64,000 nucleotides of DNA from Limnoperna fortunei. Its lineage: Eukaryota; Mollusca; Bivalvia; Mytilida; Modiolidae. Shown piece after piece: positions 1-64,000 of this stretch. The stretch spans positions 63,368,648 through 63,432,647 of the forward strand of contig OX104115.1 of NCBI GenBank assembly GCA_944474755.1, read 5' to 3'. Within the stretch, counting starts at the first letter, position 1; each line of letters starts with the position of its first letter. The notes beneath the pieces are model-generated. The model saw only the letters and a list, made by a program, of their open reading frames with translations, ran no database searches and had not been told where the DNA came from. The translations under genes and the position numbers were made by a program.

Positions 1-2990
1 GCCACGTATATGAAATAAATAGAACTTTTTGTATACGTCTGGTAGTTTAAACAGTTATCGGACTTTGTGCGTGTGTCCATTTCAATTAGTAAAACGCGAA
101 AGTACTTTCCTTCGAGGGCATCAAATTTCGTGGTTTGATCAAAAGTTACATGTGCATGAGTTCTTAAACTCGTGGATTAACGATTTCGAAAAATGTCAAA
201 AATTGAAGTTGAAAAACAATCATATCCTTTTGATTTCAAATCAGTAAAATTAGATGAAATTCATCATGTCGATGTTTCCATTTAACCATCGGTCTCTAAG
301 GATATCCAGACATCTCTCGATGTTTAGGTACTTCTTGGCGTTTGGTCTAGTGGTTCCACCGGCAGCTGTGCAATATGTTTGTTTGGGCATTTAGGTCATT
401 TTCTTTATTTACAAGGCCATTCTTTGACGCTGTTTGTTGTCCTGGGTCCAACTGTTTCAAAGTTTTCCAATCTGACAAATCACCTTCCATCCATTGCGGA
501 ATATTCTTGTACAGAATTCTTTTGCAGTCCTGGTCCCTGTTTTCTAGAAGCTAAATGTTTATCTGAGCATTTCCATCTTGAAATATGATGCAAAGTATGT
601 TTTACAAGCCAATTATACTTCGAGCAATTAAAAAAGGCTTGGGCTGATCGAGAGATACAAATTAAGCAATGTTATAAAAATTAGGGATTGAGTAAAATTA
701 GTTGAATTAGTGATAATTTGTGATAATTTGTTTATCTTTAAATACAAACTCGGATAGAAGTTCATACATAATTCCATAGTTTAAAGTTTTCAAAATATAT
801 TTCGTTTACTTTCTGTTAATTCTGAGGACAAAATGTCATCTTAATTTTATTACTTTAAAAGAGAGTTTTTATATTTTGTCTTCTAGAATTTCAAAAACAT
901 GTTTTTAAATACGGATAATGTATTATTATAAGACATTATAAAAACATCGTGCTCATATTTTATTTTAAACAAACATTTTATTGTTCAGGTAAATTACAGG
1001 TAAAAATTAAATACCCTTCCAAGGTTGTTCTTAATCCATTACCTTAATATATATAAGAAATGGATAATCATTTTCTTACAAGCTTAGAACATTATAAAGG
1101 TGTTGAAATCATTACAAATTTGTACCTCAAATTAATACTTGAATAAATTAAAATAGAAGAAATTATCAGTCAATTTATGTATTTTTGCTAATAAAATCCA
1201 TTCAAAATATGGGAACACTGTTATTTAAATAACAGACACTATAACCAGATAATCAAAATCTATTTATAATCAACTTTGAAACCATTAAGAAAAATATATA
1301 TGAAGTACAGCTGTATATGATGCTGGATACAAGTGTCAGTCATGACATCGAGGAACGGTCATTGTTAGCAAACCAGAAACTTAGTGGATGAAATGCTTAA
1401 AAGTGGACGTTAGTGAAAGTTTTGACTATACACTTATAATAACTCCGCTGATTTCAGCGAATCGTACTGTGATTCAATAGAATTGAAACATTTTTCAATG
1501 GAATTACAAACGTTTTATCGGAGAGTTTTATTAACAGCTGCGTTCGTATGTGGTAGAGCATTGTACATTTCATAATGGGTGGTGGAGGCACTATATTGCC
1601 ACTGAGAGACGGGGCAGCTATGGAGCCCTTGACGGTATCTGCACTAGTGACACATTTAGTAAGTGTGTTTCTGCAAGTTTAGGTGAAAGTCTTTCTATTG
1701 CGGTGTTACATCAATTATTACTAGATGGTTTTATTATAGAATGAAAATATTTGTAAATGTTTTGATTAATTAACAGTAACAATAACTCCTAACTACAGTC
1801 CACTAATGTAACATTACATGTTTTGATCATTAAGAATGATATAATTTGTTTATTGTTTTTGATTCAGTAGAGATAATTGTATTAAATCTCTTACTTAAAA
1901 CATAGTTTCTGGCTTTCTTTAAAAATAAGAACTACAAAATCAAGCTAGGTCGAAAGCACTTTACTATGTTCTAATGATAATGTAGTATATCAGTATTTTG
2001 TCAATTTGTCACCACGTGTTTAAGTTTGGCTAACTTCCACATTATAAGTTTTCTTGCTTTTTCGGTCATGTCAAGCTATATTTATATTTTAGGTATTTTA
2101 CCTGAGTCCTCATTTCATTGTTTGTGAAGGTTTCTCAGCGTTTAACCAGTATTTGAAAGGTGAAATATTGTTTTTAACTGCTTGTCTACGATGCAACGTG
2201 GTTCGATGTATCGCCATTGTTGTGAAGTCATGAATATGCAAGAGTCCAGAGTAGTCTCGATCACTCAAACTCATATAATAATTGCGTCGGGGGTCACCTC
2301 GTTGTAAATTCGCTACAATAGGTGGAGATAAATAAATAAACAAATAACTTTTATTTAGAGTCCACATATATATGCACAATAAGGTGTGCTTTTAACCGAC
2401 ATAAATAACAATATCAAATAATGCAATATAACAAAACAATTATTCTATTTTAGGACCCTATTTTAGACCATGAAAACCATGAAAACTTGTCTACACTTAT
2501 AAAATGACTTCACAGTGTGCTTTTATCTTGATAACAATAGCGTGCATAACAATAATATTTGTTTAATTAGATTGATAAAGTAATATTATATAAAAATATT
2601 CAAATGTAATTGTTTTATAAGATGGTACTGGTTCCCCGTACAAACAATTTGCGGCACATGACCTTTGAAATGACAGAATTGCCTCATGAAAATATCCAAA
2701 AGTTCACTAATTTCATGATTTATCACACAGGGGGACCTAACGTAAATCGATATTAGGTCGTCACAGTCCTAAAGTCGTTGGATTTCTTTATCGCAAGATT
2801 CTCGTTTATTGCTTCGTCAGACAAAGTTAGGAGACGGTCCATTTGAAAGCAGAAACATTTTCACTAAAAGTAATTCCTATCACTACTTGTGAAATACTCT
2901 CATTATAAGATTCTAGTGTTTGTTGAAAAGACCAGGAAAACTATGTCTTATTTCTCTCCTGTTGATGATATGTTTTGATAATACTATGCA
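1..2990. other. no gene recognised (AT-rich unique DNA)
   Basis: Only short open frames occur here (at most about 90 codons). They have no recognisable domain, no splice-site-bounded coding bias and no flanking repeat structure. The frames near 29-247, 379-588 and 2110-2379 (minus) look like chance frames or very old repeat remnants. No RNA gene, SINE or palindrome was found. Confidence 0.6.
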
Positions 2991-3000
2991 CTGCCGATAT

Positions 3001-3782
3001 TAGACTTGCCACAAGTCCCTTTGAATTTGCTATTAGAGAGATACTACTTCATTATCAACATTTCCTATACTATCAGCTTGTGTACAAAAATTTCTTCCAA
3101 CAAATTGTAAACCATTCCCCATTTATTAAGTTACTTGCTTTGCAACCCAACCATTACAGATTTTTAGACGTTGAAATAGACATTGAAAATATACTACATT
3201 ATACATGTATATTGTCAAAACGTAAATATGTTGATATTAATTCATACAAAAAAAAACGATTGTGGAAAGCCTATTGACATGTACAGGATGTATTGTTTTG
3301 CTCTCATTTGAAATTGCAACATTTACCAATCTTTTTCAAAACCATGAAAGAATAAAGCCATTGTAATTGGTTATTGTTGTTTTCCTATTATCATCACTTA
3401 TGAAGAGTCAGTTACTTCATTTTTTTTAAAATTCCCTCGATACTTTCTACATGATGTGACTTCATGAAGCCATAAATACACAGAATTAAATGTTTATTAA
3501 AATAAATTTATTCAACATCATATAAAGAATGTGAAATTCTAGCTGCCTTGTCATCGGGAAGGTTAAGGCAGAATCGTGGCTTTCAGTAATATTTAGTTTA
3601 TTGCAATTTTATTACCAATCTGTCAAAGTTAATTAGTTTTATTTGTTTTGATTTCTGGCCTCATTTTAAGACACTGCAGACTTTACAAGTCCCTTTGTAC
3701 ACAAGTAGATAGTATAAGAAATGTTGAAATCTATCTCTCCAATAGCAAAAAAAAAATTTCAAAGGGACTTGTGGCAAGTCTA
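3001..3782. mobile_element. MITE-like element with ~95-bp TIRs and 9-bp target duplication
   Basis: The ends are inverted copies starting TAGACTTGCCACAAGTCCCT. The inverted match continues imperfectly for about 95 bp on each side (left 3001-3095, right about 3690-3782). The same 9-mer TGCCGATAT lies directly outside both ends (2992-3000 and 3783-3791), as expected for a target-site duplication. The interior has no transposase; the 100-codon frame at 2975-3277 crosses the left boundary and is not a gene. A 9-bp duplication with long TIRs is typical of Mutator-like elements, so a non-autonomous MULE is the best guess. Superfamily is inference. Confidence 0.75.
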
Positions 3783-3791
3783 TGCCGATAT

Positions 3792-4125
3792 GCACGTAGG
3801 CACGAATCGAGCTAAGGGGATTAATCCATGATATTAACCATGTTATGTAATGACCACACGGTTATTTCCACTCTATTGTATGTATTTGTTGATGTAAAGG
3901 GCGTTGAAAGTGATTGACGACTTAAGGGCACTATCGACCCCCTAAGGTTCTGCAATTTATTAACATAAGAATACATTCTGCATTAGGTCATCATGTTGAT
4001 TTGATATGGAATATAGGTTACAACATGTATTAAGCGAACATTACACCCATATCAATCAATTTGCCCTTCCTAGCCAATTTTGTGTGGATTGTTGAAAAGT
4101 TGTATAATGTTTATATCTAATGACA
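3792..4125. other. no gene recognised
   Basis: AT-rich spacer between the MITE and a SINE. Nothing beyond background was seen. Confidence 0.5.
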
Positions 4126-4325
4126 GGCATTGGTGGCCGAGTGGTTAAGGGAGTTAGTCATAACTAATGACTTGGCCTGTCAACACTGTGGTTGTGGTTT
4201 CGAGTCTCACTGCAGGCAGGGTGTACTTGGGTATGATAAAATAAGTTGACGACATTACATCCGGCTAGATGACGACTTTCAGACAGTGGTATACTGGAGC
4301 GTCAGAACAACCCTTCTGTATATTT
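4126..4325 (+). mobile_element. tRNA-derived SINE
   Basis: The head has a Pol III type-2 promoter: box A TGGCCGAGTGG near 4133 and a box B-like GGTTTCGAGTCTC near 4196, spaced as in a Ser/Leu-type tRNA with a long variable region. GCAGGCAGGGTGTACTTGG follows, which matches the start of the tRNA-unrelated body in the other SINEs of this window (47.5, 57.9, 59.4 kb). The body then diverges, so this copy is old. It does not fold as a functional tRNA. Confidence 0.75.
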
Positions 4326-4330
4326 TCGTT

Positions 4331-4925
4331 TATTTAATCATATAAGATAAGCACCAAAAATTCCGAATGATGTGTCATTTGGAGGACAAGTGGTTTTTTT
4401 TCGTGTTTTGCAATACACAAGTGTATGCCTAAATGTCGCAATCCAATTATTTCAACAACTGACGACTTAATGTTGATTTACGTTACCTGTGGTTAAGACT
4501 CTTAAGATTGGGGCATATTTACATAGCATGGCACAAAACAATTTTGCGGTACATCGAATTATCATAATGCCCTATACAATTACTGAAATGCATCATAAAT
4601 ATATCCAATAAAGGAATCAATTTTGTTTTTCGCTCTTCCTTTAAAATAATCTATACTATTGAATCTTAGAGGTGCAAAATTGTTAGCCGGTATGACGTTT
4701 CAACCTCAAATCTAATGTTTAAACTTTATATGTGAAAAGTTTTAGACCATTGTACAGGTTGAAACTCATTATTCCAGACCCTTTTGTTTTCTTCATTAAA
4801 CAATTAGATGTAATCAACGATGTCGGATCGTAAAACCGATATAGATTTTAACCGTATATGTCAAAGGTAATTGTAACAGTATATGGAACAAAAACACAAT
4901 TAATGAATGCCCCTGTTTTCCTCTT
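4331..4925. other. no gene recognised
   Basis: AT-rich unique sequence without long frames or repeats. Confidence 0.5.
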
Positions 4926-5345
4926 TGTTTATTATAACATAAAGTCAATTAAAAAAATTCCACCGATGTTTCTGGAATGCCATTTGGTAGTCTAAAAGTA
5001 CCATACCACTTCCAAACTATACCCAAAATTTAGAAAAATTGATCAAAACTAACTCTTTTTAAAGCTCAGGAAGCATCCCTTTCTTCATGGATGAAGTCCG
5101 ACCTACTCCGAGAACAGGAAATTGGCAATTATTCCACTAGACCAAATTACTCCTAATCCATTATATTTCATCAAATGTTTAATTTCAAAAAAAATTTTTC
5201 AAAGTTCCTTCTTTCCAATAAGCCCAAAAAGTAGAACCAAAACAAGAAAAAAAGCCAAAGAAAAAATATTTCAAAGAAATATACCATTTTATGTGGAAAT
5301 ACATTCGTGGACAACTAGTTGCAAAGGTCATTAATTGTGTTGTCG
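4926..5345 (+). repeat. duplicated unit X-Y, uninterrupted copy
   Basis: Segment X (4926-5035, starting at TTATAACATAAAGTCAATTA) is repeated at about 5416-5519. Segment Y (about 5046-5340, including CCCTTTCTTCATGGATGAAG) is repeated at about 11705-11965. Here X and Y are contiguous. In the second copy they are separated by the Ngaro-type element, so this copy shows what the empty insertion site looked like. Confidence 0.7.
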
Positions 5346-5415
5346 TTCCATATGTAGTCTCGATCATCCAGACGCTTTATCGCATTTTGGACCAAGAACA
5401 CGATCAATTAGGCTT

Positions 5416-5519
5416 GTTTTATTATTATAACATAAAGTCAATTAAAAAAAAATACACCAATGCATTGGAAACGGAATTTGGTGGTCTGATACCGTACCAT
5501 ACCTAACTATATATCCAAA
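5416..5519 (+). repeat. second copy of unit X (left flank of the Ngaro-type insertion)
   Basis: Matches 4926-5035 in order and orientation and stops at the A1 repeat of the retrotransposon. Its continuation (unit Y) resumes after 11686. Confidence 0.65.
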
Positions 5520-5750
5520 AATTTATATATTTTTAAAAGTAAAATATTAATTGTGACAAAGCGAGCGGGATATTTATTAATATTCATGATTTCAGTTCAA
5601 TTCTTATCATGCGTAAGTGATAAATACTATTCTTTCATTGGTTCCTTTGAGTTTCTTTGTTTAGATTAATATATATTTCGATGTAGATTAAGAACTGCTC
5701 ATTCTTATGTGTAATGATTACACACTCATTTATGCGTGAATTATAATAAT
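5520..5750 (+). repeat. A1 split direct repeat of the Ngaro-type element
   Basis: Begins AATTTATATATTTTTAAAAG and ends TGAATTATAATAA. It matches A2 at 11147-11396 with scattered substitutions and a small indel region in the middle. Confidence 0.85.
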
Positions 5751-5754
5751 TCTG

Positions 5755-5930
5755 ATTTTGAAGTAAAAGGCAAGCATATTTCTGGCGAGACAAATCGCTT
5801 GTCAGATTTTTTGTCACGTTGGAACAGTAATAAGAAGTTTGAGACATTATTCAGTCGTGAGGTTAAGAATAGACAAATGTCTGAAGTATTTTTGTCAGAT
5901 GATTTTTTTAGATTTACTGATGATTGGTAA
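5755..5930 (+). pseudogene. C-terminal tail of an RT/RNase H polyprotein
   Basis: About 55 codons remain. The segment with the GKHISGETNRLSDFLSRW pattern is the typical end of the RNase H region in DIRS- and Ty3-like polyproteins, which usually end in a motif such as N-x-x-AD-x-LSR. The frame stops at 5928-5930 and the recombinase frame starts immediately downstream in another register. Everything upstream (gag, RT palm with its catalytic aspartates) is absent because A1 abuts this fragment. In an intact relative this would be one polyprotein of many hundred residues. Non-functional here. Confidence 0.65.
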
Positions 5931-6375
5931 TGATGTTATTTGACTGTAGGAATTTTGTTTTTTTTGCAGAGCTCGTTATTTTAAAAGAGAACATGAAAAG
6001 ATCATCTAGGTATGCCTACGCGGAGAGCACTTATAAAAATCTGAGAATACAATGGGAATCTTATTTCATGTTTTGTTTTTATTTTGATTTAAATCCTTTA
6101 CCTACAACTATCTATATTTTGTCTTTGTTTGCTCAGTTTTTAAGTAGGTCGTTTATGGCTGTATCATCAATCAAGAATTATATAAGTGGGGTAAGAACTT
6201 TACATTTATTTACGGATAAGCCATTTCCAGAATCTGATAAATTTCATTTAAATTTGGTTCTAAAGGGTTTGCGTTTGAATCTACAATGTCCAAAACAGGC
6301 TCATCCTATAACTCCTAGAATTTTATTAAATATGCTTAAATTTTTGGATTTTTCAAAAGCGTTTGATTCTACCAT
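5924..6375 (+). pseudogene. tyrosine recombinase, N-terminal part (split by LINE)
   Basis: This frame encodes the all-alpha SAM-like core-binding domain of a DIRS/Ngaro tyrosine recombinase, which handles integration of the circular cDNA intermediate. Typical features are the helical YAESTYKNLRIQWESYFMFC stretch and a later SSIKNYISGVRTL segment. The frame continues to the LINE junction at 6375. It resumes at 9525 after one copy of the TCTACCAT target duplication, where the segment with the first catalytic arginine (FRKSNL) lies. A pyrimidine-rich TTTTTTTTGCAG precedes the domain (to 5969), so the native reading may have used splicing, but the RNase H and recombinase registers do not match a simple intron there. 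Confidence 0.75.
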
Positions 6376-9300
6376 CTCCGCCGTGGCCGAACTCCGCCGT
6401 GGCCGGTCCCAAGCCCGGGTGAGAAAGGAGGAGGGTTAGGCGTGGGGCTAGCAACCCAACCCTGTAAAAACAATTCCGCTACGGAAACGAAAACAAGGGA
6501 AACAACTTCACCTGGCAAAGGGAATGAAGCAGTCCAGGCAACTGGGCTTATGAAGGATGGGGACCAAAGCCGAGAGGACGTCTCCAGCCCGACAGCGGAT
6601 CTCCTAACGCCGAAACGCCACATGCGAGTGGGATGCTGGAATGTACGAACATTGTACCAGACGGGAAAGTTAGTGCAGACAGTGAACGAGATGAACCGAT
6701 ACAACCTGGACCTACTCGCAATCACGGAGGCCAGATGGACCCAGACAGGAAAACAGAAACTGAACACAGGAGAATTGATCATCTGGTCAGGAAGAAAGGA
6801 TGACAATCACGATGAAGGAGTAGCTCTTATCATCAACGCGCTGCTGCAGTGGAAACCCATCAGTGAACGGCTCCTGTATGTGAGGATGAACTCAAGGTAC
6901 ATCAAGCTGTCGATCCTGGTAGCCTACGCCCCAATCAACGCGGCGGCAGAGGAGGACAAGGACCAGTTCTACAGCACAGTGCAGGCGGCACTCGAGGACA
7001 TCCCAGGGCACGACGTGTTTCTCCTGATGGGAGACTTTAATGCAAGAGTTGGCAGCAACAACTTGGACAGAGAGAGAATCATGGGACGTCATGGAGAGGG
7101 AGAATGCACGGAAAACGGCGAAAGACTCATCGATCTATGTGAAGAAAACAACCTCGTCATCGGCGGAACACTCTTCCAACACAAGACCATCCATACGCTT
7201 ACGTGGACATCACCGGACGGAAAAACTCGGAGCCAAATCGACCACATCATCATCAACGGAAAGTGGAGGCGCTCCCTACAAGATGTACGCGTGATGCGAC
7301 ACGCTGACGCTGGCAGTGACCACAATCTGGTAGTGGCGAAGCTGACCCTAAAGTTGAGGAAGGCAAAGATCGGAGACAAGAGGAGCCAGCGTTTCGACGT
7401 TGCCAAGCTGAAAGAACCGACAGCAAAGAAGGAATTCAGCATTTCCCTGAAGAACCGATTTGCAATCCTCCAGGATGACGCAGCGCTGACCATAGACAGC
7501 TTCAACAAAGCCTTGAAGGAAGCCGCCGAAGAGACCATTGGATACAGGAAGAACGCCAAGACAGAGTGGATTTCCAACGACACCTGGAAAACCATAGAAG
7601 AAAGAAGACAGATCAAGAAGAAGCTACTGGACTCCAAATCTCCAAGGCTAAAAGAACGAATAACGAGTCGGTACAGGGAGAAAGACAGAGAAGTCAAGAC
7701 ATCGACAAGAAGGGACAAGCGCAGATATATCGAACAACTTGCTGAGGATGCCGAGAGGGCCGCAGAACAGAAAGACATGAAAACCGTCTACATGACCACC
7801 AAGAAACTGAGAGGAGACCGCGGACAGAATCAAGACATCCCTGTAAGAGCAAAGGACGGAACCCCCATCACAGAAGAATATGCAAAACTAGAAAGGTGGA
7901 AAGAACACTTCCGTCACATCCTGAACCGGCCAGATCCACCAGCGCTTGCTGACATACCTGAGGCAGATGAGGACCTGGACATTGACATGGGAGACATTAG
8001 AGTGGAAGAAGTCAAGGCAGCCATCCACAAGCTGAAGAACGGTAAGGCCCCTGGAGAGGATGACGTGTGCCCCGAAATGCTCAAGGCGGAGGAAGAAGAA
8101 ACGCCACTGGTTCTTCAGTGCGTCTTGCAAGACATCTGGGAAAAGGAAAGATGCCCAGACATTTGGAGAACTGGCACCATCATCAAGCTGCCCAAGAAAG
8201 GAGATCTAGGGGACTGCAACAACTGGAGGGGCATCACTCTACTTTCTCTCACGAGCAAAGTCTTCTGCCGCATCATATTACAGCGCATCATAGCAGCGGT
8301 GGACATCAAACTGCCTCAAGAACAAGCTGGCTTCAGGAAAGGAAAGTCATGCACCGACCACATCTTCACGCTTCGGCAGATCTTGGAAAAGTCCCACGAA
8401 TGGAACAGCCCACTCTACCTGGTCTTCGTCGACTTCGAGAAGGCGTTTGACAGCCTACACCGTGACTCACTCTGGAAGATACTTCGACACTACGGCATTC
8501 CAAGGAAGCTGGTAACCATCATCCAGGACCTGTACAAGAACTTTGAGTGTCGCGTCATCCATAACAATGAACTTACCGAACCGTTCAATGTGCACACCGG
8601 AGTGAAGCAGGGATGCATCCTGTCGCCGATCCTATTTTCTCTGGACATTGATTGGCTGATGCGAAGCGTCACCGAAGGACAGCGACGAGGAATACAGTGG
8701 ACCTTGACGACAGCTCTGGAGGACCTGGACTATGCTGATGACCTTGGACTGTTGGCCCACAGACACCAGGACATCCAACAGAAGACCGAGAGACTCAGTG
8801 AGATTGCCAGCACCATCGGGCTTAAGGTCAACAACAAGAAGACCCAGGTCCTGAGGAAAAACGTCACCTCCAACACCCCTATCGCCATAGATGGCACTCC
8901 ATTGGAAGACGTGCAAGAATTTGTCTATTTGGGCAGCAAAGTGACAACCGATGGCGATTGCAACAAAGACATCAACACCAGAGTCAGCAAGGCAAATCAA
9001 GCTTTCGCCATGCTCAAGCCCATATGGAGAACCACCAGCCTCAGCATTCACACCAAAATCAAGATCTTCAGAAGCAACGTCATCAGTGTGCTCCTGTACG
9101 GATCAGAATGTTGGAAGACAACAACTGCCATTGAACAGAAGCTAGAAGTATTCCAGAATAAATGCTTGAGACGCATCCTGAAGATTTTCTGGCCTAACAC
9201 CATTTCAAACGAGGAGCTGCGCAGAAGAACAGGTGTGAACTCAATCCAAGAAACAATCCAGAAACGCCGATGGAGGTGGCTGGGACATGTTTGCCGCATG

Positions 9301-9524
9301 CCACCTGATTCGCTGCCAAGGATAGCCCTGCGATGGACCCCACAAGGGAAGAGGAACCGCGGGCGGCCAAAGGAGACCTGGCGCAGGACTGTGGAGAAAG
9401 ACCTGAAGAGCAGGGGACTGACCCTCGAAACAGCCCCCAGGACAGCAGCAGACCGAGCCAAGTGGAGTTCCCTTGCCATCGCCTCAAGCACCAGACGGCG
9501 CAGAGAGGATTGAGTGAGAGTGAG
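6376..9524 (+). mobile_element. complete APE-type non-LTR retrotransposon (RTE-like LINE)
   Basis: A GC-richer block inserted in an AT-rich recombinase gene. The 8-bp duplication TCTACCAT flanks it (6368-6375 and 9525-9532). The 5' end has a short GC-rich leader with a repeated CTCCGCCGTGGCCG motif. The single ORF runs almost to the 3' end, which closes with a short TGAG-rich repeat rather than poly(A). Absence of an ORF1, one APE-RT ORF of about 1000 aa and a non-poly(A) tail are RTE-clade features. The clade assignment is inference. It is 5'-complete with an open ORF, hence young. Confidence 0.85.
6442..9513 (+). CDS. endonuclease-reverse transcriptase (LINE ORF)
   Basis: 1023 aa with no stops or frameshifts. 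Residues 60-300 are an apurinic-like endonuclease: WN at 66-67, catalytic-type Glu in ITEARW (E96), GDFNA at 197-201 and SDHN at 292-295, all expected active-site motifs. A basic linker follows. The reverse transcriptase palm spans about 545-830, with the first catalytic Asp in FVDFEKAFD (D664), the KQGCILSPILF block near 720, and YADD at 764-767. The C-terminus (about 940-1020) is basic and Arg-rich with the GHVCRMP...RGRPKETW signature common in this LINE group. The product nicks the target and primes reverse transcription of its own RNA in the nucleus. The first ATG lies 66 bp inside the element. All catalytic motifs are present, so the copy could be competent. Antisense open frames across it are shadows. 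Confidence 0.9.
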   Translation: MGLATQPCKNNSATETKTRETTSPGKGNEAVQATGLMKDGDQSREDVSSPTADLLTPKRHMRVGCWNVRTLYQTGKLVQTVNEMNRYNLDLLAITEARWTQTGKQKLNTGELIIWSGRKDDNHDEGVALIINALLQWKPISERLLYVRMNSRYIKLSILVAYAPINAAAEEDKDQFYSTVQAALEDIPGHDVFLLMGDFNARVGSNNLDRERIMGRHGEGECTENGERLIDLCEENNLVIGGTLFQHKTIHTLTWTSPDGKTRSQIDHIIINGKWRRSLQDVRVMRHADAGSDHNLVVAKLTLKLRKAKIGDKRSQRFDVAKLKEPTAKKEFSISLKNRFAILQDDAALTIDSFNKALKEAAEETIGYRKNAKTEWISNDTWKTIEERRQIKKKLLDSKSPRLKERITSRYREKDREVKTSTRRDKRRYIEQLAEDAERAAEQKDMKTVYMTTKKLRGDRGQNQDIPVRAKDGTPITEEYAKLERWKEHFRHILNRPDPPALADIPEADEDLDIDMGDIRVEEVKAAIHKLKNGKAPGEDDVCPEMLKAEEEETPLVLQCVLQDIWEKERCPDIWRTGTIIKLPKKGDLGDCNNWRGITLLSLTSKVFCRIILQRIIAAVDIKLPQEQAGFRKGKSCTDHIFTLRQILEKSHEWNSPLYLVFVDFEKAFDSLHRDSLWKILRHYGIPRKLVTIIQDLYKNFECRVIHNNELTEPFNVHTGVKQGCILSPILFSLDIDWLMRSVTEGQRRGIQWTLTTALEDLDYADDLGLLAHRHQDIQQKTERLSEIASTIGLKVNNKKTQVLRKNVTSNTPIAIDGTPLEDVQEFVYLGSKVTTDGDCNKDINTRVSKANQAFAMLKPIWRTTSLSIHTKIKIFRSNVISVLLYGSECWKTTTAIEQKLEVFQNKCLRRILKIFWPNTISNEELRRRTGVNSIQETIQKRRWRWLGHVCRMPPDSLPRIALRWTPQGKRNRGRPKETWRRTVEKDLKSRGLTLETAPRTAADRAKWSSLAIASSTRRRRED

Positions 9525-10100
9525 TCTACCATTTGGTGTTTATTTTTGCATGCGTTTTTTCTCATGTTTCGAAAATCTAATTTGGTACCAGTTTCAGCAG
9601 ATTCTTTTGATTCTGGTAAGCAATTGTGGAGAGCATATTATTTTTGATAGAACAAAACGAATGCTTGTAGTTGATGTTTCTTGGTCCAAGACGATACAAT
9701 ATGGCGAAAGAGTATTGTCATTTCCGCTCTTAGAAATTCCTGGTTCCCCACTTTGCCCCGTTAAAGCGTATGAGCATATGATTTCTTTAGTACCAGTTTC
9801 TGGATCTAAACCCGCTTATTGTATATTGAGAAATAAAAAAGCAGTTTCGATTACTTATAGTAAATTTCAATCCGTTTTGAGATATTTGATTAAGAAAATT
9901 GGCCTGGATCCGCAACATTTTTCATCTCATAGTTTAAGGAGAGGTGGTACTTCATACGCTTTTTCTGCTAACGTACCGAGTGAGTTAATACAGTTGTATG
10001 GCGATTTGAAAAGTGACGCATATAAACGGTATTTAAGAACTTTTTTAAATGATAAGATTTTAGTAGCAGAAAGAATAAAAAGTCATATTATAAATTCAAT
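9525..10100 (+). pseudogene. tyrosine recombinase, C-terminal catalytic part
   Basis: Continues the interrupted recombinase after the LINE. The first 100 bp carry the FRKSNL segment (first catalytic Arg) in one frame. A single-nucleotide shift near 9625-9640 then moves the reading into the next frame, which continues to 10100. That frame holds the HSLRRGG motif (His-x-x-Arg, near 9928) and a tyrosine in the DAYKRYL segment (near 10020), the expected nucleophile. All catalytic positions are therefore recognisable, but the gene is broken by the LINE and by the frameshift. The family rejoins circular cDNA to genomic DNA without target duplication, which fits the absence of an obvious duplication around the element. 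Confidence 0.8.
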
Positions 10101-10129
10101 GTAAGGTCTTTTTCAGGGTGTTTTTTTAG

Positions 10130-10643
10130 GAGAAAAGCTACCATTATCTCTGCTTCCATTCCAAAGTATGTTCGTGGAATACGAGATTGTACCGTTCAGG
10201 CATTTCCGGGGGCAACGACTGGTAGATTAACAGTTTTGATAAACAAGGGAGTAATAAAGTTAGATAATATTGATATTGTTCTTGTACATATTGGCATAAA
10301 TAATATTGAATCTCATAATTTAGAACAAATTTTATCTTACTATGGGGATTTGTTATACACAATCAAGAGCAAGACGGCTGCCAAAATTGTTGTTACTTCT
10401 TTTTTACCGAGGTTAATTGATTATAAGGTTACAGATAGTAAAGTACGTTCAGTAGATTCTGGATTAAAAAAGTTATGTGCGAGAAGAGAAATTTTGTACT
10501 CGAATATTTATAGAAGTTTTTTATGTGGAAATAAGCCAGATGCTTCATTGTTTGATCCCAATGACGGTTTGCATTTGAATAATGCTGGAACTGCTAGATT
10601 GAGGTTAAAATTTATTAATATTATTAAACATGTTCAACTTTAA
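10130..10643 (+). CDS. SGNH/GDSL-like hydrolase of Ngaro-type element (possibly degenerate)
   Basis: An open frame of about 170 codons. The ATG-initiated part starts at 10236, but the domain clearly begins earlier, without an ATG, near 10130. SGNH blocks are visible in order. Block I is IISASIP (Ser kept, the usual Gly-Asp before it replaced). The block II Gly is in FPGATTG, block III is GINN, and block V is DGLHL (Asp-x-x-His). A hydrolase ORF of unknown role is known from some Ngaro retrotransposons. GTAAGG at 10101 and TTTTTTTAG at 10121-10129 flank the junction with the recombinase; skipping 10101-10129 would keep both in one frame. Whether it is translated separately, spliced or dead is unclear. 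Confidence 0.65.
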
Positions 10644-10916
10644 TTATTTATTTTTGGTAGATATGGATGTACTAATTATATTTTAGTTGTGTCTAATTTT
10701 GTCTTCTTTTTCTCTTTTCAGGGAGAAGTTACGGTATTCTTCCCTGTTTTTGGTCTACTCCTCTTTCACACGTAATTAGAGTAGATTGTACATTCTTCAT
10801 TACATTTATGCGTTTTGAAGTTTTGTACTTTACGCAGAGAAAAAGGATACATAGTGTTGAATTTTTTGTTGTTATTGTTGCTGTATTAAGTCTCTATTTT
10901 TGGCGGCCTTATGGCT

Positions 10917-11146
10917 TGGCGGACATTTGTGCCAAAAAATGTTATTTATTTATTGATTCGTCTTATATTTAAATGTCATTTATACGAATTGATATATTTA
11001 TGTACATTGTCTTATATTTACATTGTGTTATATTGATATCTATATTTTTACTTACGTCAATAATACTGCCAAATCTATTTGTGTGTTTTGTTTATATTTA
11101 TTCGCCTGATATTATTTGGTACCCTTTAGACAGCTTATTACAAAAC
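10917..11146 (+). repeat. B1 split direct repeat
   Basis: Begins TGGCGGACATTTGTGCC and ends near CTTATTACAAAACA. Near-identical to B2 (11456-11686). It directly abuts A2, as in PAT/Ngaro elements. Confidence 0.85.
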
Positions 11147-11396
11147 AATTTATATATTTTTAAAAGTAAAAATATTTAATTGTGATAACGAGGATGGGAT
11201 ATTCATTAATATTCATGATTTCATTCGGTTAGTTAACTAAAGTTCACTTCTAATCTTGCGTAACTGATTAATACTATTCTTTCATTGGTTCCTTCAAGTT
11301 TCTTTGTTTAGATTAATATATAATTCGATGTAGATTAAGAACTGCTCATTCTTATGTGTAATGATTACACACTCATTTATAGGTGAATTATAATAA
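11147..11396 (+). repeat. A2 split direct repeat
   Basis: Matches A1 (5520-5750). It is sandwiched between B1 and B2, giving the diagnostic B1-A2-B2 terminus. Confidence 0.85.
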
Positions 11397-11455
11397 CCCA
11401 CCCTCCCTCCCTTGTTCAATTTTATCTTACTACTTTATTTACAATTATTTATATA

Positions 11456-11686
11456 TGGCGGACATTTGTGCCAAAAAATGTCTTTTATTTATTGATTCGT
11501 CTTATATTTAAATGTCATTTATACGAATTGATATATTTATGTATCTTGTCTTATATTTACATTGTGTTATATTGATATATATATTTTTACTTACGTCAAT
11601 AATACTGTCAAATCTATTTGTGTGTTGTGTTTATTTTTATTCGCCTGATATTATTTGGTACCCTTTAAACCGCTTATCACAAACCA
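11456..11686 (+). repeat. B2 split direct repeat (3' end of element)
   Basis: Matches B1 with a few substitutions, starting TGGCGGACATTTGTGCC. The 59 bp between A2 and B2 include a CCCACCCTCCCTCCC tract. The element ends here and host repeat Y resumes. Confidence 0.85.
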
Positions 11687-11699
11687 ATAAGAAAACCAA

Positions 11700-11965
11700 C
11701 ATGACTTACTCTTTTAACTCCCTGGAATCATCCCTTTCTTCAGGGATGAAGTCAGAGAGACTCTGAAAACAGGAAATTCACACTTTTCCACTTCAGCAAA
11801 TTACTCCTTATCCACAATATCTCATCAAATGTTTAATTGTAATTTTTTTTCCAAAGATCTTTCTTTCCAATAAGCCCAACATAATGCACCAAAAACAAAA
11901 AAGGCAAAGAAAAAAATTACAAAGAAATATTCGTGGACAACGAGATGCAAAGGGTATTAATTCTG
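11700..11965 (+). repeat. second copy of unit Y (right flank of the Ngaro-type insertion)
   Basis: Matches about 5046-5340 in order and orientation, including the small hairpin ATCCCTTTCTTCAGGGAT and the AATAAGCCCAA... segment. Confidence 0.65.
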
Positions 11966-12001
11966 GATGCAAAGGGCATAAACTCTGGTGTCGTACATAT
12001 A

Positions 12002-13495
12002 TACTCACTCAAAAAAAGAAACACAACATACAAAAAAAATGGGAATTTTACTTCATATATTATTTTAACAATTTATCATATAAATAATTGATACAGAAAT
12101 GTAAAAATTGGCACACTTCTTGTTCATGAGTTCTTTTACCATGGTATATAACATTTTGTCGCATATTGTCAATAAATCACGCAAAAAATGTCAGTATCTG
12201 TTGTGCCCACTATTTGCTTGTAACACAGCCCTTACTCTTCTTGGCATGGATTCAATTAAACTTTGAGTACGAACACGCGGTATCCTTTGCCACTCATACT
12301 GAAGTGCCTGCTCTAATTGTTGCAGATTTGGAGGCGGTGGTTGTCGTTGGCGCTAGCGCCGATCCAGTTCATCACACAGATGTTCAATTGGGTTAAGATC
12401 CGGAGATTGTGATCGACAATGGATCACATTGACATTCTGATGCTCTAAAAAAAATCAACTGTTACACGTGCTGTATGTGGTCGGGCATTGTCGTGTTGAA
12501 CAATTTCTCTTTGAATGTCAATAACGGGCAATAAATGCGGCCGTATAATTTCGTCTCTATACCTAACAGCGTTAAGTTTCCCTTCGATATGTGTCAGCTG
12601 TGCGTTCCTTTTGTAAGAGATAGCCGCCCACATCATAACACTGCCTCCGTCAAAATTGTCAACTCAGTTTTGCACAAAACGTTCATTTCGGATCCTGTAC
12701 ACTCGTATGCGACCATCTCGCTTTTCAAGCTGAAAACGTGACTCATCGCTGAACCACACTATTCTCCGGTTCTGTAAATTGCATACACGAACGGTAGTAC
12801 ACCGTCTAACCCTTGCTCGGCGGTGTTTTACCGTCTCAGTGTTGCTCCGACGTAAGGTCTTTTTGCCCGCAATCAATGATAGCGTAACCGATTGCGTACT
12901 GTCTGTGGTGGTAAAAGGATGTTTACAGCGTTTTTTGTTGCAGCAATAGACCTGTTCCGTAGATGGAATAATCTAATGTAACGATCCTGCGCCCAAGTTG
13001 TAACACGAGGACGTCTTGAATGAAGCCGGTCTGTCGTAGTACCAAGCTGCTGGTAGCGTCTCCAAAGGCGTGAAATTGTGCTACGATGACCATTGTACGT
13101 TCTGGCAACAGCATTCTGTGATTCGACCAATAGCGATATTCCAGGTAGCAGCATCTAACCTTGGCATAGCGTCACCTCATTAGAATTTGATTTTACTAAT
13201 GCAGTCAAGAAAAGAACTAGCGGGGTTTTATACCGATTGTCTGAGTTAAAAAAAATACCCATGATTTGCAAGTGAAAGTCGACCATGTTTTAGCAATGCG
13301 TAATTCAAAGCCTGTTCCAGAGTTCGACCACAGTCGTTCACGGGTGAATGAACTTAAATGCTTTCACCTGGAAACCTTTAATTAAGGTGTAATTATGATG
13401 TTGTGTATATATATTTGAATATTTATAGGTTATTTGTCCGCAAAAAATCATTTAAAAAAAATTATCCTATGTTGCGTTTCTCCTTTGAGTGAGTA
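12002..13495 (-). mobile_element. Tc1-type DNA transposon, decayed but with intact ends
   Basis: The terminal inverted repeats start TACTCACTCAAA and continue through GAAAC(A/G)CAACATA. The left copy is at 12002-12030 and the right copy at about 13467-13495. TA dinucleotides flank both (12000-12001, 13496-13497). The length of 1494 bp is normal for Tc1/mariner. The internal transposase on the minus strand is broken. Confidence 0.85.
12191..13167 (-). pseudogene. Tc1-like transposase (multiple frameshifts)
   Basis: Read from 13167 down to a stop at 12191, the frames cover a whole transposase of about 325 codons. An N-terminal helix-turn-helix (12873-13154) contains STISRLWRRYQQLGTT. The first catalytic Asp is in FSDESRF (12664-12876). 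The second is in HDNARPHTA (12445-12636). The third acidic residue is Glu in SPDLNPIEHL (near 12390). The C-terminus closes with the usual RY-stop. At least two frame changes and an in-frame stop shortly after NPIEHL make it inactive. The D-D-E layout is that of Tc1-like elements, which cut and paste at TA. Confidence 0.85.
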
Positions 13496-13499
13496 TATG

Positions 13500-14389
13500 T
13501 CTATTTATTGAAATGGTTATTGTTTCGTCCAAAACTTGGCGTAAGAATTTTATTGTATGATATTTTTATTGGCCAAAAAATTACTTATGCTCCTACGAAG
13601 AAGTGTATAAAAATTTGTACAAGTCCAATATTTTTATATTATTAATTAATCAGTTAATAAAACAATTATTTATGTTAAGTACACTTTGACTTCATTTTCA
13701 TTATCTTCATATCATTAAACTCCTAAATTTTTAGAATTTCAGCCAGTTATAAACGCATCGGACAATAACCCTGGACGAAAGTGGACTTTATTTTATTGAG
13801 ATGGTGAGTTCCGTAAGGACTACGGAAAGGGCTCAACAACGACAAACGATAAAGTCCATTTCAACTGTTCAAGTAATATTTACATTTTTGAAAGATGGCG
13901 GGTAAAGACTCTGTTTCTTCCCTTCTCCAACAACATAACAAAATCAACCCGTATCATATGGTAGCGCATGTAAATCGATTTGTACAAGTGTATCATGCTT
14001 GAGTCTCATGCCAGTCGTTTTAAATCTGTAAATGAAACATTTTGCGGAGTACAATTACGTGCTTTGTATAGATGTTTCTTCGGTTCAAGCTATCGCTCGG
14101 TACAAAATGGCCATGTTCTCATTAGCATTGAGCCTGCTTAAAATAATTTAATTCGTAAATAGATTATGGCTGTAGATGAATTAGAACATGGTCAGACCTT
14201 ATATTTGTCAATATTTTAAAATGAAGACAAATCAAAAAGTTCTCACCATGTACTAGATTACATGGAGCCAAATTGCAATAATCTTTTCTTATTCTATATG
14301 TCTAACAAATGTTTTCAAATTTTGAAGCGGTACAAAGAGGACGCTTTCAGTTGCCAAATGGGGTTTTCAAACCAAATAAGATATTATAG
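13500..14389. other. no gene recognised
   Basis: AT-rich unique DNA. A small hairpin-like GTTCCGTAAGGACTACGGAA lies near 13806. No convincing coding frame. Confidence 0.5.
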
Positions 14390-14537
14390 AAATATATCAT
14401 GCTAGTGAGTGGCATTTGCCAATAAATATTGCTTGAGAGGTTGGTGAGAATTTCACGAGCCGTAAGGCGAGTGAAATCTTAACCAGCCTCAAAAGCAGTA
14501 TTTTTGGCAAATACCACTCACAAGCATGATATATTTA
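14390..14537. repeat. large palindrome (hairpin) with ~65-bp arms
   Basis: The left arm (AAATATATCATGCTAGTGAG...) and right arm (...CTCACAAGCATGATATATTT) are inverted copies with scattered mismatches. The apex is CACGAGCCGTAAGGCGAGTG at about 14454-14473. One of a family of long palindromes in the window with similar apex layout but different arms. Confidence 0.85.
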
Positions 14538-15738
14538 TTTAATTCCAACGAATATTATCCCCTCTATGTAATAAACAGTATAATTGAGGCTTTGATTTCC
14601 AATACTTATTATTAATCCAGAAACACGTCTTCCATACTGTTGAATCTTTACGAAATCCATGACACAGTTGTAATAAATATTTTGGCCATGCAGATACAAC
14701 TGAATTTAGATTTAACATCCTTTAGAATTTGTAAAATATGTGTTTGAAATTGTTGTTTTTGTGGCAGTAGTGGTTTTTTGTACCCACAATGTGATCTGTC
14801 TGCTGATGCCGCCATCTTCGATGTCAATTGTTAGTTTTATCGCGTTTTATTTTCAACCACATATTTCCCAACTTTCGTTGTATATTTAAAATATACCACG
14901 GCGCCGTAAATGGCGGGAAAAAATATACCACGACAGAGAGAAAAAAATTTAAAGTAATAAAATTTGCAGGCAAATATCTTAGCTCTTTTACAATGAAAAT
15001 CCAGCATTTTGATATAAGGTGGAATTAATCATAAGCACATATAATTGACATACAAATATATGCTCGTCATTTTATTGAATAGACGTTCCACTTAATAAAA
15101 TCTAACACAATTTTGAACCTTTTTCAGTTGAGCCTAGCCATAACGTCGCAATTCTTACTATGACCTGAACAGAGGGCACTATGCCCATTCGAAATCTAAT
15201 GTGTGCTCAGTATGACTTAAGCCACATTAGAATGCATAATATATTATTTTCACTTAAAAAGTCGTCAATATATTGTGATCTAATAAATATTCGCGCAATA
15301 ACCCAATATTATTACTATCCCCCATTCTTTGACAAACTGTCTATTTTTTTCTAATTATAGCGAGCATCGCAGATGCGAGCTTTACGGTAACATGCATGTG
15401 TGTAAAAAAGTCACGTGGTCTATATGAACAAACCAATTTCAGATGGTAGCTGAGCTATCCAAAAAGATATTGTAGTAGAGCAGTAAAATTAATTTATAAA
15501 GTACATGAATACAAAAACAATTTCGACATCGTTAAAATAAAAGTGTTTATTTCGTAAATAATAATAAAATTGTCTGCAATTTTTTTTTGCAATTTCTGAA
15601 ACGCTTTTTAAATTGACATTTTTTGTGACGTCACCAACGCATGCAGAGGCACTGTTAGGGTGCTCTGAACTAACGTCATGAACCATAAATTGTGCGATGA
15701 TTGCAGATAGGCTGCGCCTATGTTTATATAACAAGATA
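14538..15738. other. no gene recognised
   Basis: AT-rich unique sequence. Open frames at 14828-15028 and 15489-15743 (minus) have no domain or splice context. Confidence 0.5.
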
Positions 15739-15740
15739 TA

Positions 15741-17155
15741 CACCTGGAAAAAAGTTAAGCATCCCGGAATATTTTTGTTTGTCGTTTATTGTAAATAAAG
15801 TTTAATTTTGCTGATTTTGGTCAGTATTAATTCTTTAATGCATAATTAAAAGGATGTGAGCGTTCAGGTGTGAAATTTTAATCAAGCGCGGTTTTCTGTT
15901 CACGTGAAGCTTGCTCCCTTCATCACGTCCAACTTGCACTATTTTTTCGTGCAACATATCGGTATTTAAATCCCAAATTTCTAATTGCCAAATCATTTAA
16001 AGTAAGCATGGCAAGGAGGCGGATATCAGAAGCACAGAGATGGCAAATCATCGGCATGCATTCCACTGGTATGTCTTACAAGGCAATAGGACGTCAGCTT
16101 GGCTATCATTATACAGTCATTAGTCGTTTGGTCAGAAAACAATATGCCACGCAAGATGTAAACGATCGTTCCCGATTTGGTCGACCATCTGCGACAACCC
16201 AACGTGAAGATAAGACCCTTGATAGATTGGTTAGGCAGGCGAAATACGTTTGCGGCAAGCACCGGTCTCAAGCAACAATGGTTACCTGATTGTAATTTGT
16301 CAGCCAGAACAGTACGAAATCGTCTTAAAGCTGCAGGATTGAGGTCAAGGAGAGTCATTAAACGCCCAATGCTTGATGGTCTTCATCGCAGGGACAGGTT
16401 GGCCTGGTGCAGAGCAAGACAAAATTGGAACTTTAGAACCTGGCGACGAATACACTGGGCAGATGAGAGCCGATTATTTACTCCATGTAACTGATGGGCG
16501 AACCCGCGTTTGGAGGCATTAAAACGCAGCCTACACGCCAAAAAACATTGTTCCAACAGTGCATTTTGGTGGGGGCTAAGTTATGGTATGGGGCTGTATC
16601 TCACATGATTGCAAACTGGATCTGATAACAATCAAATTGCAACCATAATGGCGAAAAGTACACCCAGGACGTGCTTACACCTGTAGTTTTTCCTCAGATT
16701 GGAAACCACCAGTTAGAGTCAAGACTTGTTTTCATTGATGACAACGCTAGACCTTATCGTTCCAGGGCATTAAGGGCATATCTGGAGAACGAAGATGTTA
16801 CCACTCTTTCGTGGCCTGCAAGAAGTCCAGATCTTAACCCAATAGAGCATCTGTGGGATCAACTGGGAAGGCGATTACAATGCAAGGAACCTCTTTCACA
16901 GAAATTGCAACATTTAAATGTTCAATTACACCGGGAAAGGCGACACATAACGCTTCAACAAATAAGAAGCCTTACTGGCAGTATGCGACGCATGGTTGCA
17001 GCACTCATTCATAAGAACGGTGGTTATACCCGATATTGACCCTTCGATGGCTAATTATCAATTTGGAGTTTGTGCTTGACATTTTCAAGTGTGATTGAAC
17101 AAAAAAATAACAGTTTGGTGCTTTCGGTGCAATACTTTTTAAAGATTACGTGAAA
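15741..17155 (+). mobile_element. second Tc1-type transposon, different family, decayed
   Basis: The left end after a TA (15739-15740) reads CACCTGGAAAAAAGTTAAGC, a typical Tc1-like TIR. The right end is eroded: an A/T-rich segment near 17125-17155 has only a weak inverted match, so that boundary is approximate. The TIR and transposase differ from the 12-kb element. An inverted orphan copy of the TIR lies at 31571-31598. Confidence 0.7.
16008..17039 (+). pseudogene. Tc1-like DD34E transposase (frameshifted)
   Basis: Starts ATG at 16008 with MARRRISEAQRWQIIGMHST, the usual N-terminal HTH (MSYKAIGRQLGYHYTVISRL). The frame shifts near 16280 into 16177-16494, which holds the second HTH and the first Asp (IHWADESRLF). 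A broken stretch follows (about 16495-16670) that still contains the VMVWG-like region. 16671-17039 carries the second Asp (VFIDDNARPY) and Glu (SPDLNPIEHLW), with exactly 34 residues between the second Asp of VFIDD and the Glu. The end, GGYTRY-stop, is canonical. At least two frameshifts abolish function. Confidence 0.85.
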
Positions 17156-17159
17156 GAGC

Positions 17160-17840
17160 AAAGACCGTCCATATTTTGATAAAACGATCTGTAAATAAAA
17201 TAATGAGTTTTTTGGTTAAAATAATGTTTCATTGTGCCCAACAATGCATATTTTTGTTTGCTATACAAATTAATATCAACTCTCTGTAAATGTCAAAATA
17301 GGGTTGCCACAATATATCATAGATTTTCTCCAAACTTTATAAACAATATTCATATGATATTTTGTCTTGAAAAATCTAATTGAAACTATTGAAAATTGTG
17401 CGTTGCCATGGATACACTATTTTTGAATTTTGGGGGAAGGGGGAGGGCCTTTTTAGAAAAATTGATTTTAAAGACTTTTCTCTGCTTGGCACAGTCAGAA
17501 ATCCTTTGAAGATGTAAAAGGATATCATTTTCATTGTTAAAACCAAATTAATTAACCTGATTCTACTTTTAAACTGAAAAGATAAATATTCAATGCTAAA
17601 AGGTACCAAAATGTTGTTGTTATTTATTCTGTAAGCACACTGATTTCAAAATAATCTATATGCATTTATATTCCACATAAGCTAGAAAATCTACAATAAA
17701 ATCAAATTTTCTGGGATATTCCCCCATTTTTTAATAAAACCTGTTTAAATATGGTGCATTTTTACTGTGGTTTTAAATGCAGTTATTTCCCTTGTTTGTA
17801 GTTCTTCTGTGTGAAAACAATAGAAAGTGTTCAATCAATA
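17160..17840. other. no gene recognised
   Basis: AT-rich spacer upstream of the decayed gene. It may include its lost promoter, but no element can be assigned. Confidence 0.45.
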
Positions 17841-17921
17841 ATGGCAGACGATCAACACATGAACTTCCACAATGTTTACATTTTTAAATTTGACTAATAA
17901 TGGGTAATCAAACCAATAACT

Positions 17922-18248
17922 ATGGCCTGTTGTAGCTTTACAAGCTCTCAGATATGTGTATGTTCCAATGAAATAGTTAAATTGTCATCTCTGCCATTAG
18001 AGTTACAAAATATAATATTGACTGAGGCTGGACTTCTATCCAGTGAATTGAATCAAAACTTTGAAATTTGTGGAGAACATAAAAAAGATTATTGGCACAA
18101 AATAAAACAAAATGCAAATCCAAAACATGTGGCACGAAATAATATCCTGACATCAAAGGGACAATAAAATCTGGTGGATGGTATGGAGTGAAATCTGACA
18201 GAGCTGTTTCCATTGAGAAAGTTAACTGTTATTCCAGTGGGAACACGT
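17922..18248 (+). pseudogene. putative first coding exon of a decayed host gene
   Basis: The frame opens after an in-frame stop at 17899-17901. It starts at ATG 17922, encodes CSNEIVKLSSLPLELQNIIL and an ICGEHKKDYWHKIK segment, and ends at a stop near 18165. Shifting by one nucleotide at about 18155-18165 keeps an open reading (KSGGWYGVKSDRAVS...) to an excellent splice donor, GTAAGTATG at 18249. The base composition is more coding-like than the flanks. I do not recognise the domain with certainty. The +1/-1 shift suggests decay, or a sequencing indel. Exon phase does not fit directly to the 22730 exon, so an intermediate exon or a deletion is needed if both belong to one gene. Confidence 0.45.
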
Positions 18249-18316
18249 AAGTATGATTGTTATATTTCCTGAAATTCATGCCTTTATGAAATAGGGAAAA
18301 ACTCTTAGGGGATGAC

Positions 18317-18596
18317 AATTTTGATTCTGAGGGGGACCAGGGCTAGCTCAGTAGCTGGCAGTTTAGGTCGAGTCAGATTATTTATTTTCTAAATTTTGCA
18401 GGCCAGAAAATTTATTTATCGCTGCAAATATCTCCATGTGAGTATATAAATCATACTTAACTGAGTAAACAAACTTGGGACAGTTTATTTAATTTCCTCG
18501 AAGTAGAGGCTAGGTGATTTATTTCCAGCTTTTCCCAGGCCTGAATTTTTATTTACAAAACTGCCAGGCTTCCAGCTCAGAATCAAATTTATTGTC
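18317..18596. repeat. small foldback (MITE-like) element
   Basis: The ends TTTTGATTCTGAG (18317) and CTCAGAATCAAA (near 18583) are inverted, and next to each is an inverted CTGGCAGTTT / AAACTGCCAG. The interior has repeated AAATTTATTT motifs. No coding capacity. Confidence 0.5.
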
Positions 18597-18599
18597 TGG

Positions 18600-19197
18600 A
18601 ACTTTGTTGTAATTTTCATTTGTCCCCTTATTCCGTCGATTAATTTTGTTGAATAACACACAAGTTATTTATAACACGTACACACAAAGCATGTGACGCC
18701 AAGACTTGCGTGTTAAATTGTTACATCACATAACATGTACAAGTATTTGAAGATCTTTTTTTGTGATTTCACTCCTGTTTTTTTCTTCTTTACAAAATGC
18801 AATATTACACTCAGTAAGAATCTTTTTTTCTTTTTTCATATATCTTACAATGTAGTACATTTTTATTGATTAAAAATTTAAAAGAATGATTTGACAACAT
18901 GCATGACATGTACCTTTTGTATTGTGAATTTGTGTTCATTAAGTTAATTTATAAAATGCTAGACAACTAATCCTCATGTAGAACCAAAAAATAATGACAA
19001 ATCAAAAATTGTTTCTTAAAAAAGTAATCAATCAAAACCAATGTGCAAAATACAATTTTATTGAGGACAATATACACCAATATTTATGCAATGTACTGAT
19101 ACCTGATTTTTACCAAAATTTAGGGCATGTACAAGTGTTTGAAGCCCTATAGTTTTCACTTTGTCTGTCTGTCTATATGATTATTTGTACACCATTT
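18600..19197. other. no gene recognised
   Basis: AT-rich intronic-type DNA between the small foldback and the piggyBac element. Confidence 0.45.
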
Positions 19198-19216
19198 TTA
19201 ACCCATTCAAGCCGGA

Positions 19217-19302
19217 TGATGCATTAATGCATCACCGGGGATCGGCCGCGTGATGCTTTAATGCATCACCGAGGAACCGCCGCGTGATGCATTAATGCAT
19301 CA
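19217..19302 (+). repeat. three 18-bp palindromes at 34-bp spacing in the piggyBac 5' end
   Basis: TGATGCATTAATGCATCA occurs at 19217-19234 and 19285-19302, and with one change (TGATGCTTTAATGCATCA) at 19251-19268. The spacers are GC-rich (CCG...GCCGCG). The position just inside the left terminus suggests transposase or host-factor binding sites. Confidence 0.85.
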
Positions 19303-19809
19303 TGGAAAGTGAAAGTAAAGAACGGTATTTGAAAAAAAGTTTCTTCCACTCTCAAAGTCGTTGTATATCTATAAAAGACTGTATTGTCTTTAAAAAGTAA
19401 CATATATTTGCCTAACTATAATATTTACGAATGAATATTCGTGGTTTTGTTGTTATTTTGATTCGAATCGTGACTTTCATTTTACAGTCCGTAGCCGCCA
19501 TTTTGTTTGCCATTTGCTATACACGTGATCGATAAATTTCGTTATTTCCATTAAAATTTGTATTACTTTTTTAACCAAAATGTGTGCTATACTAGAAAAG
19601 TAGTTGATTTTCACGGAGAACGATTCTATAGTTTGTTGTTTGTTTTTAATATTAGTTTTTAACTTGTGTTTTTGACACGACCCCTAATTTTGTAAATGAC
19701 CATATATGGAAATGGTAAGTTTCGATGGTCCAATCAAGTTGATTTGGGTTAAAAAGGCGGGGTCGTAGTAAAATATCGTAAACAAAATAGTAAAATCGTC
19801 TGCTGTAAA

Positions 19810-21570
19810 ATGTCGGACTCGTCGGAAGAAGAATTTATTGGTTTTTCTCAAAATGAAATCGCAGCAGCTGAGCAGCGTTATAATGAACAACTGCAACAGA
19901 TTGGTATAGGTGATTTTGATTCTGATGATGATGAAAATGACCCCCCTGTTGATATTGATATTATTGATGAAACAGGTGATGCACCAGATCAAGACCAGGG
20001 TGTTTGGCACACAAATTTCAGTTATCAGGAAAGAGGCCTTCCCCATTTATTTCTCCCACGTGGACACACAGGTCCTACAAGAATACTTGGAGCAGATCAT
20101 GACCCTGTTGATTTCTTTTCTTTATTCCTATCAAATGATATTTTGCAGTTTATCATTGCAGAGACTGATAGGTATGCTAAAAAAAAAATATTTGATCATC
20201 CAGATGAAAATAAAATGCCATGGACCACACCTTCTGTTGATGAATTAAAAGCATTTCTTGGCCTTACATTTCTAATGGGCATTAATGTCAAACCTGATCT
20301 CAGATCATACTGGAGCACAGATGTCATGCTTGAAACCCCTTACTTCAGTAAAACCATGGGAAGAGACCGGTTTATGCAGATAATGAGGTACCTTCATTTT
20401 TCTAATTGTTTGCAAGAGCCACAACAAGGTGACCCTAATTATTCAGCTCTCTACAAAGTTAACTCACTAATGTCACTGGTTAATACAAAGATGGTCGACC
20501 TTTTTATTCCCAAGCGTCAGGTATCAGTTGATGAAATTATGGTTCCTTGGAAAGGTAGACTTGCATTTAAACAATATATGCCTGCTAAGCCAACAAAATG
20601 GGGAATTAAGATGTGGGCTCTTGCTGAAGCAGATACAGGGTACATATCTCATTGCGAGATTTACAGTGGCAGAGGCGAAGGTACTGCAGGTCAACCTCTT
20701 GCATGTAAAGTCGTCAAATCTTGTTTGGAGAAAGCTAACATAGCCAATCAAGGTTACCATCTTTATATGGACAACTTTTTCTCATCTCCTGAATTATTTG
20801 CTGACCTGTTTCAAAATTATGACACAGGTGCTTGTGGAACAGTGAGGTTGAATAGGAGAGGTCTACCGAAAGAAATTATGTCAAGGAATCCACCTGTAGC
20901 TGTTATTAATCGAGGGGATAGCCAGTTTAGGCAGAATGCTGAGATTGCTGCAGTTGTCTGGAAGGATAAAAAGAATGTGAATGTCATTTCTACAGTTCAC
21001 GATGACACAAATGTAACTGTTCAGCGGAACATTCAACAAGAAAATGGCCAATTCCAGAGACAGGACATAGCATGTCCAAAGATGGTGGCAGATTATATTA
21101 AATACATGGGCGGTGTTGACAAGGCAGACCAATACACACAATACTATGTTTTCAAGCACAAAACCTTAAAATGGCCAAAAAGGATTTTTTTCTCCATGCT
21201 GGAAATTTTAAAATTTAATTCTTATTGTTTGTTTCTGTTGTCACCAAATCACCAACCAGCACCAGGGAAAAGACCGATAACTTTTTTGGAGTTTTCCAAA
21301 CTGATTGCTTCTGGACTGATTGCTGGCTACACAGGGGGGTCAGTCAGAAGAGGTCGTCCATCACTTCTTCCAGTTGAGAACAGATTGACACAAAGACACA
21401 TGCCAGGAACATTTCAAGGCAGAAGCTGGTGCCATGTTTGCCACATGAGGACAAGGAATGGCCTGCAGGATTGTAGAAAACAGACCAAATATGGATGCCT
21501 TGAATGTGGAAAACACCTCTGTTTACCAGAATGCTTCGCCATATTCCACACAGTTAAAAATTATTGTTAG
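19810..21570 (+). CDS. piggyBac transposase (PGBD4-like), full length
   Basis: 586 aa, uninterrupted. The N-terminus (1-70) is acidic and low-complexity (DSDDDENDPP), as usual for piggyBac. The DDE_Tnp_1_7 catalytic core spans about 85-500. Catalytic aspartates are at D241 (SVDEIMVPWKG), D321 (LYMDNFFSS) and D437, with D440 (GGVDKADQ) at the fourth conserved position. The C-terminus (about 535-586) is a Cys-rich zinc-binding domain, CHVCHMR...CLECGKHLC..C, used by piggyBac proteins to bind the TIR and chromatin. ATG 19810 begins the open frame just after the AT-rich 5' region. All catalytic and zinc residues are kept. Coding could be active; domestication is also possible, but the surrounding TIRs favour a mobile copy. 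Confidence 0.93.
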   Translation: MSDSSEEEFIGFSQNEIAAAEQRYNEQLQQIGIGDFDSDDDENDPPVDIDIIDETGDAPDQDQGVWHTNFSYQERGLPHLFLPRGHTGPTRILGADHDPVDFFSLFLSNDILQFIIAETDRYAKKKIFDHPDENKMPWTTPSVDELKAFLGLTFLMGINVKPDLRSYWSTDVMLETPYFSKTMGRDRFMQIMRYLHFSNCLQEPQQGDPNYSALYKVNSLMSLVNTKMVDLFIPKRQVSVDEIMVPWKGRLAFKQYMPAKPTKWGIKMWALAEADTGYISHCEIYSGRGEGTAGQPLACKVVKSCLEKANIANQGYHLYMDNFFSSPELFADLFQNYDTGACGTVRLNRRGLPKEIMSRNPPVAVINRGDSQFRQNAEIAAVVWKDKKNVNVISTVHDDTNVTVQRNIQQENGQFQRQDIACPKMVADYIKYMGGVDKADQYTQYYVFKHKTLKWPKRIFFSMLEILKFNSYCLFLLSPNHQPAPGKRPITFLEFSKLIASGLIAGYTGGSVRRGRPSLLPVENRLTQRHMPGTFQGRSWCHVCHMRTRNGLQDCRKQTKYGCLECGKHLCLPECFAIFHTVKNYC

Positions 21571-22729
21571 ATTTTCTTTCCTGAATTTACAGTTGGATTT
21601 GTTTGGAGACTTGGATTTAATTGTTAGTGTTTAAAATATTTTTAACTTTACATTTGTTACTTTATTCAAATTGAACATTTGCAATGACAGAAGATGAGGA
21701 TTTCTTATTATGATTGTAATGCATCTTCTTGGTAAAATCCTGCAGGCCAAACCCTTCAATTATTAATCTGAGGTGAGTAGTTTTTTTTTTTTATTGTGTT
21801 TCAAATATAGTATTCCAGTTCCATGTATTGTACTGTAATCAGTACATGAATTATTAATTTTCCAAGTTCAACAAAACATAATATGGGAAATTAAAATCCT
21901 GCAAATGGATTGCAACCTGCCATGTATTTTTATATTGGTACACATTTTCCAGCATGCCTTTCTACTCGTCTATGGCTCTTAACCATCCTCTACAAGTACA
22001 ATATAAATGTACATATACTAAATTTTGACAGCTTCCGTACATTGTACGTGTAGCAGGGAGTAATTTCTTAAAAATCAAAAAAAAATTTAACTAATTCGGA
22101 ATTTATTTGTTTAGAAGGTTTAAACAATTAGATCTCATGAATGTGTTAAATTAACGTCGTTTCTACTTTAGGAATTTTCGAGTTGTCTTTCTTCGCCGGT
22201 AGTTGATGTAAACAAGAACAAAAATGGCGGCTACGGATTTTTTCTTTTTTTCTTCGCGAATTTTAACCACTCTCTTAGTCTTTTGAACCCTTAAGAATTT
22301 TTATTCTTGAAGAATAATTGACAGTCATCATTCGAAACGACTTTAAGTAAGCTTCATTGAGGAATTGTGTAAAAATTGTTTATTCTCAGTTGTCAATGAT
22401 ATACCGCGATTATTTTCATTCCATGTTGCAAGTCTTCGACGTGAATTTAACAATTTATCTGGTTAATATTTATTTTATGCACTTATACGTCAATTTTTAT
22501 AACCGACGTTTCCCAATTTATTAAGAATTTATCATTGATTTTAAGAAATAAAGCGACATTTTGCGTTTTTTGACACAAGCGAGAAATTGGAAAGCACATG
22601 TCAAATTAATTCCGGCCACAAAAGGTCGCGTGCTAAATAAGCCCGTCCTGGTGAACGTGCTTACCAGATTAATCCAGTACTGAAAGTGTTAATGCTTAAA
22701 CTTCTTTGAATTCTAATTTATTTTTTAAG

Positions 22730-22858
22730 GAAAATTGATACCATGGAACAACATACTGCCAAATATAGTGCCAGTCTTGCAGTTTGTGGTGCATGATGAT
22801 TGGACAAATGTGACATTCACAATAATGGACCCTGAAGTTCTGACAGAAGTTAATGAAG
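22730..22858 (+). pseudogene. putative internal exon of the decayed host gene
   Basis: Bounded by a pyrimidine-rich acceptor ending TTTTTTAAG (22729) and a donor GTACATG (22859). One frame is open throughout and encodes a sequence with VLQFVVHDDWTNVTFTIMD and DPEVLTEVNE. Its 3' phase (one base of a codon) fits exactly onto the exon starting at 27547. The piggyBac right end lies about 40 bp upstream, so the branch point of the upstream intron is probably now supplied by transposon or near-transposon sequence. No recognised domain. Confidence 0.5.
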
Positions 22859-22869
22859 GTACATGACTA

Positions 22870-23240
22870 CATGTTTATTCAAAAGTGTGTTTATTCAGGT
22901 CATAATTCCATGCAAATATTTATTGTACTACATGTATAGATATATACCAAATTTGATGCTTTATAAAATGGTATTGTGAAAAGCACTCGGGCTTGCCCTT
23001 CATATGATTTATTTTAACATTTTAACCTGTTTTAATGGTTGCATCATGTGAGGAATAATGGATTCCTATGAGAATGCAGCCCACCAACTAAATTCCCTCT
23101 CTATCTTTAGTGTATAAAGTGGTTACCTATAATTAATGTACATACATGCAAAATTTCAGTCACAATTTTCTAAGCAACTACATGATGCAGAGGTCTGATA
23201 TTTTGTATGTTGCTTCATCCTATAGTACCATATGGTGTAT
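22870..23240. other. intronic sequence, no feature
   Basis: Lies between the small exon and the L1-like insertion. AT-rich, no repeats noticed. Confidence 0.45.
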
Positions 23241-23256
23241 AATGTTACTAGTATAT

Positions 23257-25489
23257 AACCTGTCTACCAAAGGGCAATAAACCACGACATTTCTTGAAAA
23301 ACTGGAGACCTATATCTTTATTAAATACAGTATATAAGATATGCTCTGGTGTATTAGCAAACAGATTCAAAACTGTGCTAGACAATCTTATTCACACAGA
23401 CCAAACTGGGTTTATTAGTGGAAGATACATTGGGGAAAACATCAGATTGATTTATGACATCATGCAATATACTGAAGAAAATGATATTCCTGGCCTCTTG
23501 TTATTAATAGATTTTGAAAAGGCTTTTGATTCCATTTCATGGACATTTTTGTCAAGTGTTTTGAACTTCTTTAATTTTGGAGAAGCCATCATTAAATGGA
23601 CAGAAGTTTTGTATAAAAACATTAGCTCATCAGTTATTCAAGGGGGGCATCTTTCAGATTTTTTCTCCATTGAAAGAGGTTGTAGACAAGGAGACCCTTT
23701 GTCACCTTACTTATTTATTCTATGTGCAGAAATTTTGGGCATAAAAATAAGAAAAAATCATGATATAAATGGAATCAAAGTCATCCAGGTTGAACATAAG
23801 TTGTCACAATTTGCAGATGACACCTCATTGCTTTTGGATGGTACTGAAGCTTCATTAAATGAAGCATTGCTTGAACTTGAGTGGTTTGGTAAGATTTCAG
23901 GACTTAATATTAACTTTTCTAAAACTCAGGTGGTCTGGATTGGGAATAAAAAGTATTCTAATGAGGTTCTATGCACAGAAAGAAATCTTTCATGGGGAGC
24001 TACGTCCTTTAAATTATTAGGTGTCAATTTCGATGTCAACCTGGATAAAATGATAAAACTCAATTATGAGGAAAGTATAAGAAAGATTAAGTGTATAATA
24101 AATCAGTGGTCAAAACGTAATCTCACAGTGATTGGTAGAATAACTGTTGTTAAAACACTTCTTCTGCCAGTTTTGAACCATTTTATAATGTCACTTCCAA
24201 ACCCAAATGATAATATATTAAAGAGTATTAATGATATTTTTTACTCATTTGTGTGGAGTTCACCAGTTTATAAGGTTAAAAAAGATGTACTTCAAAAACG
24301 CTATGAAGAAGGTGGCCTAAAAATGATCAATGTTGATGCTTTTGTTCAAGCAATGAAATGTACTTGGATTAGAAGATTATTTAAAAATGATATTACATGT
24401 AATTGGCAAAATATTTTTTTCTCTCATGTAGATCAAGCCAAATTTTTTACATTTGGTTCAGCATATATAAGTCAAATAAAAGATAATATCAACAATAATT
24501 TTTGGAAAGATGTTTTAAGAGCATGGCAAATGGTAATAGAAAAGGAAAAAAATAGAAGTTGGGAGCATTTTTTAGCTAGTCCTCTCTGGATGAATGATTT
24601 GTTTACAGTAGGAGGGAAACCCATATTCTATAAGGACTGGCAGGATGGAGGTATTTGTTTTGTAAATGACTTAGTAAATGAGAATGGATCCTTTTTGAAG
24701 TACGAAGAATTACAAAATATTTTCCATTTGAATTTGGATGTTATGAAGTATAACAGTATTATTTCTTTACTTTCTAATAGGTGTAAGCAGTTTGCAAAAG
24801 GTAACTGCAAAATTGCCTCCCCATTCATTCCATCATTTGTTGTGACCATTCTCAAAAGTCGAAAAGGTTCAAGAGATATGTACTCTATTTTTAACAGGAA
24901 TGAGTCCATATCCACAGGAAATGTGAAATGGAACACCATTCTAAATTTAGATATGGATCATTGGAAATCTATTAACAAATTACCATTTGTTGTTACAAAA
25001 AATACTAAACTACTTTGGCTTCAGTATAGAGTTAATCAGAGAATTTTGACAACAAATAAATTTGCCAACAAAATAAACATTACCTCCACTCCTTTTTGTA
25101 CTTTTTGTAAAAATGAAATAGAAACAATAGAACATTTGTTGTGGGAATGTGAATGTGTACAAGATTTTATCAGTGAAATTGATCAATGGCTCCTTCAAAA
25201 TGGTATAAGCACAGCCTTTACAAAAAATAATTTTCTCTTAGGTAATATAAAACATTGTTGTAGAGGTGATCCAGAAAACAATATTATTCTTTGGATGAAG
25301 CAATATATTTATAATAAAAAATGCTTCAATAAACATCTTAATGTGTTGGAAATGAAAGAAAAACTAAAATATATGTATAATATTGAAAAAATGACAGCTG
25401 TTAAAAACAAGTGTTTAGAAAATTTTGATAAATTGTGGAATTGCTATAGATTTTTAAATACAACCCACAACTCAACAAATATTGTATAA
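23257..25489 (+). pseudogene. LINE ORF2 fragment: reverse transcriptase plus C-terminal domain
   Basis: Open from the truncation point; the first ATG is 23294, giving 731 aa. The RT begins at the NWRPISLLN block. It has the first catalytic Asp in LLLIDFEKAFDS (about residue 73), the CRQGDPLSPYLF block and FADD at 173-176. The C-terminal half carries a zf-RVT-type knuckle, CTFCKNEIETIEHLLWEC. The endonuclease and start of the RT are lost, so it cannot mobilise itself. The perfect frame over 2.2 kb shows the insertion is recent. An internal restart at ATG 23294 would give a protein with no known function. Confidence 0.92.
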
Positions 25490-25810
25490 TTGATGACATA
25501 TAAGCCAGTATGACATGATTACTATCATTGGTTTTTTTTGTTGTTTATTTATTCATTTGTATTTTTGTTATTATTATTATTTTTTTTATATCGGTGCTAT
25601 TATTATTTTAATTTTTTTTTGCATCTATTTTTCGTTTTTTTTACTTTTAATAAAACTCAACAAGATACATACATACTCAGTGTAAAACCAATATATGTAT
25701 TAGTATAATCTCTCTAGAGATGTTGTATTTTTCATTGGTTTGTACATCAGATAATTATATGTTATAATGTATGACATGTTGATTAGAAAAATAAAAAGTT
25801 AAAAAAAAAA
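23257..25810 (+). mobile_element. 5'-truncated L1/Tx1-like LINE
   Basis: Flanked by a 15-bp target duplication ATGTTACTAGTATAT (23242-23256 and 25811-25825), ending in a poly(A) run. It starts in the middle of the reverse transcriptase, which is typical of incomplete target-primed reverse transcription. The 3' UTR (25490-25800) is T-rich. It lies in an intron of the decayed gene, same strand. Confidence 0.93.
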
Positions 25811-25847
25811 ATGTTACTAGTATATGTTACTAGATCATATACTTCCC

Positions 25848-26021
25848 AGGGCCTCGGTGGCCCAGTCGTCAAGGTAGATCGTCTACTGTTGATCACGTGG
25901 TCTGTCGACACTGAGTTTTATCCGGGTACTCCGGCTTCCTCCCCCAATAAAAACTGGACGCCATGATATAGCTGAAAAATTGCTAAAAATGGCGTTAAAC
26001 ACCATCAAACAAACAAACAAA
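25848..26021 (+). mobile_element. tRNA-derived SINE (short copy)
   Basis: The head is GGGCCTCGGTGGCCCAGTCG and the tail GGACGCCATGATATAGCTG...AACACCATC followed by (CAAA)n. The target duplication CATATACTTCCC is at 25836-25847 and 26022-26033. The box B region is deleted relative to other copies. It inserted just downstream of the LINE. Confidence 0.9.
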
Positions 26022-26349
26022 CATATACTTCCCGTATACCAACATCCTCACAAGTCGGGGTTTCTGTGTCCACATGTGTCCACGAAACCCTGACAAACTT
26101 AGCTAGGATATTCCCGGGCTAGAACATTTTCATATGACGTCAAATCTTCAAAATATCAACCAATGAAATTGTTTGAAAGAAGCAAGTGTTTGGCAGAAGT
26201 CATTCTTACTCATTCTTGAGTGGGAAGAAAACGTAACACAACTAATAAAAAGCGGGGTACTAACAAACTATTAGTACCGCTGTACAAAATACACCGATTT
26301 TCACATGGTCTATGCAATACATCCGTTGAGTCTATTTACAATATACATC

Positions 26350-27463
26350 GGGATATCCCATAACCAAGTCCATCGTCTGCGTCCGTCGTCGGCCGTAAAC
26401 TTTTCACATTACAATCTTCTCCAAAACCCCTTGGCCAATTGGAACCAAACTTGTCAGGAATGTTTATTGGGTGATTCTTTACAAAGTTTGAGTTTTTGGT
26501 GCTGATCAAATATTAAACATGGCTGCCAGAGCCATTAAACCGTGATTGGCTGAATTTCAAAAATCTTCTTCTCATAAACTGCTTGTCAGGTTGATTTGAA
26601 ATTTTGCAGAAATCTACATTGTACCTTAGAATTCTCTCTACAAAGTTTGAGTTTTTTGTGCCAATCCAAAATCCAAGATGGCCACTATCGCAAGAATTAG
26701 TTTAACATAGCTATATAGGACCATATGGGAAAAACATACAAACAACTTCTTCTTGGAAACTGTTCCACACAATGAAGCCAAATTATGAAGAAATGATGGA
26801 TGGATATTTATCTTATTTGAGTTTTTCGAGCCAATTGCAAATTGAACATGGCTTCCAGGGCCACTAATGGGTTCTGATTGGCTCTTCTTTTTACAAACAG
26901 CATGGCAGATTGATTTGAAATATTGCAATAATGTACCTTAGATGGTCCTCTACAAAGTTTGAGTTCTTTGTGGTGATCCGAAATCCAAGATGGCCGCCAC
27001 CTTCATACACAGCTTACCGGTAACATATATGGGAAAACTACTAGTATACAAACAGGTTTTTCTCTGAAACAGTTCCTCACAATTAAACCAAATAATGCAG
27101 AAGTGAATCTTAGATGTTAATCTTATTATTTAAAGTTTTTTGAGCCGATAGGAAATTCAACATGGCTGCCAGAACTGCAAATGCCTTCTGATTGGCTGAA
27201 ATTTTAAAATTCGTTTTCTCACAAACCACTTTGCAGAATGATATGTGATATTGTATTGTCCTCTACTAATTTTGAGTTTTTTGTTTTGATCCAAAATACA
27301 AGATTGCTGCCACCATGGAACATCACTTAACATATTAACCAATGAAAAAACATAAAAACTGCTTTTTCTCAGAAACTGACCTATAAATTGCTGCTGATTG
27401 GAAATTCAAAAAGTTTTTTTGTAAGTCAGGTAAGCGATACAGGCTCTTAAGAGCCTCTAGTTT
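26350..27463 (+). repeat. old interspersed repeat of the CTCACC...GGTGAGCGATACAGGCTC type
   Basis: A series of ~270-290-bp degenerate internal repeats, each with TCTACAAAGTTTGAGTTTTT and AATCCAAGATGGCC. The 3' end GGTAAGCGATACAGGCTC...GAGCCTCTAGTTT is the same terminus as the element at 40149-41082. A GTCCGTCGTC motif marks the left part in both. No coding. These short reading frames are common in bivalve genomes (recollection, not checked). Confidence 0.7.
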
Positions 27464-27546
27464 CTGCTTTAATAGGCTGCCAAAGAGTGAGACTTTAACT
27501 TATTCTATATACAATTTTGCCTAAATAAAGGTATTTGCTGTTTCAG

Positions 27547-28187
27547 AATCTGGAGATGGGGATGATAGTGAGCCTGAAAGAACAACCGATGAAAATGATA
27601 GAACTGTCAAAAAGAGAAAAACATCACACGACATTTTCAGCTGTCCAGAGTAGGGATGTTCTCGTTCGTTCAGAAATGTAACGTCACTAGACCAGCATTT
27701 AATGATAGGGAACTGTGATGTAAAAGAGGAAAAGTTAAGTTTGTCTGATCGAACAAAGGTGTTATATGCGCAGAAGTTAAAAGAAGGGAGTATAGGTGTT
27801 TCTGTTACCAAGGAGCCACAATTACACACAGAGGCCAACAGGGAAAACACCAGTCTAAAACAAGGTTGGGCACTAAAGGTTAAAAAGACCAAAACCGTAT
27901 TTACAGATGATCAAAAGGAGTATATGAAGGAAAAGTTTATGGTGGGTAAAAGTACTGGAAGAAAAGATGATCCTTCAAAGGTTGCTGACATGATGAGAAC
28001 AGTAAAAGTAAATGGAGAGAAAAGATTCAGAAAAGAACATTTTCTTACAACCCAACAGGTTACAAGTTATTTTTCAAGACTTGCACAAAAAGACAGAATA
28101 ATAAATGAATATAATATGGTAGCAGCTACAGCAGACAGCAAATCTTCTATTTTAAAGCAAGATGTTTTAAATGAATGTGCATTGTGA
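27547..28187 (+). pseudogene. putative last exon of decayed host gene: zinc finger plus C-terminal conserved-looking domain
   Basis: The acceptor TTTGCTGTTTCAG ends at 27546. In the frame that fits the 22730 exon, it encodes an acidic linker, a basic KKRK stretch, and then a C2H2/C2HC-type finger (Cys-x4-Cys-x12-His-x5-Cys). A TAG codon (27651-27653) lies between the two finger cysteines. After it the frame stays open to a stop at 28185-28187 (161 aa from ATG 27702). The C-terminal part (FTDDQKEYMKEKF...FLTTQQVTSYFSRLA) looks like a compact helical domain. I have a recollection of similar uncharacterised proteins in molluscs and cnidarians but cannot name the family. Either a pseudogene with one nonsense change, or a short protein starting at 27702. 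Confidence 0.55.
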
Positions 28188-28213
28188 TTTGAAAAACAGT
28201 TTTTTTTAAAATC

Positions 28214-28219
28214 AATAAA
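28214..28219 (+). terminator. polyadenylation signal AATAAA
   Basis: The first AATAAA after the stop codon at 28187, 27 bp downstream. It fits the 3' end of the last exon. Confidence 0.5.
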
Positions 28220-28229
28220 TACACTTGAA

Positions 28230-28985
28230 AATAGGTTAATGACCACCGATTTTTATTAAGTTAAACAAAAAAACCACTTGATGGATTTTAGTGAACTTTA
28301 CATGAAGGAATAGAAGATAATGAGATGTAGTTTTTTTTTGCAATATAGGAGTTCAATATAAAGCTGGGGTATCTTTTGTGAGCTTGCCCACAGTATTTCT
28401 TGTTTTCTGAGTTCATCATTAAGCCTCTTTTAAAAAAAAAACCTTTGTGAGTTTACCATTGTAAGCATGTATCCATCAAGCAGTTGACTATCAATATTTG
28501 GTCTCCAACATATTGGGTTTGTACAATGCTTAACTATTTATTGTATGGTGTTGATACAATTTTGTAAGTTCTTTTTTACAGTCTTGAGAATTAAAAAACT
28601 GTAACCATTAAAACAATAAACTTTAGTCTACAATGTTTTTTTTTATTTTTGAAAATAGGTTTACCAAATAGAAACAAAAAATTACCAAAAGGGGCATTTC
28701 AATCTCAAAATCCCCTAGTAAGAAGACAACATCAGTAAAAATGAAAGACATTATTATTTCAAGAAGAAACACACAACCTATTAAACGAGAGTGAATACAA
28801 AAATTCTGAAGGATTAGCAGTTCTTGCTTGTTGCAACTCACCCCACATTGCAAATGATTAGTCAAGATTAATTCTTTGACAATCCCCATTTGTAGTGTTC
28901 TGATAGATCAGAATCCTGTTTTTGTCTATGAGTACATTTTATCTTCATGTTTTGCATTTCATTTCTTGTTGGTGTTAATATAAAG
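28230..28985. other. no gene recognised
   Basis: AT-rich with several homopolymer A/T runs. No frame with a domain. Confidence 0.5.
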
Positions 28986-29049
28986 AAAACAAGTGTGGAC
29001 ACAGAAAAACGTTTCGCCTGCATTCCGCATCAGTAACGAAAACAAATTT

Positions 29050-29510
29050 CGTCATAAGCATTACGTAAGTAGCATTAGTTATCAGCAGCAGCTGGTATAC
29101 GAAATACTGTCACCATTCAAGCATAGTTACAGAGGAACTGTCCTAATACACAAACTTTAATGTAGTTGCTGGACCATGAAATTGAGGTCAAGGTCAGGTG
29201 GCACCTACCAGACAGTCATTTACTAGTCATCAGCAATCTAAATACCAAATATTGTCATCCTACCATGCGTGACAGTTACAGAGGAACAGCCGTAACCCAA
29301 AAACTTTAACGTGGTCGCTGGACCGTGAAATTGAGGTCAAGGTCAGGTGACACCTACCAGACAGTCATGTACTAGTCATCAGCAACCTATATTCCAAATA
29401 TTGCCATCCTACCATGCATGGTTACAGAGGAACTGACGTAACCCAAAAACTTTAACGTAGTCACTGGACCGTGAAATTGAGGTCAAGGTCACGTGACTGA
29501 CTGGCAAGTA
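29050..29510 (+). repeat. ~147-bp tandem repeat, three copies, each with AGGTCAAGGTCA
   Basis: Units share GTTACAGAGGAAC, AACTTTAACGT, GGACCGTGAAATTGAGG and TCATCAGCAA. AGGTCAAGGTCA occurs at 29185-29196, 29334-29345 and 29480-29491, spaced 149 and 146 bp. TCAAGGTCA is the extended half-site of NR5A/ERR-type nuclear receptors, but the repeat may be a transposon-derived satellite with a chance resemblance. Confidence 0.85.
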
Positions 29511-29899
29511 CTCATCATAAACTACCTCGGGACCTATTTGATGGACATAATATATGAAGCAAGATGTCCAAGTGTTTACGCCGACAGCGACTTTCAGGCG
29601 AGACAAAAATAGTGATGCTTGATTTGCAATTTTCCAAGACGAAACCTCTTGTCATGTAACACTGAATAAAAAATATTGTATGAGAAGCAATTAAAAACCC
29701 CAAAATTTGAGTTGATAATAGAGGTTAACTCTAAGATTATTGAAATGCTTTAAACACCCAACATATTTCTACCAAGTCAGATATTGGAGTCTAAGGCCTA
29801 GCTTGTATCAAATTCAAAAAGGCTGAACAAACATAAAATAAATATGATGGTCATAACCTAAGTTTCATTTTGTCCCAAGTGAACAAACTCTGTGTTTTA

Positions 29900-30215
29900 A
29901 AATTAAAACAAGGGTTGCACTAAATCATACCAAGCATACCAAAATTGAACCATTCAGAAAACAGGAAGTAAATGACCTGGAAGGGGGAGGCATGTTATAT
30001 CTTATCTTTCTAAAGCTGTGTACCAAATTTAACCTAGAAAGGGAGGTTTTTAAAACTTATCATGCTTAATAAACAGTGTTCCAAATTTGAAATCAATCCC
30101 TTCAGTAAAAGGTGAGAAATCTGTTACGAAAGTTTGTATTGGACTGACGGACAAGGTGATTGCAAGATTGTACCCGCTCATTCAGGTGCAAGGGGGGTGG
30201 GGTGGGGGGTTTATA
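29900..30215 (+). repeat. tail of an interspersed repeat with G-rich tract
   Basis: Contains stereotyped segments (TGTACCAAATTT, GACTGACGGACAAGGTGATTG) like those in mollusc interspersed repeats. It ends near the G-tract at 30192-30209, GGGGGGTGGGGTGGGGGG, which could form a quadruplex. Confidence 0.4.
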
Positions 30216-30229
30216 AACTTATTAATTCA

Positions 30230-31150
30230 TTATTTATTAGAATCTAATCCTTTTATTTGCTTCATATTATTGAAACAATAGTGAAGCAAATGAAGACTAT
30301 TGGGAAAAAAAAACAAATCATAAATGTAAAACAATATTCATGATATTGGCATATGGCCTGGCCTGGTCTAATTTCGCCTCTAATAATATAAATTACCCTT
30401 TTTTAATAGTTTTGTTTTATATTTAGGACCTAAAACATTAAATACAGCATTACTAAGTAAATATAAAGCAAATTCAATTCATTTATAGTAATAAGGATAA
30501 ATATGTGATGAACTAAAATTCCCTGTAAAGTAGAGCAAATATTTGAAACATATGAAATTTTCTTCAAATTTTACCAAGTTGTATTAAGATATCCCACAAA
30601 TGTTATAATTCATTTGAATACCACTAATACTGTTCTATAATAAAATTTAACAACTTAAATATAAATCAGTGTGCAAAAATTGTTATGGCATGTCAAAAAT
30701 GGGGGGAAATGGTATTCTTACCTTTTTTGGAAAAATGCCAAAATATTAACATTTCATGCTCATTTTCTGTATATATATAGTTAGGACAGTAAAATAAATT
30801 TTATATGGTTTGCATTATAAAGGCTTATATATTTCATCTATCAAAGTCTTTTTAAGTGTATAATTTAGATTATGCTCTTTATTTTAAAACTAAAATAGTG
30901 AAAATTGTCATTTTTTGCATTAATTGTTCATGTGGAAATGGCGGATTTTTGAAGGACTGTTGCCATGGTAACCGGAGACTTTTTAAAAATAATAATATTA
31001 TTATATTGTATAGTAGTACAATACTACTATATGGTATAATTTTCAAACAAATCCATGAACTAATGTGGCCACCTACTATCTTATTTTTTTGGAAATTACA
31101 GAGAGTTGATATTAAAAACGAATATTTTAATTTCCTTCAAATACTCAACA
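30230..31150. other. no gene recognised
   Basis: Very AT-rich. The 99-codon frame at 30856-31155 shows no domain. Confidence 0.5.
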
Positions 31151-31164
31151 GCTGAGCAACATTG

Positions 31165-31508
31165 TCCATTTCGTATAACCTGACTTGGTATTTCAACACG
31201 TGACTGATTGTTGACGTCATAATAATAATTGACAAAAAATGAATTCTTCCGCAAACAATAAGCGACGACACTAAAAATTGTGAATTGCAAATATTATTTG
31301 ACTACTTGTTAAATATTGTTTTGTTATTTCTTTTCACAATATTGAATTTAAAATATAAGAATTGTTTTCAATTGTTGGTTAGATTATTGGATATAGACGA
31401 CTTTGGGTGGGTTTACGCTGGATATAGACGACTTTGGGTGGGTTTACAGCGTAAACCCACCCAAAGTCGCCTATATCCAATAATCTAACCAGCAATTGAA
31501 AACAATCC
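31165..31508 (+). repeat. hairpin-bearing repeat, copy 1
   Basis: Homologous, in opposite orientation, to about 62096-62440. The left part contains CACGTGACTGATTG with TGACGTCA (CRE) at about 31213, AATTCTTCCGCAAACAA, GACGACACTAAAAATTGTG. The right part is a palindrome (31361-31508) with arms CAATTGTTGGTTAGATTATTGG. Inside it a 31-bp block GGATATAGACGACTTTGGGT... occurs twice directly and once inverted. Confidence 0.85.
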
Positions 31509-31570
31509 TTACATGGCAGTCCAATATTCGCTCAAATGTGTTCGAATATGTATGCCTTGAAAAAACTATG

Positions 31571-31598
31571 GGGTGCTTAACTTTTTTTCAACGTGTAA
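31571..31598 (-). repeat. orphan Tc1 terminal repeat
   Basis: The reverse complement starts TACACGTTGAAAAAAAGTTA and continues AGCACCCC. It matches the left TIR of the Tc1 element at 15741 with two mismatches and one inserted A. No transposase lies nearby. Confidence 0.6.
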
Positions 31599-31609
31599 TA
31601 TATCATCCA

Positions 31610-32015
31610 ATCTCAATGTCGCTGTGTAAATATAGAAATCTTTGTAAGTAAATGTTATTTTCTTGTAAATTGTTTAAATTGATCAGTATCTGACATGGAA
31701 ATCGTAATATGTATTCGAATGGACGCAATGCACGGACGATATCCACTTATTGAAACATTCGTTTCTGCCGCTTTTTAAAAGTGGATGGCTTGATTTGTAA
31801 TAATTGTTTACTCATTTGATCTTTTTCTTTCTGGTTCAGGGTTGCATTATTTAGGCGATCAAAAATGTATTACAACGTGATTTTTATTGTGTGCCTATGA
31901 TAGAATCGTCAACAGGGCATTAAATTCCATGCCGCCATTTTCAGTAGAAGATCTGTTTTCTCCGAGTTTCTATTTTTTGTTTTATAATTACAGGCTTTTG
32001 AGGTCGTTTTTTATA
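31610..32015. other. no gene recognised
   Basis: Unique AT-rich sequence between hairpin-bearing repeats. Confidence 0.45.
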
Positions 32016-32017
32016 TA

Positions 32018-32465
32018 AAGAAAATATTTATCAAATATGGACTTTTTACGAGGTCAATACGTAGTTATATGGACCGTGGAGGAAAATATTGACCGAGGAC
32101 GAAGTCCGAGGTCAATATTTTTCTACAGGTCCATATAACTACGTATTGACAGAGTAAAAAGTCCTTAATTGTTATATTACATATGAATTTTTCTCTATTT
32201 ATTTAAATTTAGAATAATGAGTCGGAAGAGTATATCCGGATCTATTTTTAGAAACAAGCCTTAAATATGCTTTATAAATAGTAACATATCCGGATCTATT
32301 TTTAGAAACAAGCCTTAAATATGCTTTATAAATAGTAACATGCCTTAAATATGCTTTAAAAATAGTAACAAGCCTTAAATATGCTTTAGAAATAGAATAT
32401 ATACACAGAATATTTTGGGGGACCACGTGACTAAATAATCCAATGAAAATGTAAGAATCATAAAC
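32018..32465 (+). repeat. tandem-duplicated palindrome unit, copy 1
   Basis: Consists of a palindrome (about 32037-32165), a short array and a conserved tail. The palindrome arms start GGACTTTTTACGAGGTCAAT and the apex is CCGAGGACGAAGTCCGAGG. The array (32230-32398) repeats ATATCCGGATCTATTTTTAG and CAAGCCTTAAATATGCTTTA. The tail is CCACGTGACTAAATAATCC. The same order recurs in copy 2. Confidence 0.85.
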
Positions 32466-32466
32466 C

Positions 32467-32905
32467 ATATGTAATATTTATCAATTATGGACTTTTGACG
32501 AGGTCAATACATTATATATGGACCTGTTAGGCCTATATTGACCGAGGACGAAGTCCGAGGTCAATATATTCCTAACAGGTCCATATATAATGTATTGACA
32601 GAGTCAAAAGTCCATCATTTATATATTACATATGTAGACATATTATAGTCTTTTTTAGGGTTGGTGCAAGGGTTGAGTTATTTTTTTCACGATTTTGTTA
32701 TGTACATATATCCGGATCTAAATTTAGTAACATAGCGTCAATATACGTAAAAATAGAAACATAGCGTCAATAAAGGTAAAAATAGAAACATAGCGTCAAT
32801 ATACCAAACAAGGCAAGGCTTTGATTTCAAAGTGAAGAAATACACTAAATATCCTTAAAACCACGTGACTAAATAATCCAATGAAAATGTAAGAATCATA
32901 AACCA
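32467..32905 (+). repeat. tandem-duplicated palindrome unit, copy 2
   Basis: Palindrome 32467-32634 (arms CATATGTAATAT...GGACTTTTGACGAGGTCAAT, same apex CCGAGGACGAAGTCCGAGG). Then ATATCCGGATCTAAATTTAG and a different short array (AACATAGCGTCAATA x3), then the same CCACGTGACTAAATAATCC tail near 32862. The palindrome arms differ from copy 1 in the middle (ATTATATATGGACC versus GTAGTTATATGGACC) but remain self-complementary. Confidence 0.85.
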
Positions 32906-33069
32906 TATGTAATATTTGAAAATATTTCGGCGTTTGGATAAGGAGAAACATATGTTATTCTTTTTACTCTAAAGTCAATAGGATAATGGTCTACATATGT
33001 GTAACGTAGATATTGATCTGGGCAACTATAATAACTTTCACAAATTTCGAAACTCATTTAGAATTGTTT

Positions 33070-33897
33070 AATTATGGCTCCCAAACAAAGGTTTGGGAGA
33101 CATATTATTTTTGCTCTGTTTCTTCTTATTTTTTTCTTCCACTTTCCGCCAAAATTTTGTCCGTTCGTTCTCTCAGAGACTATAAATTGGATCGATTTGA
33201 AACTTCACCCCTAAATAGGTCATGACTTGAAGTGGTGCCATTAGGGTCCACAGGGTTTGGAAGCCAGTTATGATCCATAAGATCATAATCATATTTAATT
33301 ATGTCTCCCCCCAATTGGTGGGGAGATATGTTGTTTTTGACCTGTCCGTCCGTGTGTCCGTCGTGCCGTCCGTCCGTCTGTCCGTCACAAAGTTATTCCG
33401 CTCAACTCCTCTGAAACTACTCAGCCAAATTTTACGAAACTTAATTGGTATTTAACAAGTACACCATATGTAGTTGTGCATATTACCTGGAAATTCTTAT
33501 CCTCAAAATTTTGTGGGAGTTATGGCCCTTTGAACTTATAATTTCCAAAAATTCCTCATAAATCATGGTTTCCGCTCAACTCCTCTGAAACTACTGAACC
33601 TACTTTTAAGAAACTTGATACATAGCAAGTACACCACATTTGGTTGTGCATATTACCAGGAAATTTTTTTCCTCTAAATTTTGTGGCCATTTGAACTTTG
33701 AATTTTTTAACAATTCCTTATAAATCATTGTTTCCGCTCAACTCCGCTGAAACTACTGCATCAAATTTTACGAAACTTGGTGTGTAGCAAGTACATCATA
33801 TTTAGTTGTGCATATTACAAGGAAATTTTTAGCCTCTGGGTCAAATCTGGGGAACGGGGGGAGACATCGTTTTTGTATGCAAAAACAAACTTTAATT
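33070..33897 (+). repeat. TCTCCC-type interspersed repeats, two adjacent heads
   Basis: 33075-33297 begins TATGGCTCCCAAAC...GTTTGGGAGACATA (short inverted head). A second one begins near 33300, ATGTCTCCCCCCAATTGG...GGGGAGATATG, and runs to GGGGAGACATCG near 33862. The second contains a CCGTCCGTCTGTCCGTC run and three ~160-bp internal repeats, each with TTCCGCTCAACTCC, CTGAAACTACT, ACGAAACTT and GTTGTGCATATTAC. Non-coding. Confidence 0.75.
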
Positions 33898-33899
33898 CA

Positions 33900-34340
33900 A
33901 TATATATTTATTTTATCACCGGTTTGTGAGTGAGTTTGTCTTGTTGATACCGATAAATCCATGGAAAACGGTGTTCAATCCTAAAGTCATTCCGTTGTCG
34001 AGATTTTACTATAGGCATAGTTTATGAACATAAAGCAGATACAATACGAAACGTTTAAAGGATGTAAAAATGTTTGACACGTGTGTGTTAATTTTGCTTA
34101 ACACATATAGTAACTTGATTTATAGGACATAAACCCGGATTAAATATCCAATAAAAACATTCTCGGTCTAGAAGTCATAAAAACGTATTAAATGAAGGTT
34201 TTGTCTACTCTTATTTACAACAACAAATATGATATTTTTGCCTATTTTAAGTAGGACAGAGAAGATGTTGCAAATTTTGTAATATTACCCCTTAACATTC
34301 CTTTCAAAACAACATTGTTTTTCACTATGAAATATCAAAC
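33900..34340. other. no gene recognised
   Basis: AT-rich spacer. Confidence 0.4.
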
Positions 34341-34346
34341 TTTCTG

Positions 34347-34755
34347 ACCATGAGTATAACTATATCACATTTTGGTTACCAAATCCTTTGTATGTAAACA
34401 TACCACGTGAAATATCAGTCACCAAAGGTAAGGGCCATGAATCACTTTTATAACTCGATATTTCAGATAACTTTTCACCACTCCCATTAAGAAATGAATT
34501 CAATAGTAGAATACAATTAAACACATTAAATCAACATTACCATGTATTTCATCACACATGACACACTGATGAAATGTTTAAAATAAAAAGAACCTTGGCC
34601 TAGAATTCATGAAGATTATGCCCATGGTCATATACTGTCGTATGTATTCGAATTAGAGGAAAATAATATAAACATTTTTACGTATACGAAACGTGCTGTT
34701 ATAGATAAGTGCAATTCGACAATGAATTTTTGTGTCTTCAAAAGCCCTAAACAAT
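34347..34755 (+). repeat. direct repeat D, copy 1
   Basis: Runs from ACCATGAGTATAAC through CCCATTAAGAAATGAATTCA and TGAAGATTATGCCCATGGTC to AAAGCCCTAAACAAT. Two further copies, same orientation, lie at 45846-46077 and 46225-46531 beyond the 9.8-kb inverted-repeat structure. Confidence 0.8.
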
Positions 34756-36837
34756 TACGGAAGCCTTTGAGGGCCATAAAATTTAGTTTTTATAATTTGT
34801 TATACCAGATTATTAATTTGATATAACAGATTATTAGTAAGATATAACAGATTACTAATTTGATATAACAGATTACTGATGAGAACATTTGGCATTTTGC
34901 TTTTGACAGGGGTCTGATTGCAATAAGTAAAAAATATTTACCTAAATAAGTAAATATATTTTACTTAAAGAAATAAAATATTTTTACCTAATTTCATAAA
35001 AAAAAGTTTACCTGTATAGGTAAACAAAATGATATATGGATTATTTCCCTTTGATAGACAACTCCTTTTTAAAGGAAGCAGAACAATGAGAATTTCTCCC
35101 ATTAGTCAAACATAAATGTCTTTATTATCTCCCTTAATTGTGTTTACCTAAATAGGTAAGTTATTCTTAATGGGTGTTCTTTCATATGTCTTGTATGTAA
35201 ATAGAATATTTTATGTATGAAGATATTTTGAATGATAAAGCAAGTCAATTGAATACTGAACAATTTATACATTTCTTTCCAACTTCTCTTCCAACAATAT
35301 ATGTATCATTATACTATAAAGTAAATCTGCATCTATTGACTGGATAATCAAGTATTCATGACATGTATCATATAAATTTTTTGTAATCATGTAGAAAATA
35401 AAAACAACTATGAATGTCTATTTTTGGTCCCTCAAAACTACTAAAACCAATAAACAACCTCATTCAAATTAGACTTTAAAGGCATGGCATTCAGCGGTAA
35501 CCAAATCTATGGAAGTGAAAACATTCCTTCCACATTTACATCAAGATGTTAGAGGAACTCGGGTTTTTGTTGACTTAATCTAAAATAATTATCAAAATTT
35601 TCATCAGAGTAAATAAAAAATAGTTATTTATTAAAAGAAAATGAAAAAAGATTTTGGGTATTATGTACCAATATAATAATTTTTTTAAATGCTAAAACAA
35701 GTTTTAAAGAAGGTTTCATACATCCAGTCATTTAGTTGAGAGATATTTTTTAATCATTTCAAGATAGTTCTTAGTTTAAAATCATTTCAAAAACATATAA
35801 AAATGTCATTGCTTGAGAAGTCTCAACATATTAATGAGTCAGATAGTTCCAAAGTCAAGACGAAAGATGACAGTAACTATTAATAACTACTAATAACTGC
35901 ATCACAATAAAAATATTATCATTTCTCATGTAGGTAGCAAAAACAAATACACTGACAAAAAACATTATTTTTCATTATAATTGTAAAAAAAATATCAAAA
36001 TGCTTATAAAAAGTGAACAAGATAAGAATGCAAACACATGAAAGCTATATACACCTGTATGCTTGTATAAAACTAAAACTCTTATGGCTTTATTAAAAAA
36101 AAAAACAATCACTCAAGATAAAATTCCACAATTTTCTATTATCTAATACCATATATGATATAGTATGGTTTACCTAAATAAGTAAATTTTGTTAACCTCA
36201 TGCAGTCGTTCTATGTTTGAACATTTTATCATCTTATTAAAATGAATAGAAAGATTTTATGGAAAAGTGTCGTTTAACAAAATAAATGAAAAGATTTGGG
36301 AGAATCAACTGCTTATCATGTAACGCGTTAAAACAAAAGATACTTAAACAGGTAAACCCAATCACTCAAGATAAAATTCCACAATTTTCTATTATCTAAT
36401 ACCATATATGATATAGTATGGTTTACCTAAATAAGTAAATTTTGTTAACCTCAAGCAGTCGTACTATGTTTGAACATTTTATCATCTTCTTGAAAATGAA
36501 TAGAAAGATTTTATGGAAAAGTGTCGTGTAACAAAATAAATGAAAAGGTCAGGAGAATCAACTGCTTATCATGTAACGCATTTAAACAAAATTTACCTTA
36601 ACGGTTAACAAAATCATTCAAGATAAAAAAAAATTCCCCTATTTTTTTAATGTAATATATGATGGTGTATGGTTTACCTAAATATGTAAATTTTGTTTAC
36701 ACCAAGAAGTCGTACTGTGTTTGAACATTTTATCATCTTATTGAAAATGAATAGAAAGACTTTATGGAAAAGTGCCGTTTAACAAAATAAATGAACAGGT
36801 CAGAAGAATCGACTGCATATCATTAAACGCATCAAGG

Positions 36838-37362
36838 GTCATCAAAAGGTTTGCCTTAAAATGGCTTATATTTAGATCGATTTTTCAGTATGTGTACAGC
36901 AAAGACTGCATATAGAATTCAAAAATAAACCATAGCAGGACCTAGATATAATAAATTCTTATTATTTTTTTATATTATTTTCATGGTTAATTCTGTTATT
37001 TTTAAGCTCTGCTTTTTTCCCGTTTTGAGCACAGCCGATTTGAGGTTAATAATACTTACATCCTTTCAAGTGGCACCAAATCTCATGCGACAATTAATTA
37101 TAATATAACTAAAAGTGTTCACCAACATGTCAGTTGAGTGGTACAATAGAGATATTTTGTCCTGTTCAAAATACATTTTGAACGGAAAAAATTTGAACCG
37201 TAAAAACTACGTTATCTTAAACTAAACCAATGTGTCAATATAATAAGGCGTATCCATATCTAGGTCCAACTATATTTGATTTGTCCTAATAATATTCATT
37301 TGTGCTGTACGTATACAAAGATTTTCTTCAAAAAAGTTCAATCTGTCCTGATGAACCTTAAA
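36838..37362. mobile_element. degraded inverted-repeat insertion inside the satellite
   Basis: Non-satellite DNA between two monomers. Its outer ~120 bp are diverged inverted copies: GTACAGCA near 36896 versus TGCTGTAC near 37303, and GGACCTAGATAT near 36940 versus ATATCTAGGTCC near 37255. No ORF. Confidence 0.55.
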
Positions 37363-40148
37363 AAAAAAGAACTTTCAACAGGTAAACCCAATCATTCAAG
37401 ATAAAATTCCACAATTTTCTATTATCTAATACCATATTTGATGGAGTATGGTTTACCTTAATAAATAAATTGTGTTAACCTCATGCAGTCGTACTATGTT
37501 TGAACATTTTATCATCATATTGAAAAGAATAGAAAAATTTAATGGAAAAGTGTCGTTTAACAAAATAAATGAAAAGATCGGGAAAATCCACTGCTTATCA
37601 TGTAACGCATTAAAACAAAAGATACTTAAACAGGAAGACCCATTCATTAAAATTAAATTTCCACAATTTTCTATTATCTAATACCATATATGATGGAGTA
37701 TGGTTTACCTAAATAAGTAAATTGTGTTTACCTCAAGCAGTCGATCTATTTTTGAACATTTTATTATCTTATTAAAATGAATAGAAAGATTTTATGGAAA
37801 GGTGTTGTAAGTTTTACAAAATAAATAAAAAGGTCAGGAGAATCAACTGCTTATCATGTAACGCATTTAAACAAAATTTACCTTAACGGTAAACAAAATT
37901 ATTCAAGATAAAAAAACAATCCCCAGTTTTCTTTTCTGTAATATCTGATGGTGTATGGTTTACCTAAATAAATAAATTGTGTTTACCTCATGCAGTCGTA
38001 CTATGTTTGAACATTTTATCATCTTATTAAAAGGAATAGAAAGATTTTATGGAAAAGTGTTGTTTTACAAAATAAATAAAAAGGTCAAGAAAATCAACTG
38101 CTTATCATGTAACGCATGACAACAAAATTTACCTAAACGGTAAACAAAATCATTCAAGATAAAAAATTCCCCAATTTTCGTTTATGTAATATCTGATGGT
38201 GTATTGTTTACCTAAATAAGTAAGTTTTGTTTACCTCATGCAGTCGTACTATTTCGAACATTTTATCATCTTACTGAAAATGAATAGAAAGATTTTATGG
38301 AAAAGTGTCATTTAACAAAATAAATGAAAACGTCAGGAGATTCAACTGCTTATCATGTAACGCATGTCAACAAAATTTACCTTAACGGGAAACAAAATCA
38401 TTCAAGATAAAAATTTCCCAATTTTCTTTTATGTAATATCTGATGGTGTATAGTTTACCTAAATAAGTACATTTTGTTTACCTTAAGCAGTCGTACTATT
38501 TTGAACATTTTATCACCTTACTAAAAATGAATAGAAAGATTTTATGGAAAAGTGCCGTTTAACAAAATAAATGAAAAGGTCAGGAGAATCAACTGCTTAT
38601 CATTAAACGCATTAAAGCAAAATTTACCTTAACGGTAAACAAAATCATTCAAGATAACAAATTCCACAATTTTCCTTAATGTCATAGTATGGTTTACCTC
38701 AGTAGGTAAATTTTGTTTACCCCAAGCAGTCGTACTATGTTTGAACATTTTAACATCTTATTGAAAATTAATAGAAAGATTTTATGGAAAAGTGTCGTTT
38801 AACAAAATTAATGAACAGGTCAGAAGAATCGACTGCATATCAATAAACGCATTAAAATAAAAGATACTTAAACAGGTAAACCCAATCATTCAAGATAAAA
38901 TTTCACAATTTTGTATTATCTAATACCATATCAGATGGAGTATAGTTTACCTCAAGCAGTCGTACTATTTTGAACATTTTATCATCTTATTGAAAATGAA
39001 TAGAAAGTATTTATGGAAAAGTGTCATTTAACAAATAAATGAAAAGGTCAGGAGAATCAACTGCTTATCATGTAACGCATGAAAACAAAATTTACCTTAA
39101 CAGTAAACAAAATTATTCAAGATAAAAATTCCTCAATTTTCTTTTATGTAAAATCTGATGGTGTATGGTTTACCTAAATAAGTAAATTTTGTTTACCTCA
39201 AGCAGTCGTACTATTTTGGACATTTTATCATATTGAAAATGAATAGAAAGATTTTATGGAAATGAAAAAGTCAGGAGAATCAACTGCTTATTCTGTAACG
39301 CATTAAAACACAATTTACCTTAACAGTAAACAAAATCATTCAAGATAAAAAGTTCCCCAATTTTCGTTTATGTTATATCTGATGGTGTATGGTTTACCTA
39401 AATAAGTAAATTGGTTTACCTCAAGCAGTCGTACTATTTTGAACATTTTGTCACCTTACTGAAAATGAATAGAAAGATGGAAAAGTGTCATTTAAAAAAA
39501 TAAATGAAAAGGTCAGGAGATTCAACTGCTTATCATGTAACGCATGACAACAAAATTTACCTTAACGGTAAACAAAATCATTTAAGATAAAAATTGCCCA
39601 ATTTTGTTTTATGTAATATCTGATGGTGTATAGTTTACCTAAATAAGTACATTTTGTTTACCTCAAGCAGTCGTACTATTTTGAACATTTTATCACCTTA
39701 CTGAAAATGAAAAGAAAGATTTTATGGAAAAGTGCCGTTTAACAAAATAAATGAAAAGGTCAGGAGAATCAACTGCTTATCATTAAACGCATTAAAGCAA
39801 AATTTACCTTAACGGTAAACAAAATCATTCAAGATAACAAATTCCCCAATTTTCCTTAATGTCATAGTATGGTTTACCTCAATAGGTAAATTCTGTTTAC
39901 CCCAAGCAGTCGTACTATGTTTGAAGATTTTAACATCTTATTGAAAATGAATAGAAAAATTTTATGGAAAAGTGTCGTTTAAAAAATAAATGAACAGGTC
40001 AGAAGAATCGACTGCATATCATTAAACGCATTAAAACAGAAGATACTTAAACAGGTAAACCCAATCATTCAAGCTAAAATTCCACAATTTTCTATTATCT
40101 AATACCATATCAGATGGAGTATGGTTTACCTAAATAAGTTAACTTTTT

Positions 40149-41082
40149 AGCTCACCTAACCCGAAGGGTGATGTGAGCTATTGCCATCACTTGGCGTCCG
40201 TCGTCGTCGTCGTCGTCGTCGTCGTTAACTTTTCTTCAAAAATCTTCTCCAAAACCACTGAGGGGATTGCTTTGAAACTTTGCACACATCATCAGTAAAA
40301 TATCCTCTACCAAGTTTGCACAAATCATGGCCTCAGACCAACCAACATGGCCGCCATGGCTAAAAATAGAACAGGGAGGTCAAAATACAGTTTTTAGCTT
40401 ATAGTTTAAAAAGTATAACAGATACAGGAAAACTGAAGAGACTTTCCTACTTCAGCATCAAAAGCTCTACAAAACACTCCATTGGGTCAAAGTTGTATGA
40501 TGACTCCTTGTAGGAGTTATTGCCCTTTAATTGTCAAAATTGATGATTTTTGCCATTTTCGCCTCAAAATCTTGAAAATTATTAGAACTAGAGAAAAAGT
40601 TAACATTGGTTAATTGTTCTGCTCTATGAGGGCTACACAAATGACTTAAGGGTCAAGATTGTCTGATTAACCTTTTAGGAATTATTCTCCTTGAACATTT
40701 TTTAATCAATTTTACTTGATTTTAAAAAATCTTCTCCTCTTTGACCAATGAAAGGACTGCTTTGAAACATTGCACACATCATCTTTAGGACGTCCTCTAC
40801 GTTGGCTTAAAATAGAAAAAAGGGGTGGGGGGGGAGTCGAGAGAGTTTTCGACTGATAGTTAAAAAAGTATAACAGGTACAGCAAATTTGAAGTGAACCT
40901 CCTTTCTCCCTCTAAGCATCAAAAGCTCCTCCTTATAGGAGTTATTTCCCTTAAAAGGTCAAAATTAATGATTTTTGCTGAAGAGTTGGGCAATTCCTTA
41001 TAGCAAAGAAAAGATTGATAAAAAGGGTTGTTTGGTTTCAGGTTCAGGTGAGCGATACAGGCTCCTGGGAGACTCTAGTTTT
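40149..41082 (+). mobile_element. CTCACC-type interspersed repeat inserted in the satellite
   Basis: Starts AGCTCACCTAACCCGAAGGG and ends GGTGAGCGATACAGGCTC...GACTCTAGTTTT, the same terminus as 26350-27463. It contains a (GTC)n microsatellite at 40197-40226 and two ~420-bp internal half-repeats, each with AATCTTCTCC and ACTTTGCACACATCATC-like segments. The satellite monomer continues on both sides. Confidence 0.8.
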
Positions 41083-44000
41083 ATTCCAAGCAGTCGTACT
41101 ATGTTTGAACATTTGATCATCTTATTGAAAATTAATAGAAAGATTTTATGGAAAAGTGTCGTTTAACAAAATAAATGAACAGGTCAGAAGAATCGACTGC
41201 ATATCATTAAACGCATTAAAACAAAAGATACCTAAACAGGTAAACCAATCATTCAAGATAAAATTTCACAATTTTGTATAATCTAATACCATACCTGATG
41301 GAGTATGGTTTACCTCAAGCAGTCGTACTATTTTGAACATTTTATCATCTTATTGAAAAGAATAGAAAAATTTTATGGAAAAGTGTCGTTTAACAAAATA
41401 AATGAAAAAGTCAGGAGAATCAACTACTTATTCTGTAACGCATTAAAACACAATTTACCTTAACAGTAAACAAAATCGCTTAAAGATAAAACTTCCCCAA
41501 TTCTCGTTTATGTAATATCTGATAGTGTATGGTTTACCTAAATAAGTAAATTTTGTTTACCTCAAGCAGTCGTACTATTTTGAACATTTTATCATTAAAC
41601 GCATTAAACAAAATTTACCTTAACGGTAAATAAAATCATTCAAGAAAAAAAACCCAATTTCCTTTAATGTAATAGTATGGTTTACCTAAATAAGTAAACG
41701 TTGTTTACCTCAAGCAGTCGTACTATGTTTGAACATTTGATCATCTTATTAAAATGAATAGAAAGATTTTATGGAAAAGTGTCCTTTAACAAATTAAATG
41801 AAAATGTCAGGAAAATCAACTGCTTATCATGTAACACATTAAAACAAAAGATACTTAAACAGGTAAACCCAATCATTCAAGATAAAATTCCACATTTTTC
41901 TATTATCTAATATCATATATGATGGAATATGGTAATTTTGTTTACCTCAAGAAGTCGTACTATTTTGAACATTTTATCATCTTATTGAAAATGAATGGAA
42001 TGACTTTATGGAAAAGTGTCATTTAACAAAATAAATGAAAAGGTCAGGAGAATCCACGGCTTATCATTAAACGCATTAAACAAAACTTACCTTAACGGTA
42101 AATAAAATCATTCAAGAAAAAAAAACCCAATCTCCTATTTATGTAATAGTATGGTTTACCTAAATAAGTAAACGTTGTTTACCTCAAGCAGTCGTACTAT
42201 TAGAATTAACTGCTTATCATGTAACGCATGAAAACACAATTTACCTTAACGGTAAACAAAATCATTGAAGATAAAAATTCCCCAATTTTCGTTTATGTAA
42301 TATCTGATGGTGTATGGTTTACCTAAATAAGTAAATTTTGTTTACTTCAAGCAGTCGTACTATTTTGAACATTTTATCACCTTACTGAAAATGAACATAA
42401 AAATTTTATGGAAAAGTGGCGTTTAACAAAATAAATGAACAGGTCAGGAGAATCAACTGCTTATCATGTAACGCATTGAAACAAAATTTACCTTAACGGT
42501 AAACAAAATCATTCAAGATAAAAACAAAATTCCAATTTTCTTTAATGTAATATCTGATGGTCAAAGGATTTACCCAAAATAGGGAAATTTTGTTTACCTT
42601 TGTTGAACATTATATCAACTTTCAGATATTTCTGGTTTGGTTGGAATTGTTTTCATGGATTAATATCATGTCAATAAAATTTCAAAAGGTTAATGTCATG
42701 TCATGATTATGAGAACTCTGAAATTTGACCTGCATGACCTAGAGAGGTGAATCAATGAGATTTACTGAAATTACTTTTTGTTGTTTGTTAATTTTCAAAA
42801 AATCATTGATCAATAAATTCTTAGCCTCGTGTAGTTATGTTAGTTTCAAATTAACTATCAGATCTGAATAGAGGAATAGAACTTTTATTTGTCAATCATG
42901 TCATGCATGTGCTCGATGATACATGTATAATTAATCTCATAAATCGTTTAAAATAAAATATCATGTCATACATAGTTTCCATATCATTTTTACATATAAA
43001 AAAAATTCAAACTATGCGTAATTTCACATTTATCGATATCTAAAATAATTTTTTTTTATTTGTTCACATATTAGGCCTAAACGTCAGACAAAATCGAAAA
43101 GTTTGATATTTTCTTTCAGACTGCTGACATGCATATGACCGATGAATTATTGCTCATTACTTCAAGCGGTATGCATTTAGAAAATGTTTTAAGACTGACA
43201 GAGTTGTCTGTCCAATTTCATTTCTTTCTTTTTATTTACGTAAACACGTAAAACCTTAAGAGTATCAGAAAATCCCAGCATATTTCAAACCACGTGCGCC
43301 GATCGAAATACATCGTGCGCCCTTCAAGAAATGGAAAAAGACGATGAAGAAAATGTTTAAATTCACTAGAAAATTATCGAGAAGGCTGTTAAAATTCATA
43401 CAAAGCAGATCTGGTCGATTGAATTTGGCTTAAATCTTATGTATTTTTATAAGAAAATCGATTTTTACGAATGTATTTACATGTCCTTGTTGATCTTTGA
43501 CCTGTCCACTGAAAGACCGCGTGATTCTGTTATGTAAACAAAGCATCTTGGGATAGCTGGGGCTTGTCATAAAGCGGCAAATTCAAAATCTCCTCCGACG
43601 GCACAAAAACGACTATTTTTGTTTACGCAAATAGGTAAAAAAAATTTACGCAAAATGGTAAATATTTTTTACTTACTGCAGTCAGACCCCAGACTGACAT
43701 AATGATTATATTTCTAACCGTGAAATATATTTAGTATCAGTAAATATAACCAGTTCCATCAAACACCAGTATAAAGCATGAAGAAAAAAACACATGCATA
43801 GTTTAATCTGTATTTGAATTAAAGAGATAAACACATGTTATAATGACCATTTTGGGTACCAAAAGATAGTAAGACTTTATTTATGTCACATGCGTTTTGC
43901 AAAAGGAACATTTTAAATGGTCACGTACTATTCGCATTTATCAGGTTATATGTTTGTGGTAGTAGGAGGCATAGGTTTACTGAATGGTATAAAATCAAGC

Positions 44001-44409
44001 ATTTTCTCTTTGTTCTGTGGCGGTTCTCTAACTTGTTATACCGAATATTTAGAGCTTTCCAGTTCCATGCTTTGGAAATTATTTTGCAAACATATATATA
44101 AAAATGTGATGTTGTTCTGGATTACTTGCTAAATTTGTATAGCCCGCCAACAAAAGTTTTTTAAGCTAAAGATTGATTGTTTATAACTCTAAATTCTACC
44201 AGTATTTAGAAGTACGCATTTTTTTCGTTAAAAATTGGCTAGTTCATTAATACAACATGTATCTTTATTACCTAAAACTGGTCATCGGATACAAGCGACA
44301 AACTATTTTTGTTTAAAATATTTTAAGGATTAATTTCTATAAGAAGTGACATTTTATGGTGCCCTACTACGACGAAATGAAAACCAGTCAATGTATTTTT
44401 TCCCATTTA

Positions 44410-44539
44410 AATAGTAAAATAATCTGTTATAACAACATAATAATCTGTTGTATTAAATTAATTATCTGTTATATCAAATTAATAATCTGTTATAACAAAT
44501 TATAAAAAGTAAATTTCACGGCCCTAAAAGGCTTCCGTA
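44410..44539 (-). repeat. right outer inverted arm with 21-bp satellite
   Basis: The reverse complement matches 34756-34880, with units AATAATCTGTTATAACAA / AATTATCTGTTATATCAA. Confidence 0.75.
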
Positions 44540-44623
44540 GTTTCTATTAATGGCGTCGGATGAAAGTCAGAAGCACGACTGAAATCTCCAAGCAGTTTTA
44601 GTGTTTTTATTATAAAGAGATCC

Positions 44624-44805
44624 GGACCCATAAAATTTACAGCGTATAGGTCCGCTTTTCTTATAAATTTAATAGGTCCGGACCCACACTACTTACAGTT
44701 TACGGGTCCGCTTATTTTATTAATTGAATAGTCCCAGACCCATAAATTATACATTTTACAGGTCCAGTTTATAGGTCTGTAATTTTTATTAATTTTTAAG
44801 TAATT
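44624..44805 (+). repeat. ~60-bp tandem repeat, three copies
   Basis: Units share GGTCCGGACCCATAAAAT-like, TTTACAG and AGGTCCGCTTTT segments ending in AATTTAATA. The third copy is degenerate. The GGTCCGGACC core is palindromic. Confidence 0.7.
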
Positions 44806-44997
44806 TAAAAGCCTACAAACACATGTAATCATATATATTAAACTGCGGAAGTGATCAAAATGATATACTAGTACGCAGAAATAGAGTTTTAAGAGATATT
44901 GATGCTCTTTAGACTATTAGATAATACAGACATTGATCTGAGGTACAGTATAGACTATAAGGTCCAACGATTTTGGACTCTGTTATATCAAACTAAA

Positions 44998-45105
44998 TAA
45001 TATGTTATAAAAAAATTACAACAAATGTAATAATTTGTTATAACAAATTAGTCATCTGTTATAACAAATTAATAATCTGATATAACAACTTAATAATATG
45101 TTTTA
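44998..45105 (+). repeat. 21-bp satellite, degenerate block
   Basis: Repeated AATAATTTGTTATAACAAAT / AATAATCTGATATAACAAC units, same family as the arms of the outer inverted-repeat structure. Confidence 0.75.
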
Positions 45106-45566
45106 TTATACTTCATGCAAAAATGCTGTCTTTTTATTGGACAGTAACCATGTGTTAATTTCTACTGATTCCAATTTTAGCCCCGCCCATTATAGCAACG
45201 GGTGTTAATTCCTCATGCTTTCGTCCCAACGGGTGATATACAAAAAATTAACACCCGCTCAGACAGGAGAATGCCGAACATGAAAATTATCAACCGATCC
45301 AGCCGAAGTTTACGAGTGATATAAAAATTATCACCCACTCAAAACGAAAATTGCCAACAAGGAAAATGATTAGCCGCATCAGCTGAAATTTACTTGCACG
45401 TCGTTTGTCCTTTCGCGCAAACATGTCAGAGGCACAATACATCAAAATGTGCAATAATTATTGGAAAAACAACTAGTAGACAAACAAGCATTTTCTATTA
45501 AAAATATAATTCAGTACAGTTTCTATATGATAGTTCACGTTTCTTCTTTAGATAAGGCATTCAGTA

Positions 45567-45720
45567 TAATAAAAATCATACTGCCTATGAACTCAGGTGT
45601 TAGGGTAGATTATCAAATGAAGAAAAAATTATCACCCGAGACGAAGTCGAGGGTGATAATTTTTTCTTCATGTGATAATCTACCAAAACACGCTTGTTCA
45701 GAGGCAGTATGATTATAATA
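45567..45720. repeat. large palindrome with ~75-bp arms
   Basis: Left arm AATCATACTGCC...GGTAGATTATCA...GAAGAAAAAATTATCACCC and inverted right arm. Apex CGAGACGAAGTCGAGG at about 45638-45653. The stem nearest the apex is almost perfect. Confidence 0.9.
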
Positions 45721-45724
45721 TCAT

Positions 45725-45842
45725 ATTAATAATCTGTTATATCAAATTAATAATCTGTTATAACAAATTAATAATCTTTTTTATCAAACTAAATAATCTG
45801 TTAAATCAAATTAATAATCTGTTATAACAAATTAATAATCTA
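45725..45842 (+). repeat. 21-bp satellite, about 5.5 copies
   Basis: The unit TTAATAATCTGTTATAACAA(A) repeats with few changes and directly abuts the palindrome on its left and repeat D copy 2 on its right. Confidence 0.9.
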
Positions 45843-45845
45843 ACC

Positions 45846-46077
45846 AATAGTAGAATACAATTAAACATATTAAATCAACATTACCATGAATTTCATCACA
45901 AATGACAACTGACGAATACCTTGGCCTAGAATTCATGAAGATTATGTCTATGGTCATATAATGATTTATGTAATACTCGAATTTAGAAAAAATTAATACA
46001 ATATTTTGACCTATACAATATTATAGACACGTGCAATTCGACAATGAATGTGTGTGTAATCAAAAGCCCTAAACAAT
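45846..46077 (+). repeat. direct repeat D, copy 2 (partial)
   Basis: Starts AATAGTAGAATACAATTAAA and ends AAAGCCCTAAACAAT. Lacks the first ~140 bp of copy 1. Confidence 0.8.
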
Positions 46078-46136
46078 ACATCAAATACGATACAGTAGGA
46101 TGCTTACACGCATTATACACATTTATTACATTTACC

Positions 46137-46165
46137 CCCCCCCCCCACACCCCCACCCCCAATTG
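46137..46165 (+). repeat. C-rich low-complexity tract
   Basis: A run of about 14 C followed by CACCCCCACCCCC. G-quadruplex potential on the minus strand; separates D copies 2 and 3. Confidence 0.9.
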
Positions 46166-46224
46166 CGTTCCAATACAACATTTTTAATTTACTATAACAT
46201 ATAAATTGTTTGACAAGATAAATG

Positions 46225-46531
46225 ACCATGAGTATAATTATATAAAAGTTTGGTTACAAAATCCTTTTTAGCTAAATATACCACGTGGAATGTCAGCCAC
46301 CTATAAGGTCAATGTAACATGGATCACAGTTAATTTGCTCTTTTAATAACTCGCCATTTAGGATTACTGTCCACCATTCCCATTAAGAAATGAATTCAAT
46401 AGTAGAATACAATTAAAGATATTAAATCAACATTACCATACATTTCCCCACACATAAAAACTGATGAAATGTTTAAAATTAAAGGAAACATCGGCCTTGA
46501 ATTCATGAAGATTATGCCCATGGTCATATAC
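46225..46531 (+). repeat. direct repeat D, copy 3
   Basis: ACCATGAGTATAATTATA through CCATGGTCATATACT. Corresponds to 34347-34637. Confidence 0.8.
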
Positions 46532-46539
46532 TTTAATAG

Positions 46540-47490
46540 TTCAATAGTTCAATTTATTATCGTTAAGCTATTTTAACAGCTTGTGACACATCAACAACAA
46601 ACAATTCTACAGAGAACATATCAAAAGTGCCTTGACCTCTGTTCTATTCACTGTTTTATAAAGAAACATAGATTCTGAACCTGTCGAAAATGTATTGGGT
46701 TTAATATGAGATTAAGTTTCTGTTTGTCATTTAAATCATTTATTTGTTTTTATTTTTAATTAATTCTGAAACATAATTTTGCCTTGGTGTTCAATTTTTG
46801 TGAAAGTAAGAGAAAATGCGGGCTTTATGTTCTATTTCTCCAAGGGACAGAAATTACAAAGTCGGGTATAACGACCGGAATTTCTAGGGAATCATAACTT
46901 TTTCTGAATTTTGTAATTAGTTTTCTATGTTCAAAGTTTTTCCGAGAAAAAACGAGTTCAAGTTATAGGCTTGTTTTAAGTCTTTATTTAGAATAATTTA
47001 ATTTTATCATTTAACTGAACTATTTAATTAGTAAAATGTCCGTTATAATATCCATACCCATAAGATTTAATGACCTTTTCCAATGAATTGACCTCATTGC
47101 TGGCTTTACTTGATGTTAGTTTAGTTAAATCAAGTGAAGTTTGTGAAATAATGTCTTGGATATAAGTATACAAAGAATACACATTTGTTTTATTACAAAC
47201 AAAATGCTTTCTTAAGGAGTGGATTAATGTTATCTAATATATTATTTGTAGCAAAACGGTAATACTTGTCTTTAATAGGATTTTCTAAGTGAAATCTACC
47301 TAATTCTAGAAGTGTAGCTAAGTTGGAGGAATTCTCCTAGTACCTAATAAACGATTTATCTTTTTTCAAATGTTATATCTATAAAAGAGAAGCCATCTAT
47401 GGTTTTTGCATGAATTTTAGCTCTATAATATGGTAGATATGAATTCATCAAGCATTTTGCATTTTTCAGCATTATCAGTCAAAACAGGTC
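46540..47490. other. no gene recognised
   Basis: AT-rich unique sequence without domains or repeats. Confidence 0.5.
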
Positions 47491-47503
47491 TAATTAAGGA
47501 ATC

Positions 47504-49427
47504 GGGGCCGAATGGTAAGGTAGTTATTGACCCACTGTTGAACACGTGGTCTGTCAGCACTGAGATTGCGGGTTCGAGTCTCACTGCGGGCAGGGTGTAT
47601 TCAACTCCAATCTTAGTTGACTAGGATTGCCAGTTTTCCTACCGAAGGTCGGGGGTTGTCTTCGATACTTCGGCTTCCTCCCCAATAAAACTGGACGCCA
47701 TTATATTGTAACGAATGAACTTTTTATCACATTGTGTTTTCTGTAACAAATGCACATGGCCTGGGAATATTTCGCTTCTCTCGATGTTTGACAAATGTGT
47801 CTCCCATTTTTACCCACCTTGCTTGATTTCTCACATTGTCAGTGTCCTCATAATATATATTTTGCGGTGTTCAAACATTGGTATTCCTAGATATTTGAGA
47901 TATATTGTACCAATAATTTTTTGAACATGTGTTTGCATTACGAATACCGTCACTTCCGGTGCCCCGATCATGTTTTTGTTTATTATTTGTTTGTGTAATG
48001 CTGTTATGCAAATAAGTACGAGTGTGAGACCTTGATTTACTGAAAAGTACAGAAGTCGTAAAACTGTATCAATACGAATACGGTTTTCTAGCGATTTTTT
48101 GTGAATTTATTGACTTAAACTCGATTTGTTAATAATTTTATATTGTAGTCATTTTTAGGTTCCTAAAACGAACTTTTTAGGAAGTTTATTGTATATTTTT
48201 CAACTATCGGGGATTCATTTTCCTTAGTTTCAGGCTCTTCATCCACATAGTTTCCCGTTTAGGATAAACGGGGTATTTAAAGCAGATTCCCGTTTTTGTC
48301 GGGGTTCTTCCCCTGATCTCTTTTCACCAGACCACCAGTGCAGACGTTCTTTTTGCTTAGTGTCAAGACATCCTGATTTTAAAGTGTGGCTATACTAAGA
48401 TACACATTTTTACCATTGGATTTTCGGAATTTACCGGTCATTTTAGGGCGATATTTTCTTGTCCTAGACCAGTATTAAATTAAACGAATGTATATGAGCA
48501 GTCTGTCTATGTTTGCCAGTTACTCTGGAAAATGCCCTCCCCCTTTTCCCCTATGTAAGGACAATTGCTGGAACGTTACAAGTCATGTAAGCTGAGTTTT
48601 CCAGTACACAGAGAAACTAATTTTTAAACATATTTATTTATTTCATTTCCTCAATTTTTCGTTTAAGATGACAAACAGCAACATATATTTCAAGTCTATA
48701 ACTCTTTATTAAATATAATAAAATAAAAACAGTAGTTTTCTTCAATCAATTGATTGAAGTCTGTTCTTCTGTGAGATCCAGATGACTGTAAAAGTTACTT
48801 ATTGTTTGTTCATATAGAAACTAATAACAAATATAACTTATTATGAAGTCCTCGAAGTAAAGTAGCAGGATCCCATGCAGATAAGAGGTCTCTATTGATA
48901 CCCTGGCTAACTCATGAGACGGTAGTTTTGTTCGACTGTCCGTTCATCAGGTAGAGCATATTAATCGGTGTTTTAGTTTGGAATTTCTGTCCTTGACTTC
49001 TCTTTGAGTGTTGTTTTTTAAGATTCCGTTTTAGAGAATAGCTTCTGCGTTCTCTTATTTCAGATACGTTCTGATTTATAGAACTTATGAAAAGAGACTG
49101 TATACTTTGTCCAGACCACAATTTCCCTTGAATATTTAATATCGCCTCCACCCCCAATTTCGATTATTCCACTGCTCTGGCCTTGTATGGCCCCAAACAA
49201 ATAAATAACAGTAATAATATTCAATAACATTTAGACAAAGCTTGTCTCACCTCTCTATTCTAGAGTATTGTAAATACTCTAGTGAGGTTCCAGTGTACCT
49301 TCAAACGTTGGTGGTATCAGAAGAAATATACATAAGAGTACTCTACTCGGCCGACCCTGTTACAATAAAGCTGAATAATTGCCAAAAGTGGCGTTGAAAA
49401 CCATTCAAACAAACAAACAAACAAACA
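47504..49427 (+). mobile_element. tRNA-derived SINE split by a 1.66-kb insertion
   Basis: The head (47504-47705) has the box A remnant GGGGCCGAATGGTAAGG, box B GGTTCGAGTCTC, GCGGGCAGGGTGTATTC and ACTGGACGCCATTATA. The tail (49367-49427), AAAGCTGAATAATTGCC...ACCATTCAAACAAAC, continues the same SINE. The target duplication AATTAAGGAATC (47492-47503 and 49428-49439) brackets head and tail, proving they are one insertion. Confidence 0.9.
47706..49366. mobile_element. insert inside the SINE, ends TTGTAAC...GTTACAA, TA duplication
   Basis: Interrupts the SINE between ATTATA and TAAAGCTGAA. The 7-bp ends are inverted (TTGTAAC / GTTACAA) with TA on both sides, but no longer TIR is visible, so a Tc1/mariner-like non-autonomous element is only a suggestion. 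The interior has a small hairpin GTTTAGGATAAAC near 48258 and CTAGAGTATTGTAAATACTCTAG at 49260. No recognisable protein; the 81-codon minus frame at 48912-49157 is unassigned. Confidence 0.55.
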
Positions 49428-49867
49428 AATTAAGGAATCAAATAATGAACAAGCTACTTTTACTAGTACATTACCTATAGCTGCAAATCTTGCATACAAG
49501 GCAAATAGTATCTTTTTGGCTTTTCAGCTAAATAATTTAGAATAGAAGACTTGTTTCCAGTTTAGTTAAACACTATTCAAAGAAATTTATAATCTATAAC
49601 TGTTTATATCATTTCTTTTTATAGAATAATGAATTTTTATCTTTTCAATTGTTTTTTAAACCCCAAAGTTATAGTTTTTTACTGTTCTCAAAGTGAAGCT
49701 CGAACTTAGACACGATATTGTCTGCAGTGAATGAAGATAAGCAAAAATACCGTGAAACTGTTTATTCGCGAAGTAATATTTATCATATGTGGATTCGTAA
49801 AAATTCAAAAGAACTTTTGGAAAATTTAAAATCAAGATCGATAGCCTAACTTTTATATCTTAGAACA

Positions 49868-50440
49868 TTTGATTTTTCAATTCTTTATACTACCTTGCCG
49901 CACAAAAAACTAAAATCCCGTCTGAAGGAAATCATACATAAAGTCTTCGCTTCAACATATGCCTACAAATATGTAATTTTAAGTTACGACAATACGTTTT
50001 TACTACTAACTAAAGAACCAATGGGTACAAACTATGAGCACTCCTTGTCGTTTTGTTACTGTATTCTTATCAAGCTGGATTTCTTTGACTTCTTATTTAA
50101 GACAAAAAGATAGCAGAAACTAGGTTTGCTGAATGGCTTCTGACCTTGAAATGAAAGAAACCGCAGAAACAGCTTTATCTACATCATTTTTTAGACTTGT
50201 ATCTCGAATATGACACCAACGTTCATCTAAGCACAACAATTTTCGACAAACGAGAAGATTTTAACTTCAAAATTATATATTGTCCTCACTTATGCAGCAA
50301 TATTCCATCTTCTCCTGCATACGGTGTCTATATTTCTAAACTGGTCAGGTATGCAAGAGCATGTAGCGAGTATACTAATTTTTGCAAACGTCACCAATTT
50401 CTTCAGGATAAACTTTTTACCAATGGTTTTTATTGGGTTC
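49868..50440 (+). pseudogene. reverse-transcriptase remnant, Penelope-like or related
   Basis: Broken frames contain, in order, FDFSILYTTLPHKKLKSRL (RT block with the YTxxP motif), a PMGTNYEHSL segment (from a G-x-PMGTN block), and FDKREDFNF...SNIPSSPAYGVYISKLV and RYARAC (C-terminal RT/thumb region). These match the layout of Penelope-like and related RTs common in bivalves. The palm catalytic YxDD block is missing between 50010 and 50190, where a deletion has joined the segments. No intact ORF. Confidence 0.6.
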
Positions 50441-50589
50441 GGGTTACTCACTTCCTGTCTTTGTGTTTTTGGTTTTTATTTTGCGTTTTATATGTTTGTC
50501 TGTATTTGTAATTGTCCTTTGACTTTCGGCTCATGTTGTTCGGTCGGTTTCCTTTGCTGTTTTTCTTATGAACCAAAATTACAATAAAA

Positions 50590-52055
50590 CTAAGTTTTAC
50601 TATAGATACCACTTCCTTGGTGAAAAATATTTTATCTCGTTTAAAAATAGGGTAGCAGATAGTTTTCCCCATCTACGATGATTATTGGATACACCTATTA
50701 TTGACTAGTGGTATATTCTACAACTTCCGTTTCAATCACCATATCAACTCACACAGTTATGGAAGCAGGAGTTTTGGCATGCCATACAACCTTGTTTAAC
50801 CCACCATTTCTTTTGAAATAACTGTACCAAGTCGAGACAATCCTGTAGTATCTACATTTTTTTGTTCGTTTTGGAGTTTGCCGGTGTCTCGGACTGTGTC
50901 TGATTTGTGGATTTGTCTTTCTGAAAGTTTCCTCGGTGTTCGGAATTATATTATTAGCTTCATTCATTAATATATTCTGTTTAAAATAAAATAAAACATA
51001 ATAAAATGCACTCATCTATAAATTAAAAATAAAATATCACCAGAATGAAACTTAAAGATATTCAACCACTGAAAGTAAGGAAGCGCCTAACCGGATCTAT
51101 TTTATAGTACGGACTAGGTCTCATTATCTTTCAGTCGGTAGACTATTGTAAGGCATCCATTCTCGGAATTTGAGGTTCTGATATGTTTACTTCAAATTGA
51201 AATTAAATCTTCACATATTCATCCAAATTATTTGTTATAAATTTCTTTTGTAATTTAATAATTGTTTAATTTCATATCAGAATATTAAAAAGGGATTTAT
51301 TTGCAAAATAATTAGGCAAATATGAATTTCTTGATAATAAAAATATCTACTGTTATCTAATATATTTTCAATAATTATGCAAGTACGTGTTTCACCTAGT
51401 ACGTAATAGTTTTGTTTTTATTTTAAATCTGATTGGTTGTTTGGAGTATGTTGTATTTGGGCTCAAGTCCTAACGTGTCATAAAAATATCTCTAAATGTC
51501 ATATAATTTGTTCTACTGTTTATACAGTTATGATAGTGCTGACATCTTTCCTGCAATATTGTTTAAAGTTCGGATTACATATATCAAGGTTTTATTCATC
51601 GATGATTGGTCGTAGATGTTACTTATTTTATTTTTAAGATGCATTTTTATTATTGTTAAAATTAGTTAAATATAGACAAAAACAGTTTTATGAAGACAAT
51701 CTTATTATAATATTTTTTTAAATATCTTACATAATACGAAAGACACTTTTAAACTAAAAAATATATAAACTTCTTAACTGAAAAAAATATTTTTTAAGAT
51801 TTTACAATTAACGAGCAAATTTTTAAATTTATTAATACATGCCATTGTTTTTACTAATTACTTTAAACAGAAAACTAATCTCGTTCATTTTGGAGGCAAC
51901 AAGCTGACGCATTTTAAGTATTTCCCTATAAGAAATTAACATCCGAGTCCCTAAGACATTTATTTTAATCAATATTCAATAATCTGGTAAATTTCTGGAA
52001 TGACATTTCATGCTGCTGTGGTGCTTCCACCTTTTACAATTTTATTATATTTGGT
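50590..52055. other. no gene recognised; old repeat debris
   Basis: Contains fragments that look like 3' parts of the RT remnant (50580-51000), then AT-rich unique DNA. The minus frame 50749-51015 has a basic RHRQTPKRTKKCRYY segment but no domain I can name. Confidence 0.4.
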
Positions 52056-52061
52056 TTGACT

Positions 52062-52275
52062 TTTTTAAAAACATTTGTAGGAGCAAAAACTCCCAAAAGT
52101 CGAAACACTGTTTAAAGATTTCAAACGTGTTCGCTTGGTTATTGGTTGAATTGAATTTAACACCACTTTCAGCTACTGTTCAGCTATATCGTGGCGTCCA
52201 TTTTGTTTTTGGTGGGGGAGAAAGTCGGAGTATCTTTTAAAAACCCAGGACCTTCGGTAGGGAAACTGGCAATAA
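52062..52275 (+). repeat. segmental duplicate S copy 1 with minus-strand SINE tail
   Basis: 52062-52180 is almost identical to 54078-54200 (AAACATTTGTAGGAGCAAAA...TTGGTTATTGGTTGAATTG). From about 52150 a minus-strand SINE begins (TTTAACACCACTTTCAGC, then ATCGTGGCGTCC, ACCTTCGGTAGGG). It is cut at about 52275 where the minisatellite begins. Confidence 0.8.
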
Positions 52276-52289
52276 AACATGTCTGTTTA

Positions 52290-52825
52290 AATGTTGTTTA
52301 ACAGATATAGTAGCCAGCTTATATCTTCAACATATAGAGTAGCCGGGGTAATGCTTTAATAAACATATATAGCAGACGGCTTAGTGCTTTAATTAACATA
52401 TATAGTAGACGGAGTAATACTTTAAAATATATACTAACCGGCGTAGTGCTTTAATTAACATATACAGTAGACGGAGTAGTGCTTTGAAATATATAATAGC
52501 CGGCGTAGTGCTTTTAACATATGTAGCAGCCGGCGAAGTACTTTAATTAACATATATACTAGCCGGTGTAGTGCTTTAATAAAACATATATATAGCAGAC
52601 GGCGTAGTGCTTAAGTTAACATAAACAGTAGACGGAGTAGTGCTTTAAACTATATACTAGCCGGAATAGTGCTTTAACATATATAGCAGCCGGCGTTGTG
52701 TTCTAAAACATATAGTAGCCGACGTAGTGTTTTAACATTAACATATATAGCAGCCGACGTATTGCTTTAACATATAAAGTAGACGATGTAGTGCTTTAAC
52801 ATATATAGCAGTCGACGTGGTGTTT
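52290..52825 (+). repeat. minisatellite, about 17 units of 28-38 bp
   Basis: Units vary on AGCCGGCGTAGTGCTTTAA plus TTAACATATATAGTAG, with alternating AGACGG and AGCCGG variants. Copy length changes by loss or gain of the AATTAAC part. Confidence 0.9.
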
Positions 52826-52829
52826 CGCT

Positions 52830-53930
52830 CCACTCGCGAAAAGACATAAAATTTTTATCACTCGTGAAAGATCAACCGGTCTTTTCCAAAAACGTATGAA
52901 AGAACCTATTATTCTGTTTAATTTACCCTCGACATTCATTTAATGTAATATAAAACAGATTTGGACTAAAATTAACGGAAAACAAATAAGAGTTATGTCT
53001 ATTGTCATATATTAAACCTCGAATTATGGCGTAATTTAAATTTTAGCCCAAAAATAGGTCAAAGCAATAAACTCAAATATGTAAACAGAGTTAAAATTTA
53101 ATTTTAGTTCAACAGCATGACGTCAAATAGATGTAAAAATAATGTTTAAAAAATACTTCTTAAATAAACGTTCTTATAAATGAAGTGTTTAAATACACCA
53201 GTAAGAGCAATACACCGTCCTTATTCAAGCATTATTATATACTAATTTAGACACATGCATTTAACTGTCCCTGTTTACAATGGTAAATATTTATAATTGA
53301 AAATCTGTTATGAAACGCAAGAAATTCATTGAGCTTTCATGTTTTGCTATGAATCGGAATCTTATGCGGTATATGCTGGATGGATGCTGGATGCATTTTG
53401 TGGGAAAAGATGTGTTTGAGAAATAAATGTTTCATAAATTGTCAATCTAATTAAAATTAATTCTTTCACTTGCTCCCCGGTTTTTGTTATTGGCTGCATA
53501 GATGATACATTGTAAAGGTCACTGTGGTAAAGGTTAACTTTAAATATATATATATATAAGTGATTAACCAAACCACAAGCCTCACTATTCAATTTAAAAT
53601 ATCACTAAACACGCGATGAGGCTGAGTTGAAATGAAATTTTAATACATAATAAATAATTCAAGAAAAAACAAAAGAGGATTTGATACAAAATGCAGACAC
53701 AATATTTTAATTGAGCATATATTTGCCCTCCTGTGGTAAATCTATACTCTATACTTGCCGTTTCAAGAAAGAGTGGACACTTGATAAAAATTTGAGGGTT
53801 GATATGAAATCACGTGATTTCTTCGATGCAGAATACAATACTTGTAAAAGTTATACTAACTGTAGCCATGTAACCATTAAAAAGTTTTTTAACAGACTCC
53901 GAGATAACTACCAATTCTTGTTTATTTAAG
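52830..53930. other. no gene recognised
   Basis: AT-rich unique sequence. A (TA)n run lies near 53545-53560. The 72-codon frame 53711-53929 has no domain. Confidence 0.5.
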
Positions 53931-53934
53931 TCGA

Positions 53935-54080
53935 AAAGACCAGATCCGATGATCAACAGTTGGTTTTTATTGCTATTTAGGTAAAGACCAGATCCGATGA
54001 TCAACAGTTGGTTTTTATTGCTATTTAGGTGGCCTAAATAGCAATAAAAACCAACTGTTGATCATCGGATCTGGTCTTTT
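53935..54080. repeat. palindrome with direct-direct-inverted triplication
   Basis: A ~47-bp block (AGACCAGATCCGATGATCAA...GCTATTTAGGT) occurs twice in tandem (about 53937-53983 and 53987-54033) and then once inverted (about 54034-54080). The three copies are virtually identical. Confidence 0.95.
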
Positions 54081-54210
54081 TTAAAAACATTTGTAGGAGC
54101 AAAAACTCCCAAAAGTCGAAACACTGTTTAAAGATTTAAAACGTGTTCGCTTGGTTATTGGTTGAATTGAATTTAACGCCACTTTCAGCTACTGTTCACC
54201 GAGGCCAATG
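54078..54210 (+). repeat. segmental duplicate S copy 2 with internally deleted SINE
   Basis: Matches 52062-52190. The SINE part retains only its 3' end (TTTAACGCCACTTTCAGC) joined to its 5' head (CACCGAGGCCAATGACG) on the minus strand; the middle is lost. Confidence 0.8.
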
Positions 54211-54214
54211 ACGT

Positions 54215-54980
54215 TCGTTTCATGGAGACATTAATCTTTTATAATCTCACACACTACGACACGTATCAAATAACGAATTAATAGACATATCTAAATTTAG
54301 CGAACAGATAAAACGTTTAAAGATTTTCACTTGTAAAAAAAAGAAAAAGTAGAAAGGAAGTCCGTTATATTTATGCATAATATAGTCAAATAAATCTCAA
54401 CGTAGAGCCAGTTTACTACGGATAAGATCTTAAACCTTTCAAAAATCTTGATGTGAAAATGCAATGTTTATATAATTAAAAAAGGTTATTTTAATTAATA
54501 TTCAATATCTGATAACTTCTGTAATAGCAGTTCATGCAGCTGTCGTGTTTTACTTTATGTTTAAAGCTATATTATATAATTCTTATACTTCTCATACTTC
54601 TTTCTGCTCATACTACTTTCTATGACAATAAAAATTATTTTTCCAAAGTTTTCAAACATTTTGTCTACAAAGTTCTATCGACCGGTGAATCGAACATTTC
54701 CGGTTTTAAGTTTTCCCGTATGGGAAGGTAAAGGCGCGGCCAATTAAAAAATAACAATTTTTTTAAGGATAACTTTTCGCGCGGTTTTCCTGACAACTTC
54801 AACCAAATGTATTCTTTCAACACTGTAGCATTCCCCTCCGCTACCGCGACAGGAAATAATAGTAAGTGATTTAAGCCAAATAAAAGCACTACATCCCTCT
54901 ATGCCGTTTAATAGCTGTATATTATTCGGTGCTTCAGTGTAGCCGACGCCAGAAACGTTGAAACATTGTAGATGGTTACG
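54215..54980. other. no gene recognised
   Basis: AT-rich. 54497-54545 is a weak match to 51972-52030, hinting that the S duplication was originally larger. Confidence 0.4.
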
Positions 54981-54985
54981 ACTAA

Positions 54986-55402
54986 TTACCCAGTCAATAA
55001 CTATAATAGGATTAAAAAATACTAAGGACCGACAGGGACGGATCCTTGATTGTATGTTGGGGGAGAAATGATACGGAGAGGGGTCTAGAGGGTTGAAAAT
55101 AACAACAAAAAGGACAAATTTTAAAAGCATGCCATTATTAATGAGTACATTTTAACTCCATGTAATCAATACAAATTCAACCTTACGTATCATATTAACC
55201 CATTGGACCCCTCTCCAAATCATTGTGGCCTCTCCCAAACAAAAATCATGGATCAGCTCCTGCCTGACTTAGTATTTTTTAACTATGTTATTGACTGGGT
55301 CATTAGTCAACAGCTGATCTTTTGGACCCGGCTTCGGGCAACGGTTCAGATAGAGGACCAACAGTCATCTGTTGACTGATGACCCAGTCTATAACTGTTT
55401 TG
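54986..55402. repeat. foldback element with ~115-bp arms plus third partial arm
   Basis: 54986-55098 and 55195-55318 are inverted copies (CTAAT(T/G)ACCCAGTCAATAAC, TTAAAAAATACTAAG, GAGAGGGGTC). A third segment 55357-55402 (GTTGACTGATGACCCAGTCT) is again inverted to 55290-55325, with CCCGGCTTCGGG at 55327 as the apex of the second hairpin. The outer antisense frames (54665-55130) are by-products. Confidence 0.8.
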
Positions 55403-55404
55403 CT

Positions 55405-57515
55405 GCAAGGACTACATATTAGTCTGAATTATAATTTCTTTCGTTTCAAAAGCAATTTTTAACTGAGAAATTTAACTTTTTATCTGTCGATTACATTTGA
55501 CGACCTTTAGTAGATTGTTAGGTGTCCTTGTTTGAGGTGTTTACTGCTTTATTTTATTATTGACAATCTCTAGCCAATTAAAATCATTCCCAGCTGTTCA
55601 ACAGAACAGCCCCTATAAACTATTGATCTCAGAACTTATTATATAATGCTGTCAAAAATATCAGAATATTTACAAGAATCTTCTACAATTTATATAGGGA
55701 CAATACAATGAAGAATAACAAATATATATTATACTTTAAAGATTTATTTTCCATTTATGTCCTTGTTTTGATACTAAAATTCCGGATTCGTCCGGTTTTA
55801 CCAGAATTTTATATACCATTTATATGCGTCTTGAAGTCTATTACGGATGTCAAGAATTCTTTAATATGAAATATTCGCTGAACTCTTTTAGAACATATTT
55901 ATCAGAAAATACGGACACACACGGCTCAGCTGGTTGAGAATATCAGTATTTACTATCAGTTCGTTTGAAAGTGTAGTTGAACCATTCCCAACTAATATTA
56001 CATATAAATGTTAATGATGATTCTAAAAACTTTTACTCTGTTTTGAGTTAATTCAGTGAAATTATATTGTTTAACACTGAACATTTTTATTGTCAATGGA
56101 GTGAGAACTTGTTCCTGGTTGTTAAAGTTGTTTAAATATTTCCTTTTAAGTTAAATTTACGAAAGCTGGAAAAATAAATAGAAGCGGAAGGAAAACAGAA
56201 AATAAAGCAACAGAAAACAGACAAAATAAACATAGCGTATCTTAAACATGGAAGATGGAGGAATATTGTCAGTGATACATAAAATTTCTTAACATATTCT
56301 TCTATAAAAGCCCGATTCATTAATTATAATATAGAAAATAGTTCATAGCACTTTGGGTCGATGCCAGTATATGGACCTGTTAGTCACCGGCACCAAAAAC
56401 ATATGTGGACCTCAGCTTTGCTTAGGTCCACCCTTGTTTTGTGGGTAACTGCCTGTTCCCTATACCTCATATGACCCTCAGTGCCATGAATTATTGTTAA
56501 CTATATATTTTTTTGTGTTAAGTTCAAATATTATCATTTTCTTAATTATTCACGGTTTCGCAATACTTCACGGTTTTCATAATACCCAGCGTCATGTATT
56601 TATTGTCTATTTACTTTTTCATAAAATTTCAAGATTTTTTAGACCGTCATATTTTCTACGAAGGTCTGATTTTTTTTTATAAGCATCTGGTCCCTTAATA
56701 AATACTGTTATAGCAGAAATGTTTATTAAAGTGGCTTTAAACCACTAACACACAATATCATATTATTCCAACTGATCCGTGTGTCTCCGTTCTTTCAGTT
56801 TTCTTTAGTTATTTCTTTATGCGTTTGTATTGTTTGTCTTTTGCTAATATTAACGAGCTGTATTGGTATTTAGAATTAACGGTCGAGTTTGTTGGTTATG
56901 TATTGTGCATATGCAGTTTTTGTTGTATTTTTGTTGGTGGGATTCGTTTCTGCAAGTCTGTGTTGTTACGGTGTTATAATAGAGCGGAGGGTTAGATCTA
57001 GTCCACGCCTCCATGTAATGCCTTTTATTTATAATGGCCAGTAGTTTATTCCCCCGTACTTTTTTATTGATGCCATGTGTTTGTCGTTATTTTGCGATGC
57101 GTTGTTTGGTCCTTTAGTGATTAATTGAATTGTTAGATATGAGTTCGATGTTTCTCACTGGTTGAGATATCCTTGTCTCAATCCGTGGCTAAGATAAGAA
57201 TTGCACGCTCCTTTTCCCGTAAAAAAATGTATTGTGACGTCAACTGTCTGTTCAGCAATAAAAATCATAAAATACTTGTTTAATTGTGTTGGTTTACTAT
57301 GCCTCTTTAAAAATTAGCATGAAAACAACTTATCTGAGCTTTCATGACCCAATTTATGCCACAATAAGATAGCGGTAAACATCAAAACAAACACTGACGC
57401 AACAAATGTACACTGGAGATTATGTTCAGCGTAGATAACTATATTTGTTGACATCTTCCAACAGAACAGAACATAAATTTTTAACGAATTAGTGAGAAAT
57501 AGAATCAAACATAGG
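55405..57515. other. no gene recognised
   Basis: AT-rich. A small hairpin, GTGGACCTCAGCTTTGCTTA with GGTCCAC, lies near 56404-56430. No coding frame with a domain. Confidence 0.5.
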
Positions 57516-57516
57516 T

Positions 57517-57676
57517 GCCTACCACCGATGTTTGATGTGCAAGACGGGAAAATCTCAGACACCTGCGTGAAAGATTTCTTTTGGTCTCGGCAGAGCCACG
57601 TTGGAGACCAGAAATCTTTTCACTTGGGTGTCTGAGATTTTCCCGTCTTGCCCTCTCACCGGTGTTAGATCCTATA
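57517..57676. repeat. large palindrome with ~70-bp arms
   Basis: Arms read GCAAGACGGGAAAATCTCAG, ACACC(T/C), TGAAA(A)GATTTCT and are inverted around TCTCGGCAGAGCCACGTTGG (about 57585-57604). A (TA)n microsatellite (57672-57694) abuts the right arm. Confidence 0.9.
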
Positions 57677-57699
57677 TATATATATATATATATCTTATT

Positions 57700-57955
57700 T
57701 ATCTATACTTATGGTGCATTCTGAAATACTGTACATATATTGTCTCAGTAGCGGGCACATTTTAATCCTATAGTCCAATTGTCTTTTTTCGCTCATCATA
57801 AAATTCGAAATTTCATTACGTCACTTATATGATTTCTATTTATTTATGACTTATCGCTTTCCCGAAACAAATTCTGTCAATATACTAAGTAATTAAACAA
57901 ATTAACATTTGACCAGGTTATCGACTAAAGTTCAGGTACAGCAAACACACAAATA
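57700..57955. other. no gene recognised
   Basis: Short AT-rich spacer. Confidence 0.4.
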
Positions 57956-57961
57956 AACGAG

Positions 57962-58195
57962 GGACCTCGGTGGCCGAATATTTTAAGCAAATAGGTCATC
58001 TGCTATTGATCACCGGAGTGTCAACACTTAAGTTGGGTCTCCGAGTGTAACTGCGGGCAGGGTGTGCTTAATTAAAACCTTAATTGGTAAGGATCGTTGG
58101 TTTTCCTTCCGAAGGTCTGGGCTGGTTTCACCGGCTGCCAATAAAACCTGGACGCCATGATATAGCAGATAAAATACTGAAATATCGTTAACGTT
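57962..58195 (+). mobile_element. tRNA-derived SINE, diverged
   Basis: Head GACCTCGGTGGCCGAATATT, degenerate box B, CTGCGGGCAGGGTGTGC, CTTCCGAAGGTC, AAACCTGGACGCCATGATAT and tail AGCAGATAAAATACTG. Same family as 25848 and 47504. Confidence 0.85.
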
Positions 58196-58199
58196 CCAA

Positions 58200-59330
58200 T
58201 CGGAACAACTCTCCGTCATTTCCATCAAGGGTAAAAAAGTGACCATAGGCGGAAATAACCGAAGTGATCCGATTTGATAACGTTCCTAAACATTAATGCA
58301 ATTTAACAAATCACGTCTAGTGTGTATCGTAAATTAGACATTGTGTAACAAATATAAAAACAAATGAATGAATGAAAATTAGTGTTTGTTCAGAACTGTA
58401 CTCCGAGGACCAAAATAAGTTTTGCGAACTTTTGTAGTAAATTTAAGAACAACACCATATTATGCTAAAGAGATATAAGTTCAATTATCAGAATCATACG
58501 GTTACGCCTAATCCCAGTTTCGTGAGTATACGATGTTTGCATACAGATCAGGATTAACTTCGACGAAATTTCCAATCGCCCAATTTATGTAATCAATTTC
58601 GTGTTGTTTGAGCTATTTCCAAACTTTATTTATATTATTGGTCTTATCTCTGTATCTATATATTAGAGGGTTGCCTCCATAATAATAGTTATGTTATACG
58701 ATGAATAAACACGTACAATTCTTTGAACATACTCACTTATAGGCATTACAATGTAACAATTGTAGTAAAAAGTCATAGGAAAAAAGTCACCATTCACAAA
58801 TTAATAAGTTTCGTTTGTTTTGAAAACATCAAACCAAAAGAAAGCTAGACTTTGATTAAAGTTTTGTTCATGGTAAATGAAAACGAAAGTACAATGGATT
58901 GTTAAGATCATTAAATTTTAATCTCCTGTTATTTGTACAGACTATAACAACAGAACTAGAAGGAGTCATAAGTTTTTATTACTATTGATGAAATATATAG
59001 AATATATAGGTTTTTGTCAGAAAATTCTTTACATGTAAGAAATATTATTTTACACTGCCCAAATCTGCCAAGGTATTTTATTTCATAGAAAAGTACACTC
59101 TATTCTTAACTATTACGTTACTCATTTTAAATAATATATATCCTATAAACATCACAATAAATGTTCCTATTTATATTCATATTGTTAAAATGTTTTAATT
59201 ACAGTAGAGTAATTTATAACTGTGTGTATACTATTTCATTTTGTTTAATTGTCTCTCATAACTCTTTTAGAGTGGCTCTATTGTATATATTGTATTTAGA
59301 CTTTGTTTAATGACTTTATTGTGATAAATT
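58200..59330. other. no gene recognised
   Basis: AT-rich unique sequence. Confidence 0.5.
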
Positions 59331-59341
59331 TTGTCTCAATG

Positions 59342-59580
59342 ACGTTTAACGCCACTTTCAGCAAGTCTATCGTGGCGTCATATTATTTTGGGGGAGGAAG
59401 CCGGAGTACCCAGAGAAAACCCCCGACCTTCGGTAGGAAGACTGGCAATCCTTGTCAATTAAGATTGGAGTCGCGTACACCTTGCCCGCAGTGAGACTCG
59501 AAACCGCTTCCTCAGCTTTGACAGACCGCGTAATCAATAATAGACGAACTACCTTAACCACTCGGCCACCGAGGCCAATG
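59342..59580 (-). mobile_element. tRNA-derived SINE, nearly full length
   Basis: On the minus strand the head GGCCTCGGTGGCCGAGTGGT (box A) is at the right end (about 59575). Box B GGTTTCGAGTCTC lies near 59500, then GCGGGCAAGGTGTACGCG, CTTCCTACCGAAGGTCGGGG, GACGCCACGATAGACTTGC and the tail GCTGAAAGTGGCGTTAAA. The best-preserved copy in the window. Confidence 0.92.
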
Positions 59581-59589
59581 ATACATTTT

Positions 59590-60480
59590 GAGGTGAGACT
59601 CGAATAAAGTAGTTGTCTTGTCTTGTCCGTAAAATAAGCAAAACCGTTCTTACATTTAATCAATCCTTGTTTCATATCATGACTTTGTTTTTTTTTTCTT
59701 CTTATTTTAATGGTGTTAAATAATTGTAACAGTGTTATTTAATACATATGTATTACTTTAATAGTGATCTCCCTTGTTTTAATATTTCTCATTTAAAGTG
59801 CTTATTTTTGTTATATTGTCAAAGTAAATTATTACTTTTAACTAAATTGATAATTGTATTGTGATTTTGTTTGAATATTTACATGTAGATGTGACTGTGA
59901 TATTTTTCTGAGTAATGTTTGCAAATTCAGAGTTTAACGTTTATCTTGATAAACACAGTTAAATTAATTTCTATATGTGTTTTGAAAGTAAGTCTAAGGG
60001 TCGTTGCTGCTCAACTATTTTGAGGTACGACCATAGAGCTACTATTTAGTTCTAACATTTTGTTACATTTTCCATTGAATCAGATGCCGAAAATTGTGAG
60101 TTATTTAGATTTTGTCTAGTCATTTTTTCAATTACAACTTGTTTACATTCAGGGATAAAAGTGCTTGAGATATTGTTATTTTTTTGATACTTTACACTTA
60201 ACTTGTATTTACAACTGTTATCCAATTTTGTTTGTTAATTAAAAGTAAAACTCGCTGTTTTATATTTTGTCTACTGCCAACATTCTCTAAACTCAGATCC
60301 CAGAGGACGAACTAATATGGTCTTAAAAAGCCTCCCCTTGTGTCTATGAGACATTGCTTGGCGTTTATGTCATGATGACATGTTAGTGTTGGGCTAAAAG
60401 ACCATTTTTGTATTCAGCAGGGTTGTGCAGCATATAGGCACTCAACCCTCCTGTTACATAATAAAGTAATAAATAAGTAT
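59590..60480 (+). other. possible 3' untranslated part of an old retroelement
   Basis: T-rich sequence with TCAGATCCCAGAGGACGAAC near 60293 and AGCAGGGTTGTGCAGCATAT...CAACCCTCCTG (a small inverted repeat) near 60416-60452. It ends AATAAAGTAATAAATAAG, resembling a LINE 3' tail. No coding part remains, so this is a guess. Confidence 0.25.
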
Positions 60481-60882
60481 TACATAAGAATATTATCATA
60501 TTATGACATATGTGACATTTTCCTGTGCCTTTTTTTTTCGTTTTCCTTCATTTAAGTGATATCCATCAAACTTGATTTGGCACACAAAAAAGTATTGAAA
60601 TCGTGTTGCGTCTTCTGCAAAGGTGACGTAATATTGATTATAAAAATATCTGTTTTATAGATATCACAAAATTTGTGATTTCCGCCTTATCACAGAAAAT
60701 AACATATTTGTTATGTTTGCATCTGACAGCATGACATTATAATACGTAAGCGGTCTTGTCAAATTTAACTTCTCTTCACCTGAGGCAGGTGAAGAACTGT
60801 TTACTTAATAACATAATACATTACAGCACATATAAGGTGTTGCAACGTAATAATGTTGACCCTATTTGACCTCTATATTTGG

Positions 60883-60891
60883 ATATATAAA
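60883..60891 (+). promoter_or_regulatory. TATA-box candidate for the cysteine-rich gene
   Basis: TATATAAAC lies 43 bp upstream of the first ATG (60934). A start of transcription about 30 bp downstream would leave a very short leader. Confidence 0.45.
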
Positions 60892-60933
60892 CAGCGGAAT
60901 ACACATAACGACTTAGTTGTGACTTTCTTTGCG

Positions 60934-61489
60934 ATGGTAAACATTTCAAATACAATGAACAGTAAAAGATTTATAGCACGACTTACGATTTGTTTTAACT
61001 TCGTATTTGGAAGTTATGCATTAAAGTGTAAGTATGATTATCGATTTGAATAGCATCTATTTAAATATATTTGTAACCTTTTAACCTGCAAACAATAAAA
61101 TGTTATTTATTTTGTATACATTTTAAAAGCTGAAATAGCATAAAAGTCCAAAATATTTAACGGAATTTTTTTTTAGAAATTAAAAAAATTAATTCATCCC
61201 GGCTGACGCAACATAGAAGATGCAGGTAGGACGTATATTGATTTCAAGTTTCATATGCCTACTATACTACATTAAGGGTTTCAATATATATATTTTTTTC
61301 ATATTAGTAGGACCAAGTTATTCTATTATCACAGTTCCTTGCAAAGATACTGGTGTGTGGATAGCCGATGGTCTTGTGAGCTGTCAGTATTTGGAGAAGC
61401 CTTCTGCATTCGGTTTTCATAAAAATCCTGCAGGTTTTTGCCTACAATATCATGAAGAGTGTTGTTTAAGCTGTTCAAAATTACAAAAG
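60934..61489 (+). CDS. secreted cysteine-rich peptide, two visible exons (3' end unresolved)
   Basis: Exon 1 is 60934-61027 and exon 2 is 61308-61489. Exon 1 starts at ATG 60934, or in frame at 60955. It encodes a signal-peptide-like stretch (NSKRFIARLTICFNFVFGSY) and ends at the donor GTAAGTATG. Exon 2 follows an acceptor ending CATATTAG. The phase (1 + 2 bases) fits exactly, and the frame stays open to the donor GTACGATA. Exon 2 has six cysteines, C-x13-C-x18-C-x6-CC-x2-C, resembling the Cys framework of PLAC/ShK-like small domains, with FCLQYHEECCLSC as the closing motif. The product is probably secreted; function unknown. The next exon may start after CCTACTTCAG (61886), where phase 0 gives a stop after a few codons; this is uncertain. 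Confidence 0.6.
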
Positions 61490-61494
61490 GTACG

Positions 61495-62090
61495 ATAATT
61501 CTTGTTTTAAAAAATATGTAGAATTTAAAATAAAATGGTTTTTTTACAAATTTTCGATGACTTTACTAATAAATTATGCAACGATTTAACTATAATTTAT
61601 TCCTGTCAAATATGTTCCCTCCGGACACAAAGTATATTTGACAGCAAATAAATATCCAACGTATTTAAATAATCCGGTTTTAACTGGTAATGATCTCTTT
61701 TCAATATTGTTTTTCGTGTGGGTTTTTTAAATAAGTATTTTGTATATTTTGCAACAACAAAAAATTCTGCATAAGGTGTTTTGGTTAATTTACACGTCTT
61801 ACCGTTTTGATTTTCTTTGCTTTCACACATAATACTTAAAGAAATAAAAAATCATATATAAATTGCCCATTAACATGTCCTACTTCAGACTGTTCACTAT
61901 ACAATGTGAATCCCTTCAGAAATTGTCACAAAGATAGTCCTACTAGTTTATTTATTCAACAATACGATAGTAACACAGTTTATATGTACATTTAACATTT
62001 AGATACAACTATAATTTTAGACGTTGTTTTTATAGGAGAATCTTTATTCTTATGAACGTTGAATATGTACCGAAAGCATACGTCAATTAT
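61495..62090 (+). other. intron/3' region of the cysteine-rich gene
   Basis: AT-rich. A frame around 61870-61990 is Cys-rich (NCPLTCPTSDCSLYN) but in a phase that does not fit exon 2. No other feature. Confidence 0.35.
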
Positions 62091-62095
62091 TTAAC

Positions 62096-62440
62096 GATTG
62101 TTTTCAATTGTTTGTTAGATTATTGGATATAAACGACTTTGGATCGATTTAAGCGGTTTATGTTGCAGCGTAAATCGATCCAAAGTCGTTTATATCCAAT
62201 AATCTAACCAACAATTGAAAACAAACCTTATATTTAAAATTCTATAGTAAAAATGAAACAACAAGAACAATATTTTACAAGTAATCAAATAATATTTGCA
62301 ATTCACAATTTTAGTGTCGTCACTTGTTGTTTGCGGAAGAATTCATGTATAGTCAACGTCATCAATATATCTTATTATGACGTCACAATCAGTCACGTGC
62401 TGAAAAACCAAGTTAGGTTATACGAAATAACCAACTTTGC
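62096..62440 (-). repeat. hairpin-bearing repeat, copy 2
   Basis: Inverted relative to 31165-31508. Palindrome 62096-62225 (arms CAATTGTTTGTTAGATTATT...ACGACTTTGGATCGATTTA). Then a flank with AATATTTGCAATTCACAATT, GTTTGCGGAAGAATTC, TGACGTCA (62379) and CACGTG (62395). Confidence 0.85.
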
Positions 62441-62560
62441 ACATGTATTGAGTATTTAAACGAAATTAAAATATTTACAAATAATTTAATTTGCTTTGTA
62501 AGCTGAAATCTGATTGGTCAATTCAAATCGGGCAAACCATATTATAAGAAATAACTTGCG

Positions 62561-62573
62561 TGACCTTTGACCT
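62561..62573. promoter_or_regulatory. DR1 nuclear-receptor motif
   Basis: TGACCTTTGACCT is a perfect inverse of AGGTCAAAGGTCA, the DR1 site bound by HNF4, RXR and COUP-type receptors. It lies near CTGATTGGTCA (CCAAT-like, 62510). No gene start is visible next to it. Confidence 0.35.
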
Positions 62574-62666
62574 ATTCTAACGCCGTTAAAATTCAAATAG
62601 TTCCACGACGTCATCGACGCTTTTACCGCAAAAATTGATAAGATTTATAGTTAAAATTAAATTATA

Positions 62667-62819
62667 AGGAATACTTCAAATTTCTGAACAGATTATACGA
62701 TATAATATGGTTTGGGTCTGTTTACACCATTCATAAACCGCTTCGCGGTTTATTAGGCGTAAACAGACCCAAACCATATTATATCGTATAATCTGTTCAG
62801 AAATTTGAAGTATTCCTTA
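62667..62819. repeat. near-perfect palindrome, 60-bp perfect stem
   Basis: Arms AAGGAATACTTCAAATTTCT through GGTTTGGGTCTGTTTAC are identical over about 60 bp. The apex is AAACCGCTTCGCGGTTTA. The only differences are close to the apex. Confidence 0.97.
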
Positions 62820-63009
62820 AATATATCAATGACAGTGTTTACGTCTATATATACACACTTATTTACGCACTTCGTTAGTGGGGATGAAACACACATTGAG
62901 TTTTATATTTGAGATCCTCCCCTGACTTGAGAGGATGATATTTAAGAAAATTTTAATAATGTTTAATTACAAATACTAATATCACCATTCATACGCTATT
63001 ATACAATTA

Positions 63010-63114
63010 ATGACTTTGATATAGGTCGCTATCAGGATTTATCAGCCAGAGAAAATGTAATATTCACCGGAGCCGCTAGCAGCTTTGATTATAGCGACCG
63101 TATATCAAAGTCAT
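63010..63114. repeat. palindrome with short arms
   Basis: ATGACTTTGATATAGGTCGC at 63010 is inverted as GCGACCGTATATCAAAGTCAT ending at 63114, with a non-complementary ~50-bp loop containing CTGATAAATCC and TTCACCGGAG. Confidence 0.85.
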
Positions 63115-63119
63115 GTTTT

Positions 63120-64000
63120 GTTAAATGAATAATTTCCACCATCTCCCTTGATCAGAAAAACTGAGAATGCCTTTTCTACTGGTGCACCTGCTTACTTTTT
63201 GTAATTGTTGTAATTTTAGTTACGCTTAATATTTTTTATTTAATACTGCATTTTGATATCAATATGCTGATAATCATGAGATTCCAGTTTCAAATATTGA
63301 GAAGAGTATAAATGAATCAATTATATCGCAGACCCGACGTTTCTCCCATTTGTTGTTGACACGCACAATGTATGTGTAGCAGACGTCAATGAATTGTGTA
63401 CAATTAATACAATCGATTTGATTGGACGAATGAATTTATTAAGACGGCTATTCTGATTGGCTAAAACATAACATATACAATTATTAGCGACATCACGTGA
63501 CTTCTGTGACGTATTTTTGTCAGCCATATTGGATTTTCCACTCAATAGAAAATCAATGGCAGGATATAAAAAACGCCGATATCTTGTTAAATAAATAAAA
63601 TATATATGTTTTGCACATAGTTCCCAGTTCTACAGTCTCTTATCTTTCGAATGATATGAATTTAATTAATTTAAATTACTTGCAAAATACTTCCCATTTT
63701 GTTTGAAAAAAGCCTTGTCTGGTTACATTGTTTCTACGGGAAATTGTCAAATATACTCCACTTCTGACGTAAATTGCATAAATACAGTTCGTAAAGTTTT
63801 GCACCTATACAAAAAGTAGACACATTGATGTATTTAATTTTCACATTATTAACACTTTAATTTCTGATCTTCATACTTCCCATTTCATTTGAAATTAGCT
63901 AATTTTACAATTTTTAGGGTCCGTAGAAATACCGCAAAGGACCTCCTTTGTGCACTAAGGACCCTGAATTGCACTAAGGACTTGATAACATAACTAAAAG
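63120..64000. other. no gene recognised
   Basis: AT-rich sequence. The last 90 bp have a short repeated motif (GGACCTCC, GCACTAAGGACC, GCACTAAGGACTTG) which may begin another repeat beyond the window. Confidence 0.5.

Follow-up and report, generated by a model that had tools for sequence, protein, structure and literature searches.

Examination of a 64,000-nucleotide stretch of DNA (hereafter the window) revealed an 8782-base element (34909-43690) with terminal inverted repeats (TIRs) and a single central satellite array, in which both the ends and the satellite monomer carry TTTAC/GTAAA half-sites in the same spacing. This element is built like a TIR transposon and, judging from its organization, probably was one that has decayed, a membership that we put forward as probable and do not claim as proven. 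The explanation that we favor, with moderate confidence, is that of a decayed non-autonomous cut-and-paste TIR transposon lying inside another TIR element, the subterminal module of the inner transposon having seeded its internal satellite.

Terminal inverted repeats and phased half-sites

The left terminal inverted repeat (34909-34967, forward strand), which starts with GGGGTCTGA, and the right one (43632-43690, reverse strand) agree at 48 of 59 bases (81%). This alignment reached a local score of 63, whereas 300 dinucleotide shuffles of the regions 34881-36090 and 42600-44410, from which the outer arms described below were excluded, averaged 29.3 and never went above 38. A chance inverted repeat was ruled out by this comparison, and the 8.8-kb element with inverted ends announced in the original prediction was thus recovered with TIRs beyond chance, as in cut-and-paste transposons. 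The similarity between the GGGG...CCCC ends begins abruptly at the G-rich tip and stops at 59 nt.

Half-sites stand at positions 19, 29, 42 and 52 from the outer end, identically at both ends; on the left they read GTAAA, TTTAC, GTAAA and TTTAC. The right end has one more half-site at 65 and the left end three more, at 75, 99 and 112, the latter belonging to a subterminal continuation of the repeat (34968-35030, forward strand) that contains the perfect palindrome TTTACCTGTATAGGTAAA at 35007. A further palindrome, TTTACCTAAATAGGTAAG, is isolated at 35143-35160 on the same strand. The half-sites of the ends follow a phase near 23 bp, and TRF also gives a period of 23 on the left (34922-35024). 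Their density is 53-56 per kb at the ends and 12-18 per kb in the array, compared with a background of 4.1-4.3 per kb (1-34500 and 45000-64000). The left internal spacer (35161-36102) is near background with 5.3 per kb and the right one (42600-43600) has 8.0 per kb; no protein family above cut-off was found in the scanned ORFs of either spacer. None of the 11 mismatches of the 59-nt TIR alignment falls in its 21 half-site columns (hypergeometric P = 0.0043); the test is post hoc, the motif having been derived from these same ends. A row of TTTACC and GGTAAA half-sites near a 23-bp phase is the layout to be expected if a transposase, supplied in trans, had several binding sites there.

Coding content, copies and genomic context

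Of the stop-to-stop ORFs with a length of 45 aa or more, 43 overlap the region 34757-44540; inside the element, the longest has 74 aa. A Pfam scan of 20 of the 43 returned weak matches only, none past the curated cut-off and no transposase family, in agreement with the predicted absence of coding function; hidden coding was rejected for the ORFs scanned. A monomer-derived reading frame of 70 aa had no relative in the protein collection, and no RNA family reached its gathering score in the whole window.

No second copy of the ends or of the monomers was found within the window, and no target-site duplication abuts the GGGG ends; the mobility attributed to the element therefore finds no support here, and past movement is inferred. 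Exact-pattern scans of viral contigs, a collection not meant for mussel DNA, gave no copy of the element. The sole match in prokaryote genomes, a collection equally not meant for mussel DNA, was to Prevotella contig L001 and was rejected as a chance match of 20-21 bases.

The window is AT-rich and eukaryote-like, with several transposable elements represented by reverse transcriptase ORFs, a piggyBac-like transposase and a DDE_3 fragment. Among the best 120 of 473 matches to the 605-aa piggyBac ORF, which is located elsewhere in the window, the nearest named relatives with full coverage are Mytilus proteins (53-68% identity), and the top match overall (76%) carries no name. The relatives of this one mobile gene suggest that the host is a bivalve, likely of the mussel family (mytilid).

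An outer inverted repeat around the element

The whole GGGG element is enclosed by an outer inverted repeat of 123 nt at 87% identity (34753-34875 and 44420-44542), which was absent from the original prediction. Its left arm (34753-34875, forward strand) reads TACGGAAGCC... from 34756 and includes about four 21-bp subterminal repeats; its right arm (44420-44542, reverse strand) ends with GGCTTCCGTA at 44539, and TA stands on either side of the edges TACGGAAGCC...GGCTTCCGTA. The window was compared with itself, excluding matches inside the array and inside 52200-52900 and considering, of the 61 rows left, those of at least 60 nt or above 60 bits. By this comparison, the stretch that flanks the outer arm on its left (34501-34755) has a second occurrence at 45845-46077. 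The similarity stops where the outer arm starts, as would be expected if the arm marks an insertion. This recurrence lacks the right-hand flank and so is not a clean empty site.

The true unit might instead be a 9.8-kb composite between the outer arms (about 34758-44537, with TA at both edges), the GGGG block being an inner domain of a foldback-like TIR. The only sequence common to both flanks of the GGGG ends is TGACA, with a 4-base offset on the right, and the 9-bp flanks CTTTTGACA and AGACTGACA agree at 5 of 9 positions. As no direct repeat abuts the GGGG ends, the composite is a serious rival, possible in our judgment and clearly less probable than a nested transposon. The TA on both outer edges and the better conservation of the outer arms than of the GGGG arms (81%) argue for it, as do the composite TIRs of several domains described for Tetris (PMC4079207) and Tm1. 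However, the spacers between outer and inner arms are unequal, the left one measuring 33 nt and the right one 729 nt, and the 25 longest of 162 inverted pairs include no match of one spacer with the other; the GGGG similarity has the abrupt start of transposon ends; and the outer arms bear a different repeat, of 21 bp (TATAACAGATTA...), unlike that of the GGGG ends. We retain the decayed transposon, which may have come to lie within the outer element, as the preferred reading.

Satellite array and its relation to the ends

The center of the element is occupied by a satellite array (36103-42599, forward strand) with a consensus monomer of 247 bp. A profile built from 16 monomers gave 24 matches at E up to 1e-3, all on the forward strand and all in the array, and none elsewhere in the window. 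With full length set at 225 or more of the 247 model positions, these matches were read as 18 full-length monomers, one monomer split by an insertion into 36707-36848 and 37357-37483, and three copies that are partial or carry internal deletions. Two non-satellite insertions with approximate edges were located, one inside a single monomer (36838-37360), recognized from a profile gap and from reading of the sequence, and one interrupting the array at 40150-41085, which contains (CGT)9 as well as an inverted match, weak and short, of GCTCACCT...AGGTGAGC. The (CGT)9 tract is the sole microsatellite listed in the element and none lies beside the array.

The monomers are arranged head to tail and show the local homogenization by duplication that characterizes satellite DNA. 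The mean pairwise identity of the 18 full-length monomers is 87%, and the closest relatives are often non-adjacent, such as the monomers at 38487 and 39667 (97.9% identity, offset 1180) or at 38240 and 39425 (95.4%, offset 1185). On a larger scale, the block 38722-39231 matches 41086-41595 at 93%. Because near-identical blocks are found at a distance from each other, the array probably grew in place by block duplication. Part of this growth was probably later than the divergence of the TIRs, if these were once identical.

The monomer contains the module TTTACC-N7-GTAAA-N5-TTTAC, in which the 13+10 spacing of the ends is reproduced. Its match with the left end, the best of four comparisons, extends over 34 nt with a score of 43, which none of 200 shuffles reached (maximum 38), whereas for the other three end/strand comparisons 11, 39 and 14 of 200 shuffles attained the observed score. 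With three of the four comparisons within the shuffle range, it is the left end and the spacing that support the link between ends and monomer, and it is to this extent that the predicted interior satellite carrying the motif of the ends was borne out. Under the preferred reading as a decayed transposon, a stretch with a copy of the subterminal module would have been tandemly duplicated inside the element, and local segmental duplication would then have expanded this stretch into a satellite of about 22 copies. If the module was duplicated from a subterminal copy, the ends and the monomers would have their common motif by descent.

The same data may be explained by a pre-existing satellite captured by, or lying between, the arms, the motif in ends and monomers then resulting from convergence in AT-rich DNA. 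In addition to the shortness of the left-end match and the three comparisons in the shuffle range, this explanation is in line with the absence from the element ends, by profile search, of the best conserved monomer block (around GCAGTCGTACTATTTTG); no source within the element was detected for the remainder of the monomer, outside the 34 nt or so. Capture of tandem repeats by elements has also been proposed in published work. Convergence is nevertheless opposed by a left-end score above all 200 shuffles together with the recurrence of the half-site spacing, and we regard capture as unlikely, more so than the 9.8-kb composite.

Number and conservation of the palindromes

Palindromes resembling TTTACC...GGTAAA (at most one mismatch per 6-base arm, spacer of 3-8) had been predicted at the ends and in the array, and the element does contain 34 of them, 11 perfect; shuffling the element 20 times gave 2.8 on average and never more than 7. 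The array holds 27, the first 250 bases three, the last 460 bases three and an insert one; there are 49 in the whole window. The statement that each monomer has two palindromes is true of the consensus alone. The first palindrome is kept with at most one change in 14 of 21 monomer intervals, six show a variant with a damaged left arm, and in one, that of the split monomer, it was not found. The second is recognizable in 15 of 18 full-length monomers (with four edits in one of them) and missing from three, a loose match at 41714 being an adjoining half-site and not the second palindrome.

With gaps ignored, conservation in 16 monomers was 0.897 for the first palindrome block, 0.951 for the second and 0.927 for the rest of the monomer, the corresponding values in 18 monomers being 0.895, 0.931 and 0.926. 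Windows of equal length were at least as conserved in 84% of cases for the first block and in 22% (16 monomers) to 42% (18 monomers) for the second. When gaps were scored as mismatches, the second palindrome had 0.841 versus 0.905 for the rest, owing to its deletion from a few monomers. The first palindrome falls below the rest of the monomer in conservation and the second about equals it, and both are damaged or missing in some monomers. Conservation of the palindromes thus does not clearly exceed that of the remaining monomer sequence and gives no clear sign of selection. Their number is explained by monomer duplication alone. The core TGTTTAC/GTAAACA, which we take to be forkhead-like, occurs 31 times in the 8782 bases of the element versus 21 times in the 55201 bases of the rest of the window.

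It is improbable that a mussel transposon family multiplies its own phased end-binding module as a satellite, the array joining in transposase binding (assembly, titration or array seeding), an arrangement which, if true, would link satellite birth directly to transposase binding sites. Most improbable of all is a function of the array as a decoy, titrating either transposase or some host protein, or as a regulatory array under selection: the excess of palindromes, the slight advantage of the second block with gaps ignored and the frequency of the core are in its favor, but the low conservation of the first block, the damaged and missing palindromes and the multiplication of the motif that follows from monomer duplication are against it, so that the transposase sponge originally suggested, and a reading as selected binding sites, are left unsupported.

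Comparison with known elements

The mussel element appears comparable to Tetris, Galileo, Tm1 and several bivalve elements. Internal satellites and repeated end sites have both already been described in TIR elements, so that the novel class that had been suggested lacks support. Six exact motif strings of the element had no match in the literature searched, a result of little weight, because papers seldom print such strings. Neither "terminal inverted" nor "Helitron" occurs in the accessible part of the golden-mussel satellite paper, and no TIR element of this kind is named in that of the oyster satellitome paper.

According to the available sections of the paper, Tetris (TIR-220) of Drosophila virilis is an apparently non-autonomous TIR element with internal tandem repeats of about 220 bp in variable number, which also form longer satellite arrays (PMC4079207). 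The mussel element resembles it in being an apparently non-autonomous TIR element with internal tandem repeats. In Tetris, however, the repeats lie inside long TIRs and target duplications are of 8-9 bp, whereas the mussel element has a single central array, short TIRs whose similarity stops at 59 nt and no abutting duplication, and thus differs from Foldback-like elements having long TIRs with internal tandem repeats on both sides. Galileo, of the P superfamily, has several transposase binding sites, some of them in tandem repeats of the TIRs, as far as the consulted text goes (PMC3688188). Repeated end sites, putative in the mussel element, are common to both, but those of Galileo are bound by the THAP domain in experiments and its TIRs exceed 1 kb, while no transposase was found in the scanned ORFs of the mussel element.

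Tm1 and the Phantom Mutator-like foldback elements, in the excerpts available (PMC3169594, PMC6446971), have TIRs made of short tandem repeats, MITE-like members and target duplications of about 9 bp; Phantom TIRs range from 18 to 613 bp and, in aphids, some of these elements contain a minisatellite. Repeat-built TIRs, and the minisatellite of some Phantom elements, bring them close to the mussel element. Their repeats are of 13-15 bp and accompanied by duplications of about 9 bp, in contrast to the 23 bp of the mussel element, which has no transposase in the scanned ORFs. Mutator-like membership would imply a target duplication of 8-11 bp and a MULE transposase in a partner.

Closer to the host, Pearl and Cg_HINE (PMC7492417), and DTC84 as cited by others, are non-autonomous bivalve elements with central satellite-like arrays, a description that would also fit the mussel element. 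HINEs are described as having inverted repeats in subterminal position, a left-flank microsatellite and a 3' palindrome (PMC7492417). The mussel element differs by its GGGG...CCCC inverted ends, whose terminal or subterminal status depends on nesting, and by its only listed microsatellite, which lies in an insert and not beside the array. In Xenopus, Xstir and miDNA4 associate satellite arrays with MITEs, inside them or derived from them, according to reviews (PMC12628747, PMC9659126); these are known from many loci or several species, in contrast to the single locus of the mussel element.

What sets the mussel element apart from these systems is that its array is central, its TIRs are short, and a half-site module occurs in the ends as well as in the monomers. 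With it, the documented route by which transposons give rise to satellite DNA gains a probable bivalve example. Its testable detail is that the two ends and the monomer have one and the same half-site module, near a 23-bp phase. Should this family comprise several copies differing in monomer number, they would reveal whether satellites are seeded by end-binding repeats.

Sequence motifs and neighbouring repeats

The forkhead-like core TGTTTAC/GTAAACA occurs 31 times in the 8782 bases of the decayed, TIR-transposon-like element at 34909-43690, against 21 times in 55201 bases from the rest of the window. Unless shown otherwise, this count is to be regarded as a by-product of the repeated TTTACC/GGTAAA motif.

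Four arrays of mutually related 21-bp units (TATAACAGATTATTAATTTGA-like) were found at 34793-34875, 44418-44502, 45016-45102 and 45718-45841; two of these belong to the outer inverted-repeat element, in whose arms they lie. Elsewhere, 52297-52824 is a minisatellite of about 17 copies of a 29-bp, ATATATAGTAGCCGGCGTAGTGC-like unit.

Coding sequences and comparison with bivalve elements

An open frame of 605 amino acids at 19753-21570 encodes a piggyBac-like transposase (PF13843), whose nearest named relatives (among the best 120 of 473) come from Mytilus. At 5924-10643, two ORF pieces without a Pfam match look like a tyrosine-recombinase gene; a 1048-amino acid endonuclease/reverse-transcriptase ORF separates them, an arrangement that might reflect the insertion of a non-LTR element. 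A GDSL-lipase-like ORF follows these putative pieces within the same interval.

At 33343-33837, a GTCC-rich microsatellite (33343-33386) precedes 2.6 copies of a 162-bp repeat, a layout similar to the microsatellite plus central repeat described for the non-autonomous bivalve Pearl/HINE elements (PMC7492417).
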